The notes beneath the pieces are model-generated. The model made no database searches and was not told where the DNA came from. It saw only the letters and a list, made by a program, of their open reading frames with translations. From Thioclava nitratireducens (GTDB lineage Bacteria > Pseudomonadota > Alphaproteobacteria > Rhodobacterales > Rhodobacteraceae), in NCBI RefSeq assembly GCF_001940525.2, contig NZ_CP019437.1, positions 463,501 through 527,500 on the forward strand: 64,000 nucleotides of DNA, in the 5' to 3' direction. Numbering within the stretch: position 1 is the first letter of the stretch; each line of letters opens with the position of its first letter. Made by a program: the position numbers and the translations under genes. Positions 1-64,000 of the stretch are shown here, piece by piece.

Positions 1-2
1 AT

Positions 3-458
3 GTCGACACCTCGCTCGAACTGGGTCTCGGGCTTGGCTACCAGGCGCCGCAATGGGGCGCTTTCGCGGATATGCGCTACGGCGTGGTCGGGCATAACGC
101 CGTCGTCGCGGAAATCGGCGCCGATTGGAAGCCGATCAAGACCGACAATTTCAAGCTGAGCATCGGCCCGCGCATCTTCTATGGCTCCGGGCTCTACAAC
201 CGCACCTATTTCGGCATCAGCCCGTCGGAATCGACGGCGAGCGGTCTGGCAGCCTATTCGCCCGATGGCGGCCTCGTATCGACCGGTCTGGAACTGTCGG
301 CGACCTATCAGCTCGGCAATAATTGGGCGGTGGAAGGCAAGCTGAACTACGACCGCCTGCAGGGCGATGCGGCGAACAGCCCGATCGTGCAGCAGGGCTC
401 GCGCGAACAGAGTTCGGTCTCGTTGATGCTGACCCGTCGGGTGACGTTCCCGTTCTGA
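3..458 (+). CDS. MipA/OmpV-family outer membrane protein, C-terminal part
   Basis: The reading frame is already open at base 3 and runs to TGA at 456-458, so the true start lies before the window. The visible part alternates short polar and hydrophobic stretches typical of outer-membrane beta strands, and ends in a terminal phenylalanine (TRRVTFPF), the usual signal for BAM-dependent insertion. The pattern (IGPRIFYGSGLYNRTYFGIS, then a glycine-rich strand region) matches the MipA/OmpV family, which are outer-membrane scaffolding or porin-like barrels of about 250 residues. A good terminator follows. Family assignment is by recalled pattern, so the function is tentative. Confidence 0.75.
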   Translation, partial: VDTSLELGLGLGYQAPQWGAFADMRYGVVGHNAVVAEIGADWKPIKTDNFKLSIGPRIFYGSGLYNRTYFGISPSESTASGLAAYSPDGGLVSTGLELSATYQLGNNWAVEGKLNYDRLQGDAANSPIVQQGSREQSSVSLMLTRRVTFPF

Positions 459-507
459 TCGGATCCCTTCTGATCGGGACAAAGCTTCCTACGAGTCACG
501 TGAAGCC

Positions 508-541
508 AAGCCGCATGGGTCGCCCGTGCGGCTTGCTTTTT
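508..541 (+). terminator. Rho-independent terminator after the MipA-like gene
   Basis: An 8-bp perfect stem (AAGCCGCA at 508-515 with TGCGGCTT at 527-534) is followed by GCTTTTT. It lies 50 bp after the stop of the outer-membrane gene. Confidence 0.75.
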
Positions 542-577
542 CGGGGCCTCGCTGACGCAGCGCTCAGGGTTTTTGCG

Positions 578-745
578 ATGAGTGGTCAGGTCCTCAATTT
601 CCGGCTCGGCGCGGAAATCGTGCGCCGAAAGATGGGCTGGACGGAAATCGGCGAATCGGAAACCGCGCAGATATCCCGCGTCATCGCCGACAATCTCGAC
701 GCGATGCTGGCGCAGGCGCGCGCGAGCGCGGCGCGCGGCGCATGA
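578..745 (+). CDS. Small hypothetical protein (55 aa)
   Basis: This short frame (starting MSGQVLNFRLGAEIVRRKMG) has an ATG at 578 and a TGA directly before a bidirectional hairpin. The product is a charged, helical-looking protein ending in an Ala/Arg-rich tail, with no membrane segment. No family is recognised. The ribosome-binding site is weak (CAGGG about 8 bases upstream). It sits between two terminators, so it would need its own promoter, and none is obvious. It could be a real small gene or a chance frame. Confidence 0.35.
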   Translation: MSGQVLNFRLGAEIVRRKMGWTEIGESETAQISRVIADNLDAMLAQARASAARGA

Positions 746-746
746 A

Positions 747-775
747 AAAGGCCGCCCCCGGTGGGAGCGGCCTGA
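747..775. terminator. Bidirectional hairpin terminator
   Basis: AGGCCGC (749-755) pairs with GCGGCCT (767-773). The stem lies between a plus-strand small frame and the end of the minus-strand DUF1328 gene, and is flanked by A-rich sequence on the left, which reads as T on the minus strand. Confidence 0.6.
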
Positions 776-797
776 AATATTCCTAGCGTCTTCGCAC

Positions 798-971
798 TTA
801 CACCGGCGGTTTGCCTTTTACCGCACGGGCGACCATGGCCACCACGAACAGGATCAGGAAAACCACGAAGAGGATCTGTGCGATCCCGGCAGATGCGCCT
901 GCGATGCCGCCAAAACCGAGCGCTGCGGCAATCAGCGCAATAACGAGAAAAGTCAGAGCCCAACCAAGCAT
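798..971 (-). CDS. DUF1328 (YtjA-type) small membrane protein
   Basis: This is a 57-residue protein starting [20 protein letters not shown]. It has two hydrophobic helices separated by a glycine/alanine turn and a basic tail ([10 protein letters not shown]), the standard layout of the DUF1328/YtjA inner-membrane family. The ATG at 971 is chosen because AAGGAG lies 7 bases upstream, and the longer frame beyond it lacks family similarity. Homologues are recurrent members of the alphaproteobacterial general stress regulon, though their molecular role is unknown. Regulation: an exact EcfG promoter (1033-1057, minus strand) lies about 60 bp upstream. Confidence 0.88.
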
Positions 972-1032
972 GGGTATTCTCCTTCGGATGTTGCGTACAT
1001 TAGCGCTGAGTGCTGCGCCTTCATGGCATCCA

Positions 1033-1057
1033 AACGTGCGCATTTCACGAAAGTTCC
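1033..1057 (-). promoter_or_regulatory. EcfG (general stress sigma) promoter for the DUF1328 gene
   Basis: On the minus strand GGAAC (1057-1053) is followed by 16 bases and then CGTT (1036-1033). This is an exact match to the known alphaproteobacterial EcfG consensus GGAAC-N16/17-CGTT, in the correct orientation for the DUF1328 gene. Confidence 0.88.
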
Positions 1058-1081
1058 ATTACCCTGGGTCAGTGATTCCGA

Positions 1082-1106
1082 GGAACATCCAACGCTTTCC
1101 GGCGTT
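1082..1106 (+). promoter_or_regulatory. EcfG promoter for the PLDc_N gene
   Basis: GGAAC (1082-1086), 16 bases, CGTT (1103-1106). It points toward the ATG at 1149 and is divergent from the EcfG promoter 25 bp to its left. Confidence 0.88.
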
Positions 1107-1148
1107 TGGGGCGCGATTCATGAGCTCACGAAAAAGGGAGATGGCGAC

Positions 1149-1343
1149 ATGGAAATGAATATGACTGGCCTCGGTGGCTTTTGGGGTATCGTCCTACTGG
1201 CACTCGATATCTGGGCGCTCGTTTCGATCATCGGGTCGAATTCCAGCACCGGGAAGAAAGTGCTCTGGGCGCTTCTTGTCTTCTTCCTGCCTCTGATCGG
1301 TTTCCTGATCTGGCTGGTGGCCGGGCCGCGCGCTTCGAAATGA
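1149..1343 (+). CDS. PLDc_N-domain small membrane protein
   Basis: This is a 64-residue protein with two transmembrane helices (roughly 10-28 and 38-58), joined by a short polar loop containing NSSTGKK and ending GPRASK. This matches the PLDc_N domain normally found at the N-terminus of cardiolipin synthases, here standing alone as in many bacterial stress proteins. The ATG at 1149 has AAGGGAG 8 bases upstream. An exact EcfG promoter lies 43 bp upstream, so it is likely a general stress gene of the envelope. The stand-alone domain has no catalytic HKD motif, so it is not an enzyme. Confidence 0.82.
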   Translation: MEMNMTGLGGFWGIVLLALDIWALVSIIGSNSSTGKKVLWALLVFFLPLIGFLIWLVAGPRASK

Positions 1344-1377
1344 CGAAATCGGGGGTGGTGGAGGCAGCGGCCGTCAC

Positions 1378-1402
1378 GGAACCGCATTCCGCAACCCGCG
1401 TT
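1378..1402 (+). promoter_or_regulatory. EcfG promoter for the holin-like/DUF3618 operon
   Basis: GGAAC (1378-1382), 16 bases, CGTT (1399-1402), exact consensus. It starts 34 bp after the PLDc_N stop and ends 50 bp before the ATG at 1453. Confidence 0.88.
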
Positions 1403-1452
1403 GGAACCACAGAAATCGCGGCGAGAAGTCGCGACATGTTTGGGAGAGGTCG

Positions 1453-1872
1453 ATGAATTACCACGATACCGAGAATTCTGACGGCCACGAAGGCCGCGGG
1501 ACGGTGAGCGATTTGCTGAACCGCGTGATCGAGCAAACGCGCGAGATCGCACGGACCGAAGCAGAATTGGTGCGCGCTGAAGCGGCCCACCGGGCTGGTC
1601 TGGCACGCAATGCCGCGATTCTCGGTGCGGTCGCCCTGGTTTTCGCCCTCGGCGCGATCTTCCCCCTGACGCAATCCGCCATCTACGGGCTGGAATGGGC
1701 CGGCCTCGATCGGGGCCCCGCGACGCTGATCGTCGGCGCGGTGCTACTGATCCTCGCCATCCTCGCGGCGCTGATCGCCGCGTCGAAGCTGCGCAAAGTG
1801 TCGAGCCCGCCCACCCGTCTCAAGGAAAACCTGTCTGCTGACGCGCAGGCGCTAAAGGAGAGCTTCAAATGA
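1453..1872 (+). CDS. Phage holin superfamily III / YqjE-like membrane protein
   Basis: This is a 139-residue protein. The first 55 residues are a charged amphipathic helix (around SDLLNRVIEQTREIARTEAE), followed by two transmembrane helices at about 55-75 and 92-112 and a basic cytoplasmic tail. This matches the YqjE/actinobacterial holin-X family, which despite its name is usually chromosomal, non-lytic and stress-linked. GGGAGAGG lies just before the ATG. Its stop overlaps the next start (ATGA at 1869-1872), so it is translationally coupled to the DUF3618 gene. The pair parallels the E. coli yqjD-yqjE arrangement of membrane and ribosome-associated stress proteins (inference). Confidence 0.8.
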   Translation: MNYHDTENSDGHEGRGTVSDLLNRVIEQTREIARTEAELVRAEAAHRAGLARNAAILGAVALVFALGAIFPLTQSAIYGLEWAGLDRGPATLIVGAVLLILAILAALIAASKLRKVSSPPTRLKENLSADAQALKESFK

Positions 1873-3092
1873 CCGAGAAGAGAACCATTCAGGACATCGA
1901 GAACCGACTGCGCCAAGACCGCGCCGATCTCGCATCGACGCTCGGCGATCTGACCGCGCGTATCGCGCCGGATTACCTCTCCGAGCAGGTGTCGCAGGCC
2001 GTGCGCGATTACGCCGCGCCTGCCGCCCGCAGCGCCGAACAGGCCGTGCGCAAGAATCCGGTGGCCTTCGCCCTCGCCGGCGCCGGTATCGCATGGTTCC
2101 TGCTGCGCCAGCGCAACTCGGAGAGCATCGAGGAAGAAGATCTGGTGGCCGATGCCGATCCGCTCGTGATGCCGAGCGACGCGGGTGCCGACGGCTGGAT
2201 CGACGAGATCGATACGCTGCGCCATGACGCCTCGGTCCGTCTCGAAGATCTCGAAGCCGAGCAGCGCAGCTCGACCGACAAGGCGCGCGACTTCGTCAAG
2301 GAGCGCTCCGAGGTGATGCAGAAATTCGCGAGCGACCTGCGCAACACGCTGTCCTCGGGTCTGAGCGACCTCAACGAGGATGCGCGCGATCGCGTGGTGC
2401 GGGCCCGCGAAAGAGCCTATTCCGCCCGGATTCGCCTGCAGGACGGGGCGACCCATGCCGGGTCGACCAGCAAGCAGATGGTCAAGGATCACCCGCTGAT
2501 CGCTGCCGCCATCGGCTTCGCCGTCGGGGCCGCGATCTTCAACGCGGTGCCCAAGCCGGACGTCAATGTCAGCCGCCGCAGCTTCGGGCCGCGCGCCAAC
2601 CGCCTGTTCAACGAGGCAGAGCGTCTGTACCGCGACGAGAAGCGTCGTGCGGGCAAGGTGGCCGACCAGTTCACCGATGAACTGAAGCGGACCGCCCGCT
2701 CGGTGATGAGCTCGGCCGGTGACGAGGCGCGCAGCGCCGCACGCGATTTCGGCGATCAGGCGATGGCTGCCGGAGAGCAGCTGATCGACCGCCTCTCGCG
2801 CCAGTTGGCTGAGGAAGCCAATCGCGCGCTGCGCGATGTCGGTCAGTCGCTGCAGAAAGGCGAAGACGAGGTCCGCGCCGGGGCGCAAGAAGCCAAGGAT
2901 GCCGCGCGGGCAAAAGCCGAGGATGTGGCGTCCAAGGCCGAGGCGAAGACCCACGAAGCGGCCGAGAAGGTGAAGGCGAACCATTCTTCGTCCTCTTCGT
3001 CGAGCACCTCGTCGACTGGTTCCGGCTCGTCCGGCGCCGGCTCGACCGGCGGGGACAGCGCGTCGTCGTCGAGTTCGAAGGCCACCCACTGA
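1869..3092 (+). CDS. DUF3618-domain stress-associated protein
   Basis: This is a 407-residue protein. Residues 1-45 carry the DUF3618 pattern (DIENRLRQDRADLASTLGDL). A hydrophobic segment is visible at about 65-78 and a second, more glycine-rich one near 213-227. The remainder is a long, highly charged helical region rich in Ala, Glu, Lys and Arg, ending in a striking low-complexity tail of about 35 residues of mostly Ser, Thr and Gly. It is coupled by ATGA to the holin-like gene and shares its EcfG promoter. The architecture suggests a membrane-anchored coiled-coil stress protein. Its molecular function is unknown. Confidence 0.78.
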   Translation: MTEKRTIQDIENRLRQDRADLASTLGDLTARIAPDYLSEQVSQAVRDYAAPAARSAEQAVRKNPVAFALAGAGIAWFLLRQRNSESIEEEDLVADADPLVMPSDAGADGWIDEIDTLRHDASVRLEDLEAEQRSSTDKARDFVKERSEVMQKFASDLRNTLSSGLSDLNEDARDRVVRARERAYSARIRLQDGATHAGSTSKQMVKDHPLIAAAIGFAVGAAIFNAVPKPDVNVSRRSFGPRANRLFNEAERLYRDEKRRAGKVADQFTDELKRTARSVMSSAGDEARSAARDFGDQAMAAGEQLIDRLSRQLAEEANRALRDVGQSLQKGEDEVRAGAQEAKDAARAKAEDVASKAEAKTHEAAEKVKANHSSSSSSSTSSTGSGSSGAGSTGGDSASSSSSKATH

Positions 3093-3111
3093 ACGGTGGG
3101 GCAGTATGCAG

Positions 3112-3140
3112 AAAGGCCGGGCATCGCGCCCGGCCTTTTT
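3112..3140 (+). terminator. Rho-independent terminator of the DUF3618 operon
   Basis: The 11-bp stem AAAGGCCGGGC (3112-3122) with GCCCGGCCTTT (3128-3138) has a 5-base loop and runs into TTTTT. Confidence 0.9.
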
Positions 3141-3183
3141 CTTTGCGCGGTTATCGGTGGGGATGCGAGACCGACACCCAAAA

Positions 3184-3220
3184 GTAAACCGGCGCCGCGA
3201 TCTCTACGGCGCCGGTTTAC
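3184..3220 (-). terminator. Terminator of the csbD gene
   Basis: This is a perfect 14-bp stem (3184-3197 with 3207-3220). Read on the minus strand it is followed by TTTTGGG, 36 bp after the CsbD stop codon. Confidence 0.85.
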
Positions 3221-3255
3221 ATGTTTTACGCTGAAACAGGGTCTGTTTCTGAAGA

Positions 3256-3453
3256 TCAGATCGAGCTGGACCAGGTGTCGACTTCGCGCTCGGCGTCTTC
3301 CTTGGTCTTACCGTATTTCTTCTGGATCAGGCCGACCATCTGCTCGCGATGACCTGCGGCCTCCTGAAGTTCGTCGTCGGTCAATTCGCCCCAGTTCTCG
3401 CGGGCCTTGCCCTTCATTTCGTTCCAGTTGCCTTTTATTTGATCCCAATTCAT
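3256..3453 (-). CDS. CsbD-family stress protein
   Basis: This is a 65-residue soluble protein starting MNWDQIKGNWNEMKGKAREN, the hallmark CsbD sequence, and ending with the usual acidic helix. CsbD proteins are small, highly induced general stress proteins with no assigned biochemical role. The ATG at 3453 is preceded by AAAGGAG. The longer frame upstream carries no CsbD similarity and would cross the promoter. It has its own exact EcfG promoter (3502-3526, minus strand) and its own terminator, so it is monocistronic. Confidence 0.93.
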   Translation of the reverse strand: MNWDQIKGNWNEMKGKARENWGELTDDELQEAAGHREQMVGLIQKKYGKTKEDAEREVDTWSSSI

Positions 3454-3501
3454 GGCGTCGCTCCTTTCAAGATGAAGACGCGGGTTCAGGCGTCTCTCAT
3501 C

Positions 3502-3526
3502 AACGTTTCGCCGGGGGCGATGTTCC
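3502..3526 (-). promoter_or_regulatory. EcfG promoter for csbD
   Basis: On the minus strand GGAAC (3526-3522), 16 bases, CGTT (3505-3502), exact consensus. It is divergent from the EcfG promoter at 3550-3575 that serves the next gene. Confidence 0.88.
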
Positions 3527-3549
3527 TCTGCACGGCAGCACAAAAACAG

Positions 3550-3575
3550 GGAACCCGCTATCGTCCGACGGCGTT
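3550..3575 (+). promoter_or_regulatory. EcfG promoter for the AI-2E-type permease
   Basis: GGAAC (3550-3554), 17 bases, CGTT (3572-3575). Transcription would begin near 3582, which excludes the upstream in-frame ATGs and supports the start at 3610. Confidence 0.87.
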
Positions 3576-3609
3576 AGATCGCGAAACCAAGAGGGAAGTA
3601 ATTCTCGAA

Positions 3610-4671
3610 ATGCATCGCCTGGAGACCCTGTCGCGCATCGCCATGATCGTGATCGCTGTAATCGCTGTCGTGGCTGCGCTGAGCCAGGTGGAAAGCCTAC
3701 TCGCGCCCGTCGTGCTCGCGCTCGTCGTGGGGATCGTGCTTTCACCGATTTCCGATGCATGGGAGAAAAGAGGTCTGTCGCCTGTCTGGGGGGCGCTTAC
3801 CTCGCTCGTGATCTCGCTGATGATCGCCGTGCTGCTGGTCCTCGTGATCCAGCCGGTCGTCTCCGAACTGATGCGACAGGCGCCGAAGGTGATGGACGAC
3901 ATGCGCTCCACCATCATTCATATGCGCCACATGTTCCAAGGCATCCAGGACGCCTCGAAAGAGGTCAGCGACGCGATCACGCCGGCGACGGATGGCGCCA
4001 AGGATAGCGGCGGCAATGGCGACAAGAGCGCCGTGCCGGATGCCAAGGATCTCGTGATGCTGGCGCCGTCCATCATCGCACAGGCGCTGATCTATGTCGG
4101 GGCGCTGTTCTTCTTCCAGCTTTCGCGCGGCGAAATCTACAACTGGATCGCGAAGCACCTCGCGGAGCCTTCGAGCCGCGGCGCTACGGCTGCACGGTTG
4201 CGCAAGGCGGAGACACGGGTGTCGCGCTACTTCCTCACGATCACAGTGGTCAATGGCGGTCTCGGGCTGGCGGTGGGCGTCGCGATGCAGCTGATCGGGC
4301 TCCCGAACGCGCCGCTTTGGGGGCTTGTGGCCTTCCTCATCAACTACATCCTTTATCTCGGCCCCGCGGCGCTCATCATCGCGCTAGGATTCGCAGGCGT
4401 GGCCACGTTCGACGGGGTGCGCGTGATCCTGCCGCCGCTGATCTATATCGTGCTGAACGCGACCGAAGCCCAGTTCGTGACCCCTGCCGCGATCGGGCGG
4501 CAGATGCGCCTCAATCCGCTTCTGGTGTTCCTGTCGCTGACCTTCGGGATCTGGCTCTGGGGGCCGCTGGGCGGGATCGTGGCGATCCCGCTGCTGCTCT
4601 GGGCGCTGGTGCTGACGAACAGCTTGCCCGACCCGAAATCCGAGCCGGAGCAGAAGCTCGAAGCCGACTGA
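3610..4671 (+). CDS. AI-2E family transporter (PerM/TqsA-like permease)
   Basis: This is a 353-residue integral membrane protein. A hairpin of helices lies at the N-terminus (about 5-45), then a helix at about 60-82, a soluble segment (~85-160) and a block of C-terminal helices including PNAPLWGLVAFLINYILYLG and the conserved GPLGGIVAIPLLL, as in the AI-2E transporter superfamily. Members move varied small molecules or ions, so no substrate should be assumed. The frame is open much further upstream, but the EcfG promoter at 3550-3575 places the transcript start downstream of those ATGs, and GAGGGA precedes 3610. It converges on the phospholipase D gene, with 22 bp between stops. Confidence 0.85.
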   Translation: MHRLETLSRIAMIVIAVIAVVAALSQVESLLAPVVLALVVGIVLSPISDAWEKRGLSPVWGALTSLVISLMIAVLLVLVIQPVVSELMRQAPKVMDDMRSTIIHMRHMFQGIQDASKEVSDAITPATDGAKDSGGNGDKSAVPDAKDLVMLAPSIIAQALIYVGALFFFQLSRGEIYNWIAKHLAEPSSRGATAARLRKAETRVSRYFLTITVVNGGLGLAVGVAMQLIGLPNAPLWGLVAFLINYILYLGPAALIIALGFAGVATFDGVRVILPPLIYIVLNATEAQFVTPAAIGRQMRLNPLLVFLSLTFGIWLWGPLGGIVAIPLLLWALVLTNSLPDPKSEPEQKLEAD

Positions 4672-4693
4672 ACCGGCGGGTCGCGGCGACGGA

Positions 4694-6268
4694 TCAGACC
4701 ATTTCTTCCGGAATGAACGGCACTTTGCGCGCGATCTTGCGCGCGGCCTCCACGTCATAGGGGAGCACGAAGCCCTCGCGATCCTCGGGGGCTTTCGTGG
4801 CATTCGCGCGGGCCAGCTCCGCCCAGGCAGAGACTGCGCGCGTCGGGTCGAAGAAGGCCTCTTCGGGCGCGGGCGGCAGCCAATGGCGCATCAGGCGGCG
4901 ACGCATGGCCGGGATGCCGTCGTTGCGGCGCAGATAGACACCCGCCTCGCTGTCCCAATGCAGCGACCGCGCGTTGAGATTGGCCGAGGTGATCAGCGCG
5001 GCGTCCTCGTCGAAAATCGAGACCTTCGCATGGACGTAGATCAGCGGCGCGCCGCCGGTGCGCAGCGCCCCCTCATCACCGGGGTCGGCAAGGCAGGGCT
5101 CTGCCGGGCAGCCGATGAACAGACGATTGCCGAAGGCTTCGCGGAGCGTATCCAGCGCGCGCACCTGAAGATATTCGCCATAGCGCACGTCGCTGGTCGG
5201 GCGATCGGCCAGCATCAGCGTTTCGGGCGCGGCGGGCAGGATCAGGATCAGGTTGAGATTGGGGTTCTCCCGCGCCGCCCGGGCCAAGTGGTGCGCCAGA
5301 GTGCGCGAGCGGAAGAACTGGCTCTCGAGATAGATCAGCTTCTGCGCCCGCGCGATCAGCATCTCATGCGCGTTCTCGATCTCGGTCCGATAGAACTTCG
5401 GCCCGATGCGGAAGGTCGCGAATTTGCGCCGCTGCGACAGGGTGCGCAGCAGGCGGCGCGGCGGTTTGGCGCGGTTTTCGCCGGAGCAGCTTTCGTGGAA
5501 GCTCTCGAGATGGGCCTTCGCCTCGGCGACGACGGGGCCGGTCATCATGAGCTGCACATCGTGCCATGTCATCTCGCCGTCGCGCTCGTGCACGGGGGTG
5601 TCGAAGCGCCGGTTGTCGAGATCCAGCCCGCCGATATAGAGCTTCTTGTCGTCGAACACGGCGAGCTTCTGGTGGTGTGTCGCCGGGAACAGCTTCGGCG
5701 GCGTCGCGACGAACTTGCGGCGGATTTTGCAATCCGATCCGGCCTCAAGATATTCCCGCAGCCCCGGCATGTCGCGCATCGCGGTCAGCCGCTTGGCCTC
5801 GTCCATGTCGTTGAGCCACGACGTGTGCTGCCCGAGCTTGTGATAGACATAGGGCCAGAAGATCGTACGCGGCACGATGCCCGATTGCGCCGGGTGCATC
5901 AGCGCACGCAATTTCAGCTTCGCCTTGGGACCGCCCGCCAGTTCGCGCGCGGCGCAGAACATGCGGATCGACGACCATGTCATCCGGTGAAGATCCGGCT
6001 TTGCGCAGGGGTCGAAATCGGTCAGGTCGATCTGTATCCTCACGCCGCGCTTCAGCATGTGAATGATCAGGTCGAACCACGTCTTGCCGATCGCGCGCCC
6101 GCGGTCGGATTTCAGTGTGGTGTTGAGGTCGAAGACGCGGAATGAGCAATGAATGGAATGACGCGCGTCGAGAAAGGCATCCTCGAGCACGGGATAGGCC
6201 TCTGCTGCGGTCAAAAGCAGCTTTACGCGGCTCTCGGCGTGAACTCCGGCTTGTTTAAGACGTTCCAT
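4694..6268 (-). CDS. Phospholipase D-family phosphatidyltransferase
   Basis: This is a 524-residue protein with two complete HKD motifs: HQKLAVFD (His199, Lys201, Asp206) followed by the IGGLDLDNR strand, and VHAKVSIFD (His413, Lys415, Asp420) followed by ITSANLNARSLHWDSE. Both are required for the two-half active site of PLD enzymes, including cardiolipin synthases. There is no N-terminal membrane anchor, so it is a soluble or peripheral enzyme of the class often annotated as cardiolipin synthase-like. It follows the stress kinase on the same strand after 61 bp and could be co-transcribed. I found no EcfG motif of its own. Confidence 0.85.
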   Translation of the reverse strand: MERLKQAGVHAESRVKLLLTAAEAYPVLEDAFLDARHSIHCSFRVFDLNTTLKSDRGRAIGKTWFDLIIHMLKRGVRIQIDLTDFDPCAKPDLHRMTWSSIRMFCAARELAGGPKAKLKLRALMHPAQSGIVPRTIFWPYVYHKLGQHTSWLNDMDEAKRLTAMRDMPGLREYLEAGSDCKIRRKFVATPPKLFPATHHQKLAVFDDKKLYIGGLDLDNRRFDTPVHERDGEMTWHDVQLMMTGPVVAEAKAHLESFHESCSGENRAKPPRRLLRTLSQRRKFATFRIGPKFYRTEIENAHEMLIARAQKLIYLESQFFRSRTLAHHLARAARENPNLNLILILPAAPETLMLADRPTSDVRYGEYLQVRALDTLREAFGNRLFIGCPAEPCLADPGDEGALRTGGAPLIYVHAKVSIFDEDAALITSANLNARSLHWDSEAGVYLRRNDGIPAMRRRLMRHWLPPAPEEAFFDPTRAVSAWAELARANATKAPEDREGFVLPYDVEAARKIARKVPFIPEEMV

Positions 6269-6329
6269 GCGGCTCGTTGGGTTGAACGGCCGCGAGGGTG
6301 ACCTGTGGTCGCCGCGGCTGGTATCTCAT

Positions 6330-8180
6330 TCAATGGCTCTCATCAGAAACTGTTTCGGGCGTCTCGGATTTCAAGCGTTCTTCGTGACGCAATTCGCTCT
6401 CGACGAGGGGGCGCAGTGCGAACGCGGCGCTGAGCATATACTCGTCTTCGTCGGTCTGGATCTCGATCGAGCCGCCCAGCTGCTGCACGAAGGCGTTCAG
6501 CAGTTGCGAACCGAGCCCGGTGCCTTCGACGGCCTCCAGCGGCGGGGCATCCCTATCGACGGTATTGCGCACGCAGAGCCGCGCCTGCATCCCTTCGAGC
6601 CTGCGCAGCGAGATGTCGAGTTGCGGTTTGCCATCGCGGGCAGAGGCGTATTTCATCGCGTTTGTCATCGCTTCGGTCAGCAGAAGCGAGAGGGGCACAG
6701 CCTGATCGGGGGTCAGGTGGATGTCGTCGATATTGCAATCGACCGCGATATGGCGGCCCGGCCCGGTCGCGAGTCGGGTGATCTGGCGCACGATGTCGGG
6801 CAGCAGTTCCTGCGCCTGAATGTCGGTGAGGCCTGAGGTCTGGTAGAGTCCGCGGTGGATCGTGGCGAGCGAGATGACCCGCTCCTGGAGCGATTTCATA
6901 AGCCCCTTGGCTTCGGGCGTGCGCGCCTGCCGCATCTGCATGTTGATGATCGAGGCGATGAGCTGGAGGTTGTTCTTCACCCGATGGTGGACCTCGCGGA
7001 GCAGCACTTCCTTGTGGTGCACCATGTCCTCGAGCTCGGCCTCGTCATGCAGGATGGTTTCTGTCATCCGGTCATAGGCCTCGGCGAGGTCGCGGATTTC
7101 CGACGGTGCGGTCGACAGATTGAGATTGCCCACGATCCGGCTGCCGGTGGCGAAGCTGGAGATCGCGCTCGACAGTTTGCGGACATGGCCGATCACCAGC
7201 TTCTGCATTGCGAAGTAGGCGACCAGCAGGCTCGCCATCCACATCAGGGCCGGGAACAGCACAGGCGAAATATCAGCGAAGGGACTAAGCGCCGAGGCCG
7301 CCTGTGCGGGCCAGCTGCCAAGCGCGTAGAGCTGGTTGGGCACCAGTTCGACGACGGAATAGACCCGTTCTATTCCGAGGTTGGAGTCCCCCGAGAAAGT
7401 CACCGCGCCATTGCCCGCCAGCAGTTTCAGAGAGCGGTCCACCGGCAGGTGCGACTGGGTGTTCGAAAGCCCGTCCGAGGAGGTCAGGATCGTGCCTTCG
7501 CGGTCGAAGGTCATGATCACCAGCGGCCGGTCATCGGCGAGCTTCGGTCCATCCTTGGCCAGCGAGAGCGAGGAGTGGCTCATCGAGATCGCGATGATCC
7601 CGATATGATCGCCCGCCGCGTTGTAGACCGGATGGGCCACGCCGAGCACGGAGGTACCCGACACCGGCGCATCGCGGTTGACGTAGAAGCTGGTGCGGTC
7701 CGCAGTCAGCATCTTCTCGAAGACGTCCTGGTTCTTGAAGTCGTAACTCTTGCCCGAATTCGAGCAGGTCATCTTGCCGCTGTCTGGGATGAAGGAGACG
7801 AGCGAGAACTCCGGAAAGGCCCCTGAGATCTGCCGCATCCAGTTCGAGCAGGCCTCGGCATTGCCCACGAGCGGCTGGACCGTGCTGGCGAGGACGCGCG
7901 CGGCGTCCTGCGCGTGCTGAATCACCCGCGTCTCACCGGCGACGGCGCGCATCGTCTCGCCCATGAGGGCGGCTTCGGACCGCGCCTGCGCTTCGCGCAC
8001 TACCGAGGTCGATTGCAGCACGGCGATGATCAGCAGAGGGAAGAGAGCAACCGCCAACATGAAGGCGAGGCGCACGCCAAGCCCGTCGAAAAACGGAATG
8101 ACGCCCCGTTTCCTGGCTCGGAACGGGGCGTGATCACTGTAGTGCTCGTCGTCTGCCGCTTTCGCGGCTTCCGAATTCAT
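6330..8180 (-). CDS. HWE/HisKA_2-type sensor histidine kinase of the general stress response
   Basis: This is a 616-residue membrane kinase. A transmembrane helix (about 37-56) precedes a periplasmic sensor region of about 250 residues (Cache-like by layout), then a second helix (~306-325), a HAMP-like linker and a HisKA_2 dimerisation domain with REVHHRVKNNLQLIASI (His398/His399). The HATPase domain follows, with N box LLLTEAMTNAMKYA and G box GTGLGSQLL. Kinases of this family phosphorylate PhyR. Its start overlaps the ecfG stop (ATGA, 8177-8180), placing it in a nepR-ecfG-kinase operon. The periplasmic ligand is unknown. Confidence 0.9.
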   Translation of the reverse strand: MNSEAAKAADDEHYSDHAPFRARKRGVIPFFDGLGVRLAFMLAVALFPLLIIAVLQSTSVVREAQARSEAALMGETMRAVAGETRVIQHAQDAARVLASTVQPLVGNAEACSNWMRQISGAFPEFSLVSFIPDSGKMTCSNSGKSYDFKNQDVFEKMLTADRTSFYVNRDAPVSGTSVLGVAHPVYNAAGDHIGIIAISMSHSSLSLAKDGPKLADDRPLVIMTFDREGTILTSSDGLSNTQSHLPVDRSLKLLAGNGAVTFSGDSNLGIERVYSVVELVPNQLYALGSWPAQAASALSPFADISPVLFPALMWMASLLVAYFAMQKLVIGHVRKLSSAISSFATGSRIVGNLNLSTAPSEIRDLAEAYDRMTETILHDEAELEDMVHHKEVLLREVHHRVKNNLQLIASIINMQMRQARTPEAKGLMKSLQERVISLATIHRGLYQTSGLTDIQAQELLPDIVRQITRLATGPGRHIAVDCNIDDIHLTPDQAVPLSLLLTEAMTNAMKYASARDGKPQLDISLRRLEGMQARLCVRNTVDRDAPPLEAVEGTGLGSQLLNAFVQQLGGSIEIQTDEDEYMLSAAFALRPLVESELRHEERLKSETPETVSDESH

Positions 8181-8782
8181 GCGGCGGCAACTCCGGATTT
8201 GCCCATCACGGCGAGGGAATTTCGATCCGTGCCGGACAGGATATCTTCACCTTCCTCGAGCCCGAGCATTTCCGCAAGCCGGGCGCGTGCGCGGTTGGCG
8301 CGGCTTTTCACCGTGCCCACGGCGACGCCCATCATGCCGGCAGCTTCTTCGTAAGAAAAGCCAGATGCGCCGACGAGGGTCAGCACCTCGCGATGTTCCG
8401 GGCTGAGCTGATCGAAGGCCTCGACGAAATCATTCATCGCGAGACGTCCGTCATGCGCAGGTTTCTCATAGAGCGATGCGGCGTGAATCCCTTCAGGGTC
8501 AGCGACCTCGCGCTTGCGCTTGCGCCGGTCCGAATAGAAGGTGTTGCGCAGGATCGTGAAGAGCCATGCGCGCAGATTGGTGCCGCGTTCGAACTTTTCG
8601 ATATTCGACCACGCCTTGACGATCGTGTCCTGCACGAGGTCGTCGGCCGAGGCCGAGTTCCGGGTCAGCGACAGCGCGAAGGCACGCAGGGCCCCGAGGT
8701 GATCGGGCAGCTCCTCACGCGGATCGCGGGCTTCGCTGGAGGCATTGGCTTTGGACGAATTGGTGTTGGAGGGCGAAGTCAT
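8177..8782 (-). CDS. ecfG: EcfG-family general stress sigma factor
   Basis: This is a 201-residue ECF sigma factor. Region 2 is at about 30-95, with the core motif SADDLVQDTIVKAWSNIEKF and RAWLFTILRNTFYSDRRKRK. Region 4 follows at ~115-170, with LTLVGASGFSYEEAAGMMGV and GTVKSRANRARARL. The alphaproteobacterial EcfG class recognises GGAAC-N16/17-CGTT and is sequestered by NepR. The start overlaps the nepR stop (ATGA at 8779-8782) and the stop overlaps the kinase start. An exact EcfG promoter lies upstream of nepR, so the operon is autoregulated. Seven such promoters in this window give it clear local targets. Confidence 0.95.
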   Translation of the reverse strand: MTSPSNTNSSKANASSEARDPREELPDHLGALRAFALSLTRNSASADDLVQDTIVKAWSNIEKFERGTNLRAWLFTILRNTFYSDRRKRKREVADPEGIHAASLYEKPAHDGRLAMNDFVEAFDQLSPEHREVLTLVGASGFSYEEAAGMMGVAVGTVKSRANRARARLAEMLGLEEGEDILSGTDRNSLAVMGKSGVAAA

Positions 8783-8937
8783 TTTCCGCCCTCCTTCGCC
8801 TTGAGTTGCGCCAGCAAATCCTTGAACCGATCCGGCACTTCTTCCTGAAGCGCCTCCTCGTAAACCTTCTTCAGGTTTTGATTGATCTGGTCCCTGATAC
8901 TGGACTTAGGCTTTTCGTCTGCCATATCACTATACAT
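8779..8937 (-). CDS. nepR: NepR anti-sigma factor
   Basis: This is a short protein of 52 residues (or 48 if the ATG at 8925 is used) containing INQNLKKVYEEALQEEVPDR, the conserved two-helix NepR core that binds EcfG in unstressed cells and phosphorylated PhyR under stress. Start choice is uncertain: 8937 has GTGGGA about 10 bases upstream and 8925 has CCGGA. The long frame further upstream would run through the promoter and is rejected. It is the first gene of nepR-ecfG-kinase, coupled to ecfG by ATGA, and diverges from phyR. Confidence 0.9.
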   Translation of the reverse strand: MYSDMADEKPKSSIRDQINQNLKKVYEEALQEEVPDRFKDLLAQLKAKEGGK

Positions 8938-8964
8938 CCGGTTTCGATCCCACTCATTTTGCAC

Positions 8965-8990
8965 GGAACCGAACGCGGGGCCAGAGAGTT
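8965..8990 (+). promoter_or_regulatory. Near-consensus EcfG promoter for phyR
   Basis: GGAAC (8965-8969), 17 bases, AGTT (8987-8990), one mismatch in the -10 element. It physically overlaps the minus-strand EcfG promoter, so the two probably compete or are co-occupied. The start codon of phyR is 33 bases downstream. Confidence 0.65.
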
Positions 8991-8997
8991 TGGTTCC
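8972..8997 (-). promoter_or_regulatory. EcfG promoter for the nepR-ecfG-kinase operon
   Basis: On the minus strand GGAAC (8997-8993), 17 bases, CGTT (8975-8972), exact consensus. This is the positive autoregulation typical of the GSR core. Confidence 0.9.
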
Positions 8998-9022
8998 CGA
9001 AAAAACGCAAAAGGGGGTTTTC

Positions 9023-9820
9023 ATGTCCGAAGACATCGCCGGCACCATCGGAGCCAACCTGCCGTATTTACGGCGTTATGCCCGAGCGCTTACCGGCAGC
9101 CAGGACAGCGGCGACCGTTACGCCGCGGCTACGCTCGAGGCCATACTCGAAGATACGTCGCCTTTCGAGAACAACGATCCGAAGCTCGCATTGTTCCACG
9201 CCTTCCACCTGGTCTGGGCCTCCGCGGGGGCGCCGCTGGGGGAGCCGGACAACCGGCTTTCGGCCCGCGCGCAGGACCACATGTCGACGCTGACGCCGAA
9301 CACCCGTGAGGCGCTTCTGCTGCATTCGATCGAAGGGTTCCGCATCGAGGAAATCGGCACGATCATGCAGGTCGATGCCGAAGAGGCGAAAGAACTGATC
9401 GACATCGCGATCCGCGAGATGGAAACGTCCGTCGCGGGTAAAGTGATGATCATCGAAGACGAAGCGATCATCGCAATGGATATTCGCGCCATCGTCGAGG
9501 ATATGGGCCACCAGATCACCGGCATCGCCCGCACCCGCACCGAGGCTGTGGAGCTTGCCGCGACCGACAAACCGGACCTGATCCTCGCCGACATCCAGCT
9601 GGCGGACAATTCCTCGGGGATCGATGCGGTGAACGACATTCTCGCGCAGTTCGGCAACGAATTGCCCGTGGTCTTCATCACCGCCTTTCCGGAGCGCCTG
9701 CTGACCGGCGAGCGGCCCGAACCGGCCTTCCTGATCACCAAGCCCTACACCGAGAGCCAGGTGCAGTCGGCGGTCAGCCAGGCGATGTTCTTCTCCTCGA
9801 CGGAGACGCTCGCGGCGTAA
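9023..9820 (+). CDS. phyR: PhyR anti-anti-sigma response regulator
   Basis: This is a 265-residue protein with the diagnostic inverted layout: an N-terminal sigma-like domain (1-135; starting MSEDIAGTIGANLPYLRRYA) and a C-terminal receiver. The receiver shows acidic residues EDE (145-147), phospho-acceptor Asp190 in LILADIQL, Thr220 and Lys240, with the FAT GUY-type segment VVFITAFPERL. On phosphorylation PhyR binds NepR and frees EcfG. The ATG at 9023 follows AAGGGGG. It diverges from nepR over an 85-bp shared promoter region and has its own terminator, so it is monocistronic. Confidence 0.96.
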   Translation: MSEDIAGTIGANLPYLRRYARALTGSQDSGDRYAAATLEAILEDTSPFENNDPKLALFHAFHLVWASAGAPLGEPDNRLSARAQDHMSTLTPNTREALLLHSIEGFRIEEIGTIMQVDAEEAKELIDIAIREMETSVAGKVMIIEDEAIIAMDIRAIVEDMGHQITGIARTRTEAVELAATDKPDLILADIQLADNSSGIDAVNDILAQFGNELPVVFITAFPERLLTGERPEPAFLITKPYTESQVQSAVSQAMFFSSTETLAA

Positions 9821-9846
9821 CGGCCCGTTCAAAGCTATTTCTCGAG

Positions 9847-9879
9847 AAAGGCGGCCCCGGCAGACGGGGTCGCCTTTTT
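9847..9879 (+). terminator. Rho-independent terminator of phyR
   Basis: AGGCGGCCCCG (9849-9859) pairs with CGGGGTCGCCT (9865-9875, one mismatch) and runs into TTTTT, 27 bp after the phyR stop. Confidence 0.85.
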
Positions 9880-10035
9880 CCTTTGCCGCATGTGCCTTTG
9901 CGCAGGCGATTGCGCAGGCGATGCCCGCCGCAACGCACCAGAATGTGAAGTCGCGCTCCTGCAACCCGATCTCGCCCGTGCCGGTTCTTCCTCTGAGACA
10001 GACTGACGAAACCGTTCACAACGAAGGAGCCGCAC

Positions 10036-11040
10036 ATGACGAATATCGTGATTACCGGCGCATCCGCGGGCGTGGGGCGCGCCGTCGCTCGCCGCTTCGC
10101 TGCCAAGGGCAACCGCATCACCCTGATAGCCCGCAACAAGGCGCGGCTCGAGACGGCGGCGCAGGAAATTCGCGAGAAGGGCGGCGAGGCGCTCGTGCAG
10201 CCGCTCGACGTCGCAGATGCCGATGCGGTCGAGGCCGCGGCGGTCGCCGCTGAAAGTGCCTTCGGTCCGATCGACGTCTGGATCAACGTCGCGATGGTGA
10301 CGGTACTCTCGCCGGTGTCGCAGATGACCCCGGAAGAGTATCGCCGCGTGACCGAAGTGACTTATCTCGGCACGGTCAACGGCACGCTCTCTGCGCTGAA
10401 GCGGTTCCGCCAGCAGGGCTGGGGCACGATTGTGCAGACTGGCTCGGCGCTCGCCTATCGTGCGGTGCCGCTGCAGTCGGCCTATTGCGCGGCGAAGGCG
10501 GCCATCGTGGGCTTCACCGACAGCCTGCGCACCGAGCTGATCCACGAGAATTCCGACGTGAAGATCACCGTCTGCCATCTGCCGGCGGTCAATACGCCGC
10601 AATTCGACTGGGCCCGCAGCAAGCTGCCGAACCGCCCGCGCCCGGTCGCGCCGGTCTTCGAGCCGGAGCTGATCGCAGACGGCATCCATCACGCGGCCTA
10701 CCATCCGAAGCGGGAATACTGGCTGGGCTTCTCGGCGGTGAAGGCTATCCTGTCGGAGAAGCTCGCGCCGGAACTGGGCGATCTCTACCTCGCGCGCACG
10801 GCGGTGTCCGGGCAGCAGACGGGCGAGGCAGCCGATCCTGATCGGGCCGACAATCTCTATGACAGCGTCGACGGTGACTGGGCAGCGCGGGGGCGCTTCT
10901 CCGACGAGGCGAGCGACAGTTCCCCCGCGATGGCGCTGTCCGAGCATGGCGGCTCGCGGCTTGTCGCGGGCGGCGGCGCGGCGCTCGTCGCCGGGCTGAT
11001 GCTGGGAGCGATCTTCGCGGTCTCCCGTCAGCGAGCCTGA
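10036..11040 (+). CDS. SDR-family NAD(P)-dependent oxidoreductase with C-terminal membrane helix
   Basis: This is a 334-residue protein. The cofactor loop TGASAGVG is at residues 7-14 and the catalytic Ser137, Tyr150 and Lys154 (YCAAK) are all present; the structural NAG is NVA (84-86). The core SDR domain ends near 250. A polar linker and a hydrophobic helix (about 310-328) follow, ending QRA, an unusual tail suggesting inner-membrane anchoring. AAGGAG precedes the ATG. The substrate is unknown. It lies beside phyR but after its terminator; no GGAAC motif is present in the 215-bp gap, so GSR membership is by neighbourhood only. Confidence 0.85.
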   Translation: MTNIVITGASAGVGRAVARRFAAKGNRITLIARNKARLETAAQEIREKGGEALVQPLDVADADAVEAAAVAAESAFGPIDVWINVAMVTVLSPVSQMTPEEYRRVTEVTYLGTVNGTLSALKRFRQQGWGTIVQTGSALAYRAVPLQSAYCAAKAAIVGFTDSLRTELIHENSDVKITVCHLPAVNTPQFDWARSKLPNRPRPVAPVFEPELIADGIHHAAYHPKREYWLGFSAVKAILSEKLAPELGDLYLARTAVSGQQTGEAADPDRADNLYDSVDGDWAARGRFSDEASDSSPAMALSEHGGSRLVAGGGAALVAGLMLGAIFAVSRQRA

Positions 11041-11061
11041 CGATCGCGACAAGGAAACGAG

Positions 11062-11090
11062 AAACGCGCGCCCGGGTGGCGCGCGTTTTT
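11062..11090. terminator. Bidirectional terminator between the SDR and GH15 genes
   Basis: The perfect 11-bp stem AAACGCGCGCC (11062-11072) with GGCGCGCGTTT (11078-11088) is followed by TTTTT on the plus strand. It lies between two convergent genes. Confidence 0.85.
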
Positions 11091-11114
11091 GTTCTTGTGT
11101 AGGTGGCAGCGAGA

Positions 11115-13013
11115 TCAGTCCTTCACCGCGCCCCGATATGCGGTAATCGCCGCGATCATCCCGGCATGGGACAGCCCTTGCGGGAAGTTTCCAAGCTGGG
11201 CGCCGCTCTCCGGGTCGTGCTCTTCCGACATCAGTCCGAGATCGGTCGTGGCCTTCAGCATCCCCTCGATCTGGGTCCGCGCGTCATCAAGCCGCCCGGC
11301 CCTCACGAGGTAGTCGGCGGCCCAGAACCCGCAGACGTTGAAATGGCCCTCGACGCCGGGCATCCCGTCTTCCTGCGCGTCGTAGCGCCGCAGATGAACG
11401 CCCGTGCCAAGCCGCTCACGGATGGCAGTGTAGGTCGCCGCCATCTTCGGGTCGTCTGCGGGGATCACCCCGATACGCGGCATCAGCAGAACGCTCGAAT
11501 CGAGCCATTCCTCGCCGATCGCACCGGTGAAAGCGCCGATCTCCTCGTTCCAGGCCTCTTCCCGGATCAGGGCTTCGATCGCGGCGCGCTCCGCCTTCCA
11601 CAGCCGCGTGTCGGCATTGATCACGCCGTTCTCGGCCAGCGAGATCACCCCATCCAGCGCGCCCCAGCACATCGCCTTGGAATAAGTGTGGTGTCGGCGC
11701 GGATTGGGCATTTCCCAGATTCCGTTATCGGGCCGCGTCCATTGCGAGACCACGACATCGGCGAAATTCGCGAGCCGGATGCCTTCGCCCGGATGCAGCT
11801 CGCCGCCGGCCTCGACATAGGCGCGCGCGGCCATGATCATCGAGCCATAGGCGTCGAGTTGCAGCTGTGTCGCCGCGCCGTTACCCAGCTGCACCGGGGC
11901 CGAGCGGCGATAACCCTCGAGCGTCTGCAAGCTCGAGATCGAGACGTTGCTGTCGCCCCGCACCGTGTAGAGCGTCCCAAGTTCCGGCGCCGTTTCGCGT
12001 GTTGCTGCCATCAGCCAGCGGAAGAAGGCGTCGGCCTCGTCGGTGAGGCCCTGATCGAGAAAGGCGTGGAGCACGAAATAGGCGTCGCGAAGCCAGCAAT
12101 AGCGGTAGTCGTAATTGCGGATGCCGCCGATCACTTCCGGCAGCCCCATCGTCGGCGAGGCGATCACTGCGCCGGTGGGGGCGTGGATCAGAAGCTGCAG
12201 CGCCAGTAGCGAGCGTTTGAGCGCTCCGGAAAAAGGCCCGTCGCCGAAATCCGTCTTGGACTGCCGCTTGCGCCAAGCCTCACGAGTTGAGGCGAGCGCC
12301 TCTTGCGCCGCCTGCATTCCGCCGACATGGCCGTGCCCGCCTTGCGTCACGGTGAGGGTAACATAGCCGCGTTCCCCGGTGGCGAGGGTACCGCGCCCGT
12401 TCAACCGGCCGGAGCCTTCGATCTCCAGTTCTATCGAGCTGTCGATCAGGATGATGTCGCCGTCTTGGGTAAACTGCCAGCTGCCCGGGCCGCGCCGGAT
12501 GAACTCGGGTGTGCTCAGCGCGTAGTTGCAGCGCGGTGCGATGCAGATTTCGACGTCTGCCGCGCCTTCGGTGGCCTCGAAAAGACGCACGACCGAGCGC
12601 CCGAAGCTCGCCGCTTCTTCGAGCGAGTCCGGCAGGTTCATGAAGTCGGTGACCTTGAGGCCGCCCGCCTCGGACGCGTGGGTGGTGGTCAGGATCGGGC
12701 CGTAATCTTCATAGACGCGTCGGGCGGTCGTCTGACGATCTGGATCCGGCACCGGACCGACATAGAAGGTCCCGCCGCGAAACTGGTCGAGCAGCCGCCC
12801 GAAGAGCGGGTCGCCGTCGAAATCCGGCCCGCAGAACCAGTCGATCGCGCCGTCCCGGGCCACCAGCGCCGCCGTGCGCGTATCCCCGATCACCGCGTAA
12901 TCGGCAATCGGGAGATAGCCGCGCCGGCCCTCCAGAAAGCGCAGCGGCGGGCTGTTCGGATCGGGCTGGGTCTTCGAGGATGTGCCGGAATCGGGATCGG
13001 TGCGTTCGGTCAT
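11115..13013 (-). CDS. GH15-family glucoamylase/trehalase-like hydrolase
   Basis: This is a 632-residue protein. The N-terminal beta-sandwich region (about 30-250) opens with YLPIADYAVIGDTRTAALVA. The (alpha/alpha)6 barrel follows, with YCWLRD (305-310), general acid GIWEM (Glu434) and general base in SEEHDP (Glu597/598), the two GH15 catalytic glutamates. Bacterial members hydrolyse alpha-glucans or trehalose; the substrate cannot be fixed from sequence. It has no signal peptide, so it acts in the cytoplasm. An exact EcfG promoter lies 70 bp upstream, so it is stress induced, possibly to mobilise glycogen or recycle trehalose (inference). Confidence 0.85.
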   Translation of the reverse strand: MTERTDPDSGTSSKTQPDPNSPPLRFLEGRRGYLPIADYAVIGDTRTAALVARDGAIDWFCGPDFDGDPLFGRLLDQFRGGTFYVGPVPDPDRQTTARRVYEDYGPILTTTHASEAGGLKVTDFMNLPDSLEEAASFGRSVVRLFEATEGAADVEICIAPRCNYALSTPEFIRRGPGSWQFTQDGDIILIDSSIELEIEGSGRLNGRGTLATGERGYVTLTVTQGGHGHVGGMQAAQEALASTREAWRKRQSKTDFGDGPFSGALKRSLLALQLLIHAPTGAVIASPTMGLPEVIGGIRNYDYRYCWLRDAYFVLHAFLDQGLTDEADAFFRWLMAATRETAPELGTLYTVRGDSNVSISSLQTLEGYRRSAPVQLGNGAATQLQLDAYGSMIMAARAYVEAGGELHPGEGIRLANFADVVVSQWTRPDNGIWEMPNPRRHHTYSKAMCWGALDGVISLAENGVINADTRLWKAERAAIEALIREEAWNEEIGAFTGAIGEEWLDSSVLLMPRIGVIPADDPKMAATYTAIRERLGTGVHLRRYDAQEDGMPGVEGHFNVCGFWAADYLVRAGRLDDARTQIEGMLKATTDLGLMSEEHDPESGAQLGNFPQGLSHAGMIAAITAYRGAVKD

Positions 13014-13082
13014 GCAATGCCTGTCCTTTGACGGTTTTCCGGGCGTCGCCCCGGAGATATATCGCGCCCCTCTCAGGGATCG

Positions 13083-13107
13083 AACGGACGCGCCGCCCCC
13101 CAGTTCC
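13083..13107 (-). promoter_or_regulatory. EcfG promoter for the GH15 gene
   Basis: On the minus strand GGAAC (13107-13103), 16 bases, CGTT (13086-13083), exact consensus. It lies between the HPP stop and the GH15 start. Confidence 0.88.
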
Positions 13108-13145
13108 TTGAAAAAACCGTGTGCGTGCGTGTGCTCTCGCGCCGC

Positions 13146-13667
13146 TCAGATCCAGTAGCGGGGCCATTTCTCGGTGTTGCGCGCATTGTTCACGAGGTAG
13201 GCCAGAAGCACGAGGATCACGGCGCCCGTCAGCACCGGCGTCAGAAGAAAGCTCCAGCCGAGCGTGTGGCCCTTGAGAAGGATCACCAGCGGATCGGCCC
13301 CTGCGGGCGCGTGGACTGTGCGGGTCAGTTGCATCGCGACGATGGCGATCGTCACCACGGCTGCCAGACCGATCGCCCCGTGCAGATCGGCAAGGTGCTG
13401 CGCCGTAAGCCCGATGGCGCTTGCGAGAACATGCCCGCCGATGACGTTGCGCGGTTGGGCGAGCGCCGTGTCGGGCGTCGCGAAGAGCAGCACACAGGTC
13501 GCGCCGAAGGGCGCCATCAGCAGGTCGACCCCGGCGTGACGGGTGAGCCCGGAAAGGATGGCGATGCCGAGGAAGCTACCCGCCGTCGTGGCCAGAACTT
13601 GCCGAAGGCTCGGAAGCTCCGGCAGGCGATGGGGCGCGCGATGGCATTCGAGCAATCGTTTCAGCAT
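13146..13667 (-). CDS. HPP-family integral membrane protein
   Basis: This is a 173-residue protein with four transmembrane helices and the conserved loops MAPFGATCVLLFATPDTALA and QPRNVIGGH of the HPP family (Pfam HPP). Family members have been linked to nitrite transport in plastids and cyanobacteria, but the bacterial role is mostly unknown. It lies directly upstream of GH15 on the same strand, with 132 bp between them that holds an EcfG promoter. No EcfG motif is visible upstream of HPP itself. AACCCGAACCCC at about 13692 may be part of its own promoter, but I cannot define it. Confidence 0.82.
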   Translation of the reverse strand: MLKRLLECHRAPHRLPELPSLRQVLATTAGSFLGIAILSGLTRHAGVDLLMAPFGATCVLLFATPDTALAQPRNVIGGHVLASAIGLTAQHLADLHGAIGLAAVVTIAIVAMQLTRTVHAPAGADPLVILLKGHTLGWSFLLTPVLTGAVILVLLAYLVNNARNTEKWPRYWI

Positions 13668-13765
13668 TGACGGTCCTGTCGGGCTGGCCTTCAGAACCCG
13701 AACCCCGGAGCGTCTGCCCGGTTTCCTTCGCCCGCGTCACGTCGCAGTGAAAGGGGGACAATCCT

Positions 13766-14470
13766 TCAGGACGCTTTGACCAATGCCGGCATCCGCGCGA
13801 AGCTCATCGAGATGTGGCCGCGCCTCATATGGCCGAGCGCGTCGAGATCGCCGAGCCGCAGCGCGCGCAGCATGTCGCGCAGCTCGTTGTTGTAGATCTC
13901 GATTTCCTGCATCAGGTCGATCTGCGAAGCCGTGACCTGCTGTAGCCAGATCCGCGCCGTGCGGAAATACAGCGCCGCCGACATCGTCCGGAGCGGTGCA
14001 TTCGCGGTCAGCTCCAACAAGGCGAGGAAGGTGTCGCGGTCGAGCTCCGAGAAGGCCCTGGCGGTGGGTGCATCGACCAGTTCGCGGCCGCGCTCCTGAA
14101 AGGTGACGAAACGCGCGATCAGCGCGGCGCTGGGCGGCACCGGATCGAGGCTCGTCTGCAGCACGGCGAGTTCGCGCCGCAGCCGGAAGACCTGCCCAAG
14201 CTCGGTGTAATCAACATCGGTGACGAAGGTGCCGACCCCATGCATGGAGCGCAGCATCCCCTCGTCCTCGAGCCGCGCCAGCACCCGACGCAGCGGAGTC
14301 CGCGAGATGCCGAATTCTGACGCGAGCGCGGTCTCTGACAAGCGCATTCCCGGCGGGTAATCGAGCAGGCAGATGCGGCTGCGAATTTCGTCGTGAATGA
14401 GATCGTAGCGGTCGCGGGCGCGGAGCCGCTCCGGATCGGTTTGCCGGGGGATCATGGAGATGTCGTCCAT
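13766..14470 (-). CDS. GntR-family (FadR/FCD) transcriptional regulator
   Basis: This is a 234-residue protein. The N-terminal winged helix-turn-helix is at about 20-88 (MRLSETALASEFGISRTPLR then a GVGTFVTD wing). The C-terminal all-helical FCD ligand domain follows, with acidic and histidine metal-binding candidates (Asp148, His217, His222 region). It diverges from the Ehu-like transporter operon, so it most likely represses that operon in response to the transported compound or a breakdown product. A pair of inverted TGTTGTGyAC elements in the intergenic region is a candidate operator. Confidence 0.86.
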   Translation of the reverse strand: MDDISMIPRQTDPERLRARDRYDLIHDEIRSRICLLDYPPGMRLSETALASEFGISRTPLRRVLARLEDEGMLRSMHGVGTFVTDVDYTELGQVFRLRRELAVLQTSLDPVPPSAALIARFVTFQERGRELVDAPTARAFSELDRDTFLALLELTANAPLRTMSAALYFRTARIWLQQVTASQIDLMQEIEIYNNELRDMLRALRLGDLDALGHMRRGHISMSFARMPALVKAS

Positions 14471-14838
14471 AGAGTTCTGTCGTCTGTTCGCGCAAAGCCA
14501 TGATCGGCGGCGGAGGCGCGCAGGTCAATCCGCTTGGCCGCGTCATCCCCCAAGGGGGCGTTTCAGCCGCAGATATTGCGGAGAGCCGGGCGGCGCAATC
14601 GGCACGAAACGACGGCCTTCGGCGGAACCGGCGCACACACATGCGCGTTCAATGCTCAAAGCTCCGGCATTGGTGCACAACATATGCGTTTAGCTCTTTA
14701 TCGGCCTACGACATCTGCTTTTTGCCCCAGTATAATCAATGCGATCTGCTTGACACTCCGGAGAAACTCATAGGTGTTGTGTACATCAATCACGGGAGGC
14801 TTGGGCTTCCCGTCAACAAGAACCAACGGGAGAGACGC
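14471..14838 (+). promoter_or_regulatory. Regulatory region between the GntR gene and the Ehu-like operon
   Basis: This is 368 bp without a gene. A perfect TATAAT at 14731-14736 has a -35-like ACGACA at 14708-14713 (17-bp spacing). TGTTGTGCAC on the minus strand (14682-14673) and TGTTGTGTAC on the plus strand (14775-14784) flank the promoter and are likely GntR operator half-sites. TTGACA at 14750-14755 has no good -10 partner. The stretch from about 14640 to 14780 is richer in A+T than its surroundings. GGGAGAGACGC precedes the transporter ATG. Confidence 0.55.
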
Positions 14839-15681
14839 ATGAAATCGATCTTGAAATCTGTCGCCGCCGCCGGCATCGGCATCGCGCTGAGCGCAAGCGC
14901 CGCACTCGCTGGCCCCCTGATGGACCGTATCAATTCGGGCGAGCCGATCCGCATCGGCTTCGCGAACGAAGTTCCGTGGGCCTACCCGGGCGAAAACAAC
15001 AAGCCGCTGGGCTTCGTGAACGCCTATGTTCTGGGTGTGCTCCACGAGATGGGCTATGACAACATCACCCCCGTCGTGACCGATTGGGGCGGGTTGATCC
15101 CGGGCCTCAACGCGAACCGCTTCGACATGGTCACCGGCGGTCTCTACATCCTCAACTCGCGCTGCCAGAACGTTGCCTTCTCCGAGCCGATGGCGAAAGT
15201 CGGCGATGCGTTCATCGTGCCCAAGGGCAACCCGAAGAACCTGAACAACTACGAACAGATCGCCAAGGCTGGCGCGACCTTCGTGACGGGCGCGGGCTAT
15301 AACCAGGTGGAGTCCGCCAAGAAGGGCGGTATCCCGGATAGCAACGTGATGACCGTGCCGGGCCCGACCGAAATCCTCGCCGCCGTGAAAGCGGGCCGCG
15401 CGGATGCAGGTGGCGTGACCTACTTCACCGCGCAGAACCTTGCCGATCAATCGGACGGCGCGGTCGAGGTGTCGGACGTGAGCCAGCTGCCTGAATGGAC
15501 CCAGAACTGGGTCGGCATCGGCTTCCGCAAAGCGGATCAGGACTTCGTCGACAAGTTCAACGAAGCCCAGAAGAAGTATCTCGGTTCGGACGCGATGATG
15601 AAAGCGGTCGGCGAGTACGGCTACTCGAAAGGCAACCTGCCGGGCGACAAGACCTCGGCTGAAGTCTGCAAGATGCGCTAA
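14839..15681 (+). CDS. ehuB: Ehu-like ABC transporter periplasmic binding protein
   Basis: This is a 280-residue secreted protein with a signal peptide (1-25; hydrophobic core then SAALAGP) and a class III solute-binding fold for amino acids or compatible solutes. GLIPGLNANRFDMVTGGLYI and RCQNVAFSEPMAKVGDAFIV closely follow the ectoine-binding protein EhuB pattern, and Trp/Phe residues early in the mature chain (FANEVPWAYPGE) are suitable for a cation-pi site. It is the first gene of the transporter operon. A terminator-like hairpin directly after it would give more binding protein than membrane components. The substrate call (ectoine or a related amino acid) is by resemblance and is not certain. 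Confidence 0.75.
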   Translation: MKSILKSVAAAGIGIALSASAALAGPLMDRINSGEPIRIGFANEVPWAYPGENNKPLGFVNAYVLGVLHEMGYDNITPVVTDWGGLIPGLNANRFDMVTGGLYILNSRCQNVAFSEPMAKVGDAFIVPKGNPKNLNNYEQIAKAGATFVTGAGYNQVESAKKGGIPDSNVMTVPGPTEILAAVKAGRADAGGVTYFTAQNLADQSDGAVEVSDVSQLPEWTQNWVGIGFRKADQDFVDKFNEAQKKYLGSDAMMKAVGEYGYSKGNLPGDKTSAEVCKMR

Positions 15682-15698
15682 GCGCAAATGCTGAAGAC

Positions 15699-15730
15699 AT
15701 GGACGGGCCTGTGCATGGCCCGTCCATTTT
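15699..15730 (+). terminator. Attenuating hairpin after the binding-protein gene
   Basis: The perfect 11-bp stem ATGGACGGGCC (15699-15709) with GGCCCGTCCAT (15717-15727) is followed by TTTG. It lies between the binding protein and the permeases of the same operon, so it is probably partial. Confidence 0.8.
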
Positions 15731-15757
15731 GACATTCACCGCCGGGGCGGGACGGGA

Positions 15758-16423
15758 ATGAGCTACATAGAATTCTTGAAAGAGTACGGGCCGCGCTTCT
15801 GGGACGGCACGCTCGTAACGGCGGGGCAGTTCTTTCTGGCCTCCGCTCTGGCGATCGTCATCGCGCTCGTCGCAGGGCTGATGAAGCTCTCGCGCAACGG
15901 GCTGATCCGGGGCATCGCCGTCGTTTATATCGAAATTTTCCGCGGCACCTCGCTGCTGGTCCAGCTCTACTGGATCTTCTTCGTGCTGCCGCTGTTCGGA
16001 CTGACGCTGCCGAAATTCACCGCGGGTTTCGTCGCGGTGGGGATGAACCTCGGGGCATACGGCGCCGAGCTGGTGCGCGGCGGCATCCAATCCGTGCCGA
16101 AAGGGCAATGGGAGGCGGCCTATGCGCTGTCGATGAGCCCGATGAAGCGGATGTGGCGGATCATCCTGCCGCAGGCGTTCGTCAACATGCTGCCGCCGTG
16201 GGGCAACCTGCTGATCGAACTGCTGAAGAACACCGCGCTGGTCGCGCTGATCTCCGTGTCGGACCTGATGTTCGAGGCGAAGCAGATCAATGGCTCGACC
16301 TTCCTCTCGGCGCAGACCTTCGGGACGGCGCTGATCGTGTACTACATCTTCGCGCGCTTCATCGTGACGCCGTTCATGCGCTGGCTCGAGCTGGTCATGC
16401 GGCGCAAGCTGGGGAGGGCCTGA
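15758..16423 (+). CDS. ehuC: Ehu-like ABC transporter permease 1
   Basis: This is a 221-residue HisM/GlnP-type permease with five hydrophobic helices. The EAA loop is intact (EAAYALSMSPMKRMWRIILP at about 125-144), the contact site for the ATPase. FRGTSLLVQLYWIFFVLP is typical of the polar amino-acid uptake family. It is followed after 3 bp by the second permease. Start ATG at 15758 is preceded by GACGGGAATG; spacing is somewhat short. It forms the membrane heterodimer with the next gene product. Confidence 0.85.
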   Translation: MSYIEFLKEYGPRFWDGTLVTAGQFFLASALAIVIALVAGLMKLSRNGLIRGIAVVYIEIFRGTSLLVQLYWIFFVLPLFGLTLPKFTAGFVAVGMNLGAYGAELVRGGIQSVPKGQWEAAYALSMSPMKRMWRIILPQAFVNMLPPWGNLLIELLKNTALVALISVSDLMFEAKQINGSTFLSAQTFGTALIVYYIFARFIVTPFMRWLELVMRRKLGRA

Positions 16424-16426
16424 TCC

Positions 16427-17098
16427 ATGGGGTTCAACTGGAACTGGGAATTCACTTGGGAAATCCTGCCCAAGCTGATGCATGCGACGCTCAACACGCT
16501 GATGGCGGCGGGGCTGGGCTATGCGATCGCGGTTGTGCTGGGCATGGTCTTCGCGCTGGCGCAGCGGACGCCCTACTGGGCGCTGACCAAGGTCGTTCGC
16601 GAATTCATCGAGTTCATCCGCTCGACCCCGCTGATCCTGCAGATCTTCTTCGTCTATTACGTCGGTCCGCAATTCGGCCTGAAGCTGGGGCCGTGGACGG
16701 CGGGCATGATCGCGATCGGTCTGCACTATTCGGCCTACCTGTCGGAGGTCTATCGCGGCGGTCTCGACGCGGTGCCGAAGGGCCAATGGGAGGCTTGCAC
16801 CGCGCTGAACATGTCGACCCGCGATACCTATTGGCGGATCGTGATCCCACAGGCCATCCCGCCCGCGCTGGCGGGGATGGGCAACTACCTCGTGGGGATC
16901 TTCAAGGACACGCCGATGCTCTCGGTGATCGGGGTGGCCGAACTGATGCACACAGCGAACGCGATCGGCTCGTCGAGCTATCGCTATCTCGAACCCTATA
17001 CGCTGGTGGGGGTTATCTTCCTCGCCATCTCGCTTCCCACCGCTGCCCTGATCCGCGTCTTCGAGGATCGCGTGCGGCGTAAACTCGGATTGAAATGA
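16427..17098 (+). CDS. ehuD: Ehu-like ABC transporter permease 2
   Basis: This is a 223-residue amino-acid-type ABC permease. It has FIRSTPLILQIFFVYYVGPQ and an EAA loop starting EACTALNMSTRDTYWRIVIP (about 122-141), plus the C-terminal FEDRVRRKLGLK. It pairs with the preceding permease and its stop overlaps the ATPase start (ATGATG at 17095-17100). GGGAGGGCC upstream overlaps the end of permease 1, so translation is coupled. Confidence 0.85.
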   Translation: MGFNWNWEFTWEILPKLMHATLNTLMAAGLGYAIAVVLGMVFALAQRTPYWALTKVVREFIEFIRSTPLILQIFFVYYVGPQFGLKLGPWTAGMIAIGLHYSAYLSEVYRGGLDAVPKGQWEACTALNMSTRDTYWRIVIPQAIPPALAGMGNYLVGIFKDTPMLSVIGVAELMHTANAIGSSSYRYLEPYTLVGVIFLAISLPTAALIRVFEDRVRRKLGLK

Positions 17099-17913
17099 TG
17101 GAAGATCTTTCGAACTATCCGCTCGAACTGACGGGCGACGACGTGCCGATGGTGCGGTTCCTGAAAGTCACCAAACGCTATGGCGATCTGGTGGTGCTCG
17201 ACCAGCTCGATCTCGATGTGGCCGAGGGGGAAATGGTCACGATCATCGGCCCCTCCGGCTCGGGCAAGACGACCGTGCTGCGGATGCTGATGACGCTCGA
17301 GACGATCAACGAGGGCGTGATCTACGTGGACGGCAAGCCGCTGACCCATATGGAGAAGAACGGGAAGCTGGTGCCCGCGGACCGCAAGTATCTGCGCAAG
17401 GCGCGCAGCCAGATCGGCATGTGTTTCCAGCATTTCAACCTTTTCCCGCACATGACCGCGCTGGAGAACTGTATGGAGGGCCCGGTGCAGGTGCTGGGCA
17501 TGAAGAAGGCCGAGGCGCGCGAACGGGCCGAGGAACTGCTGGAGCTTGTGGGCATGTCCGACAAGCGCGACCAGCACCCCTCGCGGCTCTCGGGCGGTCA
17601 ACAGCAGCGCGTCGCGATCGCACGCGCGCTGGCGATGCGGCCCAAGGTGATGCTGTTCGACGAGGTGACCTCCGCGCTCGACCCGGAGGTGATCGGCGAG
17701 GTGACGAACGTGATCCGCTCGCTGGTGGAGAAGCACAATCTGACGATGCTGATGGTGACGCACCAGATGGGCTTCGCGAAGGACATCTCGGATCGGGTCT
17801 GCTTCTTCTACGACGGCAAGATCGAAGAGCAGGGCGCCCCCGACGATTTGTTCGGCAATCCGCAGAAAGAGCGCACGCAGCAATTCCTCTCGGCGGTGAA
17901 AGAGGCCGACTGA
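17095..17913 (+). CDS. ehuA: Ehu-like ABC transporter ATPase
   Basis: This is a 272-residue ABC ATPase with Walker A GPSGSGKTT, Q-loop in CFQHFNLFPHM, signature LSGGQQQR, Walker B LFDEVTSALDPE and H-loop VTHQMGF. All are canonical for the polar amino-acid transporter subfamily. The first about 20 residues before VRFLKVTKRYG are an extension. Two adjacent ATGs (17095 and 17098) overlap the permease stop. A strong hairpin follows the gene. Confidence 0.88.
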   Translation: MMEDLSNYPLELTGDDVPMVRFLKVTKRYGDLVVLDQLDLDVAEGEMVTIIGPSGSGKTTVLRMLMTLETINEGVIYVDGKPLTHMEKNGKLVPADRKYLRKARSQIGMCFQHFNLFPHMTALENCMEGPVQVLGMKKAEARERAEELLELVGMSDKRDQHPSRLSGGQQQRVAIARALAMRPKVMLFDEVTSALDPEVIGEVTNVIRSLVEKHNLTMLMVTHQMGFAKDISDRVCFFYDGKIEEQGAPDDLFGNPQKERTQQFLSAVKEAD

Positions 17914-17930
17914 CGCGCCTCACGATGTCG

Positions 17931-17960
17931 CGCAATGGCCTTTCCGAAAAGGCCATTGCG
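17931..17960 (+). repeat. Perfect 13-bp inverted repeat between transporter and catabolic genes
   Basis: CGCAATGGCCTTT (17931-17943), loop CCGA, AAAGGCCATTGCG (17948-17960). No T-run follows, so it is not a classical terminator. It may stabilise the upstream transporter mRNA or mark a processing site. It overlaps an in-frame ATG at 17935, which argues that the downstream gene starts at 18016. Confidence 0.7.
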
Positions 17961-18015
17961 TGCGTCGACGTCTCGTTGCCTTATGGGCTTGGTTCCATCG
18001 CAGCGAGGCTCCGAC

Positions 18016-19062
18016 ATGCCGATCACGATAGACAACCCTTGGCGCGGCGACGGGCTCGACCCGGACGGCGTCATGCCAATTGCCGATGCGGCGGGCGTGG
18101 CCAGCCTGCTTGCGCGCTGTCCGGCACATCACGAGACCCCGCTGCGCGCGGCGCCCGAGATCGCGCGGCTTGCCGGGGTCGGTGAGGTCTGGATCAAGGA
18201 CGAGCGTGAGCGCATGGGGCTCGGCAGCTTCAAAGCGCTGGGCGCGGTCCATGCGATCGCCCGGGAGGCTGCGGCGCGAGCGGAGGGCGACGATCTTCAG
18301 ACAGCTCTCGCCGGCGAGACCTATGTCGCGGCCAGCGCAGGCAATCATGGCCTGTCAGTCGCGGCAGGAGCGCGGATATTCGGCGCCCGCGCGATCATCT
18401 ATCTGGCCGAGACCGTGCCTGAGGCCTTCGCCGCGCGGTTGGAGGCACGCGGGGCGGAGGTCGTCCGGGTGGGTGCGGAATACGAGGCCAGCATGCAAGC
18501 CGCCGAGCAGGCGGCTGCCGAGAATGGCTGGACCCTTTTGTCGGACAGCTCGTGGGAGGGCTATGTCGATCTGCCGCTGCGGGTGATGGAGGGTTACACC
18601 CAGCTTGCGGCGGAGGCCGTCGCGCAGATCCAAGCGCCGCCCACCCATATTCTGCTGCAGGCGGGCGTTGGTGGTCTCGCGGCAGCCGTCGCGGCTCATG
18701 CGCGGCTTGTCTGGGGCGATGCGCCTCAGATCATCGTGGTCGAACCTGATGCAGCGCCCGCGCTGATCGAGAGCATTCGCGCAGGCCATCTGGTGACCAC
18801 GCAAGGGCCGGTCTCGGCGATGGGGCGGCTCGATTGCAAGACACCTTCGATGGTGGCGCTGGCGGGTTTGTCGCGCGATGCGGATCGCTTCGCCACGATC
18901 ACCGAAGCCGAGGCGCAGTCCGGCGTCGATATCCTCGCCGCGCACGGGCTGGCCACGACGCCTTCGGGCGGCGCCGGGCTGGCGGCTCTGCTTGCCGGGC
19001 TGTCGCTGGGACCGGAGGCGCGCGTTCTCGCGATCCTCAGCGAAGGCCCCGAAGATGGCTGA
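18016..19062 (+). CDS. PLP-dependent diaminopropionate ammonia-lyase-like enzyme
   Basis: This is a 348-residue fold-type II PLP enzyme. The cofactor lysine lies in GLGSFKALGA (Lys73), the phosphate/substrate loop is ASAGNHGLS, and the glycine-rich LLQAGVGGLAAAV binds PLP phosphate. The SFKALGA context is the signature of 2,3-diaminopropionate ammonia-lyases, which convert diaminopropionate to pyruvate and ammonia. This copy is shorter than the usual ~400 residues. In ectoine clusters the comparable slot holds EutB, a threonine-dehydratase-like enzyme. Start at 18016 is preferred over the ATG at 17935, which sits inside the hairpin. It overlaps the next gene by 8 bp. Confidence 0.72.
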   Translation: MPITIDNPWRGDGLDPDGVMPIADAAGVASLLARCPAHHETPLRAAPEIARLAGVGEVWIKDERERMGLGSFKALGAVHAIAREAAARAEGDDLQTALAGETYVAASAGNHGLSVAAGARIFGARAIIYLAETVPEAFAARLEARGAEVVRVGAEYEASMQAAEQAAAENGWTLLSDSSWEGYVDLPLRVMEGYTQLAAEAVAQIQAPPTHILLQAGVGGLAAAVAAHARLVWGDAPQIIVVEPDAAPALIESIRAGHLVTTQGPVSAMGRLDCKTPSMVALAGLSRDADRFATITEAEAQSGVDILAAHGLATTPSGGAGLAALLAGLSLGPEARVLAILSEGPEDG

Positions 19063-20230
19063 GCGCTCGCTCATCTTTCCGGCCGAGGAGTTTCGCACCC
19101 GCGTCGCTCGCCTTCAGGCCGAGATGAGCGCACAGGATCTGGATGCGCTGTTCCTGACCTCGGCTGCGGATATCTTCTACGTCACAGGCTTTCTGACCCG
19201 GTTCTGGGAAAGCCCCGCGCGCCCGTGGTTCGTGATCGTTCCGGCCAGCGGTGCGCCGGTCGCGGTGATCCCCTCGATCGGGGCGGAACTGATGGGCCGC
19301 ACCTGGATGACGCAGATCCGGACATGGGAGGCGCCCGATCCGAGGGATGACGGCGTGAGCCTGCTTGCCGAGACGCTCTGTGATCTGCTGCCCGAGAGCG
19401 CGCGGATCGGGGTTCCGATGGGGTTGGAGACGCAGCTGCGGATGCCGCTCGCGGATTACGCGCGGCTTGGGGAGCGTATCGCGCCGCGCCGCTTCATCGA
19501 CGGCACCGCCGCGATCCAGCGGGTGCGTGAGATCAAGAGCGCGGCGGAGATCGAGAAGATCCGCAGGGCCTGCGCCATCGCGGGTCGCGCTTTCGCGCGG
19601 GTGCCGGAATTCGCGGGGCAGGGGCACCCGCTCGACGGTATCTTCCGCGCCTTCCAATCGGCGCTGCTGGAGGAAGGAGCCGATTGGGTCAGCTATGTCG
19701 CCGGGGCGTCGGGACCGTCGGGCTATGAGGATGTGATCTCGCCCGCCGGTCCCGCGCCGCTGCAAGCGGGCGATGTGCTGATGCTGGATACCGGCGCGGT
19801 GCGCGACGGGTATTTCTGCGATTTCGATCGCAATTTCTCGGTCGGTCCGGCGTCGGATCCGGTGCGGCGCACCCATGCCGCGCTCTGGGAGGTGACCGAG
19901 GCGGCGATGGCGCTGCTGCGGCCCGGCATGCGGGCGCATGATGCGCATCGTCTGCTGGTCGAGGGGCTGGCGGCGCGCGGTATTGAGGCGGGCAGCGGAC
20001 GCCTGGGCCATGGGCTGGGGATCACGCTGACCGAATGGCCCTCCTTCACCCCGCGCGACGACACCGAACTGCGCGAGGGCATGGTGCTGACGCTCGAACC
20101 CGGCGCGTGGGTCGAGACTGCGGATGGTCCGCGCCGCCTGCTGGTCCACGAGGAAAACATCGTCCTGCGTGCGACCGGGGCGGAGCTGCTGTCGCCGCGC
20201 GCCCCCGAAACCCTGCCGGAGCTGAGCTGA
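19055..20230 (+). CDS. M24-family metallohydrolase (Xaa-Pro dipeptidase / ectoine-hydrolase-like)
   Basis: This is a 391-residue pita-bread enzyme. The N-terminal creatinase-like domain (about 10-155) contains LFLTSAADIFYVTGF. The catalytic domain has all five metal ligands in place: Asp245 and Asp256 (MLDTGAVRDGYFCDFDRNF), His319 (GHGLG), Glu348 (LTLEPGAW) and Glu366/367 (HEENIV). Family members include Xaa-Pro peptidases, creatinase and ectoine hydrolase DoeA/EutD, which opens the ectoine ring or cuts an amide. In this operon it probably hydrolyses the imported compound to release the amine substrate of the PLP lyase (inference). The start ATGGCTGA overlaps the previous stop. Confidence 0.8.
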   Translation: MAERSLIFPAEEFRTRVARLQAEMSAQDLDALFLTSAADIFYVTGFLTRFWESPARPWFVIVPASGAPVAVIPSIGAELMGRTWMTQIRTWEAPDPRDDGVSLLAETLCDLLPESARIGVPMGLETQLRMPLADYARLGERIAPRRFIDGTAAIQRVREIKSAAEIEKIRRACAIAGRAFARVPEFAGQGHPLDGIFRAFQSALLEEGADWVSYVAGASGPSGYEDVISPAGPAPLQAGDVLMLDTGAVRDGYFCDFDRNFSVGPASDPVRRTHAALWEVTEAAMALLRPGMRAHDAHRLLVEGLAARGIEAGSGRLGHGLGITLTEWPSFTPRDDTELREGMVLTLEPGAWVETADGPRRLLVHEENIVLRATGAELLSPRAPETLPELS

Positions 20231-20943
20231 TGGCCGTTTTCCCCTATCGTCTTCGCGAAGACGCCACGCCCACGATGGGGCTGATCGTGCTGCGCGTGGA
20301 CGAGACCATCGAGGACGAGTTCCGCCGCTACATCCCGCCGGACGACGCGCGGATGCATGTCACGCGCGTTCATTCCGGCGACGACCTGACCCCGTCGAGC
20401 ATTGCAGAGATGGAGCGCGCCCTGAGCGGTGCTGCGTCGCTGCTGCCACCTGCGGCGAAGTTCGATGTGGTGGGTTATGGCTGCACCTCTGGCGCGGCGC
20501 TGATCGGCTCAGACGAGGTGCGGGCGAATGTCATGGCGGGCGTCACGACGCGGCATGTGACCGATCCGCTGAGCGCCGCGTTGGCCGCGATTGCGGATTT
20601 GGGGCTGGAGCGGGTGGGGATCGTCTCGCCCTATGTCGCTTCGGTCGCGGAGCCTTTGCGGGGGGCCTTCGTCGCTGAAGGGATCACCGTCCCCGCGACG
20701 CTGTCTTTCGGCGAGGAAGCGGAAGCACGGGTGGCGCGGATCGACCCGGCCTCTATCGCGGAGGCTGCGCGGAGCCTTGCGGGGCAGGCGCGTCTGGACG
20801 GGATTTTCCTGTCCTGCACCAACCTGCGCACGCAGGGGATCTTGCCGGGGTTGAGAGCGGAGCTCGGGACGCCGGTGCTCAGTTCGAACCAGGCGCTTGC
20901 GTGGCATATGCGAAAGCTCGCAGGGATCGCGGCGCCGGGATGA
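20230..20943 (+). CDS. Asp/Glu racemase-superfamily protein (EutA / maleate isomerase-like)
   Basis: This is a 237-residue protein with the two-domain Asp/Glu racemase fold. The paired catalytic cysteines lie in YGCTSGAALIG (Cys85) and LSCTNLRT (Cys196). It resembles arylmalonate decarboxylase, maleate cis-trans isomerase and the ectoine-cluster protein EutA, thought to be an isomerase or racemase. ATG at 20230 overlaps the previous stop (TGATG), so it closes the operon. The likely role is stereo-inversion of an intermediate so that the PLP lyase can use it (inference). Confidence 0.75.
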   Translation: MAVFPYRLREDATPTMGLIVLRVDETIEDEFRRYIPPDDARMHVTRVHSGDDLTPSSIAEMERALSGAASLLPPAAKFDVVGYGCTSGAALIGSDEVRANVMAGVTTRHVTDPLSAALAAIADLGLERVGIVSPYVASVAEPLRGAFVAEGITVPATLSFGEEAEARVARIDPASIAEAARSLAGQARLDGIFLSCTNLRTQGILPGLRAELGTPVLSSNQALAWHMRKLAGIAAPG

Positions 20944-21016
20944 GACAGGGCAGTTGAATGGCTGGCCGGCCATCCGGTCGGTCGCGCGAGGGAATCAATG
21001 GTCCGCTGCGGAGACT

Positions 21017-22234
21017 TCAGCCGCCGGACCTTGCCTCCACCGGCGCGCCATCTTCCAGCGTTTCGACCGGATAGAGCACGACACGGTCGCCTTCGCTCAG
21101 ACCGTCCTGAAGCTCGGCATAGGTGCCGTTATCGGTCCCGACTTCCACGTTCACTTCCCGCGCGCGCCCGTCTTCGACCTTGAAGACAGCCCAGCCGGTG
21201 CCGCGCCGGAATAGCGCGCTCGACGGCACCCGCAGCGCATCGGGGTTTTGCCAGACGACGATCCGCGCGGTCACCTGAAAACCATGGCCCAGCCCCGCCC
21301 GTTGCGCGGCATCGCCGGTGAAGGCGATGACCACGCCCACCCGCTGTTCCTCGACGCCCAAGGCCGAAACCTTCGTGGTGCCTGACGGGTCGATGCGGAC
21401 CACCTTGCCTTCCAGCACGTCCGGCCCGCCCCAATCGGTAATCTCCACCGGATCGCCTAGGCGTACGCGCACCGCGTCGCGCGACAGAAGATCGGCCACC
21501 ACCTCGAGCCCCTCCGAGATGTCGCCGATTTCCATGATCGGGGAGCCGGCCGAGAGCACGGTCTCGTTCTCCTGCAGGATTTGCAGCACGGTTCCGGTCG
21601 CGGGGGCATAAAGGGGGATCGGCTCGGCCCCGTCGCTGTTGCTCGCGGCGGCATCGTTCTGCAGCACGGATTTTGCGGAGGCCAGCGCCGCCTCGCGCAT
21701 CGCGATGGCGGCTTTCGCGGCGGCTTCCTGTGCGGCGGCGTAATCGGCGTTGATCTGATCGCGGTCCAGCTTGGACTGGCTGATCGTGCCGGAAAGCGCG
21801 AGCCTCTGTGACCGCGCGAGATCGCTATCGGCCTGTTCGCGCATCGCGACGGCGGCGCGGTAATCGCCTTGAGCCGCGCTGAGCGCGGCCTGCGCTTCGG
21901 CGAGCGCGGCCTCTGCCTGTGCCCGGCTGCGGGCATCCAGAACGGCGGGTAGGGCGGGGCGCATCCGGGCGACGACTGTCTCGTTCGCGACGACATGATC
22001 GCCGACATGGATATCGAGCCGCTGTAGCCTGCCGCTGACCGGGGTCGAGACCGTGTAGCTTTCGCTGACGCGGGTCCGGCCATCATCTTCAATGACGAGC
22101 TTCATCGGACCGCGCGTAACCTCGCCCATGTCGACGGTCTGCGGCTGCGGCCAGAGCAGCGCGGCGATAGCGCCCGCCGCGATCAGGCCGATCAGGATGA
22201 GAATGAGCCATCTGGTTCGGGGTTTTGGTGTCAC
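21017..22234 (-). CDS. Efflux periplasmic adaptor (HlyD/MacA-like membrane fusion protein)
   Basis: This is a 405-residue protein with an N-terminal anchor helix (about 8-30), a split biotinyl-lipoyl domain (STPVSGRLQRLDIHVGDHV and LYAPATGTVLQILQENETV), an alanine-rich coiled-coil hairpin (about 105-195) and C-terminal beta-barrel domains. This is the adaptor that links an inner-membrane ABC pump to an outer-membrane channel or to periplasmic delivery. It is the last gene of ATPase-permease-adaptor, 3 bp after the permease. No TolC-like gene is in the window. Confidence 0.85.
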   Translation of the reverse strand: MTPKPRTRWLILILIGLIAAGAIAALLWPQPQTVDMGEVTRGPMKLVIEDDGRTRVSESYTVSTPVSGRLQRLDIHVGDHVVANETVVARMRPALPAVLDARSRAQAEAALAEAQAALSAAQGDYRAAVAMREQADSDLARSQRLALSGTISQSKLDRDQINADYAAAQEAAAKAAIAMREAALASAKSVLQNDAAASNSDGAEPIPLYAPATGTVLQILQENETVLSAGSPIMEIGDISEGLEVVADLLSRDAVRVRLGDPVEITDWGGPDVLEGKVVRIDPSGTTKVSALGVEEQRVGVVIAFTGDAAQRAGLGHGFQVTARIVVWQNPDALRVPSSALFRRGTGWAVFKVEDGRAREVNVEVGTDNGTYAELQDGLSEGDRVVLYPVETLEDGAPVEARSGG

Positions 22235-22237
22235 GGG

Positions 22238-24601
22238 TCAGTCCCTCGCCTTGAGCGCCGAGATCATGTTCAACCGATCCAGCGCGCGGCGCAACATCAG
22301 GATCGAGGCCAGCGTCGCCGAGACTACGACCAGCACCGCGGTCGCGATGCTGGGTAGATCGAAGCTGACGCTGACCCGGTAGAGTTCATTGGAGAAAACC
22401 CGCGCGATCAACTGGGCGAGTGTCCAGCCGAACCAGATCCCGACCGGGAGCGCACAGGCCACGAGTACAGTGATCTCTCCGGCGAGGATCAGCGTCACTT
22501 CCCCGCGGGTGAAGCCCAGCACTCGCAGGCTCGCCAACTCATGCGCACGTTCGGAGAAGGCGTTGCGCGCGGCGTTGTAAACGATGCCGAAGCTCAGCAC
22601 GAAGGCGATCGCGCCGAAGACGAAACGCATCTGCCCCGCGCCCTCGTCGGCAATCTCCCGGAACGCGGCGAGACTGTCGGATTTTATCGAGACGCCCGCG
22701 ACCTTGGGGCGCTCGCGCAGCTCGTGCAGAAGCTCTGGCGACGGGGCGCCTTCGGTGCGGATCGAGACCGAGGTGATCCGGTCCGCCTCGCCCACGGCCC
22801 GGGTCAGCGAGTCGAGGCGCATATAGGCCGGAGCGCCCAGCAATGTGTCGGAGATCGCAGCGACGGGCAGCGAGAGGGTCCGCTTGCGGCCCTCGGTGAC
22901 TTCGGCGGTGAGGTTTTCGCCCGGCTGAAGTTTCAGCACATCCGCGAGCCCCCGCGAGATCACGACGCCCTGCGCGGGCAGGGCGATCGGCTCCAGATCG
23001 GGCCGCAGCGCGCGATTGAGCTGCGCATCCTCCGACAGGCCGGTCAGTTCGCCGCGATGGGTGATGACGCCGTTGCGGAAGAGGACCGGCACGTAGCGCG
23101 TCGGCTCGGCCTCCAGCACGCCGGGAAGGTGCGCAATCTCATGTGTCCCATCGCGCGAGACGGGGTGGATGAAGCTCACCGTCGCGTCGGAGCGGTCGGC
23201 AAAGCCGAAGGTGACGTCCATCGTGTGATCGAAGCCCGAATAGATCATCAGCATCGCCATGTTCAGCGCGAGGCCCGCGGCCACGCCCGCGATGGTGCCG
23301 AGGCTGCGTACAGGTTGCCGCGTGATCTGACGCAGGATCATCCGCCCAGGCTGGTCGAGGAATTTCGTGACGATCGCGAGGAAGCCGACCCTGCCATGGG
23401 TAAAATCGGCCGGGGCCGGGGGGCGCATCGCCTCGGCGGGCGTCAGGCGGAACACCGTGCGCAACGCGATCGCCGCCCCGAGCGCGGCGGCGATCAGGGA
23501 GAAGGCGAGGCCCCCGGCGAAGGGGCCGGGATGCATCGAGAAGACGAGGTAGGGGAATTTGTAGAATTCCATGTAGAGACCGGTCAGAGACCGCCCAAGC
23601 ATCACGCCCAGAGCCGATCCGAGCAGCGCGCCGGCGAAGGCGATCATCAGTGCCATTTCGAGGTAATGCCCTGCGATCTCCGCCCCGCTGTGACCGAAGG
23701 CTTTCATCAGCCCGATCTCGCGCCGCTCGGCCTGCACGATACGTGTGATCGTCACGTTGAGCAGGAAGGCCGCAACTGCGAGAAAGATCGGTGGCAGGAA
23801 CAGCCGCGACTGGCGCAGGCCCTTTAGTTCTTCCTCGATGAAGCGCGCAGAGGTCTGCTGATCCTGAACGAAGCCCGCGCCGCCGCCATAGGGCGCCATC
23901 AGCCTGTCGAGATCGGCGAGCACCGCCTTGCGCGGCCGCTCGCGCGTGGTGAGCGCCAGCACCTCGTTGAACGCCCCGTCGAGATCGAGCACGGCGGCCG
24001 CTGCCTTGCGCTCCATCCAGATCACGGCGAAGCGACCGTCGTTGGGAAAGAATTCGCCCGGCGCGGGCATGAACAGGAACTCCGGCGCGCGGGCGAAACC
24101 GACGACCTGCAAGCGCTGGTGACGGCCCTCGACGGTGACGCCGAGCGTATCGCCAAGCGCGATCCCGCGCGCGGCTGCGAATGTGTCGAGCAGCACGACC
24201 TCGTCGCTGCGCCCCGCGATCGGCTTCCGCCCCGCCGTCATCAGGATACCGTTGAGGCCTGCGGGGCCGGGTAGCGACAGGACACGCGCCTGTATCGGCT
24301 CGCCCCCGTCCGCGTCGATCCGGCCGAAACCGCTGACCCGCCCTTCGGCGGCCAGCACGCCGGGAATCGCGTTGACTTGTTCCATCATCGAGCTGGGCGC
24401 GCGGGTGAGCGGCTCGAAGACCTGCGCAAGCCGGTGCCGCTCGAAATAGGCGTCGCGGGTGACGGTGAGCGTATCGGTCAGCCCCGCCATCATCACCTGT
24501 ACCATCACGCCCAGAGCGACGACCGCCGAGATCGCCAGCGCCTGCGCCCGGATTCGCCAGAGGTCGCGGAAGAGCTTGCGATGGAGAACGGTCAGGGCCA
24601 T
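22238..24601 (-). CDS. FtsX/MacB-type ABC transporter permease
   Basis: This is a 787-residue permease in duplicated form. An N-terminal helix (about 18-40) and a large periplasmic domain precede three helices (~265-375). A second helix and periplasmic domain (~430-650) and three C-terminal helices follow, carrying FtsX-type patterns such as RREIGLMKAFGHSGAEIAGH and RAHELASLRVLGFTRGEVTL. The start MALTVLHRKLFRD at 24601 lies 4 bp after the ATPase stop; the longer frame upstream lies inside the ATPase gene. Such pumps export lipoproteins, peptides or antibiotics; the substrate is unknown. Confidence 0.85.
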   Translation of the reverse strand: MALTVLHRKLFRDLWRIRAQALAISAVVALGVMVQVMMAGLTDTLTVTRDAYFERHRLAQVFEPLTRAPSSMMEQVNAIPGVLAAEGRVSGFGRIDADGGEPIQARVLSLPGPAGLNGILMTAGRKPIAGRSDEVVLLDTFAAARGIALGDTLGVTVEGRHQRLQVVGFARAPEFLFMPAPGEFFPNDGRFAVIWMERKAAAAVLDLDGAFNEVLALTTRERPRKAVLADLDRLMAPYGGGAGFVQDQQTSARFIEEELKGLRQSRLFLPPIFLAVAAFLLNVTITRIVQAERREIGLMKAFGHSGAEIAGHYLEMALMIAFAGALLGSALGVMLGRSLTGLYMEFYKFPYLVFSMHPGPFAGGLAFSLIAAALGAAIALRTVFRLTPAEAMRPPAPADFTHGRVGFLAIVTKFLDQPGRMILRQITRQPVRSLGTIAGVAAGLALNMAMLMIYSGFDHTMDVTFGFADRSDATVSFIHPVSRDGTHEIAHLPGVLEAEPTRYVPVLFRNGVITHRGELTGLSEDAQLNRALRPDLEPIALPAQGVVISRGLADVLKLQPGENLTAEVTEGRKRTLSLPVAAISDTLLGAPAYMRLDSLTRAVGEADRITSVSIRTEGAPSPELLHELRERPKVAGVSIKSDSLAAFREIADEGAGQMRFVFGAIAFVLSFGIVYNAARNAFSERAHELASLRVLGFTRGEVTLILAGEITVLVACALPVGIWFGWTLAQLIARVFSNELYRVSVSFDLPSIATAVLVVVSATLASILMLRRALDRLNMISALKARD

Positions 24602-24605
24602 CGGC

Positions 24606-25343
24606 TTACCATTCGATCTCGGCGGGATCGGCGCGGGTCTCGTTGACGATCGTCTCGCGCAGCTGGCCATCGGTGAAATGCAGTACGCGATGCGCCATCG
24701 CCGCCGTCGCCGCCGCATGGGTGACGATCAGAACGGTCGTGCCCAGCTCGCGATTCACATCGTTGAGCACCTGCAGCACGCGCCGCCCCGTCACACTGTC
24801 GAGCGCCCCGGTCGGCTCGTCGCAAAACAGCACCGCCGGACGCTTCGCGATGGCCCGCGCAATGGCGACGCGCTGCTGCTCGCCGCCTGACATCTGCGCC
24901 GGGAAATGGTCGAGTCGTCCCTCCAGCCCGACCAGCCGCAGCGCTTCGCCCGCGTCCATCGGATCGTGCGAAATCTCGGTCACCAGATCGACATTCTCGC
25001 GCGCGGTGAGGCTGGGCATCAGGTTGTAGAACTGGAAGACGAAACCGACATGGCTGCGCCGGTATTGCGTCAGCGCCCGGTCGGACATTTCGGTCAGGTT
25101 CTGATCGCCGAACCACGCCCGGCCCGAGCTTGGTCTGTCGAGCCCACCGATGATGTTGAGAAAGGTGGATTTGCCGCTGCCCGAAGGTCCGAGCAGCACG
25201 ACGACCTCGCTGCGCGGAATTTCCAGGGTCACGTCTTTGAGGGCGTGGACCGCGGCTGGTCCCTCGCCATAGGTTTTCGACAATGCTTCGGTGCGAAAGG
25301 CAGGCTGCACGCTCGGCCTCTTCAAACAGATTGGGCGCGTCAC
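24606..25343 (-). CDS. MacB/LolD-type ABC transporter ATPase
   Basis: This is a 245-residue ATPase with Walker [11 protein letters not shown]-loop [17 protein letters not shown], signature MSGGEQQR, Walker [13 protein letters not shown] and H-loop VTHAAA. The layout matches the ATPase partner of FtsX-type permeases. The first about 14 residues precede the domain, and an internal start is possible. It is the first gene of the efflux operon. The 125 bp between it and the Cys-rich gene hold no clear promoter motif that I can identify. Confidence 0.87.
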
Positions 25344-25468
25344 CCGTCCCGGATCAGATCACAGCTTCTTCAGGCAGTCAAAATTTGTCGAGGCTGAGGG
25401 AGAGTTGAGGGCGTCCGCGTGGTGTTCGCGCCTCACCGGTCGAAGGCGACGTTTCCGTTCGTCGGGCG

Positions 25469-25963
25469 TCACGCGCTGAGGCCGTGGACGAAGAGATCAA
25501 TCTCCAGCGCCAGACCGAATTCGAATTCGTTGAGTTCGGGGCCAGTCCATTGATGCTCTTCGAGATGGTCGAGGAAGTCGCGGCGTTTGCGTTCGTCGTC
25601 CGGTCCCAGCGACAGGGTCTCGGCAGCGCGCAGCAGGTCGATCCGCTTGTGGACCTCGCACATGGCGGAGAAGGCTTCCATCATCACCGCTGCCAGACGC
25701 GGTTCTTCCTGCCACGACTGGCCGCCGAAGACCTCCTGCACGACCCGATTGCCGGAGCCGAGGCAATCATAGGCGACGCAGCCTGCCATGCCTTTCTGGG
25801 TCAGTTTGTCGTGAATCGAGCAATTGTGCCCGCAAAGGTTCCGGCAGGGTTCTCCGGGGTTCTTGCTGAAGGCGAAATCCTTGCCCTTGTCGAAGGACAG
25901 CACCACGCAACAAAGCGCCGCGCATTGGGAACAGTCGGTCTTGAGGCGGTCGGTCCGGGGCAT
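25469..25963 (-). CDS. Cysteine-cluster protein of unknown function
   Basis: This is a 164-residue soluble protein. Nine cysteines lie in the first ~100 residues (starting KTDCSQCAALCCVV, then PCRNLCGHNC, GCVAYDC and a single MCEV), followed by an acidic helical C-terminus. The CxxCxxxCC start resembles YkgJ-type zinc/iron cluster proteins, so it probably binds a metal or an Fe-S cluster. No enzyme motif is seen. It appears to be a single gene, and the role cannot be inferred from its neighbours. Confidence 0.7.
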   Translation of the reverse strand: MPRTDRLKTDCSQCAALCCVVLSFDKGKDFAFSKNPGEPCRNLCGHNCSIHDKLTQKGMAGCVAYDCLGSGNRVVQEVFGGQSWQEEPRLAAVMMEAFSAMCEVHKRIDLLRAAETLSLGPDDERKRRDFLDHLEEHQWTGPELNEFEFGLALEIDLFVHGLSA

Positions 25964-26067
25964 ACTGGCCTTCGCTTGGCTTGACCTCTCAGCGAGGTCG
26001 TCGGGCCGTCGTATCCCGCGAAACGGGCCTGAAATGCAAGGGGCGCCCGGGGGGGCGACCCGAAGGT

Positions 26068-26095
26068 CCGGCAGCGGACAGTGGTCCGCCGCCGG
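26068..26095 (-). terminator. Hairpin after the DUF302 gene
   Basis: A 12-bp stem with one mismatch (26068-26079 with 26084-26095) and a 4-base loop lies just beyond the DUF302 stop at 26107. It lacks a clear T-run on the minus strand, so termination strength is doubtful. Confidence 0.4.
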
Positions 26096-26106
26096 GCCGG
26101 TTCAGT

Positions 26107-26493
26107 TCAAATCGCCTCGATCGCCTTTGCCAGCATGTCGCGCACGTCGCCTGCGACTGATTTCAGCCGGGGGTTGTCGATCGCCATCATCGAGGCCGCC
26201 GGGTCGATCGCGCAGACGAGGATATCCGCGCCGTCCTGCCGCAAAATGACGTTGCAGGGCAGCATCGCGCCGACGTTCGGCTCCAGCTGGATCGCCTGAT
26301 GTGCCATCTTCGGGTTGCAGGCGCCGAGGATCATGTAGCCGGCCATGTCCTCATCCAGCTTCTTCTTCATCGTGGCCTGCACGTCGATCTCGGTGAGCAC
26401 GCCGAAGCCCTGCTCCTTGAGGGCCTCGCGCGTCCGGGTGTCGGCCTCTTCCAGTGTGGTATTGGTGAGGCGTTTGTCGATGGTGTAGCTCAT
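26107..26493 (-). CDS. DUF302-family protein
   Basis: This is a 128-residue soluble protein starting MSYTIDKRLTNTTLEEADTR, with the DUF302 core LKEQGFGVLTEIDVQATMKK, ILGACNPKMAHQAI and GAMLPCNVILRQ. DUF302 proteins are small alpha-beta folds with conserved Cys residues, often found next to sulfur-handling rhodanese genes, as here. It is preceded by AGGA, and the start is 28 bp after the upstream rhodanese gene, so the two are an operon. The biochemical role is unknown. Confidence 0.87.
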   Translation of the reverse strand: MSYTIDKRLTNTTLEEADTRTREALKEQGFGVLTEIDVQATMKKKLDEDMAGYMILGACNPKMAHQAIQLEPNVGAMLPCNVILRQDGADILVCAIDPAASMMAIDNPRLKSVAGDVRDMLAKAIEAI

Positions 26494-26521
26494 TGTCTTG
26501 GATCCTCTGATGTTGAGCGGT

Positions 26522-27907
26522 TCAGGATTCGACCGGGTAGTCCTGCGCGGACCATGCGCCGAAGCTGCCCGGCACCGCGGAGACGTTCTTGAAACCCGCG
26601 CGGTGCAGCAGGCTCGCAGCGACGCTGGCGCGGTAGCCGCCCTGACAATACACCGCATAGTCGGTGGAACGGTCGAGTTCGTCCATCTCGTCTTCGAGCG
26701 TGCCGAGGAAATGGTGGAGCGCGCCGGGGATACGGCCGCCGTCCCACTCCTCGTCCTTACGCACGTCGAGCGGGGTCAGATCGCTGCCCTTCAGTTCCTG
26801 CACGGTGACCTGCGGGATATGCGCAAGCGGTCGCCCGGAGGTGCGCCACGCGGCGATGCCACCGTTCAGGTAGCCCGCGAATTTCGTGAAGCCGACGCGC
26901 CAGAGCCGCAGCACGGCCTCGTCGATCTCGGCACTCGTTTCGCTAACAAGCGCAATCGGTTTGTCGGGATCGAGCATCCATCCGGCCCAGACCGACAGGA
27001 TCGGCTGCAGACCGATATTGAGCGAGCCTTCGATGAAGCCGCCGCCGAAGGCGAGCATGTCGCGGATATCGACCAGTTGCACGTCCTTGTCGGCGATAAG
27101 CGCCTCGAACTCCTCCGGGGTCTTGCCGATGCAGCGCGGCAACCCGTGCATTACCTCGGGGCCCGCCGCATTGACCTTCTTGAGGCGCGGGTAATGCGTG
27201 GGCACGGGCGGAGCGTCCTTCGTCATCGCCTCCTTGAAGGCCTCGAGATCGGTGATCCGGGCATATTGGTTATGGGCTTTCTCATAGGCGATGCTGGTCG
27301 ACATCCGGTCGCCGATATTCGGCCCGCAGGCCGAGCCCGCGCCGTGGCAGGGATAGACCAGAACGCCCTCGGGCAGCTGCATGTAGAAATCCTGCGTGGT
27401 GCGGAACAGCGCCTCGGTCAGTTCCTCGGTCTTGTCGTCGCCCAGGAGGTCGGGGCGGCCGACCGAATCCACGAAGAAGGAATCCCCGCTGAGCACGCCC
27501 CAGGGGTCGTCATTGTCCTTCTCGTAGAGCAGGAAGGAGACGTGTTCGGGCGTGTGACCCGGGGTGTGCCGCGTCTCGAGCGTGAGTTGCCCGAAGCTGA
27601 ACTTGTCGCCGTCGCGGATGCCCTCATGCTCGAAATCATATGCGGCGCCGCCCTCGACGCTGACGCAAAGCTTGGGTTCTCCATCCAGCCGGTCCACCAA
27701 TTCGCGCGCGCCTGACAGGAAGTCGGCGTGGATATGGGTCTCGAATACATGGGTGATCGTCAGGCCGAGCGCCTTCGCGCGCTCGATATAGATATCGCAA
27801 TCGGGGCGGGGATCGACGACGGCGGCGGTGCCGCTGCCAGTGTCGCCCAACAGGTAGGAGCACTGGGCGATCCCTTCCGCGAGAATCTGTTCAAAACGCA
27901 TGGTCAT
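26522..27907 (-). CDS. Metallo-beta-lactamase/double-rhodanese protein (persulfide dioxygenase-like)
   Basis: This is a 461-residue three-domain protein. The MBL domain (1-~240) has metal motif THIHADFLSG (His58, His60, Asp62) and HTPGHTPEHVSFL, as in ETHE1/Blh persulfide dioxygenases. The first rhodanese domain (~260-355) lacks a catalytic cysteine: the expected position reads ALVSETSAEI. The second (~365-460) is active-looking, with YCQGGYRAS (Cys421). Such proteins oxidise glutathione persulfide and transfer sulfane sulfur. GGAGGC lies 8 bases before ATG 27907. It is operonic with DUF302. A weak GGAAC-N17-CATT lies upstream. Confidence 0.87.
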   Translation of the reverse strand: MTMRFEQILAEGIAQCSYLLGDTGSGTAAVVDPRPDCDIYIERAKALGLTITHVFETHIHADFLSGARELVDRLDGEPKLCVSVEGGAAYDFEHEGIRDGDKFSFGQLTLETRHTPGHTPEHVSFLLYEKDNDDPWGVLSGDSFFVDSVGRPDLLGDDKTEELTEALFRTTQDFYMQLPEGVLVYPCHGAGSACGPNIGDRMSTSIAYEKAHNQYARITDLEAFKEAMTKDAPPVPTHYPRLKKVNAAGPEVMHGLPRCIGKTPEEFEALIADKDVQLVDIRDMLAFGGGFIEGSLNIGLQPILSVWAGWMLDPDKPIALVSETSAEIDEAVLRLWRVGFTKFAGYLNGGIAAWRTSGRPLAHIPQVTVQELKGSDLTPLDVRKDEEWDGGRIPGALHHFLGTLEDEMDELDRSTDYAVYCQGGYRASVAASLLHRAGFKNVSAVPGSFGAWSAQDYPVES

Positions 27908-28140
27908 GTCATCTGCCTCCGAATTTCCGTCCGTTCGGGATTGCGGAAGGAATGCGCGGGGGGCGGTTCATGTTCCAAAAATTGAATATGTATCCTGCCG
28001 GTCAGGCATAAAGTTGCGATAGGAGCGTGACCCCATTTCCAGAACCACGCGCGCTCATCGCTCAGAGGCCCGAGAGAGCGGGTGATTGATCGCCCCTTTT
28101 GCCTGCCCGGGGGGGCGGAATTTGCTCGCAGCGAGAGGCA

Positions 28141-29499
28141 TCAAGGTTTCGGAAAGCGTATGTCCACTCGCAGACCGCGCTCGAGGTTCTGCAGGCGCAG
28201 CTCACCGCCGTGAATCTGGGCGATGGCGTCGACGAGGCTCAGGCCCAATCCGCTGCCCTGCGTGTTTCGGCTCCGGTCGAGGCGCACGAAACGTTCGCGC
28301 ACCCGTGCCAGATCTCGATCCGGGATACCGGGGCCGTTATCGGTGACGCTCAATGTGATGTGATGGCGGGTCTCATGCACGCCGATCGAGACCCGTGCCG
28401 GGGACGGGCTGTAGCGAAGCGCGTTGTCCACGAGGTTCACGAGCGCCTGGAACAGAAGCTCGCGGTCGCCTTCGATCCGGACGTCTTCGGGCAGATCGAG
28501 CGCCAGTTCCTGCCCTGCATCCTCCGCGCCAGCGCCGAGCATCTCCGCCACGTCCTGACAGAGCTGCGTGAGGTCGATCGAGGCGCGCGTGATCTCGACC
28601 ATTCCGGCTTGCATCCGGGACAGGCGCAGGATCGCGTCGAAGGTTTCCGAGACCTGATCGAGATCGCTCAGCGCTTTTCCGATTTCGCCGCGCTGCGCCA
28701 GCGGCAGCGACGAATCCAGCGCCACCGGCTCCAGCCGCAGCCGCAGTCGGGCGAGCGGCGCGCGCAGGTCATGGGCGACATCGGTCGAGACCTGCCGGAT
28801 CGACGCGATCCCCGCCTCCAGTTGATCGAGCGCCTGATCCACGCTTTGCGCAAGACGCGCCACGTCGTCATCGCCTTCGTCGCGGATACGTAACCCGTGG
28901 CGACCTTCGCCCACCGCGTGCAGGACCTGCTCCATCCGGTCGATGCGCACCTCGTTGCGGCGCGCGATGAAGACCGCGAAGCTGATCGACAGCAGAAGCG
29001 CGAGCCCGAGGCCCCAGCCGAAACTGGTGGCGAGGATTTCGCCCTGCTCGCGGAGCCACGCATCGTCGCGCCCCGTCATCAGCCAGCCCGAGGGGAGCCG
29101 CATCCCGAAGGTGACATAGCCCTCGGGGACATTCGCGCCGGGCGGATCGAGGAGCGTTACGTCGGGTCCTGGTTCGAGATGGCGCGCCCCTTCGAACTGG
29201 CTTGCGACGCGAACATTGCCAAGCGGTTTGGAGCCATCGGCCGGCACGAAGGTCACGATATTCGCGCCGTCGCGACTCGTCGTCATCCGCGCCGAGATCT
29301 GCTCGCTCAGGTCCTGCAAGTCGGCGCCGCGGGCCGAGATGGCGAGCGCCTCGGTATCGGCGCGCACCTCGCCTTCGAGGCGACGGCTCATTTCCTTGGA
29401 TTGCAGCGTGTAGGAGACCCCGCCCGCAACCAGTGCGGCAAAAGCGAAGACCGTCGAGATCGCGATGGCGAAGCGCATCGACCAAGTGAATGCACGCAT
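28141..29499 (-). CDS. Two-component sensor histidine kinase
   Basis: This is a 452-residue HisKA kinase. A transmembrane helix (about 9-28), a periplasmic sensor (~30-155) and a second helix (~160-178) precede a HAMP region. The dimerisation box is STDVAHDLRAPLARLRLRL (His243) and the ATPase shows NLVDNALRYSP, DNGPGIP and GSGLGLSLVDAI. Start at 29499 is chosen because it overlaps the response-regulator stop (ATGA); the longer frame lies within the regulator gene. Phosphatase/kinase control of the downstream regulon is expected. The signal is unknown. Confidence 0.9.
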   Translation of the reverse strand: MRAFTWSMRFAIAISTVFAFAALVAGGVSYTLQSKEMSRRLEGEVRADTEALAISARGADLQDLSEQISARMTTSRDGANIVTFVPADGSKPLGNVRVASQFEGARHLEPGPDVTLLDPPGANVPEGYVTFGMRLPSGWLMTGRDDAWLREQGEILATSFGWGLGLALLLSISFAVFIARRNEVRIDRMEQVLHAVGEGRHGLRIRDEGDDDVARLAQSVDQALDQLEAGIASIRQVSTDVAHDLRAPLARLRLRLEPVALDSSLPLAQRGEIGKALSDLDQVSETFDAILRLSRMQAGMVEITRASIDLTQLCQDVAEMLGAGAEDAGQELALDLPEDVRIEGDRELLFQALVNLVDNALRYSPSPARVSIGVHETRHHITLSVTDNGPGIPDRDLARVRERFVRLDRSRNTQGSGLGLSLVDAIAQIHGGELRLQNLERGLRVDIRFPKP

Positions 29500-30173
29500 C
29501 ACGAGGCCTCGAACACGTAACCGATCCCATGCAGCGTCGTTAGGTAGGGGGTCGCGAAAGGCTTGTCGATCTTGCCGCGCAGACGGCTGATATGAGTCTC
29601 GACGACGCTGCTTTTCGGGTCGAAATGAATGTCCCAGATCGCCTCCAGCAGGATCGTCTTGGTCTGCACCCGGCCGGGACGTTCCATGAAGTGCTTCAGA
29701 AGCATGAATTCCCGCGGCTGCAATTCGATGCACTGGCCTTCGCGCCACGCCTCCCGGGCGAGCAGGTCGAGGCGCAGATCGCCCTGCACCAGTTCGGTCA
29801 CCTCTGCCTTGAGGGCAGGGCGGCGCGCGATCGTGTCGATCCGCGCGAGCAGTTCGACGAAAGCGAAAGGCTTGACCATGTAGTCATCGGCCCCTGCGCG
29901 CAGCCCGGCGACGCGATCTTCGACGCTGCCCATCGCGGTCAGCAGAATCGCGGGCGTGGCGATCTGCGCGGCGCGCAACGCCTTGAGCAGGGCCAGCCCA
30001 TCGAGCCCCGGCATCATCCGGTCGAAGATGAACAGGTCGTAGCTCTGCGCGGTGGCTTGGGTCAGCGCTTCGCGCCCGTCGCGGAGCAGGTCGACGGCAT
30101 GACCTTCACCGGTCAGCCCCTTGCGCAGGTAGTCGCCGGTCTCGGCATCGTCTTCGGCAATCAGGATCTTCAT
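29499..30173 (-). CDS. OmpR/PhoB-family response regulator
   Basis: This is a 224-residue regulator with a receiver domain (starting MKILIAEDDAETGDYLRKGL; phospho-acceptor Asp51; TA and KPF motifs) and a winged-helix DNA-binding domain (about 128-222, with LQPREFMLLKHFMERPGRVQ and VVETHISRLRGKI). It is first in the operon with the sensor kinase. The ATG at 30173 is the start of the conserved receiver. An element TTTCTTACAAA with an inverted partner lies upstream and recurs before the ABC-2 operon, making it a candidate binding site. Confidence 0.92.
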   Translation of the reverse strand: MKILIAEDDAETGDYLRKGLTGEGHAVDLLRDGREALTQATAQSYDLFIFDRMMPGLDGLALLKALRAAQIATPAILLTAMGSVEDRVAGLRAGADDYMVKPFAFVELLARIDTIARRPALKAEVTELVQGDLRLDLLAREAWREGQCIELQPREFMLLKHFMERPGRVQTKTILLEAIWDIHFDPKSSVVETHISRLRGKIDKPFATPYLTTLHGIGYVFEAS

Positions 30174-30233
30174 CGCACCATCTTTCGATAACGGACCGGC
30201 ATTGTCACGGTCGGCCCCGCTACGCCTGTGCGA

Positions 30234-30254
30234 TTTCTTACAAATTCGTAAGAC
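30234..30254 (+). promoter_or_regulatory. Candidate response-regulator site in the divergent promoter region
   Basis: TCTTAC (30236-30241), spacer AAATTC, then GTAAGA (30248-30253) forms a palindrome. Within it the 11-mer TTTCTTACAAA (30234-30244) recurs in inverted form at 31844-31854. Confidence 0.5.
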
Positions 30255-30332
30255 GGGAGCAAAACGCTTCGTCCTTCTGCAGGCGATTGCTGGCGGCATC
30301 GGTGCGGATGCATCGCAAGCAATGAGGACCTT

Positions 30333-30956
30333 ATGCGAAACCTGCTTCTTTCCGCCGCGCTCATCGCGTTGCCGGTCGCGTCATTTTCAATGGTCGAAAT
30401 GGCCATGAATACGGGAGGGCCGGGCGCTTCCGCGGCGCAAGCTGCAAGCCTCGGCGATATGAGCCCTTACGAGACGATCGTGAGCGATACACAGATGCTT
30501 GCCAAGAAAGGCGAGTTCACCGCTGCGGAGAAACGTATCACCGATCTGGAGACCCTTTGGGACAAGAACGCGGCCAAGCTGCGCAAGGCCGATCCTTCCG
30601 CCTGGGGCATGATCGACGGTGCGGCGGACAAGGCTTTCGCCGCGCTGCGCACGAAGTCGCCGGATTCGAAAACCGTGATGCAGAGCCTTAACGGCTTGCA
30701 GACCGCGCTTGCCGATCCGGTGCCCTCGGAAGTCGGGGCTGTGCAGAAAGTCGCGGGCATCGCGGTGACCGACAAGACCGGCCATGCGCTGCCCTGCGAG
30801 GCGATGATCGGGAAAGTTCGAGATACGCTCGGCGGCAAAACCGCGCCGCAAGCGGTCTCCGATCTTCAGGCGAAAGCGCTCGAGCGCTGCAACGCCGACG
30901 ACGATACCCGCGCCGATGCGTTCTCGGCGCAGGCGCTGGCAATGCTGAACGACTGA
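30333..30956 (+). CDS. Secreted helical protein of unknown function
   Basis: This is a 207-residue protein with a signal peptide (MRNLLLSAALIALPVASFS, possibly longer, to about residue 35 at AAQAAS). The mature chain is mostly helical and charged, with EKRITDLETLWDKNAAKLRK near 65-85 and two cysteines (LPCEAM and ERCNAD) that could form a disulfide. It diverges from the two-component system and is followed after 8 bp by the COG4705 gene. Such neighbours suggest a periplasmic sensor-associated or effector protein. No family is recognised. Confidence 0.7.
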   Translation: MRNLLLSAALIALPVASFSMVEMAMNTGGPGASAAQAASLGDMSPYETIVSDTQMLAKKGEFTAAEKRITDLETLWDKNAAKLRKADPSAWGMIDGAADKAFAALRTKSPDSKTVMQSLNGLQTALADPVPSEVGAVQKVAGIAVTDKTGHALPCEAMIGKVRDTLGGKTAPQAVSDLQAKALERCNADDDTRADAFSAQALAMLND

Positions 30957-30964
30957 GGCGCAAC

Positions 30965-31744
30965 ATGAGCTATCAACAGACTTTCATCTACCCCGACGAA
31001 GAGTTGACCAACCCGGTCAGCCGCGTTCCCGAGGTCACGCCGGGCTTCTGGCTCATCAAACTAATGGCGGTGACGATGGGCGAGACGGCGGCCGACTTTC
31101 TGGCCGTCAATCTCGGTCTCGGCCTGACCGCGACGACGATTCTGATGACCGCGATCCTCGCCTTGGTGATCCGCTGGCAATTCGCGCAGCGCCGCTACGT
31201 GCCTGCAGTCTACTGGTCGGCGGTGGTGCTGATCTCGATCGTGGGGACGCTGATCACCGACAACATGACCGACAATCTCGGGATTCCCCTGATCGACTCG
31301 ACGATCGGGTTCACCATCCTGCTGGGCGCGACCTTCGCGGCGTGGTTCGCCTCCGAGCGCACGCTCTCGATTCATGAGGTCTACACCGCCCGGCGCGAAG
31401 GGTTCTACTGGCTCGCGATCCTGTTCACCTTCGCGCTCGGCACGGCGGTCGGCGATCTGATCTCCGAGCAGTTCGGGATAGGTTATCTCGCGACCGGCAT
31501 CCTCTTCGGGCTGATCATCGCGTCGCTCACCGTGGGATATGTCACCTTCAATCTGGGCGGGCTCTGGGCGTTCTGGCTCTGCTATATCTTCACCCGCCCG
31601 CTGGGTGCGTCCTTCGGCGATCTTCTCTCGCAACCGACCGATTATGGCGGGCTGGGCTTCGGCACCGTTCCCACCAGCCTCGGCTTCCTCGCCGTCATCG
31701 CAATCACCGTCGCCGCGATGACCGTGAAACGCAGGCGCATCTGA
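30965..31744 (+). CDS. COG4705-family membrane protein
   Basis: This is a 259-residue protein with seven or eight transmembrane helices and a repeated motif of the type MGETAADFL, GTLITDNMTDNLG, LGTAVGDLISEQFGIGY and GASFGDLLSQP. The recurring GD/TD pairs are characteristic of the COG4705 family, whose acidic intramembrane residues suggest ion transport (inference). It is commonly found beside a two-component system, as here. It is operonic with the secreted protein and ends at a strong terminator. Confidence 0.82.
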   Translation: MSYQQTFIYPDEELTNPVSRVPEVTPGFWLIKLMAVTMGETAADFLAVNLGLGLTATTILMTAILALVIRWQFAQRRYVPAVYWSAVVLISIVGTLITDNMTDNLGIPLIDSTIGFTILLGATFAAWFASERTLSIHEVYTARREGFYWLAILFTFALGTAVGDLISEQFGIGYLATGILFGLIIASLTVGYVTFNLGGLWAFWLCYIFTRPLGASFGDLLSQPTDYGGLGFGTVPTSLGFLAVIAITVAAMTVKRRRI

Positions 31745-31772
31745 TTCCCTTTCCAGATCGTACGCCGCGTGG

Positions 31773-31807
31773 CCCTCCGTCCCGTCCGTCCGGGGCGGAG
31801 GGTTTTT
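31773..31807 (+). terminator. Rho-independent terminator of the COG4705 operon
   Basis: CCCTCCG (31773-31779) pairs with CGGAGGG (31796-31802), extended by an inner CCC/GGG, and is followed by TTTTTC. Confidence 0.88.
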
Positions 31808-31843
31808 CGTCTGGGCCAAGCCGGTAATCCAGCTTCTCACCGA

Positions 31844-31854
31844 TTTGTAAGAAA
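31844..31854 (+). promoter_or_regulatory. Second copy of the candidate response-regulator element
   Basis: TTTGTAAGAAA, the exact reverse complement of 30234-30244, lies 66 bp before the ABC-2 ATPase start. The identity suggests that the same response regulator controls this operon. Confidence 0.5.
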
Positions 31855-31919
31855 CTGTCGAAGTCGATCCGGATCGCGACGGGCAATTTCCTCTCAACAT
31901 CAAAAGGAGGTGCCCAGAG

Positions 31920-32666
31920 ATGCAAACAGACACACCAGCCGTCAGCACGCGGGGACTTACCCTGCGCTACGGCGATTTTACCGCGCTCCAGCCGCTCGAT
32001 CTCGATATCGGACGTGGCGAGATCTTCGGATTTCTCGGCCATAACGGCGCGGGCAAGACCACGACGATCCGGCTACTGACGACGCTCATGGAGCCCAGCG
32101 GCGGCACGGCGAGCGTCGCCGGCTGCGACCTCGCGCATAACCGCATCGCGCTGCGCCGCGCCATCGGCTACCTGCCCGAGAACGTCCGCCTCTACGACAC
32201 GCTCACCACGCGCGAGAACCTGCGCTTCTTCGCGGCGCTCTCGCGGATCGAGGATGCCCGCGACCGCGTCGAGGAGGTGATGGAGTTCCTCGGCATCACC
32301 GATCTGGCCGACCGCCGGATCGCGACCTTTTCCAAGGGGATGCGCCAGCGGGTCGGCTTGGCCCAGGCCATCGTCCACCGTCCGCAGGTCCTGTTCCTCG
32401 ACGAGCCGACCTCAGGGCTCGATCCGATGGGGGTGCGCCAACTGCGCGAGGTGCTCGAGCGGTTGAACGCGCAGGGCATGACGATCTTCATGAACACCCA
32501 CCTGCTGAGCGAGGTGGCGCGGTCGTGTTCCTCCATCGGCGTTCTTTCGCATGGGCAGCTGGTCTTCCACGACACGATCGAAACGGTGAACGCGCGCTAC
32601 GGCTCGGAAGAGGCCCTCGAGGAGCTTTACCTCTCGGTGGTGCCGGATCGCGAGGTCGCGGCATGA
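31920..32666 (+). CDS. ABC-2-type exporter ATPase
   Basis: This is a 248-residue ATPase with Walker A GHNGAGKTT, signature FSKGMRQRVG, Walker B VLFLDEPTSGLDP and H-loop MNTHLLSE. This matches the CcmA/NosF-type ATPases that work with ABC-2 permeases. AAAGGAGG precedes the ATG. It is first of a five-gene run with two permeases, a calcium-binding secreted protein and a phosphatase. The permease start overlaps its stop (ATGA). The substrate is unknown. Confidence 0.88.
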   Translation: MQTDTPAVSTRGLTLRYGDFTALQPLDLDIGRGEIFGFLGHNGAGKTTTIRLLTTLMEPSGGTASVAGCDLAHNRIALRRAIGYLPENVRLYDTLTTRENLRFFAALSRIEDARDRVEEVMEFLGITDLADRRIATFSKGMRQRVGLAQAIVHRPQVLFLDEPTSGLDPMGVRQLREVLERLNAQGMTIFMNTHLLSEVARSCSSIGVLSHGQLVFHDTIETVNARYGSEEALEELYLSVVPDREVAA

Positions 32667-33595
32667 CACCTTCCACGATCCTGCGCCGCCACGCGCTTGA
32701 CGCGCTTGCACGCGAGCGGACGATCGCGCTGGTGGCCGCGCTGTTCGCCGCGCTGGTGCTGGTCTCGGCCTATCTCGGCTGGTCCGCGACCTCGACGGTC
32801 GACGCGATCTACGCCAGCGCCACGCATTGGTTCGAAGCAAATGGCAAGCCGGTGCCGCCAAACCCGGTTACGCAAGGCTCGCCGCTGGCGCTGCTGCGCA
32901 ACCTCACGATCTATATCAGCCTGATCGGCGCCTTTTCGGCCATCGTGATCGGCTACCGGATGGTCGAGACCGACCGCCGGGCCGGCGTGCTGCCGCTGAT
33001 CGGCGCGCGCCCGCTGGAGCGGCTCGATTACGCGCGAGGCAAGGTCTCGGCACTCGCTCTGGGCGTCGGCGGACTGGCCGCGCTTGCGGGCGTAGTGGGT
33101 GCCGCGACCCTCGTCATCCTGCCTTCGGTGCATCTCGCCGCAGGGGATTGGGCGCGGCTGGCTGCGTTCTTCTCTCTGGGCTGGCTCTACATGATGACCT
33201 TCGGGCTGATCGCGATCGGTGCTTCGGCGCGCGCGCGCAGCGAAACCGTGGGTCTGATGGTGCCGACGGTGGTGTGGCTGGTGCTGACCTTCGTCTGGCC
33301 TGCGCTGACCGGAAACATCCTGCCCACCGCTGCGATCAACCCGATCTCGGCCCTCGCACCCGCCCCGCAATCCGCGATCTTCGACCTCTCCGCAAACCTG
33401 CTCGGGCCGTTCTCGCTGGCCGAAGCCTACAAGTATCTCGGAGCGGAGCTGATGGGTTACCTGCCCGACGGTCTGCCGCCGCGCGGTCCCGTGCCGCCGC
33501 TGGTCGTGATGATGCTCTTCGCTGCGGGCTCCGGCCTCTATGCGCTGCGCGGCTGCCTCAAGCTCGACATGACAAAGGGAGGCCCCGATGCCTGA
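32663..33595 (+). CDS. ABC-2-type permease, first subunit
   Basis: This is a 310-residue membrane protein. An N-terminal helix (about 22-42) and a ~55-residue extracytoplasmic loop precede five further helices, in the ABC-2/NosY-like layout (GYRMVETDRRAGVLPLIGAR between helices 2 and 3). The ATG at 32663 overlaps the ATPase stop, so the in-frame start at 32525 is rejected. It overlaps the second permease by 8 bp and probably forms a heterodimer with it. Confidence 0.83.
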   Translation: MTPSTILRRHALDALARERTIALVAALFAALVLVSAYLGWSATSTVDAIYASATHWFEANGKPVPPNPVTQGSPLALLRNLTIYISLIGAFSAIVIGYRMVETDRRAGVLPLIGARPLERLDYARGKVSALALGVGGLAALAGVVGAATLVILPSVHLAAGDWARLAAFFSLGWLYMMTFGLIAIGASARARSETVGLMVPTVVWLVLTFVWPALTGNILPTAAINPISALAPAPQSAIFDLSANLLGPFSLAEAYKYLGAELMGYLPDGLPPRGPVPPLVVMMLFAAGSGLYALRGCLKLDMTKGGPDA

Positions 33596-34571
33596 TCTCT
33601 CCGCAATCTCTACCGTTGCGCTCAAGGACGCGCGGATCGCGCTGCGCGACCGTTTCCTGCTCGCCGCCACGCTGGCGCTCGTCGCCGCCGCGCTGATCTC
33701 GCTGATCACCGGGACGGTTGCGATGCGCACCGATGTCGCCACCTACATGGCCGCGAAACAGCAGCTGCTGGCGCTCGGCAAAAGCCTCGGTTCGATCGCG
33801 GCGCCTGAGTTCTATCCGCTGAAGCTGATGCGCGGGACGATCGAGCAGATCGAGATCATGGGCGCGGTGATCGCGCTGATCGCGGGCTACCGCGCCGCCG
33901 TCGAGGAGCGCGGACGCCAGACGTTGGCGCTGATCCTGACGCGGCCGCTCTCGAACTGGCAGTTCCTCGCCGCGAAGCTGCTGGGCGGGGCCGGGCTGAT
34001 GGGGGCGGCGCTGGCTTGCGTCTTCGCGCTCTGCGCAGTGGTGCTCGCGCTCGGTTCGGGCATTGGGATCGGGGCGAATGACCTCTTGCGCCTTGCGATC
34101 ACCTGGGGGGCTTCGACGCTCTATCTTAGCGCGATCTTTGCGGTGGGCTTCGGGCTGAGCCTCTGGCTGAAAAGCCCGGCTAGCGGGCTGCTCTACGCCT
34201 TCGCGCTGTGGCTGCTGGTGGTCCTCGTCGCGCCGCAGATCGGCGACACTATGGACCCCGATAACCAGGTCGCAGGCGGCGTCTTCGCGCAGCTTTCGAT
34301 CCCGAAGGCCGAGCAGACCAAGATCAAGCAGGGCTTCGCCACCTACGAAACCATCCGCAACGGGATCGAGGTCTCGTCCGTGACCAAGCATTACGAGCGC
34401 TTCACCTTCGCGGTGCTCGGAATCAAGGACATCTACACCGGCAAAGCGCTCGGGCCGATCTGGGCCGACAAGAAGGGCGATGCCTGGTTCCTCATTCTCT
34501 TCACCCTCGGTCTCGGCGGGCTCGTCCTGCTGCGTCCGATCCGTGCCGACCGTCTGACCAAGGAGACCTGA
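33588..34571 (+). CDS. ABC-2-type permease, second subunit
   Basis: This is a 327-residue membrane protein of NosY type. A helix near 25-45, a ~40-residue loop, then helices around 85-105, 130-155, 165-190 and 200-220. A ~65-residue soluble loop (DTMDPDNQVAGG to the YERFTFAVLGIKDIY region) precedes the last helix at ~303-318. LALILTRPLSNWQFLAAKLLGG matches the ABC-2 coupling region. GGGAGG precedes the ATG. It overlaps the first permease by 8 bp. Confidence 0.83.
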   Translation: MPDLSAISTVALKDARIALRDRFLLAATLALVAAALISLITGTVAMRTDVATYMAAKQQLLALGKSLGSIAAPEFYPLKLMRGTIEQIEIMGAVIALIAGYRAAVEERGRQTLALILTRPLSNWQFLAAKLLGGAGLMGAALACVFALCAVVLALGSGIGIGANDLLRLAITWGASTLYLSAIFAVGFGLSLWLKSPASGLLYAFALWLLVVLVAPQIGDTMDPDNQVAGGVFAQLSIPKAEQTKIKQGFATYETIRNGIEVSSVTKHYERFTFAVLGIKDIYTGKALGPIWADKKGDAWFLILFTLGLGGLVLLRPIRADRLTKET

Positions 34572-34573
34572 CG

Positions 34574-35185
34574 ATGAACAAGACGCTTTCCACCCTCACC
34601 GTGCTGCTGATGCTCGCCGCTGGCGGCGCCCAGGCCGCGCAGACCGATACCGACAAGGATGGCGTGCCCGACATGGCCGAGCCGCTGCTGCACACCGATC
34701 CGCAGAACCCCGATACCGATGGCGACGGGCAGAACGATTTGGCCGACAAGGACCCGGTGGTCGCGCAAAGCCCGATCCAGCCCGGGGGCACTGGCGCGCC
34801 GTTCCATATCGGAGAGCTGCTGGTCGAGAACAATGTCGATCCCGCGACCCATACGGACGCGCCCGATCACCTCGAGATCCAGCTGGTCAATGACAGTAAC
34901 AAGCCGCTGAGGGGCTTCACCCTCTTCTACACCATCACCGACGCCGATAGCGGCGCGAAGGAGGCCTACATCCTGCACCCCGACGTGACCGTTCCCGCCA
35001 ATGGCTCGGCCCGCATCCATGTCGATGACAGCGGCAAGCCGGGGCATCTGCGGGCGAACCCGAACTCGATCTACACCACAGCGCAATCCGCGAAACAGGT
35101 CGAGGTGAGCCTGCAGCTTCCGGGCTCTGCCGCGGTGACGCAGGGTGTCAAGAAAGACGCCGGCGGCGCCGAGCAGGCGGATTGA
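34574..35185 (+). CDS. Secreted thrombospondin type 3 (calcium-binding) protein
   Basis: This is a 203-residue protein with a signal peptide (1-22, cleavage near GAQAAQ). Two aspartate-rich calcium motifs follow: DTDKDGVPD (25-33) and DTDGDGQND (47-55), the TSP3 repeat type. A beta-rich C-terminal domain follows, with HLEIQLVNDSNKPLRGFTLF and a NGSARIHVDD strand, resembling an Ig-like fold. It lies 2 bp after the permease gene, so it is likely the periplasmic partner or cargo of the exporter (inference). No known named family beyond TSP3. Confidence 0.75.
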   Translation: MNKTLSTLTVLLMLAAGGAQAAQTDTDKDGVPDMAEPLLHTDPQNPDTDGDGQNDLADKDPVVAQSPIQPGGTGAPFHIGELLVENNVDPATHTDAPDHLEIQLVNDSNKPLRGFTLFYTITDADSGAKEAYILHPDVTVPANGSARIHVDDSGKPGHLRANPNSIYTTAQSAKQVEVSLQLPGSAAVTQGVKKDAGGAEQAD

Positions 35186-35240
35186 TCGCCAACCATCGCA
35201 GAGCGGCCCCGCATCTGGGGCCGCAACGGAGACAGAGGCG

Positions 35241-35828
35241 ATGAAACTTCGCGAAATCGCGCGGATCGTGGGCACCGTATTGGTCGGGACGCTCGCGGCG
35301 CTGGTGCTCTATTTCGGGTATTTGCAGGTGACCGGAAATTTCCACACCGTGGTGGCTGGAGAGTTCTATCGTTCGAACCAACCGACCGCCGCGAGGTTGA
35401 AGGCCTACAAGAAAAAGGACGGCATACGATCGGTCCTGAACCTGCGCGGAGCGCATCCGGGACAGGCGTGGTACGATCAGGAGAAGGCTGCGGCGAAACG
35501 GCTTGGATTGGAATTGATCGACTTCAAGATGTCCGACCATCAAACCCTCAGCCCGATCCGCCTCGCGGCGCTCGAAGGGGCGATGGCGCGGGCGCCCAAG
35601 CCCGTTCTGGTTCACTGCAAGGCGGGGGCGGATCGCACCGGGCTCGCTGCCGCGCTTTACCTTTATCATCAGAAGAAGCGTTCGCCTTCCGAGGCGGGTT
35701 GGCAGCTCTCGTTTCTCTACGGCCATATAGGCGTGCCGTGGCTCTCGAGAGCCCGGCCGATGGACGAGACCTGGATGGCGGTGAATACTGGCGACCGCGT
35801 GCCGGCTGTTGCGTGGCGTGGGTCGTGA
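35241..35828 (+). CDS. Membrane-anchored dual-specificity/tyrosine phosphatase
   Basis: This is a 195-residue protein with an N-terminal helix (about 8-28) that anchors a periplasmic phosphatase domain. The active site HCKAGADRTG gives Cys126 and Arg132 (CX5R), with a general-acid aspartate in KMSDH (Asp99). It resembles the DSP/PTP-like proteins found with lipid or exopolysaccharide genes. The ATG at 35241 has GGAGACAGAGG upstream; the frame beyond it lacks similarity. It is 55 bp after the TSP3 gene, in the same orientation. The target is unknown. Confidence 0.82.
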   Translation: MKLREIARIVGTVLVGTLAALVLYFGYLQVTGNFHTVVAGEFYRSNQPTAARLKAYKKKDGIRSVLNLRGAHPGQAWYDQEKAAAKRLGLELIDFKMSDHQTLSPIRLAALEGAMARAPKPVLVHCKAGADRTGLAAALYLYHQKKRSPSEAGWQLSFLYGHIGVPWLSRARPMDETWMAVNTGDRVPAVAWRGS

Positions 35829-35946
35829 CCGCGGCGATTAGTCCAGCGAGCGCTGCGGTTGACCCGCAAGGGGCTTCTGTGTCAGGCACGCGACCTTTCA
35901 TGATCCACCTCGGCGCGCGCGCCGGGCCCAGCCTAAGGAAGGACAT

Positions 35947-36414
35947 ATGGCACTCACCCTGCGCCGCAACCGCGACCGCGATCTGGCCCCCTTGGCAGCG
36001 ATGCTGTCGGACGCCGAAATTCCCCTGCTCAATCCCAATGCGAAAGTTCCGTTCGACGAGATGGAATGGCATCGCAAGTGGCTTGGAGAACATCAGGACG
36101 TCTCGTTCTACCTTCAGGATGAGACGGGGCGGGATGTCGGTTTCTTCGCGCTGCGCGAGGGTATCGGGCCGGAGGTGCGGCACCTGACCTACGTCTATCT
36201 CGTCGAAGAGGCGCGTGGCGGGGCGGCTGCAGAGCTGACGGGGCACGTGGAACAGGCGGCGCGAGACCTCGGCGCGCTGTCGCTGACCCTGAAGGTGGAG
36301 CTCGATAACGCGCCGGCCTTCAACGCCTATCTCTCGGCCGGCTACGAGGAACTGTCCCGCCGTCAGGGCATGGCGACGATGCGGTTGGATCTGGAGGAGA
36401 GGCCCGCCGAATAA
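35947..36414 (+). CDS. GNAT-family N-acetyltransferase
   Basis: This is a 155-residue protein of GNAT layout: an N-terminal RDLAPLAAMLSD start helix, beta strands with VGFFALREG, the acetyl-CoA region near EEARGGAAAELTGHVEQAAR, and the C-terminal ALSLTLKVELDNAPAFNAYL, a typical GNAT beta5-alpha4 motif (N-A-P-A-F-x-Y/L). The pyrophosphate loop Q/RxxGxG/A is only weakly present. AAGGA precedes the ATG. It is probably a separate transcription unit from the phosphatase; the substrate is unknown. Confidence 0.75.
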   Translation: MALTLRRNRDRDLAPLAAMLSDAEIPLLNPNAKVPFDEMEWHRKWLGEHQDVSFYLQDETGRDVGFFALREGIGPEVRHLTYVYLVEEARGGAAAELTGHVEQAARDLGALSLTLKVELDNAPAFNAYLSAGYEELSRRQGMATMRLDLEERPAE

Positions 36415-36751
36415 GCGGGGCTTCCGACGGGTGTGGCGCAAAATGAGAACCGTTGGTTCGCGGTCCTCCAGGTCGTTCAGGCCGTCGCTTCGCGATCCAA
36501 TCTTACGCGCGGTCCGCGGCCTTCGCCTGATAACCTTCGAGCTTAGTTCTCAAGGCGCGACCGTCGCAACCTGAGCAGGCGGATGCATTTCGAGCGTATT
36601 TCGAGCGTTGGCGGCTCTGCTGCGGGGCGATGAATTGCCCCGAGGCGCTTTCGGATGGACCTGCGCGTTCGCGGAACCAACGAGCCTGCTGCGAAAGATC
36701 CTCGAACTGTCCGGGCGCGTAACACTCATCGAAGCTGAAGATGAGGGAAAC
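36415..36751. other. 337-bp gene-free region
   Basis: No gene or clear promoter is seen. A direct tandem duplication ATTTCGAGCGT x2 is at about 36587-36608. The ORF upstream of the DCC gene is open through much of this region but shows no family similarity. Confidence 0.5.
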
Positions 36752-37152
36752 GTGCGCCGATCCGCGACGAATACGACAAGCAAGGCGACCGTCTTCTATG
36801 ACGGGGCGTGCCCGCTTTGTCGTGCCGAAATCGGGCTCTATCGCGAAGCGCCGGGGGCGGACGCTTTGGAGTTCGTCGATCTCTCCGACCCGGGCGCGAC
36901 TCTGCCCGACGCTCTGAACCGGGACGACGCGCTGGCGCGGTTTCACGTGCGGACGCGGGATGGGCGTCTCGTCTCGGGGGCACCGCGTTTGCAGAGCTCT
37001 GGGCGCAACTTCCGCGCTGGCGTGGTCTGGCGCGCATCGCGCGATGGCCGATTGTCAGGACTCTCCTCGAACTGGCCTACCGTATCTTTCTGAAGCTGCG
37101 CCCCGGTATCGTCTGGCTCTTCGTCAGGCTGGCGGGGCCGCGCGCCCGATGA
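36752..37152 (+). pseudogene. DCC/DUF393 thiol-disulfide oxidoreductase-like gene, frameshifted
   Basis: The N-terminal half (GTG at 36752, AGGG upstream) encodes KATVFYDGACPLCRAEIGLY, the DxxCPxC signature of the DCC family, up to DGRLVSG near 36979. The remaining family sequence (GTAFAELWAQLPRWRGLARI to LAGPRAR) is in the next frame, ending at 37152. One extra G in the G5 run at 36976-36980 would join them into one about 133-residue protein. So the gene is a fresh frameshift, a sequencing error, or a slippage site. Its stop overlaps the MFS start, which suggests the full-length product is normally made. Confidence 0.85.
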
Positions 37153-38408
37153 GCGTGATGCCGGTGGATCAGCCAAGGGACTTTTGGCGCGTGGGGTTTC
37201 TCGCGATGGCGCTCGCGACGGCGAGCATCCCGATCTACATCCACCTGCCGAGTTTTGCGGCGACGCGACTTGGCCTGTCGCTCGGTCAGGTCGGGGCGAT
37301 CCTGCTGCTGATCCGTATCGTGGATTTCCTGCAGGATCCGCTCTTGGGGTGGATGACAGACCGCTGGGCGCAGTACCGCTCGGGGTTCGCGGCCCTCGCG
37401 ATGGCGCTGCTGGCGGCGGGCTGTGTCGCGGTCTTTTCTCTGCCAGTGCAGGGAAGTCCCGCGCTTTGGCTGACCGGGGGGCTTGTCGTCGCGTTCACGG
37501 GGTATAGCCTCGGGACGATCCTGATCTACGGCCAGAGCGCCGCTTTCGCCGGATCGGGGCGGACCCAGTCGCAGCTGAGCCTCGCCGGCTGGCGCGAAAC
37601 CGGCGTTCTGATCGGGGTGACGCTCGGCGCGATCGCGCCGGCGCTGCTTTCGACGCTCCACGATCAATCGGATGGCTACCGGCCTTTCGGCTGGCTGATC
37701 GCGCTGTTGTCGTTGATCGCGGTCGCGTTGGCGCGGCCGCTTTGGCGCAAGACGCAACTCGCCTCGACGCGGTTGGACTGGCGGGGACTCATCGGGTCAG
37801 GCGCGGGTTGGCTCTTGCTGCTGGCCTTCGTCAACAGCCTGCCGGTGGCCGTGACATCGACGCTGTTTCTGTTCTTCGTGGGGGACCGGCTTGGCTTGCC
37901 GGACTTGGCAGGACCATTTCTTATCCTGTTCTTCATAGCCGCCGGGGCGAGTGCCCCTCTATGGGGACGTCTCGCCAGACGGTTCGGCGCCCGCCGGGTG
38001 CTGCTGGTCGCGATGGTTCTTGCAATCGTGAGCTTCGTCGGCGCCTTCAGCCTGCCGACCGGGGCCGCTTTACCGTTCGCGGCGATCTGTATCGGGTCGG
38101 GTGTCGCGCTCGGAGCGGATATGGTGATCCTATCGGCGCTTTTCGCGTCAGCGCTGTCGCGTGCGGGGCTGCAAGCGGGGCAGGCGTTCGGGATCTGGAA
38201 TTTCAGCGCCAAGGCGACTTTGGCGATCGCCGCCGGGACCGTGTTGCCGTTGCTTCAATATTTCGGATACCAGCCCGGCGCAGGCAACACCGGCGCGGCG
38301 CTCTCGGCGCTCAATGTCAGCTATGCGCTCGTGCCCTGCGCGCTGAAACTGGCGGCGATCGCGCTCGTGCTCGGATTGCCTCGCGACATTCTCGACAATT
38401 CGAGCTGA
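37149..38408 (+). CDS. MFS transporter (GPH-like symporter layout)
   Basis: This is a 419-residue membrane protein with twelve hydrophobic segments. RIVDFLQDPLLGWMTDRW between helices 2 and 3 is the typical GPH/MelB-like motif (D-P-x-x-G-x-x-x-D), so it may be a cation-coupled sugar or polyol symporter. The ATG at 37149 overlaps the DCC stop (ATGA), so the two genes form one operon. The substrate is not identifiable. It ends 109 bp before the convergent MDR gene. Confidence 0.8.
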   Translation: MSVMPVDQPRDFWRVGFLAMALATASIPIYIHLPSFAATRLGLSLGQVGAILLLIRIVDFLQDPLLGWMTDRWAQYRSGFAALAMALLAAGCVAVFSLPVQGSPALWLTGGLVVAFTGYSLGTILIYGQSAAFAGSGRTQSQLSLAGWRETGVLIGVTLGAIAPALLSTLHDQSDGYRPFGWLIALLSLIAVALARPLWRKTQLASTRLDWRGLIGSGAGWLLLLAFVNSLPVAVTSTLFLFFVGDRLGLPDLAGPFLILFFIAAGASAPLWGRLARRFGARRVLLVAMVLAIVSFVGAFSLPTGAALPFAAICIGSGVALGADMVILSALFASALSRAGLQAGQAFGIWNFSAKATLAIAAGTVLPLLQYFGYQPGAGNTGAALSALNVSYALVPCALKLAAIALVLGLPRDILDNSS

Positions 38409-38517
38409 TGCGGAGCGCGCGCAAGGCAGATTACGATCTAACCCTCATTTGTTCGACGCCGAAGCGACCCCGATCGGATCAGGGCTACTCCGGCGACGCA
38501 TCGTCAGGATCAGAGGC

Positions 38518-39630
38518 TCAGGACCAGGGGGTCACGAGGTATTTCTCGCCGGTCTTCGTTTTCCGGTAATCGGTCACGGCCTCTTTCGTCAGCATCTCGT
38601 CGAGATTGACGCGGGTCTTGTAATGGCTTGCGAAGGTGGTCGTGAGATTGTCGCGCACTCGCTTGCGCATCCGCGCGACGGTCTCTTGCCCGGCCGATTG
38701 CAGGAACGGAAACAGCAGCCAGCCCGAGAGCGTCCAACCGAAGCCGTAGCTCGGCGAGAGGGTCGTCGGGCCGGTGTCGAGACGTCCGTAAATGAACATC
38801 CGCTTCGGCTGGTTCGAGCCGTAGCGCGAATATTCCGTCATCCGGCTCACCGCGACCTGCTCCATCGCCTTGAAGGCGTTGTCGACCGCATGGCCGCCGC
38901 CGATCGGATCGAAGCCGTAGAAGGCTCCGGTGTCGTCGATCGCATCGCGAAGCCGTTCCATGAAATCGTCATCCGAGGAGTTCACGACATGGGTGGAGCC
39001 GATCTTCTTGAGCAGATCGACCTGATCGTCCTTGCGAACGATATTCACCAGACCGAGACCGTCCTCCTGACAGATGCGCGTCAACATCTGCCCGAGGTTC
39101 GACGCGCCAACCGTGTGCAGGATCGCATCCTGCCCGTCCATCTTGGCGTTCTCGACGAAGCCGAGCGCGGTCATCGGATTGACGAAGGCGCTCGCGCCAT
39201 CTTCGGAGGAATGATCGCCCAGCGGCAGGCACATCTCCGCATCGGCGATGCAATACTGGCTATAGGCGTTGCCCGGCACGCAGGAGACGCGCTGCCCCAT
39301 AAGCGCTTTCGCCGCGTCGCTGTCGCCGGTTGCGACGACCGTGCCTGCGCCCTCGTTGCCCGCGGGCAGCTTCAGACCGTGCCGCGCTTTCGAGCCCGCG
39401 TTGAACGGCTCGGGCATCTTGGCCACGAATTTGCCGGGGGAATACGCGGCGTTCTCCATATCCGCCGCGCCCACGAGGATGGCGAGGTCTGAGGGGTTGA
39501 TCGGAGCCGCCTCCATTTTGACGAGAACCTGATTGCCGGTTGGGTCGGGGAAATCCACGTCCTCGATCGCGACGGTGAGTGTGCCGTCCGCCTCCAGCGT
39601 CGTGAACAGTTGTTTGCCAGTGGTCGCCAT
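38518..39630 (-). CDS. Medium-chain dehydrogenase/reductase (quinone oxidoreductase-like)
   Basis: This is a 370-residue protein of the MDR superfamily. A GroES-like N-terminal domain is at about 25-150 (KMEAAPINPSDLAILVG, LPAGNEGAGTVVATG). A Rossmann domain follows with HTVGASNLGQMLTRI in place of the usual AxxGxxG. No catalytic zinc set is present, so it resembles zinc-independent NADPH:quinone reductases or enoyl reductases. GGAGATC lies before the ATG at 39630. It diverges from the aldehyde dehydrogenase, suggesting joint carbonyl/electrophile detoxification. Confidence 0.8.
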   Translation of the reverse strand: MATTGKQLFTTLEADGTLTVAIEDVDFPDPTGNQVLVKMEAAPINPSDLAILVGAADMENAAYSPGKFVAKMPEPFNAGSKARHGLKLPAGNEGAGTVVATGDSDAAKALMGQRVSCVPGNAYSQYCIADAEMCLPLGDHSSEDGASAFVNPMTALGFVENAKMDGQDAILHTVGASNLGQMLTRICQEDGLGLVNIVRKDDQVDLLKKIGSTHVVNSSDDDFMERLRDAIDDTGAFYGFDPIGGGHAVDNAFKAMEQVAVSRMTEYSRYGSNQPKRMFIYGRLDTGPTTLSPSYGFGWTLSGWLLFPFLQSAGQETVARMRKRVRDNLTTTFASHYKTRVNLDEMLTKEAVTDYRKTKTGEKYLVTPWS

Positions 39631-39946
39631 GTCGATCTCCAGATGCCTGATTTGGGGTGAAAACTCGGGTCGGGTCGCGAACGGAGCTCCGGGAGATTGC
39701 GCCCGCACCGTCCGCGCTTGCCTTGCCAGATAGAGCGGGGCGCCCGCGCGGCGACCGCGTGCGACGCGACGTCTTGTCGGTTCGCGTGTCCGGCATCGCC
39801 GCGAGCGACTGGCGAATATCGGTGGCCCGCACATTTGTGCGGGGGGATTTGACCGGTGAGGCCCGCGAAAGCCTGCGCTGCCGCGACGGGCGCTGGAACT
39901 CCTGCCCGCGGCGAAAGTTGGCCCCTTTGAAATCGAAGGAGTCCCC
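39631..39946. promoter_or_regulatory. Divergent promoter region, MDR gene and aldehyde dehydrogenase
   Basis: This is 316 bp without a gene. GGAAC (39895-39899), 16 bases, AGTT (39916-39919) is a one-mismatch EcfG promoter pointing to the aldehyde dehydrogenase start. AAGGAG precedes its ATG. No exact EcfG site is seen on the minus strand for the MDR gene. Confidence 0.5.
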
Positions 39947-41323
39947 ATGTCAACGATCACCACCACCAACCCCGCAACGGGCGAGACGATCAAGACCTAT
40001 CCTCTGATGAGCGAGGCCGAGGCCTTCGAGAAGGTCGAGGCCGCGCATTCCGCCTTTCTGGATTGGCGCGCGCGGACGCCCGCCGAGCGCGCGCCCTACC
40101 TGACCAAGATCGCAGAAAAGCTCCGCGAGAACGCGGATGAGCTGGCCGCGCTGATGACGCGCGAGACCGGCAAGCTGCTGAAGGACGGCAAGGCCGAGGT
40201 CGAGATCTGTGCCGCGATCCTCGACTATACCGCGAAGACCGGCCCCCACGCGCTGGCCGACGAGGAGCGTACCCACGGCACAGAGGGATCGCGCGGTGTC
40301 GTGACCTACCAGCCGATCGGCGTGATCTACTCGATCCAGCCGTGGAACTTCCCGCTTTACCAGCCGATCCGGGTGCTCGCGGCGAACCTGATGGCGGGCA
40401 ATGCCTGCGTACTCAAACATGCCAGTATCTGCACCGGCTCGGGCCTGCGCCTGCGCGACTTGTGTATCGAGGCAGGGCTGCCCGAGGACCTCTTCCAGGT
40501 CATTTTGATCGACCACGACACCAGCGACAAATTGATCGCGCATCCCAAGGTGCGCGGTGTGACCCTGACCGGTAGCGACGACGCGGGCCGCCACGTCGGA
40601 AGCGTCGCCTCGAAGTCACTGAAGAAGACCGTGCTGGAGCTGGGCTCCAACGATGCCTACCTCGTTCTGGAAGATGCCGATATCGAAACGGCGGTGAAAT
40701 TCTCCGTGATGGGGCGGCTGTACAATAACGGCGAAACCTGCGTCTCGGCGAAACGGTTCATCGTCGCGGACAAGGTCTATGACGCGTTCGTCGAGGCCTT
40801 CGTGGAGCAGATGAAGGCGATCAAGATGGGCGATCCCACCAAGGACGACGTCCAGCTTGGTCCGCTTTCGAGCGACGACCAGTTCGCGATGGTCAAGGAG
40901 CAGGTGGAACAGAGCCTCGCCAAAGGGGCGAAGGCGCTTTGCGGCGGCGAGGCCCCGGATATCACCGGCGCCTACTACCCCGCGACGGTGCTGGTCGATG
41001 TGGCTCCCGGGATGCCCGCCTATGACGACGAGATATTCGGCCCCGTCGCAGCGGTGATCCGCGCCAAGGATGACGAGGATGCGATGCGCATCGCCAATGA
41101 CAGCCGATATGGCCTTGGCGGCGGGATCTTCAGCAAGGACGAAGACCGTGCGCTCAAGCTCGCTCGCGATCACTTCGACACCGGGATGGTGAGGATCAAC
41201 TCTTTCGGGACTGCCGATCCGAACATGCCCTTCGGTGGCGTCAAGGATTCGGGCTACGGCCGCGAGCATGGCGGCTTCGGCATGAAGGAATTCGTCAACG
41301 CAAAAGCGGTGTTCCTGCCATGA
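39947..41323 (+). CDS. NAD(P)-dependent aldehyde (succinate-semialdehyde-type) dehydrogenase
   Basis: This is a 458-residue ALDH. The cofactor region is YSIQPWNFPLYQPIRVLA; the general base Glu is in VLELGSNDAYLV (about 230) and the catalytic Cys in NNGETCVSAKRF (about 265). The order and C-terminal NMPFGGVKDSGYGREHG match the GabD/succinate-semialdehyde group, but substrate breadth in this family is wide. It overlaps the GST gene start (ATGA at 41320-41323). It has a near-consensus EcfG promoter. Confidence 0.85.
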   Translation: MSTITTTNPATGETIKTYPLMSEAEAFEKVEAAHSAFLDWRARTPAERAPYLTKIAEKLRENADELAALMTRETGKLLKDGKAEVEICAAILDYTAKTGPHALADEERTHGTEGSRGVVTYQPIGVIYSIQPWNFPLYQPIRVLAANLMAGNACVLKHASICTGSGLRLRDLCIEAGLPEDLFQVILIDHDTSDKLIAHPKVRGVTLTGSDDAGRHVGSVASKSLKKTVLELGSNDAYLVLEDADIETAVKFSVMGRLYNNGETCVSAKRFIVADKVYDAFVEAFVEQMKAIKMGDPTKDDVQLGPLSSDDQFAMVKEQVEQSLAKGAKALCGGEAPDITGAYYPATVLVDVAPGMPAYDDEIFGPVAAVIRAKDDEDAMRIANDSRYGLGGGIFSKDEDRALKLARDHFDTGMVRINSFGTADPNMPFGGVKDSGYGREHGGFGMKEFVNAKAVFLP

Positions 41324-41934
41324 TCACCCTTCACGCCCTGCACTATTCCCGCGCGACCCGCGTGCTGTGGCTGCTCGCCGATCTGGGCGAGCCCTGCCAC
41401 CGGGTCGATTATCAGCGCACCGAGAATTTTCGCGCGCCGGAGGCCCTGTCGCGGGTTCACCCGCTGGGCAAGTCGCCGGTGATCGAGGACGGCAACCGGA
41501 TACTCGCGGAATCCGCGACGATCCTGCGTTACCTCGTCGCGAAATACGGTGACGAGACCCATACGCCGCCGCGTGGTACGCCGGAATTCTGGCAGCACGA
41601 AGAACTGCTGGATTATGTCGAAAGCTCGTTTGCCGAGGTTGCGCTGCGGGCGGTCCTGCCCGCCTTCCGGGGCAAGCCGGTGCCCGCAGAGGCGCAGGCG
41701 GCGCTCAATTCTCATCTCAATTTCATCGGGCGGACGATCGGTACCGGGCCAATGCTCTTCGGCGAGAGGGCGATGCTGGCCGATATCCAGATGTCCTATG
41801 TCATCGCCTTGCTGGCGCGGCTCGATCTGCTGGGAGAGCATCCCAAGGTCGGCGCCTACTGGAGCGCCTTGCAGGCGCAGCCCGGCTATATCGCCGCCGT
41901 CAAGGCCGCAGGCCCAATGGCACCGCCCGGCTGA
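41320..41934 (+). CDS. Glutathione S-transferase
   Basis: This is a 204-residue protein with a thioredoxin-like N-terminal domain (starting MITLHALHYSRATRVLWLLA; substrate-binding Ser/Tyr at residues 9-10; VHPLGKSPVIED and ESATILRYLV for glutathione contact) and an all-helical C-terminal domain (~85-195). It matches bacterial soluble GSTs that detoxify electrophiles or peroxides. Its start overlaps the aldehyde dehydrogenase stop, so they are translationally coupled, consistent with aldehyde/peroxide defence. A terminator follows. Confidence 0.88.
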   Translation: MITLHALHYSRATRVLWLLADLGEPCHRVDYQRTENFRAPEALSRVHPLGKSPVIEDGNRILAESATILRYLVAKYGDETHTPPRGTPEFWQHEELLDYVESSFAEVALRAVLPAFRGKPVPAEAQAALNSHLNFIGRTIGTGPMLFGERAMLADIQMSYVIALLARLDLLGEHPKVGAYWSALQAQPGYIAAVKAAGPMAPPG

Positions 41935-41966
41935 CACTCCGGGCAGCCCCGATCCACTCATGCGAA

Positions 41967-42002
41967 ATAGGGCAGCGCGACGCCTCTCGCGCTGCCCTTC
42001 AT
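41967..42002 (+). terminator. Terminator of the ALDH-GST operon
   Basis: The perfect 11-bp stem AGGGCAGCGCG (41969-41979) with CGCGCTGCCCT (41988-41998) is followed by TCATCTT. The T-run is weak. Confidence 0.7.
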
Positions 42003-42197
42003 CTTGTGCCGGGCGCAACACCGCGATCCGGGTTGAGCGCGCACGACCGATCTCAGGATGTTGAAGGTCTGCCCCGAGAAGTCCTCGCAAGGGCGGCGGA
42101 AAAACTGCTACTCGCTTGCACAGGCCGATATTCTCGTGGAGGTGTTCTCTACCGCTGCGGTCGGCGACGGTGAGGTTTGGCGCAACAGGAGACAGCG

Positions 42198-43841
42198 ATG
42201 CAGGAACTGACAGCCTTCGGCCCGGATTTTCCCTTTTCCTACGAGGACTGGATCAGTCACCCCGCGGGTCTCGGTACGCTGCCCAAGGATGTGCTGGGCG
42301 CGCCGGTCGCCATCATCGGCGCCGGGGCGGCCGGGGTCATCGCGGCCTACGAATTGATGAAGCTCGGTCTGCGGCCAGTGGTCTACGAGTCCTCGCAATT
42401 CGGCGGGCGGTTGCGTTCGCAGAGCTTCGAAGGGACGGACGGGGTCGTCGCGGAGCTTGGCGGGATGCGCTTTCCCGTGTCCTCGCGGGGGTTCTACCAT
42501 TACGTCGATCTTGTCGGATGCGAGAGCCGCCCCTTTCCGAACCCGCTGACGCCCGCCGCCGGATCGACCGTCATCGAGCTTGAAGGCGAAAGGCATTTCG
42601 CACGCAGCCTCGACGACCTGCCCGAGGGGTTCCACCAGATCGCGCAAGCCTATGACGAAGCGCTGCGCAGTCAGGCGGCCTTCCCCGACCTGCAAGCCGC
42701 GGTGCGCGCCAAGGATGTGGCCGCGATCAAGGCGATCTGGGATCCGCTTGTCAAAGATTGGGACGAGCGCACCTTCTACGATTTCGTGGCCCATTCGGAG
42801 GCGTTCCAAAAGCTCGATTTCTCGCATCGTGAGATTTTCGGTCAGGTCGGGTTCGGCACCGGCGGCTGGGATTCGGACTTCCCGAACTCGATGCTGGAGA
42901 TCCTGCGGGTAAATCTGCTCGGGCTCGACGATGACCAGCGCTATATCGTGGGCGGTGTCGAGACTGTCCTGCATCGCCTGTGGAACGCGGCGCCGGCCTG
43001 CGCGCATTGGCCCGAGGGTACGACGCTCGCGAGCCTGCATGGCGGCGCGACGCGCAGCCGGGCGACCGCGCTGAGCCGCGCCGGAGAGATGATCCGGCTG
43101 CGCGACCAGTGGGGCAACGAGGACGACTATGCCGCGGTGCTCGCGACGTGCCAGACGCACTTGCTGACGACGGCGATCGAGACCGAAGAGGACCTGTTCG
43201 ATCAGAAGATGTGGATGGCGCTTGACCGGACCCGCTACATGCAGGCCGCGAAGACCTTCGTCATGGTCGACCGGCCGTTCTGGAACGACATCGACCCGGA
43301 AACCGGCGAACCGCTGATGTCGATGACGCTGACCGACAGGCTGACGCGCGGCACCTATTTCTTTGATAACGGGCCCGACCGCCCCGGCGTGATCTGCCTC
43401 AGCTACGCCTGGATGAGCGACGCGCTCAAGGTGCTGCCGCTCAGTGCGGAACGCCGGGTCGAGCTGTCTCTGCAGGCGCTAGGGAAAATCTACCCCGGCG
43501 TCGACATTGCCTCGCATATCCGCGGCCAGCCGATCTGCGTGAGCTGGGAGGCGGACGAAAACTTCCTCGGGGCCTTCAAGGGCGCGCTGCCGGGTCACTA
43601 CCGCTACAACCACCGCATTTACGGCCACTTCATGCAACAAGGCATGGCGGCGAGCCAGAGGGGCGTCTTCCTCGCCGGGGACGGTGTCAGCTGGACTCCC
43701 GCCTGGGTCGAGGGCGCGGTGCAGACATCTCTCAACGCGGTGTGGGGGATCATGACGCATCTCGGCGGACGCAGCCCCGAGGAAAACCCCGGACCCGGCG
43801 ATCTCTATCCCGAGCGCGGGCCGATCAAGCTGGCCGATTGA
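42198..43841 (+). CDS. Flavin monoamine oxidase (tryptophan 2-monooxygenase / L-lysine oxidase-like)
   Basis: This is a 547-residue FAD enzyme. The dinucleotide fold VAIIGAGAAGVIAAYELMKL is at about 42-61, GGMRFP at ~96-101, and the C-terminal flavin motif VFLAGDGVSWTPAWVEGAVQ is near 487-506, as in the IaaM and L-lysine oxidase/monooxygenase group. These oxidise amino acids to amides or imino acids. The ATG at 42198 has AGGAG upstream and is preferred over the in-frame TTG at 42177. It is transcribed convergently with the MFS gene, with 3 bp between stops. The amino-acid substrate is unknown. Confidence 0.82.
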   Translation: MQELTAFGPDFPFSYEDWISHPAGLGTLPKDVLGAPVAIIGAGAAGVIAAYELMKLGLRPVVYESSQFGGRLRSQSFEGTDGVVAELGGMRFPVSSRGFYHYVDLVGCESRPFPNPLTPAAGSTVIELEGERHFARSLDDLPEGFHQIAQAYDEALRSQAAFPDLQAAVRAKDVAAIKAIWDPLVKDWDERTFYDFVAHSEAFQKLDFSHREIFGQVGFGTGGWDSDFPNSMLEILRVNLLGLDDDQRYIVGGVETVLHRLWNAAPACAHWPEGTTLASLHGGATRSRATALSRAGEMIRLRDQWGNEDDYAAVLATCQTHLLTTAIETEEDLFDQKMWMALDRTRYMQAAKTFVMVDRPFWNDIDPETGEPLMSMTLTDRLTRGTYFFDNGPDRPGVICLSYAWMSDALKVLPLSAERRVELSLQALGKIYPGVDIASHIRGQPICVSWEADENFLGAFKGALPGHYRYNHRIYGHFMQQGMAASQRGVFLAGDGVSWTPAWVEGAVQTSLNAVWGIMTHLGGRSPEENPGPGDLYPERGPIKLAD

Positions 43842-43844
43842 GCC

Positions 43845-45164
43845 TCAGAACCGGTTGCCCCAATGCGGGTGGAGGTCGTCGATCACCAGCGGATGGCGAT
43901 GGGTGCGTTGGCCCTGCAGATGCGGGTGATCCGGCGCGAGATTGTCGTGGCGATGCTCCAGCGAGACCGGATCGCCGGAGGGCCAGACGCGCAGCGCGAC
44001 GGCCAGCCCGAGCATCGCCACGCCCGAGAGACCGAGCAATGCCGGGACCGCGCCGAACTCCGTCATCAGCCAGCCGGAGAGCGGATAGGTCACCAGCCAG
44101 CAGGCATGGCTCAGCGCGAATTGCGCCGCAAAGAGGGCGGGGCGGTCCTCGGGATGCGCGGAGCGTCGCAGCAATCGGCCCGACGGAGTGAGCACGGCCG
44201 AATAGCCCAAGCCCGTCGCCAGCCATGCTGCGAGAAGCAGGGGCCAGCTCAGCCCGGCCGTCGAGATTGCTAAGGCAAGGCCGAGAAGCGCGCCGATCAT
44301 CACGCCTGCGCCCGACAGCATCACCGGGCGGTCCGCTATGCTTTCGAGGATACGGGGCAGGCCGAGGGCCGCCAGCATCGACCCCGCCCCAAAGGCGAAC
44401 ATCGTCCAGGCCAGATCGCTGTCCGACAGGTGGAGCCCGCCGCGTACCAGCACCACCGAGTTCACCAGCACCATCGCACCCGCCGCAGCGGCGGCGAGAT
44501 TCACCGCCAGAAGTCCCCGCAGCCGTGGCGTCGCAAGGTAGATCCGAATGCCGCGCGTGGTCCGGTCATAGATGCCGCGCCGGGTTGCTGCCTGCGGGCT
44601 CGGCAGGATCACCGACACAACCAGCAGCGCCGAACCCGCGAACCCCGCGACCGTGCCGAGAAACAGGCTGTTATAGCTCATCACCGCAAGCAGCAGCGCC
44701 GCGAGCGTCGGGCTGACGATATTCTCGAGGTCGTAGGCCAGTCGGGACAGGGACAGCGCGCGAGTGTAGCGCTCTTCTTCCGGCAGCACATCCGGCAGCG
44801 TCGCCTGAAATGTCGGGGTGAAGGCGGCGGAGGCCGATTGGAGAAGGAAGATCAGCACATAGACCTGCCAGACCTCGGTCACGAACGGCAGCGCCAGCGC
44901 CGCGAAGGCCCGGACGAGGTCGAGCGTGACCAGAAGCGCCCGTCGGTTTACCCTGTCGGCGAAGGCGCCTGCCACCGGCGCGATCCCGACATAGGCCACC
45001 ATCTTGATCGTGAAGACCGTGCCAAGCACCATGCCCGCTTGATCTCCCGCCAGATCGAAGGCCAGCAGCCCGAGCGCAACCGTGGCGAGCCCGGTGCCCA
45101 GAAGCGCAACGATCTGAGCGGCGAAGAGATGGCGATAAGTTCTGTCAGCGAGGATGGCGAGCAT
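43845..45164 (-). CDS. MFS transporter with histidine-rich tail
   Basis: This is a 439-residue protein with twelve transmembrane helices of the DHA/enterobactin-exporter-like type (starting MLAILADRTYRHLFAAQIVA, FADRVNRRALLVTLD as the cytoplasmic loop). The last 40 residues are soluble and histidine-rich (LEHRHDNLAPDHPHLQGQRT then HRHPLVIDDLHPHW), like the metal-chelating tails of NreB-type nickel exporters. A metal or siderophore cargo is plausible but unproven. There is no operon partner: the next gene upstream (SHOCT) starts its own unit 69 bp away. Confidence 0.8.
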   Translation of the reverse strand: MLAILADRTYRHLFAAQIVALLGTGLATVALGLLAFDLAGDQAGMVLGTVFTIKMVAYVGIAPVAGAFADRVNRRALLVTLDLVRAFAALALPFVTEVWQVYVLIFLLQSASAAFTPTFQATLPDVLPEEERYTRALSLSRLAYDLENIVSPTLAALLLAVMSYNSLFLGTVAGFAGSALLVVSVILPSPQAATRRGIYDRTTRGIRIYLATPRLRGLLAVNLAAAAAGAMVLVNSVVLVRGGLHLSDSDLAWTMFAFGAGSMLAALGLPRILESIADRPVMLSGAGVMIGALLGLALAISTAGLSWPLLLAAWLATGLGYSAVLTPSGRLLRRSAHPEDRPALFAAQFALSHACWLVTYPLSGWLMTEFGAVPALLGLSGVAMLGLAVALRVWPSGDPVSLEHRHDNLAPDHPHLQGQRTHRHPLVIDDLHPHWGNRF

Positions 45165-45233
45165 GGGCTCAGGAATAGCGTGAAACGGTCCTGCGTTCCA
45201 TGCGATCCGTCGCGATCCGCGCGCGCAGCCCGG

Positions 45234-45557
45234 TCATTCTTCGAGCGCCTTACGGCGGGCCTGATATTCCTCGGGGTCGATTTCCCCCTTCGCGAGACGT
45301 TCCTTGAGAATGTCGAGCGCGGTGTTCTGGCTCCGGCCCGGTCCGCGTTCCGTGAACCAGCGCACGGCAAGTACGGCAAGGAGAATGAGTACCCCCCAGA
45401 ATACCACCATCATGCCGACACCGAAGAAGCCGTAACCGTCGCCCCACATCATGGGATGACCATAATATCCCTCTCCATAGCCGCTCGGGGCGTCGGCGAA
45501 AGCCACGGCCGGGGCAAGGGGTGCGAGAAATGCAGTGAAAAGAGAAAGTTTCGTCAT
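45234..45557 (-). CDS. SHOCT-domain small membrane protein
   Basis: This is a 107-residue protein with a signal-like first helix (starting MTKLSLFTAFLAPLAPAVAF), a short glycine/tyrosine-rich periplasmic segment (GYGEGYYGHPMMWGDGYGFF), one strong transmembrane helix (~52-70) and a C-terminal SHOCT motif (ILKERLAKGEIDPEEYQARRKAL). SHOCT domains are short oligomerisation helices of unclear role. GGAGGCGATT precedes the ATG at 45557; the longer frame is not supported. Function is unknown. Confidence 0.85.
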   Translation of the reverse strand: MTKLSLFTAFLAPLAPAVAFADAPSGYGEGYYGHPMMWGDGYGFFGVGMMVVFWGVLILLAVLAVRWFTERGPGRSQNTALDILKERLAKGEIDPEEYQARRKALEE

Positions 45558-45659
45558 AATCGCCTCCACGGGTTCGTTTCCGCCTCGATACACCTCTGAC
45601 GAGTTCGCGACATTGAGGCAGATCAACGGCGCGCTCGGACGGTCCCTTGCGCACGTCGT

Positions 45660-46433
45660 TCATCCGGTGAAGGCGAGCTGTCGGTAGGCGGCCTTGGCCA
45701 TCGGCCAGAGTGCAGCGCTGCTCAGCGGCGCGGAGAGGGCGAAGCCGTAGCCGCCGTCGACCCAGACGAGACTCGCGACACCATCCCCTTCGGTCAGGCG
45801 AAATGCGGTCTCTCCAGTGGAAAGCGCGGTGACATAGAGCGTCAGGCGCGCGCCTGCTTGGGTTTCATACATCAGCTGCGCGGCGGGACCCTGATCGGCA
45901 GGCAACAGGCGTCCGCCCACGAGTGTGTAGCCCTGCGCCGACAGGTCCGGGGCGACCAGCTTGCGGTCGAGCCGTTTCGACAACCACGCCATCAGGTGCG
46001 CGCGCTCCTGCGCTGCGACCTCGACCGGGTGGACGACCTCCACCGAATAGACCGCGTGGGCGACCTGCGCCTCGCGGGCGAGTTCGGTCAGCGGAGCGCG
46101 GGGGGATCCGCCGCCCTGCCGCGCTAGCCCCCAACCGGCGCCAAGCCCCGCTGCGAAGAGCGCGATAGCCGCCGCTACCCTCGGAACCCAGCCTGCCCCC
46201 GCGGGCGCAGCGAGGCGCAGCCGCGCAGGGATAGGCGCGGCGTGGACCGGCGCGAGGGCTGCGCGCAGCGCGTCGCGATCGGCGCGCATCGCGGACAGCC
46301 GCTGCGCCAGCGCCGGATCCGCCGCGAGCTTGGCCTGCATCCGGGCGCGATCTTTGGGAGCGAGCCGGCCATCGAGATAGGCGTGCACCTCCGCCTCGTT
46401 TCGCATGATGGGATCTGCATGGGGATCGGTCAT
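45660..46433 (-). CDS. Transmembrane anti-sigma factor
   Basis: This is a 257-residue protein. A short cytoplasmic N-terminal domain (1-~75) carries AYLDGRLAPKDRARMQAKLA, a small helical anti-sigma-like pattern without zinc-ligand Cys. A transmembrane helix (~82-103) and a periplasmic beta domain (~125-257) follow. Its start overlaps the ECF sigma stop (ATGA at 46430-46433), the standard sigma/anti-sigma coupling. It should hold the sigma factor at the membrane until a periplasmic signal acts; the signal is unknown. Confidence 0.85.
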   Translation of the reverse strand: MTDPHADPIMRNEAEVHAYLDGRLAPKDRARMQAKLAADPALAQRLSAMRADRDALRAALAPVHAAPIPARLRLAAPAGAGWVPRVAAAIALFAAGLGAGWGLARQGGGSPRAPLTELAREAQVAHAVYSVEVVHPVEVAAQERAHLMAWLSKRLDRKLVAPDLSAQGYTLVGGRLLPADQGPAAQLMYETQAGARLTLYVTALSTGETAFRLTEGDGVASLVWVDGGYGFALSAPLSSAALWPMAKAAYRQLAFTG

Positions 46434-46954
46434 TTGAGCCTCCGCAGATGGGGGTGGCGCGTGCGATCGGGGCGGTCATGGCCAGTCATCTCGCGCAGCG
46501 CCTCGCGTCCCCGGGCGAGGCGCGACATCACCGTACCCTTCGGCAGGCCAAGAATCCGGGCGACCGCCTCGTAGCTGAAATCCTCGACTCCGACCAAGAG
46601 AAGTACCTCCTGCTGCTCGATCGGCAGGCGAGCGAGCGCACTGAACACGTCGCCGAGAAAGACGACCGTTTCGGCATCAGCATCGCGCCCTGCGAGCCCG
46701 TCGGGATCGAGCGCCCCGCCCTCGGGGCGGCGGATGCGACGGCGATGCGCATCGTGGTAAAGGTTCCGCAGGATGCGAAACAGCCAGGCCCGCAACTGGT
46801 CTTCCGAACGCAGCAGGTGCCAGCGCGTCAGCGCCCGCGCGAGACAGTCCTGCACAAGATCGTCCGCCGCGTCGCGCTCGCGGGTCAGCGCGAAGGCGAA
46901 GCGGCGCAGCGCGGGAATCTGCGCCTCGATCAGGTGGCGGGTGCGACGGGTCAC
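46430..46954 (-). CDS. ECF-family RNA polymerase sigma factor
   Basis: This is a 174-residue ECF sigma factor. Region 2 is at about 12-75 (RERDAADDLVQDCLARALTR, LRAWLFRILRNLYHDAHRRR) and region 4 at ~103-155 (LLLVGVEDFSYEAVARILGL, GTVMSRLARGREAL). A GTG at 46954 is chosen as start because it begins the conserved region; an in-frame ATG at 47032 would add 26 residues without support. It is a different ECF class from EcfG, controlled by its own anti-sigma. The iron genes upstream are plausible targets, but I see no defined shared promoter motif. Confidence 0.87.
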   Translation of the reverse strand: MTRRTRHLIEAQIPALRRFAFALTRERDAADDLVQDCLARALTRWHLLRSEDQLRAWLFRILRNLYHDAHRRRIRRPEGGALDPDGLAGRDADAETVVFLGDVFSALARLPIEQQEVLLLVGVEDFSYEAVARILGLPKGTVMSRLARGREALREMTGHDRPDRTRHPHLRRLK

Positions 46955-47010
46955 ATGGGCAGGCCTTGTTCGACCGGGCGGCGTCAATGCGATACCGCCC
47001 GGGGATTGCG

Positions 47011-47382
47011 TCAGGGCTGAGCGACTTTCCACGCGCCGTTGGCGACGCCGTCACCGGTCACGTCGCCCGGCTTCGTGTCATTCTTCCAAGTATACAGTGG
47101 TTGGCCCTTGTAAGCCCATTGCTTCGTGCCGTCGTCGCGGGTGATCACGCTCCAGTCGCCCATCGCCTGATCTTCGGCGGTGGCCATCAGCGGCGGCCAG
47201 TTCGTGGCGCAGGGCCCGGTGCAGGCGGACATCCCCTCACTGTCCTTGGCGAAGGTGTAGAGCGTCATGCCCGCGGAGTCGACGAGCGTCGGCCCCTTGG
47301 CGGTGTCGGTGACACTGGCGGGATCGGCTTGCGCAATGCTCGCGGCCAGCAAAACGGCAGTGGTCAGCAGAAAACGTTTCAT
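47011..47382 (-). CDS. COG4315 secreted lipoprotein-repeat protein
   Basis: This is a 123-residue secreted protein (signal peptide 1-20, cleavage near IAQADP) with two imperfect copies of the COG4315 repeat: TLVDSAGMTLYTFAKD, then WAYKGQPLYTWKND. A CTGPCATNWPP disulfide-type loop joins them. No lipobox cysteine is present, so it is soluble in the periplasm. It lies 101 bp from the FTR1 gene in the same orientation. GAGAGGAAG precedes the ATG. Function unknown; a role with the iron permease is possible. Confidence 0.82.
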   Translation of the reverse strand: MKRFLLTTAVLLAASIAQADPASVTDTAKGPTLVDSAGMTLYTFAKDSEGMSACTGPCATNWPPLMATAEDQAMGDWSVITRDDGTKQWAYKGQPLYTWKNDTKPGDVTGDGVANGAWKVAQP

Positions 47383-47483
47383 CTTCCTCTCCTCTCGGGT
47401 TTGGGTCCTGTAGGGAAGAAGACGACCCCGGCGCGGGAATAATCCCGGCCGGGGCAAAAAAATGCGAATTGTAAGGATGGGCC

Positions 47484-48314
47484 TCAGGCCAGACGGGCTT
47501 GTAAGCTGCGGCTCTGCCAGCGCAGGATACCTGCGACCGACGCCCAGTAGACGATCCAGCCGCCCAGCGTCGCGGCGTCCGGCGCGGCACGGTAACCGGT
47601 CAGCGCCGAGATCAGCCCGCCAAGACGGCCCCCGTCATCGAGCAGCGCACTCATGTCCCAGAGTGGCGCGCCGAAGGGCAGGATGCCCGTCGAGACGAGA
47701 TCATCCACGCCGGTGGTGAAGAGCGCAGCGCCCAGCAGGAGCAGCATCACCTCGGACACCCGGAAGAAGCCGCGCCACGGCAGGAACTTCGCGCCGGCCC
47801 GCAGCAGCGCATAAGTCGCTCCGGCCGCGGCCACACCGACCGCGATCGAGGCGAGAACGCCGGTCATCTCGCTCTGCTTCGCCGCGGCGAGCGAGCCGTA
47901 GAGGAATACTACCGTTTCCGAGCCCTCGCGCGCTACCGCCGCCATCGCGAGTAGGAAAACCGCCCACCAGCCCTGACGTATCGCGGCGGCCTTCAGCCCG
48001 GCCTCGAGATCGCGTTTCAGCGTGCGGCCGTGGCCGCGCATCCAGACCACCATCTGCACGATCAGCCCGGCGGCGACGAAGACCATCACCGTCATCAGGT
48101 CCTGACGGACCTCGGTCGACAGCAGTTTCGAGAAGCCCAGCAGCGTCAGCGCGAAGGCCAGCGCCAGCGCCAGCCCGGTCAGAACGCCACCCCAGAGGAA
48201 GCGCGCCGCGCGTCGCCCGGCGCCTTCATGTGCGAGCCATCCCGCGAGAATGCCGATGACGAGAAGCGCCTCGACGCTCTCGCGCCACAGGATGAAGATG
48301 ATCTGTCCGTCCAT
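47484..48314 (-). CDS. FTR1-family iron permease
   Basis: This is a 276-residue membrane protein with seven helices and two REXXE iron motifs: RESVE (11-15) and REGSE (129-133). This is the Ftr1/FtrC/EfeU-type high-affinity Fe permease. It follows a cupredoxin gene by 24 bp. In FtrABCD systems the permease is FtrC and the cupredoxin FtrB; here the FtrA (P19) and FtrD parts are absent, although the COG4315 protein is a neighbour. The iron form (Fe2+ or Fe3+) is unproven. Confidence 0.88.
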   Translation of the reverse strand: MDGQIIFILWRESVEALLVIGILAGWLAHEGAGRRAARFLWGGVLTGLALALAFALTLLGFSKLLSTEVRQDLMTVMVFVAAGLIVQMVVWMRGHGRTLKRDLEAGLKAAAIRQGWWAVFLLAMAAVAREGSETVVFLYGSLAAAKQSEMTGVLASIAVGVAAAGATYALLRAGAKFLPWRGFFRVSEVMLLLLGAALFTTGVDDLVSTGILPFGAPLWDMSALLDDGGRLGGLISALTGYRAAPDAATLGGWIVYWASVAGILRWQSRSLQARLA

Positions 48315-48338
48315 GACATTCTCTCGTGGGTTGGTGGG

Positions 48339-48680
48339 TTACTTGACGACGATCGTGCCCTTGGCGGTGTCTTGATCCTCGTGGAATTCCTCGACGAAGG
48401 GATAGCTGCCCGCCGGCAGCGCCCGGAGTTCGATCGTCTCAGTCTGGCCCGGCGCGATGATCTTCTCGATCCGCAGGCGCTTGCTCTCGAACTCGGCTGC
48501 GGTCTTGCCGGTATTCGAGACGGTCAGCGTCACGGCGGTATCCGCGGGAAGGTCGATCTGCTGCGGCGAGACGACCCCGTCGGTCAGGGTAATCGTCGGG
48601 ATTGTCTCGTCCGCCACGGCCAGCGCCGGCGCGCAGGCGAGCACGAAAAGCGCGGGAAGAATGCGTGAAATGCGAGTCAT
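48339..48680 (-). CDS. Cupredoxin-like periplasmic protein of the iron importer
   Basis: This is a 113-residue secreted protein (signal peptide 1-23; cleavage near AVADET). It has the beta-barrel pattern of cupredoxins (ITLTDGVVSPQQIDLPADTA, VTLTVSNTGKTAAEFESKRL, LPAGSYPFVEEFHEDQDTAK) but no cysteine and only one histidine in the mature chain, so it lacks a type 1 copper site. The acidic EEFHED stretch could bind iron. This matches FtrB-like partners of Ftr1 permeases. It is first in the operon. Confidence 0.8.
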   Translation of the reverse strand: MTRISRILPALFVLACAPALAVADETIPTITLTDGVVSPQQIDLPADTAVTLTVSNTGKTAAEFESKRLRIEKIIAPGQTETIELRALPAGSYPFVEEFHEDQDTAKGTIVVK

Positions 48681-48970
48681 GATGTTCCTGCTTGTCTGTT
48701 CGGTGTCCGAATAACCGACAAAAACACTTGGGTCAAGAAATCCCGATTAAAATGCTATGGCTTTTGACTCGGGACAGCGGATGGGCGCTGAGCCGTCTGG
48801 CTCTTCTGTTCGCGGGCAGCCGATGACAGACCATCGGCCATAGGCGCCGCGATGCGTTTTTGTATTCATTTCAAGAATAGGGGCCTCTCATTGTGAGGCC
48901 CGCTCTTCGCGGGCGCCAAGGGAGAGGCCGGTCCCACGCAAGAAACGCAGGACACATTTAGCCTATTCGT
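48681..48970. other. 290-bp gene-free region with two hairpins
   Basis: It lies between the divergent end of the cupredoxin gene and the 3' end of the acyltransferase gene. GGGCCTC pairs with GAGGCCC at about 48880-48900, followed by GCCCGC/GCGGGC at about 48898-48914. No T-run follows either stem. No coding frame is convincing. It could hold a small RNA or the terminator of the acyltransferase gene. Confidence 0.4.
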
Positions 48971-49753
48971 TCAGGGTCGCGCGGGGGGTAGGCGGTCCTT
49001 CTCGACGTTGAGAAGCGCTTCGACCTGCGCGCTGACCTCTGCCGCGGGGAGGCCGGGGGGGATCGCCGGGAAGTAGGCCACAGTGATGGTGCCGCCGGTC
49101 TTCGCGTCTTTGCGCCAGACATGGCCGGCATTATGCGCGACGGGGACGATCGGCAGGCCGAGCTTGCGATAAAGCGCGATAAGGCCGGGCTGGAACTCGC
49201 AGCGATCGTCCACGCCGACCCGCGTCCCTTCTGGAAAGATCAAAATCGAGCGGCCCTTGGCGGCCTCTTCGCGCGCCTGAGTGATCATCCCGGCGAGGGC
49301 GCGTCCGCCCGCGCTGCGGTCGATCAGGATCATCGGCGAATGTTCGAGGTACCAGCCGAAGATCGGGATACGCCGCAACTCGTGTTTCGCGATGACGCAG
49401 ACATCGGGCACGAGCCGGTTGAAGGCCAGCGTCTCCCAGGTGGATTGGTGGTTGCAGACGTAGATGCAAGGGCTGTCGAGATGCTTGTTCTCGAGCCCTT
49501 GCTCCTGCACGCGCAACCTGAGAACCCCGCGTGCGAGCGCGAAGACCCCGCCGGTCCAGAACCGGACCGCGGCGCGCACGAGCCGCGGTCGCCGAGCCAG
49601 CGCGAGGACCGGGATCATCGGGGCTTGCAGTGCAGTCCACGTACCGAAGAGCGCGTCGAAGAGCTTCGAGCGCAGGCCTTCCAGCCGAGGCGCCGATCTC
49701 TCCCGATCCTGTCGCGCCCGCGGCGCCGTATGTGGTGTTTGATCAGGCTGCAA
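48971..49753 (-). CDS. plsC: 1-acylglycerol-3-phosphate acyltransferase (PlsC-like)
   Basis: This is a protein of about 260 residues. A hydrophobic N-terminal helix is in LFDALFGTWTALQAPMIPVL. The acyltransferase motif I reads NHQSTWE (H-x4-E instead of the usual H-x4-D), and motif III is FPEGTR. It acylates lysophosphatidate in phospholipid synthesis at the inner membrane. The start is uncertain: TTG at 49753 overlaps the DUF982 stop by 11 bp and has GGAT upstream; ATG at 49618 would cut away conserved sequence, and ATG 49870 lies inside the DUF982 gene. Confidence 0.72.
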   Translation of the reverse strand: MQPDQTPHTAPRARQDRERSAPRLEGLRSKLFDALFGTWTALQAPMIPVLALARRPRLVRAAVRFWTGGVFALARGVLRLRVQEQGLENKHLDSPCIYVCNHQSTWETLAFNRLVPDVCVIAKHELRRIPIFGWYLEHSPMILIDRSAGGRALAGMITQAREEAAKGRSILIFPEGTRVGVDDRCEFQPGLIALYRKLGLPIVPVAHNAGHVWRKDAKTGGTITVAYFPAIPPGLPAAEVSAQVEALLNVEKDRLPPARP

Positions 49754-50012
49754 TCGAATGATCCAAGGTTTCCGATGGCAAGAATCCGGCAGTGGTTGCG
49801 GCACCAAGGAAGGCGCTGCGCGCGTCGGCCACGGTGCCCAGACACTCCATTGCCGCTTCGACGCGGTCAATCGCGCGGCTCTGCGCGAGGTCGCTGACCG
49901 GCCATTTCTTGCGCAACCAGTAATGCACCTGTTCGATGGTGCTGAAGGACTTGACGTCGCCTTTCGGCGACACGACGAGGGAGATGGGTTTGCCCCAGTA
50001 AATTTCGATCAA
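49743..50012 (-). CDS. DUF982-domain protein
   Basis: This is an 89-residue protein if it starts at the TTG at 50012 (GGAAAG 9 bases upstream). The DUF982 core is visible: KSFSTIEQVHYWLRKKWPVS followed by RVEAAMECLGTVADARSAFL. DUF982 proteins of 80-100 residues are common in Rhizobiales and Rhodobacterales and have no known role. The frame stays open to 50378, adding 122 residues without family similarity, so the longer form is less likely. It partly overlaps the PlsC start. Confidence 0.6.
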   Translation of the reverse strand: MIEIYWGKPISLVVSPKGDVKSFSTIEQVHYWLRKKWPVSDLAQSRAIDRVEAAMECLGTVADARSAFLGAATTAGFLPSETLDHSIAA

Positions 50013-50724
50013 GGTTCGTATCTTTCCAAGTGTCCGTGACAGCACCGATTTCAACGGTCGCGCGATCACGGAGGCATAGGCGGGCGAAGCCGGCGCTATG
50101 CGGTGAATTGGGTTGGCGCGCGTTGGCGCGCTGATCTGGTATTCCGAGCGGATCATGACGTGTCGGCTTCGATGCGCGAAGGTCACGATCCGGCCCCTTT
50201 GGTACGCGAAGCTCTCCCGGAGGTCGCGAGGGGCGGAAATAGCGGTGGCGACCAAGGTCAGCTCGATATGGTGGCTGAGGGGTTGGTCTGCTCGAACGGC
50301 GTCACGCCACGATTGGCCGATGTGAGGCTCCTTTTCCTTGATGCCGCCTTTGAAAAGCTGCGGCCCGACAAAGCTCAAGATCGTCGCTGAGCCGGGAGGA
50401 ACAGGGTCCGAGAATTAAGATTTTCGAATTTACATATAAGCGATTTGCCCCCGAATTACGAGGCAATTGCCCGAACGCGTCGGAGTTTTTGCGCAACGGT
50501 TTGATTGTGCAGGATATAATTCCGTGCCCTGAAAGGTCGAGAGATGAGGGCCGGGGCATGCCCCCTATTTGCTTTGCAAAAAGAGCCAGCGTCGCGTAAG
50601 TATGACGAGCAACGTTATTCCCTTCTGCAACCTGTCTATCTTCTTGGCTACAGTCTGCCTCGTCGAAGCGGCTGAGTCTGGCTGTCGCATTCTGCGGACG
50701 GCCTCTGCGTGAAGAGGCGCCACG
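50013..50724. other. Gene-poor region of about 710 bp
   Basis: No supported gene. The part from 50390 to 50650 is clearly richer in A+T than the window average and holds GATATAAT at about 50513-50520. Frames on both strands are open but lack family patterns and good ribosome-binding sites. Confidence 0.45.
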
Positions 50725-50910
50725 ACGGCCAATGGCATCGTGAGACGGTTCAACCGGACAATAGGCTTCGGCTTTATCGAAGCGAAGACCGGCGGACGGG
50801 GTATTTTCGTTCATATCTCGGCTCTGAAGCGCGGGCCTCTCGCAGCTCCATCACGGGCAAGCCGGGACTTACGAAATCGATACCGGTCGCGACGGGCGCC
50901 AGCCCGCCCG
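50725..50910 (+). pseudogene. Degenerate cold-shock protein (CspA-family) gene
   Basis: The frame from 50725 reads TANGIVRRFNRTIGFGFIEA, then GGRGIFVHISALKR, clearly a cold-shock protein. The expected initiator ATG is ACG (50725-50727), with AAGAGG still in place upstream, and the RNA-binding KWFN motif is RRFN. At about 50829-50833 the frame is broken (two bases missing). The second half, AGLSQLHHGQAGTYEIDTGR then DGRQPA, continues in another frame. The gene has lost its start, its frame and a conserved aromatic residue, so it is a pseudogene. Confidence 0.82.
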
Positions 50911-51137
50911 ACCACCGCTCCGGAAAAGACGGACGCTGCAGTGCGGCTCATCCGTGAGGACAATGCCGAGAAAAAGCGGCTCCGACCGCACGCATACGCG
51001 CGGCCCGATTGCCACGGATCGACGAACGCGCCGCAACGCCGCCTTCTCGCGAGGAGAGACCGCGAAGTTGACCGGAGACTCCGGTCACCCAGAGGAGTTC
51101 CCCGAGTATTTCTCCGGGATAAAATGGAGGGCCGAAC

Positions 51138-51299
51138 ATGGCTGTCGAAAAAATGCCTGCGGGCAGGAAACCCCAGACCACCGAGCTTGCGAACAATAAG
51201 GGCCATGCCGCCCTCGCTTGGCATCACTTCTTCCGGGGGCTGTCCGAAGAGAAGAGTGACGATACGCGCAGCGCCTTGCCGCGCGGCGTTCAGGAATGA
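51138..51299 (+). CDS. Possible small protein (53 aa)
   Basis: ATG at 51138 has GGAGGG 6 bases upstream. The frame reads MAVEKMPAGRKPQTTELANN and ends LPRGVQE with TGA at 51297-51299. It is a polar, soluble sequence, with no membrane helix or known family. Third codon positions favour G/C only moderately. It could be a real small gene in an otherwise decayed region, or a chance frame with a good Shine-Dalgarno. Confidence 0.4.
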   Translation: MAVEKMPAGRKPQTTELANNKGHAALAWHHFFRGLSEEKSDDTRSALPRGVQE

Positions 51300-51738
51300 T
51301 CTTTCCTGCAACACAGGACCGGAGTTCCCGGCAAGATGGCTGAGCGATGTGATGTTCCGTGTGAACCGGTCGGCGTTCGCCACACGACTTGCCGGGAGGT
51401 GGAGCGGCAGGGGGAAGCTCCTGCCGCTTTGCTTTTTCGAAGACGGTATCGATGATCTTCAGGAACAGGGATCGTCGATCAGCCGCGCGGGCTTGGCGAA
51501 AGCGCGAAGACTTTCCGCATCGGTGATCGTCACGCCGCTCCATTCGATTTCGACGCCTTAGGGCTTCAATTGACGGATTGCGCGGCTCAAGTTCTCTGGC
51601 ACGATCCCGCTATATCCGTGCGCCAGTTTGCGAAAAGATCCGGGACGAAGATCTGCTCAATCGAGGGAATGTCCGTCTACACGAACGCGGGTTCTTTCCG
51701 CAGGCGGTGCTTCTGCTCAGGAGCGTTCAGCGCGGCCC
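51300..51738. other. Gene-poor region of about 440 bp upstream of the glpR 3' end
   Basis: No supported gene on either strand. A short reverse-strand frame around 51460-51560 (GVEIEWSGVTITDAESLRAF) looks protein-like but has no start codon and stops after about 32 residues. It may be the remnant of a decayed gene. Confidence 0.4.
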
Positions 51739-52497
51739 TTAGACGACGACGATTTTGGTGTTCCATTCCGCGCAGCGCTTGGTCAGCGCATCGGAGAGCG
51801 GCGCGTCTGTAAAGATCGTGTCGATCTCTTCGAGCGAGGCGAGCCGCACCGGAGCGGAGCGCGTCAGCTTCGAACTGTCGGTGACCAAGAAGACCTTGCG
51901 TGCCTGGCGTATGATTGTCCGGCTGACTCGGACTTCGGCGAGATCGTAGTCGAGCAAATCGCCCTCGTCATCGAGTGCCGAGACGCCGATCACCGCGAAA
52001 TCCACTTTGAACTGGCTCATGAAATCGGCCGTCAGGTCGCCGACCAGCCCGCCATCCGACCGACGCAGGTTGCCGCCCGCCACCATGATCTCGCAACTCT
52101 CGTTCGCCAGTAAGGTATTGGCGACATTGCTGTTGTTCGTGACAACGGTAATGTTCGAATGATGGCAGAGTTCGCGCGCCACAGCCTCGGTCGTGGTGCC
52201 GAGGTTAAGGATTATCGAGCTGTTATCGGGGATCTCCTTGGCGCAGGCCCGACCGATGGCCGCTTTCGCATCCGCACCCATCCGGCGCCGTTCTTCGTAA
52301 TCGAAATTGACGACGCCCTTCCGGATGACGGCGCCACCATGAACGCGGTCGAGATGTCCTGCGTCGGATAGCTCCGACAAATCGCGACGGATCGTCTGCA
52401 GCGAAACATTGAAATGCTCGGCCAGCGTTTCGACCACGACACGCCCGTCGGTGCGCGCAATTTCGAGAATTTCGTTCTGTCGAAAATTTAGCGCCAT
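51739..52497 (-). CDS. glpR: Glycerol-3-phosphate regulon repressor (DeoR family)
   Basis: This is a 252-residue DeoR-type repressor. The N-terminal helix-turn-helix is at about 5-55 (FRQNEILEIARTDGRVVVET, FNVSLQTIRRDLSEL). The C-terminal sugar-phosphate sensing domain contains the conserved NLGTTTEAVARELC and LVTDSSKLTRSA. It diverges from glpD. The ATG at 52497 is preceded by GGAGG; the longer start at 52524 is less likely. Glycerol-3-phosphate should release it. Repeats of AAAAACG at 10-bp spacing upstream of glpD are a candidate operator. Confidence 0.88.
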   Translation of the reverse strand: MALNFRQNEILEIARTDGRVVVETLAEHFNVSLQTIRRDLSELSDAGHLDRVHGGAVIRKGVVNFDYEERRRMGADAKAAIGRACAKEIPDNSSIILNLGTTTEAVARELCHHSNITVVTNNSNVANTLLANESCEIMVAGGNLRRSDGGLVGDLTADFMSQFKVDFAVIGVSALDDEGDLLDYDLAEVRVSRTIIRQARKVFLVTDSSKLTRSAPVRLASLEEIDTIFTDAPLSDALTKRCAEWNTKIVVV

Positions 52498-52529
52498 GCG
52501 GCCTCCTTGGAAGTCCCCTGCCACAGCTT

Positions 52530-52551
52530 CACGCCCGTGTCACGCCCGTGT
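52530..52551 (+). repeat. Exact 11-bp tandem duplication
   Basis: CACGCCCGTGT occurs twice in a row (52530-52540 and 52541-52551), about 35 bp upstream of the glpR start on the opposite strand. No assigned role. Confidence 0.6.
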
Positions 52552-52605
52552 CGCCCGGGCGCTTCGCGCGATTTGCGGGATCGCGCTATTACCCGCGAAA
52601 ATCCA

Positions 52606-52640
52606 GAAAAACGCCGAAAAACGATCAAAAACGAAAAAAC
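52606..52640 (+). promoter_or_regulatory. Candidate GlpR operator, AAAAACG repeats with a 10-bp period
   Basis: GAAAAACG occurs at 52606-52613 and 52616-52623, a third imperfect copy at 52626-52633 (CAAAAACG), then AAAAAAC at 52634-52640. The 10-bp spacing places each on the same face of the helix, as for DeoR-family direct repeats. TTGACA (52643-52648) follows directly, so repression by blocking the -35 region is likely. Confidence 0.6.
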
Positions 52641-52698
52641 TTTTGACAGAAAGTAACGAATCGCTCACGTTTGTAGGCGCAGCGAGGGAGGATCGTCT

Positions 52699-54312
52699 GT
52701 GCCAGCTTTCGAAAATAACGACCGGGTGACCGATCTTTTCGTGATCGGCGGCGGCATCAACGGGTGCGGTATCGCCCGGGACGCTGCGGGGCGCGGACTG
52801 TCGGTTACGCTTGCGGAAATGGGCGATCTCGCGCAGGCGACCTCGTCTTCGTCGACCAAATTGTTCCATGGTGGCTTGCGCTATCTCGAGTTTTTCGAAT
52901 TCAGGCTGGTGCGCGAGGCGTTGCGCGAACGCGAAGTACTCCTGAACGCCATGCCCCATATCAGCTGGCCGATGCGTTTCGTGCTGCCCTACAGCGCCGA
53001 CATGCGTTTCGAGAGCGACACGCCCACGTCGCGTCTGCTCTCGCGGATCATGCCCTGGATGAAAGGGCGCCGCCCGGCCTGGCTCATTCGGCTGGGCCTT
53101 TTTCTTTACGACCATCTTGGCGGGCGCAATCTGCTTCCCGGAACGGAAACTCTCGATCTTTCCGAGGACGAGGCGGGTCGACCGCTGCAAGAGCGGTTCC
53201 GTCTTGCCTACGAGTATTCGGATTGCTGGGTTCAGGATGCGCGTCTGGTCGTCTTGAACGCCCGGGATGCGGAGGCGCGCGGCGCCACGATCCTGACCCG
53301 CACGAAGGTCGTCGCAGCCGAACGGCGCGACGGGGTTTGGCATGTCACCACCGAAGGCAGGGAAGGGCGTCGCGAACACTACGCCCGCGCGCTGGTGAAT
53401 GCCGGGGGGCCCTGGGTCGAGAACGTGATCACCAACACGGTGCGGATCAACACGCGGGAGTCGATCCGCTTGGTCCGTGGAAGCCATATCGTCACGCGCA
53501 AGCTCTACGACCATGACCGCTGCTATTTCTTCCAGGGCGAGGATGGCCGGATTTGTTTCGCGATCCCCTACGAGCAGGATTTCACGCTTATCGGTACCAC
53601 GGATCAGGATCATCAGGGGCCGCCGGGCGAAGCCGTCTGCACCGACGCCGAGAAAGATTATCTCTGCGCCTTCGTGTCGAATTATTTCAAGACGCCGGTG
53701 ACCCGGGACGACATCGTCTGGACCTATTCGGGCGTGCGGCCGCTCTATAATGACGGGGCGTCTTCGGCGACGGCGGCGACGCGCGACTACGTGCTCTCGC
53801 TGGACGATCAGGCGGGGCTTCCGCTGCTCAACGTGTTCGGTGGAAAGATCACGACCTATCGCCGCTTGGCCGAAGGCGCGCTGGCAAAGCTCGCGCATTA
53901 TTTCCCGGATATGCCCGGGGAATGGACTGCGCGCGCATCCTTGCCGGGCGGAGAGTTCGCGCCGACCGAGACCGATCGAATTCTTGGCGAAATCATGCGC
54001 GAGTATCCGTTCCTGGATTCGGCATGGGCGGAGCGGATGCTGCGTCATTACGGGCTCGATACGCGCGAAATCCTTGGCGATGCGAAATCGGCAGAGGATC
54101 TCGGACAGGATTTCGGCGCGACGCTCCGTGCTGCCGAGGTCGACTGGCTGATGAAGAAGGAATGGGCGCAGACCGCCGACGATATCGTCTGGCGCCGGAC
54201 CAAGCTCGGGCTCCGTCTGAGCGCATCCGAGATCGAAACATTGGCCGAATACACGAAAGCACGAGTTGCGGATCAGCAGGGCGCGGGTAGCGGAATGAGG
54301 GGGCAGGCATGA
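52699..54312 (+). CDS. glpD: Aerobic glycerol-3-phosphate dehydrogenase
   Basis: This is a 537-residue membrane-associated flavoenzyme. The FAD motif GGGINGCGIARDAAGRG is at about 16-32, TKLFHGGLRYLEFFEFRLVR at ~53-72, and PGEAVC-type C-terminal domain features follow. It oxidises glycerol-3-phosphate to dihydroxyacetone phosphate, feeding the quinone pool. The start is GTG at 52699 with GGGAGGA upstream. It is first in the glp operon and overlaps glpS by 4 bp. Confidence 0.93.
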   Translation: MPAFENNDRVTDLFVIGGGINGCGIARDAAGRGLSVTLAEMGDLAQATSSSSTKLFHGGLRYLEFFEFRLVREALREREVLLNAMPHISWPMRFVLPYSADMRFESDTPTSRLLSRIMPWMKGRRPAWLIRLGLFLYDHLGGRNLLPGTETLDLSEDEAGRPLQERFRLAYEYSDCWVQDARLVVLNARDAEARGATILTRTKVVAAERRDGVWHVTTEGREGRREHYARALVNAGGPWVENVITNTVRINTRESIRLVRGSHIVTRKLYDHDRCYFFQGEDGRICFAIPYEQDFTLIGTTDQDHQGPPGEAVCTDAEKDYLCAFVSNYFKTPVTRDDIVWTYSGVRPLYNDGASSATAATRDYVLSLDDQAGLPLLNVFGGKITTYRRLAEGALAKLAHYFPDMPGEWTARASLPGGEFAPTETDRILGEIMREYPFLDSAWAERMLRHYGLDTREILGDAKSAEDLGQDFGATLRAAEVDWLMKKEWAQTADDIVWRRTKLGLRLSASEIETLAEYTKARVADQQGAGSGMRGQA

Positions 54313-55403
54313 CACTGGAGTTGAAAGGCGTCGAGCGAGTAGTCGATGGGCGGACCCATATCCACCCGACCGATCTCGTCTTGCAGAAGGGCACGATGAA
54401 CGTGCTTCTCGGGCCGACGCTGGCGGGCAAGACGTCGCTGATGCGGCTTATGGCGGGGCTCGATGAGCCGAGCGCCGGCCGAGTCTTCTGGGAGGGCGAG
54501 GACGTCACCGGCGCGCGGGTGCAGGACCGCAAGGTGGCGATGGTCTACCAGCAATTCATCAACTACCCGGCGATGAGTGTCTACGACAACATCGCCTCGC
54601 CGCTGCGACTGCAGAAGCGCGAGGCCTCCGAGATCGACCGGCGCGTCCGCGAGACCGCCGAGATGATGAAGCTGACGCCGATGCTCGAGCGCAAACCGCT
54701 GGAGCTGTCGGGCGGCCAGCAGCAACGCTGCGCGCTGGCGCGGGCGCTCGTAAAAGGCGCGGGGCTCGTGCTGCTCGACGAACCGCTGGCCAATCTCGAC
54801 TACAAGCTCCGCGAAGAGTTGCGTGTCGAAATTCCGAAAATCTTCGAAGCTTCCGGCGCGATCTTCGTCTACGCCACGACCGAGCCGGAAGAGGCACTGC
54901 TGCTCGGTGGCAATACCGCGACGCTCTGGGAGGGGCGGATCACGCAGTTCGGCCCGACCGCCGAGGTCTACCGCCAGCCGCGCGACCAGATTACGGCGCG
55001 GGTCTTCTCGGATCCGCCGATGAATTTCGTCGACGTCGCGCGCGACGGTCACCGTCTCGTTTTCGGCGGAGAGGCGCGCTGGCCGGCCGACGGCGGTTTC
55101 GCGCAGCTCGAGGCAGGGCGCTACATCGCCGGCTTCCGGCCCAATCACGTCCACCTGGCGCGCGAGGGCGGGGATGGCAACGCGCTCGAATTCCGCTGCC
55201 AGCTGACCGGCACCGAGGTGACGGGATCGGAGACTTATCTGCATCTGCGTCACGGCGACCAGTCCTGGGTCGCCTTGATCCCTGGCGTCTATGACCTCGG
55301 CACGGGCGACGAAGTGGTGATCGCGGTAGATACCGATCGGATTTACCTGTTCTCAGAGGACGGATCTCTGGCGGTTCCGGCCGCATATGCGCAGGCGGCT
55401 TGA
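54309..55403 (+). CDS. glpS: Glycerol ABC importer ATPase GlpS
   Basis: This is a 364-residue ATPase of the carbohydrate-importer (MalK-like) type: the ATPase domain (1-~235) and a C-terminal TOBE-like domain. Walker A is GPTLAGKTS (atypical but with GKT/S), the signature is the consensus LSGGQQQR, and Walker B is VLLDEPLANLD. The H-loop, expected YVTHD, reads YATTEPEEAL and has no histidine. It overlaps glpD by 4 bp. It pairs with GlpT; see the finding on asymmetric ATP sites. Located in the cytoplasm at the inner membrane. Confidence 0.9.
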   Translation: MTLELKGVERVVDGRTHIHPTDLVLQKGTMNVLLGPTLAGKTSLMRLMAGLDEPSAGRVFWEGEDVTGARVQDRKVAMVYQQFINYPAMSVYDNIASPLRLQKREASEIDRRVRETAEMMKLTPMLERKPLELSGGQQQRCALARALVKGAGLVLLDEPLANLDYKLREELRVEIPKIFEASGAIFVYATTEPEEALLLGGNTATLWEGRITQFGPTAEVYRQPRDQITARVFSDPPMNFVDVARDGHRLVFGGEARWPADGGFAQLEAGRYIAGFRPNHVHLAREGGDGNALEFRCQLTGTEVTGSETYLHLRHGDQSWVALIPGVYDLGTGDEVVIAVDTDRIYLFSEDGSLAVPAAYAQAA

Positions 55404-55414
55404 GGGGGAAGACA

Positions 55415-56506
55415 ATGGCACAAATCACTTTGAACAATCTTGCGCATAGTTATCTGCCCGATCCGAGTTCGGAGGATGACTGGGCGCTCAAACCCTTCGA
55501 TCATATCTGGGACGACGGCGGCGCCTATGCGCTTCTGGGATCCTCGGGCTGCGGAAAATCTACACTTCTCAACATCATCTCGGGACTGCTGCAACCTTCG
55601 CAGGGACGGATCCTTTTCGACGGAAAGGACGTCACCCACGCAGCGACGGCGGAACGAAATATCGCTCAGGTGTTCCAGTTTCCCGTCGTCTACGACACGA
55701 TGACGGTGCGCGACAACCTAGCCTTTCCCCTGAAAAATCGCGGCATGAGAGCCGATTACATCAAGGCGCGGGTCGACCAGATCGCCGCTATGATCGGGAT
55801 GGAGGAGGTGCTTTCGCGCAAGGCACGCGGCCTGACAGCGGACGCCAAGCAGAAGATCAGCCTCGGGCGCGGCATGGTGCGCGAGGACGTCAATGCGATC
55901 CTCTTCGACGAGCCGCTGACCGTCATCGACCCGCATATGAAGTTCGAACTCCGCACGCAGCTGAAAGCGCTTCATCGCGAGTTCGGGCACACGATGATCT
56001 ACGTCACCCATGACCAGACAGAGGCGCTGACCTTCGCCGACAAGGTGGTCGTGATGTCCGAAGGCCGGGTCGTGCAGATGGGAACGCCGAAGGAATTGTT
56101 CGAGCGGCCCGCGCATACATTCGTGGGTTACTTCATTGGCTCTCCCGGAATGAATTTCCTAGAGGCCAAGGTGTCGGGATCGCGGGCCGTCATCGACGGC
56201 TACGAGATCCCGCTGGGCGCGGCCTATTCGAATGGGCCATTGGAAGGTCGCGTCCAGCTTGGCATCCGTCCGGAATTCTGTGCGCTCTCGGATGAGGGAG
56301 ATGGTCTGCCGGTGCAGATCGAGCGCGTCGAGGATGTCGGACGCCACCGGATCGTCCGGGCCCGGGCTGCCGGGACGGAGCTGAATATCTCCGTGCCCGA
56401 GGGGGCGCCGGTGCCCGCAGATGCGAACCGGCTGATCCTCGCACCCGAACAGATCAACATTTACGCCGACAATTGGCGCGTCGCACCGATCGGGGAGGCA
56501 AGCTGA
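55415..56506 (+). CDS. glpT: Glycerol ABC importer ATPase GlpT
   Basis: This is a 363-residue MalK-like ATPase. Walker A is GSSGCGKST, Walker B ILFDEPLTVID and the H-loop YVTHDQTEAL, all canonical. The signature LSGGQ is replaced by LTADAKQK, so this subunit cannot provide a normal signature to its partner. It pairs with GlpS, which has the opposite defects. GAGGGGGAAGACA precedes the ATG. The ABC gene named glpT here is unrelated to the E. coli glycerol-3-phosphate antiporter of the same name. Confidence 0.9.
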   Translation: MAQITLNNLAHSYLPDPSSEDDWALKPFDHIWDDGGAYALLGSSGCGKSTLLNIISGLLQPSQGRILFDGKDVTHAATAERNIAQVFQFPVVYDTMTVRDNLAFPLKNRGMRADYIKARVDQIAAMIGMEEVLSRKARGLTADAKQKISLGRGMVREDVNAILFDEPLTVIDPHMKFELRTQLKALHREFGHTMIYVTHDQTEALTFADKVVVMSEGRVVQMGTPKELFERPAHTFVGYFIGSPGMNFLEAKVSGSRAVIDGYEIPLGAAYSNGPLEGRVQLGIRPEFCALSDEGDGLPVQIERVEDVGRHRIVRARAAGTELNISVPEGAPVPADANRLILAPEQINIYADNWRVAPIGEAS

Positions 56507-57378
56507 TGGAAAAGACACAGAATAACCGCGCTTGGTGGCTGGTTCTGCCGGTCCTGTTGCTGGTCGCCTTCTCGGCGGTGATCCCACTGATGACAGTGGT
56601 GAATTATTCGGTTCAGGACACGTTCGGAAACAACGTCTTCTTCTGGGCCGGGCTCGAATGGTTCGATGAGATGCTGCATTCGGATCGCATGTGGAACGCG
56701 CTCGGGCGGCAGACGATGTTCTCGGCGATCATCCTCGCGATCGAGGTGCCGCTCGGGGTGTTCGTTGCGCTCAACATGCCCAAGCGTGGTGCCTGGGCCT
56801 CGTTCTGCCTGGTGACGATGGCGCTGCCGTTGCTGATCCCGTTCAACGTGGTCGGCACGATCTGGCAGATTTTCGGGCGCGTGGATATCGGTCTCCTGGG
56901 ATATTCGCTCGACGCGATGGGGATCGACTACAACTACACCGCAAATGTCCGCGATGCCTGGATCACCATCGTTGTGATGGATGTCTGGCACTGGACGTCG
57001 CTGGTCGCGCTTCTGGCCTATGCCGGGCTGCAATCCATTCCGGACGCCTACTACCAGGCGGCCAAGATCGATCAGGCGAGCCGCTGGAAGATCTTCCGCT
57101 ACATCGAGCTGCCGAAGATGCAGGGCGTGCTGACCATCGCGATCCTGCTGCGCTTCATGGACAGTTTCAAGATTTACACCGAACCCTTCGTCGTCACCGG
57201 CGGCGGCCCCGGCAACTCCACCACCTTCCTGTCGATCGACCTCGTGAAGATGGCGCTGGGGCAGTTCGACCTCGGTCCCGCCGCGGCCTACTCGCTGATG
57301 TATTTCCTCGTGATCCTGTTGGTGAGCTGGGCCTTCTACACGGTGATGACCAATATCGAGAAGTCGGAGGGCAAGTGA
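56506..57378 (+). CDS. glpP: Glycerol ABC importer permease GlpP
   Basis: This is a 290-residue MalF-type sugar permease with six transmembrane helices (first at about 10-32) and the EAA loop (about 186-205, YYQAAKIDQASRWKIFRYIE). TEPFVVTGGGPGNSTT is characteristic of this family. The ATG at 56506 overlaps the glpT stop (TGATG). It forms the membrane heterodimer with GlpQ. Confidence 0.92.
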   Translation: MEKTQNNRAWWLVLPVLLLVAFSAVIPLMTVVNYSVQDTFGNNVFFWAGLEWFDEMLHSDRMWNALGRQTMFSAIILAIEVPLGVFVALNMPKRGAWASFCLVTMALPLLIPFNVVGTIWQIFGRVDIGLLGYSLDAMGIDYNYTANVRDAWITIVVMDVWHWTSLVALLAYAGLQSIPDAYYQAAKIDQASRWKIFRYIELPKMQGVLTIAILLRFMDSFKIYTEPFVVTGGGPGNSTTFLSIDLVKMALGQFDLGPAAAYSLMYFLVILLVSWAFYTVMTNIEKSEGK

Positions 57379-58181
57379 TGCGACTGAAATCACAACCGAT
57401 CGTCATGGCGCTTTACCTGCTGTTCCTGATGATCCCGATCTACTGGCTTCTGAACATGAGCCTGAAGACCAACGAGGAGATCCTGTCGAGCTTTTCGCTC
57501 TGGCCGCACGATCTGACTTTCGCAAACTACGTCAAGATCTTCACCGATCCGAGCTGGTACATGGGCTATGTCAATTCGCTCATCTACGTGGTCCAGAACA
57601 CGGTGATTTCGATCACCGTCGCGCTGCCTGCCGCCTACGCGTTCTCGCGCTACAACTTCATGGGCGACAAACACCTGTTCTTCTGGTTGCTGACGAACCG
57701 GATGGCGCCGCCCGCGGTTTTCGCCCTGCCGTTCTTCCAGCTTTATTCCTCGATCGGGCTGTTCGACACGCATATCGCGGTGGCGCTGGCGCACACGCTG
57801 TTCAACGTGCCCCTCGCAGTCTGGATTCTCGAAGGCTTCATGCGCGGGGTTCCGAAGGAGATCGACGAGACCGCCTATATCGACGGCTATTCCTTCGGGC
57901 GTTTCTTCATCAAGATCTTCATGCCGCTTATCGCATCCGGCATCGGGGTCGCTGCCTTCTTCTGTTTCATGTTCTCCTGGGTCGAGCTGCTGCTGTCGCG
58001 CACGCTGACATCGGTCGCGGCCAAGCCGATTGGGGCGACCATGACCCGTACCGTCTCCGCTTCGGGGGTGGATTGGGGGCTGCTCGCAGCCGCTGGGGTT
58101 CTCACCATCATTCCCGGGGCGCTCGTGATCTATTTCGTGCGCAACTACATCGCCAAGGGCTTCGCCCTGGGCCGCGTCTGA
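57378..58181 (+). CDS. glpQ: Glycerol ABC importer permease GlpQ
   Basis: This is a 267-residue MalG-type permease with six helices. The EAA region is KEIDETAYIDGYSFGRFFIK and the C-terminal VIYFVRNYIAKGFALGRV is typical. It starts at ATG 57378 overlapping the glpP stop (TGATG). Partner of GlpP. Confidence 0.92.
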   Translation: MRLKSQPIVMALYLLFLMIPIYWLLNMSLKTNEEILSSFSLWPHDLTFANYVKIFTDPSWYMGYVNSLIYVVQNTVISITVALPAAYAFSRYNFMGDKHLFFWLLTNRMAPPAVFALPFFQLYSSIGLFDTHIAVALAHTLFNVPLAVWILEGFMRGVPKEIDETAYIDGYSFGRFFIKIFMPLIASGIGVAAFFCFMFSWVELLLSRTLTSVAAKPIGATMTRTVSASGVDWGLLAAAGVLTIIPGALVIYFVRNYIAKGFALGRV

Positions 58182-58193
58182 GGAGGTAGCACT

Positions 58194-58466
58194 ATGAGCT
58201 GGATGGCATGGACATGGCCGACCGCATTATTCTTCGCGGTGATTGCGCTCTTGTTGGTGATCTTCACCGTGATCGGGGTCAAACGTCCCGAGACGCCGCG
58301 CGTCGGCATCCTTCGTATCGAGACGACCCGGGGCGACCGGCTGTTCATCAGCCTGCTCGGGGCGGCTTTCATCAATCTGATCTGGCTGGGCATGGCGGGA
58401 GCGCCGGTCTGGGGCGGGCTGATCCTCAGCTTCGTCTGGGCGGCGGCCGTGTTCCGCTGGGTCTGA
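58194..58466 (+). CDS. glpU: DUF2160 small membrane protein of the glycerol importer operon
   Basis: This is a 90-residue protein with two transmembrane helices (about 8-28 and 50-85, the second possibly a pair) and a short polar loop RPETPRVGILRIETTRGDRL. It occupies the position of glpU in the known rhizobial glpDSTPQUV operon. The role in glycerol transport is not established. GGAGGTAGC precedes the ATG, 12 bp after glpQ. Confidence 0.88.
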   Translation: MSWMAWTWPTALFFAVIALLLVIFTVIGVKRPETPRVGILRIETTRGDRLFISLLGAAFINLIWLGMAGAPVWGGLILSFVWAAAVFRWV

Positions 58467-58505
58467 TCCAAGACAAACAACGCAAAAACTCAGGGAGGAG
58501 AAACT

Positions 58506-60236
58506 ATGAGACTGCGTTTAACTACCGCGATGGCGCTTGCGCTAATGGTCGCGTCACCAGCCTTGGCCGACATGGAGGCGGGCAAGCAGTTCCTCGAGCA
58601 GGAAATCGGCGACATGACGACACTGTCGCAAGCCGATGCCGAAAAGGAACTGCAATGGTTCGTCGACGCGGCGAAGCCCTATCAGGGCATGGAGATCCAC
58701 GTGGTCTCGGAATCGCTCACGACCCACGCCTACGAGTCGAAGACGCTCGCGCCGTGGTTCGAGAAGATCACCGGGATAAAGGTGATCCATGACGTGATTC
58801 AGGAAGGCGACGTCGTCGAGAAGATCCAGACCCAGATGCAGACGGGCGAGAATATCTACGACGCCTATGTCAACGACTCCGATTTCATCGGGACGCACTG
58901 GCGCTATGGTCAGGTTCGCGATCTGACCGATTGGATGGAAGGCGACGGCAAAGCGGTCACCGATCCCTATTTCGACCTCGAGGATTTCATCGGCCTCAGC
59001 TTCACCACCGGGCCGGACGGCAAGCTCTACCAGCTGCCCGACCAGCAATTCGCGAACCTCTACTGGTTCCGCTACGACTGGTTCAACGACGAGAAGACCA
59101 AGAAGGACTTCAAGGACGAATACGGCTACGATCTCGGCGTGCCCGTGAACTGGTCGGCCTATGAGGATATCGCCAAGTTCTTCACCGGGCGCGACATGTC
59201 CTATATCGGCGGTCCGAAGAAGGTCTATGGCAACATGGACTATGGCAAGAAGGACCCCTCGCTCGGCTGGCGCTTCACCGATGCGTGGCTGTCGATGGCC
59301 GGCGAAGGCGACAAGGGCCTACCGAACGGCAAGCCGGTCGACGAATGGGGCATCCGCGTTAACGAGCAGGATCAGCCGATCGGCTCCTGCGTCGATCGTG
59401 GCGGCGCGACCAACGGTCCGGCGGCGGTTTACGCCGTGCAGAAATATATCGACTGGCTGAAGAACTATGCTCCGCCGTCTGCCGAAGGCATGACCTTCTC
59501 CGAGGCAGGTCCGGTTCCGGCACAGGGCGAGGTCGCTCAGCAGGCTTTCTGGTATACGGCCTTCACCGCCGACATGGTGAAGAAGGGTCTGCCCGTCGTG
59601 AACGAGGATGGTACGCCGAAATGGCGCATGGCACCGTCCCCGCATGGCGCCTACTGGGAGAAGGGCATGAAGCTCGGCTACCAGGACGTGGGTTCGTGGA
59701 CGCTGATGAAATCGACTCCGCTCGAGCGGGCACAGGCCGCGTGGCTCTATGCTCAGTTTGTGACGTCCAAACTCGTCGACGTGAAGAAGAGCCAAGTGGG
59801 TCTGACCTTCATTCGTGAAAGCACGATTCAGGACAAGAGCTTCACCGATCGCGCGCCCGACCTGGGCGGTCTGATCGAATTCTACCGCTCGCCCGCCCGC
59901 GTTCAGTGGACGCCTACGGGCACCAACGTGCCGGATTATCCGAAACTGGCGCAGCTGTGGTGGCAGAATATCGGGGATGCGTCCTCGGGTGCGAAAACCG
60001 TGCAGGAAGCCATGGACTCGCTCTGCGAAGCACAGGAAAAGGTGCTCGAGCGTCTCGAGCGTGCGGGTGTCCAAGGCGACAAGGGTCCGAAAATGGCCGA
60101 GAAGCACGATCTCGAATGGTGGCATAACTATTCGGTCGAGCATGGCTCGCAATCGCCCAAGCTGAAGCTGGACAACGAGAGCGAAAAGCCGATCACCGTC
60201 GATTACGACGAGCTCGTGAAAAGCTGGAATGAATAA
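58506..60236 (+). CDS. glpV: Glycerol ABC importer binding protein GlpV
   Basis: This is a 576-residue periplasmic protein with a signal peptide (1-21, cleavage ALA-D) and a type 1 extracellular solute-binding fold. At 576 residues it is larger than the usual ~430 of carbohydrate-binding proteins. [19 protein letters not shown] and [20 protein letters not shown] lie in the conserved lobes. GGAGGAG precedes the ATG. It ends the importer operon and is followed by a hairpin before glpK. Confidence 0.9.
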
Positions 60237-60240
60237 CTGA

Positions 60241-60280
60241 AACGAGGCGAGGCGGTGCCGCGGCATCGCCTCGTTCTCTT
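60241..60280 (+). terminator. Hairpin between glpV and glpK
   Basis: AACGAGGCGA (60241-60250) pairs with TCGCCTCGTT (60266-60275), and the loop can form a further short stem. CTCTTTCTC follows. It may act as a partial terminator, setting a lower level for glpK. Confidence 0.65.
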
Positions 60281-60334
60281 TCTCGCCATGCCCTGGATGG
60301 AGAGGTCATCGCCAGAAAGAGAACGGTAGGATTG

Positions 60335-61833
<1,499 letters not shown>

Positions 61834-61834
<1 letters not shown>

Positions 61835-62976
61835 TGGACTTCGCTCTGCGCTTTCCCGGCCGCATTCTCTTCGGGCGCGACGAGCGGCATGCGGGCGCGG
61901 AGCTGATCGCGAGCTACGGGGCGCGTGTAGCGCTCGTGCGCGGGCGTTCGGTCGGTTGGGCCGACACGCTGGAAGATACTCTGCGCGAGGCGGGCCGGAC
62001 GGTCGAGGTGATCGTCAGTCGCGGCGAGCCGAGCTATCCGGATCTATGTGATGCGCTCGGTCGGTTGCGCGAGATGCGCCCCGATTGTGTCGTTGCGGTC
62101 GGGGGCGGCGCGGTGCTTGATCTGGGCAAGGCTTTGGCGGCTCTGATCCCCGCTGCGAGCGATCCGATCGTGCATTTTGAATTGGTCGGGGAGGGGCGCC
62201 CGCTAAGCGCGCCGCCGCTGCCGTTTGTCGCGATCCCTACTACCGCCGGCACCGGAGCGGAAGCCACCCGCAATGCGGTGATCCAGTTCCCCGAACACCG
62301 CCGCAAGGTCAGCCTGCGCGACGATCGGATGATGGCCTCGCTCGCGATCGTCGATCCGGCGCTGACCGATCGCTGCCCGCGTGCGGTCACGCTGGCCTCG
62401 GGGCTGGACGCGCTGACGCAGGTGATCGAGCCTTATCTCTGCAGTCGTGCGAATATTCTGACCGACGCGCTTTGCCGCGATGCGATCCCGCGCGCGATCC
62501 ATGCGCTGGTCCAGCTGATGGCGCGGGAGAGCACGGATGCACGAGACGACATGGCGCGGGTGAGCCTGTTTGGCGGCGTCGCTCTGGGCAATGCGGGCCT
62601 CGGCGCGGTGCATGGTTTCGCGGGCGTGATCGGTGGTCGGAGCGGTGCGGCCCATGGGGCGATCTGCGGACGGCTTCTGCCCGGAGTGCTTCAGGCGAAC
62701 CGTGCCGCCGTGGCGGGCGATTCCGCGATGTCCGCGCGATTCCACGAGGTGACGGGCTGGCTGGGCGAGGGGCTGGCGGTTGCGCCGGCTGACGCTTTCA
62801 CGGCGCTGGAGCGGCAGATCGACGAATGGGGGTTGCCCCGGCTTGGCGCGATGGGTGTCGATCCGGATGAGATCGAGGAGACCGCGCGGCTGTCGCGGTC
62901 CAGCTCCTCCATGGCCGCGAATCCCGTGCCGCTGAGCGAATATGTCCTGAGCGACATTCTGCGCGCCGCATTCTGA
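61834..62976 (+). CDS. Iron-type alcohol dehydrogenase (glycerol/maleylacetate-type)
   Basis: This is a 380-residue group III (Fe-dependent) dehydrogenase. The NAD site is VVAVGGGAVLDLGKALA; TTAGTGAEATRNAVI and the metal ligands in SGLDALTQVIE (Asp) and AVHGFAGV and GAAHGAICG (His) are visible. Substrates in this family include glycerol, 1,3-propanediol, lactaldehyde and maleylacetate. Its coupling to glpK suggests an NAD-dependent glycerol or dihydroxyacetone route beside GlpK-GlpD (inference). It converges with the next ABC permease; 3 bp separate the stops. Confidence 0.83.
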
Positions 62977-62979
62977 GCT

Positions 62980-63786
62980 TCAGGTGCGAATGACAAATCC
63001 CCGTGCGATGTGATTACGCACGAACCAGATCATCGCGACACCCGGGATCAGCGAGACAACGGTCATCGCCATCACCAGCCCGATATCCGTTTGAAAGCCG
63101 AACAGCGCGCTGATCGCCATGGTGATCGGCTTGCCCTCAGTGACCGTCAGAATGCGCGCGAAGACTACCTCCACCCAAGAGAAGATGAAGCAGAAGAAGA
63201 CGGTCACGCCGATCCCCGGCGCGATCACCGGGATCAGCTTTCCGACGAAGAAATGGCCGAAGGAATGGCCGTCGAGAAAACAGGTCTCGTCGAATTCGCG
63301 CGGCACGGCGGCGATGAAGCTCTCGAGGATCCAGATCGCGATCGGCAGGTTGAACACGCAATGCACCAGCGCGATCCCGACCGGGCTGTTCACCAGTCCG
63401 ACATGGGCGAAGAGAATGAATATCGGCAGCGACAGCACGACGGGCGGCGTCAGGCGAAAGGCGATCAGCGCGAAGAGAATGTGGCGATCGCCGGTAAAGC
63501 GGAAGCGCGCAATCGCGTAAGCTGCGGGCAGTCCGGCGGCGAGGCAGAGCGCCACGTTGAGCAGAACATAGACAAGCGAGTTCCAGATTGCATCGCGCAG
63601 GTCGGGGCGTGCGAAGACGGTGGCATAGTTGATCAGCGTCGCCTGTCCCTCGCGATATCCCTCGCGCGGCAGCGTCAGCGTGAAGCTCAACAGCACCGTT
63701 TGGACGAAGGGCAGCAGGATGAAGAGGGCCAGAGCTGCGAAGGCGAGGCCGAGCAGAATTGATGGGCGCATTCGCGTCATCTTCAT
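62980..63786 (-). CDS. Carbohydrate/polyol ABC permease (MalG type)
   Basis: This is a 268-residue MalG-type permease with six helices and the EAA region PREFDETCFLDGHSFGHFFV. The C-terminal IWFVRNHIARGFVIR resembles GlpQ, suggesting a related polyol importer. The start MKMTRM at 63786 is supported by GGAGAC 9 bases upstream and overlaps the preceding permease stop. It belongs to a second sugar/polyol importer whose other genes lie beyond the right edge. Confidence 0.85.
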   Translation of the reverse strand: MKMTRMRPSILLGLAFAALALFILLPFVQTVLLSFTLTLPREGYREGQATLINYATVFARPDLRDAIWNSLVYVLLNVALCLAAGLPAAYAIARFRFTGDRHILFALIAFRLTPPVVLSLPIFILFAHVGLVNSPVGIALVHCVFNLPIAIWILESFIAAVPREFDETCFLDGHSFGHFFVGKLIPVIAPGIGVTVFFCFIFSWVEVVFARILTVTEGKPITMAISALFGFQTDIGLVMAMTVVSLIPGVAMIWFVRNHIARGFVIRT

Positions 63787-64000
63787 CGGGTCGTCTCCGG
63801 CGAGGTGTCGCGCCCGGCGCGTATGCGGATGAACGCCCATGCGACGCTCAGCACGATCAGGAAATCGAGCATCGCACGCGCGGCGGCACGGCCATAGGTG
63901 AAGCTGCGAATGTCCTCTCCCAGTTCGAGCGAGATGAAAGTCGTCGCACCCTGCGGCCCGCCCGCGTTAATCGTGAAAGCCTCGGTGTAGATCATGAAGC
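63783..64000 (-). CDS. Carbohydrate/polyol ABC permease (MalF type), C-terminal part
   Basis: Only the last about 72 residues are inside the window; the start lies beyond base 64000. The segment FMIYTEAFTINAGGPQGATT and the final transmembrane helix (FLIVLSVAWAFIRI) match the MalF/GlpP-type permease (GlpP has FKIYTEPFVVTGGGPGNSTT). It is coupled to the next permease by ATGA (63783-63786). Confidence 0.88.
   Translation of the reverse strand, partial: FMIYTEAFTINAGGPQGATTFISLELGEDIRSFTYGRAAARAMLDFLIVLSVAWAFIRIRAGRDTSPETTR

Follow-up and report, generated by a model that had tools for sequence, protein, structure and literature searches.

A 64-kb stretch of the Thioclava nitratireducens genome (hereafter the window) holds the core genes of a general stress response (GSR) together with several matches to the EcfG promoter motif. 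This locus raises the questions of whether these matches are promoters and how the two divergent arms of the circuit, nepR-ecfG and phyR, are expressed relative to each other. Our analysis makes it highly probable that the GSR core lies within a cluster of EcfG-dependent promoters in which those of nepR-ecfG and phyR interleave and would be used one at a time.

Exact EcfG-type sites around the GSR core

The GSR core was recognized by the domains of PhyR, the placement of nepR and ecfG together and divergent from phyR, and an HWE/HisKA2 kinase nearby, which is likely the PhyR kinase (Table 1). As in other members of the family, phosphorylated PhyR would bind NepR in this bacterium; this partner switch and the EcfG motif are already established in the literature.

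We defined an exact site as a -35 GGAAC and a -10 CGTT separated by N16/17 and searched both strands of the window. The pattern search recovered, with the same coordinates and strands, all seven sites listed in an earlier note on this DNA. Each is exact in its -35 and -10 and precedes a gene on the same strand, with 34 to 69 bp from CGTT to the start codon (61 for DUF1328, 42 for PLDc_N, 50 for the holin-like gene, 48 for CsbD, 34 for AI-2E, 34 or 46 for the two possible in-frame starts of nepR, and 69 for GH15). The window holds nine exact matches, compared to a mean of 0.91 and a maximum of 5 in 100 dinucleotide shuffles. The list had therefore omitted two matches, and its description of every copy as intergenic and 28 to 70 bp before a start applies to the seven but not to all nine. 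We rejected both additional matches as EcfG promoters, the one at 9173-9197 (-) due to its location inside phyR and the one at 14624-14649 (+) because it is missing from four Thioclava relatives. The phospholipase D-like gene was likewise rejected as an island target, since an exact site precedes 16 of 44 orthologs but none, even with one mismatch, precedes the gene here. The SDR and HPP genes also lack an exact or one-mismatch site.

Table 1. Features of the GSR region, numbered from the first nucleotide of the window
Feature	Position	Strand	Remarks
DUF1328 small protein, 57 aa	798..971	-	PF07043, E 1.6e-16
Predicted EcfG-type promoter of DUF1328 gene	1033..1057	-	GGAAC-N16-CGTT; sense site before 31/43 orthologs
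Predicted EcfG-type promoter of PLDc_N gene	1082..1106	+	Exact; sense site before 18/26 orthologs
PLDc_N small protein, 64 aa	1149..1343	+	PF13396, E 4.9e-13
Predicted EcfG-type promoter of holin-like/DUF3618 pair	1378..1402	+	Exact; 5/7 orthologs of first gene
Phage_holin_3_6-like protein	1453..1872	+	PF07332, E 9.5e-21
DUF3618 protein	1869..3092	+	PF12277, E 5.4e-4, below its cut-off
CsbD-like protein	3256..3453	-	PF05532, E 4.5e-22
Predicted EcfG-type promoter of csbD	3502..3526	-	Exact; 21/27 orthologs
Predicted EcfG-type promoter of AI-2E family permease	3550..3575	+	Exact; 21/29 orthologs
AI-2E family membrane protein	3610..4671	+	PF01594, E 9.2e-40
Phospholipase D-like protein	4694..6268	-	No exact or one-mismatch site upstream
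HisKA_2/HWE histidine kinase	6330..8180	-	PF07568, E 7.8e-23; PF07536; weak Cache match; 4-bp overlap with ecfG
ecfG, ECF sigma factor of the GSR	8177..8782	-	PF04542, PF08281
nepR, anti-sigma factor	8779..8925	-	PF18557, E 5.4e-16; in-frame start also ending at 8937
33-bp interleaved inverted repeat of nepR and phyR promoters	8965..8997	.	Sole tolerant-palindrome match in genome
Predicted phyR-facing EcfG-type promoter	8965..8990	+	One mismatch, GGAAC-N17-AGTT; exact in 56/79 phyR orthologs
Predicted EcfG-type promoter of nepR-ecfG(-kinase)	8972..8997	-	Exact; 61/77 orthologs exact
phyR, sigma-like and receiver anti-anti-sigma factor	9023..9820	+	PF22029, PF22233, PF00072
Exact match within phyR, antisense	9173..9197	-	Probably chance
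GH15 protein, trehalase-like N-terminal domain	11115..13013	-	PF00723, E 2.3e-56; PF19291, E 8.4e-11
Predicted EcfG-type promoter of GH15 gene	13083..13107	-	Exact; 4/4 close Thioclava orthologs
Exact match 189 bp before solute-binding protein gene	14624..14649	+	Intergenic; probably chance

The DUF3618 and holin-like genes overlap by 4 bp and probably share a transcript; a sense site directly before DUF3618 was found in none of 15 orthologs. From their family names, we take the DUF1328, PLDc_N, holin-like, and AI-2E products to be membrane proteins. The earlier characterization of the targets as dominated by envelope proteins thus suits these four but not CsbD, GH15, or nepR.

Position and conservation of the sites

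A genome-wide search, which the earlier note had proposed as a measure of enrichment, returned 78 exact matches and 64 matches to the reversed pattern, only a slight raw excess over background. Because these counts hardly differ, enrichment was unusable as evidence and we relied on position instead. Outside called genes and 10 to 200 bp before a same-strand start lay 37 of the 78 exact matches but 1 of 30 reversed matches, the latter being those of the 64 with loci that were classified. Automated gene calling was crude and misplaced the starts for the island sites at 3502, 3550, and 8972; adding these by hand brings the promoter-like matches to 40 of 78. The sites also cluster strongly at the GSR core as claimed, with seven in 12,075 bp versus 0.11 expected (uncorrected Poisson P about 4.5e-11 for an interval picked post hoc).

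We then compared 80 relatives' loci, which were chosen as best PhyR matches and therefore lean to close relatives. These loci contained 356 exact matches versus 35 reversed ones. Sense sites lay 12 to 154 bp before orthologs of the DUF1328, PLDc_N, holin-like, CsbD, AI-2E, and nepR genes, with control matches at two or fewer per gene, so that site conservation extends across relatives for six of the seven targets and within Thioclava only for GH15. Antisense matches in the ortholog upstream windows were frequent (22 for DUF1328, 11 for PLDc_N, 2 for holin-like, 13 for CsbD, 12 for AI-2E, 53 for nepR, and 61 for phyR), as expected of divergent pairs. Genomic position and conservation thus support the reading of the seven sites as EcfG promoters, and they look like real ones on this sequence evidence.

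The claim that much of the regulon is grouped in the island was overstated, since the rest of the genome has at least 32 promoter-like exact sites, placed before catalase, OtsA, OsmC, and other genes, and the island share is about 7 of 40. Within 300 bp of the outside sites are 36 genes, 31 of them with Pfam matches that include catalase, GT20/OtsA, OsmC, topoisomerase IB, hemerythrin, DJ-1/PfpI, glycine-zipper, entericidin, and DUF3008.

Two genes had been proposed as candidate members of the regulon. Retention of the site before most AI-2E orthologs near phyR supports this permease as a conserved predicted EcfG target. The genome encodes four AI-2E paralogs, and an exact site precedes the island copy only; the paralog near otsA has GGAAC-N16-GGTT upstream. 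As a family name, AI-2E is absent from the main texts of PMC6599016 on Sphingomonas melonis Fr1 and PMC7083833 on Sphingopyxis granuli. GH15 retains its candidacy among close Thioclava orthologs, but the site preceded none of nine distant GH15 matches, for which alignments begin inside the query, upstream regions are approximate, and one (L117) is a short fragment. Enzymes of this kind might already be represented among EcfG targets, given that a gene labeled "Glycosidases," perhaps a GH15 gene, is described as EcfG-dependent in S. melonis (PMC6599016). GH15 is the weakest single case among the seven sites.

A predicted interleaved promoter element between nepR and phyR

The promoter list of the earlier note included the nepR site but overlooked a phyR-facing site and the interleaving of the two in a single inverted repeat. 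In the 77 usable nepR/phyR intergenic regions (L095, L098, and L103 of the 80 loci were skipped for lack of a nepR match), GGAAC-N21..23-GTTCC was present in every case, versus 0.03% of mononucleotide shuffles, and the element was always 31 to 33 bp long. Both arms of the circuit therefore seem to share one two-way promoter. Exactness was uneven: an exact -35/-10 pair with N16/17 faced nepR in 61 regions and phyR in 53, with both -10s exact in 43 and neither in 6. Where both sites were exact, the offset was always -33 (17 regions) or -32 (26 regions). The flanks of the element are little conserved, with 45 of 50 columns at or below 0.4 bits.

In 198 family genomes, we found 31 exact palindromes, at most one per genome, and all 30 with a locus lay between nepR and phyR. 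The exact palindrome was absent from the other 167 genomes, many of which may lack PhyR, and a tolerant pattern matched in 14 of 100 family genomes. A class-wide search for the exact palindrome matched 1 of 289 genomes, at a locus (L118) that we rejected as a PhyR core due to only a 25% receiver-domain match to PhyR. Since such patterns were too strict, we compared loci instead. Among 10 nepR/phyR loci from genomes without the exact palindrome, the core was present in 7 and missing in 3; this second sample of ten leaves out L236, whose PhyR is partial, and L237, which matched neither nepR nor ecfG.

The seven sites could be EcfG promoters while the overlap itself has no function, two needed promoters having been squeezed into a short intergenic region. 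We give this alternative a limited but appreciable probability, considering that divergent nepR-ecfG and phyR units with an EcfG promoter on each are the usual arrangement as described in PMC4814048 and that many of the intergenic regions span only about 100 to 140 bp. However, the element keeps its 31 to 33 bp even where regions of 174 and 199 bp leave room, and divergent EcfG pairs elsewhere in these loci are mostly nonoverlapping, with gaps of 2 to 100 bp. One pair with unassigned target genes does overlap (-28), and a 23- to 24-bp gap is seen four times for CsbD/AI-2E. Besides the 43 interleaved nepR/phyR pairs, four have gaps of 38 to 63 bp.

A near-perfect inverted repeat could also be read as an operator bound by an unknown dimeric regulator instead of a promoter pair. 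We consider this improbable because the arms are exact EcfG -35/-10 pairs in most genomes, both point toward EcfG-circuit genes, no genome of the family sample has more than one exact palindrome, and the length of the repeat varies, which dimer operators rarely tolerate. Chance matching of a 9-base pattern in a GC-rich genome, which the close raw counts might imply and which probably accounts for the two rejected sites, is barely credible for the island sites in light of their position, clustering, and conservation before orthologs.

A model for exclusive use of the shared element

Interleaved EcfG promoters used one at a time suggest the following model. Under stress, a kinase, probably the nearby HWE kinase, would phosphorylate PhyR, which would bind NepR and release EcfG. 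The 12 kb would then offer EcfG-RNA polymerase no fewer than eight -35/-10 pairs to read, namely the imperfect one of phyR in addition to the seven exact sites. Within the inverted repeat, each -10 nearly abuts the -35 of the opposite promoter. Transcription typically starts 6 to 8 nt after the -10, and the predicted start of each promoter falls inside or just past the opposite -35. This geometry and these start positions imply that one polymerase at a time would occupy the element, in either orientation. The anti-sigma/sigma operon and the anti-anti-sigma gene would share its output, with nepR-ecfG expected to be favored because the phyR-facing -10 is AGTT rather than CGTT. We infer from sequence that the island sites would start transcription, that occupancy would be exclusive, and that the PhyR:NepR ratio would be set in this way.

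It is possible, though we hold the idea only tentatively, that the GSR of Rhodobacteraceae runs generally from one interleaved ECF promoter, 31 to 33 bp long, that is open to EcfG polymerase from either side but only from one at a time. Such an element would be a ratio-setting device, each firing yielding either anti-sigma plus sigma factor or anti-anti-sigma factor, and drift of the two -10 elements (AGTT here) would tune this trade-off from species to species. In some other families of alphaproteobacteria, back-to-back -35 elements at 8 bp might serve a similar end. Over-activation of the general stress response can be lethal, as reported in PMC6599016, and the balance of PhyR, NepR, and EcfG in alphaproteobacteria therefore matters. 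A two-way promoter fixed between these opposing arms would offer a concrete, mutable element for studying ratio control. The island would also connect the GSR to an AI-2E permease and to small proteins that probably reside in the membrane, which would agree with the membrane-stress phenotype of the R. sphaeroides phyR mutant.

Comparison with known systems

The predicted EcfG regulon shares csbD, catalases, ecnAB, and osmC with that described for S. granuli (PMC7083833) and topoisomerase IB and "Glycosidases" with that of S. melonis Fr1 (PMC6599016). In its genes, their usual divergent order, and an EcfG promoter on each unit, the GSR core matches that of Rhizobium etli, for which the motif GGAAC-N16-CGTT is given (PMC3892343), and that of Sinorhizobium meliloti, in which rsiA1 and rsiB1 are both described as RpoE2-dependent (PMC3616915). 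M. extorquens itself is named as an exception to the divergent arrangement (PMC4814048). In contrast to other alphaproteobacterial GSR cores, the two promoters in Rhodobacteraceae interleave in one inverted repeat. Among 31 PhyR loci of other families (15 with divergent ecfG; three second PhyR copies included), the core occurred in 2, neither exact on both sides, whereas in 5 the -35 elements stood back to back, 8 bp apart.

The R. sphaeroides phyR locus, RSP_1271-1274, belongs to the same family and has the same gene order. There, phyR and ecfG mRNAs answer different stresses, phyR being raised 2- to 3-fold with singlet oxygen, superoxide, and diamide but not membrane stress and ecfG only under membrane stress (PMC5830050). 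These responses do not fit a simple shared switch or co-induction in that species. L039 and L042, two loci of named Cereibacter, carry the element in a form exact on both sides.

Bidirectional, symmetry-based bacterial promoters are single DNA elements transcribed both ways, in which the two directions have common or overlapping -10 elements for the housekeeping sigma factor. In contrast, the element described here has two full ECF -35/-10 pairs that interlock, with two-way activity predicted.

EcfG-type sites in the window and across the genome

The observation of seven EcfG-type sites is confirmed, and its earlier interpretation is partly supported. What the earlier note claims is for the most part sound annotation of a known system, set in a family that has received little study, and the part meriting experiment is the interleaved, spacing-locked nepR/phyR promoter. 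All seven GGAAC-N16/17-CGTT sites in the earlier note were found exactly as written, although its list omitted two of the nine exact matches in the window (0.91 expected). Both omitted matches were poor promoter candidates, one being located within phyR and the other lying 189 bp from a gene and absent in four Thioclava relatives. The island is a real cluster, with 7 sites in 12 kb versus 0.11 expected (P about 4.5e-11, uncorrected for the interval having been chosen once the sites were known).

Across the 4.24-Mb genome (window at C1:463501-527500), raw counts did not show enrichment (78 exact matches versus 64 for the reversed pattern), whereas position did. With one crude gene finder used for both sets alike, 37 of the 78 matches were outside genes and 10 to 200 bp 5' of a same-strand start, compared with 1 of 30 classified reversed matches; placing sites at random within part of the window gave an expectation of 3.3%. 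Adding three island sites with misplaced gene starts brought this total to 40. Because 32 of the 37 promoter-like sites were outside the window, most of the predicted regulon is dispersed; thus, the clustering claimed earlier stood, but the placement of much of the regulon in the island was overstated.

The wider target list comprised 36 genes with a site no more than 300 bp away, all outside the window; 5 of these genes lacked a match in a Pfam search. The list included catalase, GT20 (OtsA), OsmC, a TPP enzyme, hemerythrin, DJ-1/PfpI, Pyrid_ox_like, DUF3008, DUF1269, DUF308, glycine-zipper, Ysc84, entericidin, BCCT, and PAS and receiver proteins, as well as topoisomerase IB (site distance merely 8 bp by script). 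Some targets look unspecific, such as LepA (site 297 bp away) and PhoH. We also observed a second motif-rich stretch of 104 kb (C1:1132991-1236653 of the same genome) with 13 of the 78 exact matches, where genes 3' of some sites encode cytochrome c, a TPP enzyme, catalase, a deaminase, Ysc84, OtsA, and topoisomerase IB. An AI-2E paralog (C1:1231568-1232470) lies near and divergent from an otsA-like gene, with GGAAC-N16-GGTT beginning 62 bp 5' of its called start.

Conservation of the sites in Rhodobacteraceae

PhyR was 91 to 95% identical to its counterparts in four named Thioclava species and 82% identical to that of Thioclava sp. SK-1. Pfam assigned the core regulators as tabulated, along with DUF1328, PLDc_N, holin-like, CsbD, AI-2E, PLD-like, GH15, and HPP proteins; the DUF3618 match was below the cut-off.

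Core regulators of the general stress response in the window
Feature	Position	Basis
PhyR	9023-9820	Pfam
NepR	8779-8925	Pfam
EcfG	8177-8782	Pfam
HisKA_2/HWE kinase	6330-8180	Pfam

Among 80 Rhodobacteraceae loci around phyR (1.46 Mb), we detected 356 exact matches versus 35 for the reversed pattern. A sense exact match within 250 bp was found for orthologs of DUF1328 (31/43), PLDc_N (18/26), holin-like (5/7), CsbD (21/27), AI-2E (21/29), PLD-like (16/44), nepR (61/77), phyR (56/79), and the kinase (2/76), and for none of the DUF3618 (0/15) or SDR (0/3) orthologs; reversed and complemented controls gave at most 2 per gene. The ecfG side of these loci was site dense (143 matches versus 10 reversed in bins -8 to -3 kb), and the phyR side beyond +3 kb was far sparser (21 versus 8 in bins +3 to +9). 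A recurrent protein 3' of an exact site near phyR in relatives (10846-11340 of locus L049, and six related proteins) resembles Dps by eye, and other recurrent unnamed families also occur near phyR.

GH15, which had been proposed as a new target, is on the site-poor side, and no GH15 ortholog was scored in the 80 loci. The proposal is supported within Thioclava, where 4 of 4 orthologs (88 to 89% identity) retained the exact site, but not for distant GH15 matches (0 of 9). In Sphingomonas melonis, a gene labelled 'Glycosidases', which may or may not belong to GH15, is reported as EcfG dependent (PMC6599016). Elsewhere in the window (13766-16423), a GntR-type regulator is divergent from a solute-binding protein and permease. 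This set, which may resemble Ehu, is possibly a compatible-solute uptake system.

A predicted interleaved nepR/phyR promoter

The earlier list contained the nepR site (8972-8997) but missed a phyR-facing site, GGAAC-N17-AGTT, at 8965-8990. The two overlap nearly completely (GGAACC-G-AACG ... AGTT-T-GGTTCC), forming a 33-bp palindrome. GGAAC-N21..23-GTTCC was present in all 77 nepR/phyR intergenic regions of relatives, compared with 0.03% of mononucleotide shuffles, with core lengths of 31 bp (7), 32 bp (48), and 33 bp (22). Exact -10 elements occurred on both sides in 43 regions, facing nepR alone in 18, facing phyR alone in 10, and on neither side in 6. In all 43 regions with both sites exact, the offset was -33 or -32. 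Elsewhere in these loci, divergent EcfG pairs were mostly nonoverlapping with scattered gaps, except for one unassigned pair that overlaps and a CsbD/AI-2E gap of 23 to 24 bp seen four times.

Flanking columns carried at most 0.4 bits in 45 of 50 cases, the exceptions being bases 1, 3, and 5 to 7 on the phyR side. Bases 5 to 7 hold 0.8 to 1.2 bits in relatives, and the bases following the palindrome on this side are possibly the initial transcribed sequence. An A-rich stretch (8998-9005) lies directly beyond the palindrome there.

The exact palindrome occurred in 31 of 198 family genomes, one copy each (reversed control, 0 of 198), and all 30 palindromes whose locus was compared were between nepR and phyR. 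Of 30 sampled family genomes without it, 11 encoded PhyR at E <=1e-40 and 19 had no match at that threshold; the core of the general stress response looks patchy across Rhodobacteraceae. Ten nepR-bearing loci from genomes without the exact palindrome included seven with a 31- to 33-bp core, three of them exact on both sides, and three with none.

Among 31 PhyR loci from other families, a small sample, ecfG was divergent from phyR in 15 and the core was present in 2 (L209 and L283, one family), with the nepR side alone exact. Six loci had a back-to-back -35 pair: the gap was 8 bp in five, with GTTCC-N8-GGAAC upstream of phyR in other alphaproteobacterial families (L198, L201, L203, L273, and L276), and 14 bp in the sixth. 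One of the five additionally shows a gap of 34.

Proposed mechanism and comparison with known systems

Phosphorylated PhyR binds NepR to free EcfG (PMC6599016), and EcfG promoters are usual on both the nepR-ecfG and phyR units (PMC4814048). The motif pairs, geometry, and conservation of the interleaved promoter are shown by our comparisons. Because each predicted start falls in or just past the -35 element of the other promoter, polymerase on one promoter would exclude the other. Such exclusive occupancy may set the PhyR:NepR ratio, and AGTT as the phyR-facing -10 element would bias output in this strain towards nepR-ecfG.

In a Rhodobacter sphaeroides study, phyR and ecfG mRNAs answer to different stresses, which counts against a simple shared-switch version, and the wording on the nepR-ecfG start is ambiguous (PMC5830050). 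Both sides of the core are exact in C. johrii (L039) and C. ovatus (L042), which are named relatives rather than strain 2.4.1 itself. We found no description of nepR/phyR promoter interleaving in the open-access literature searched, and an earlier description may exist elsewhere. Symmetric bidirectional bacterial promoters are known to share or overlap -10 elements of the housekeeping sigma factor.
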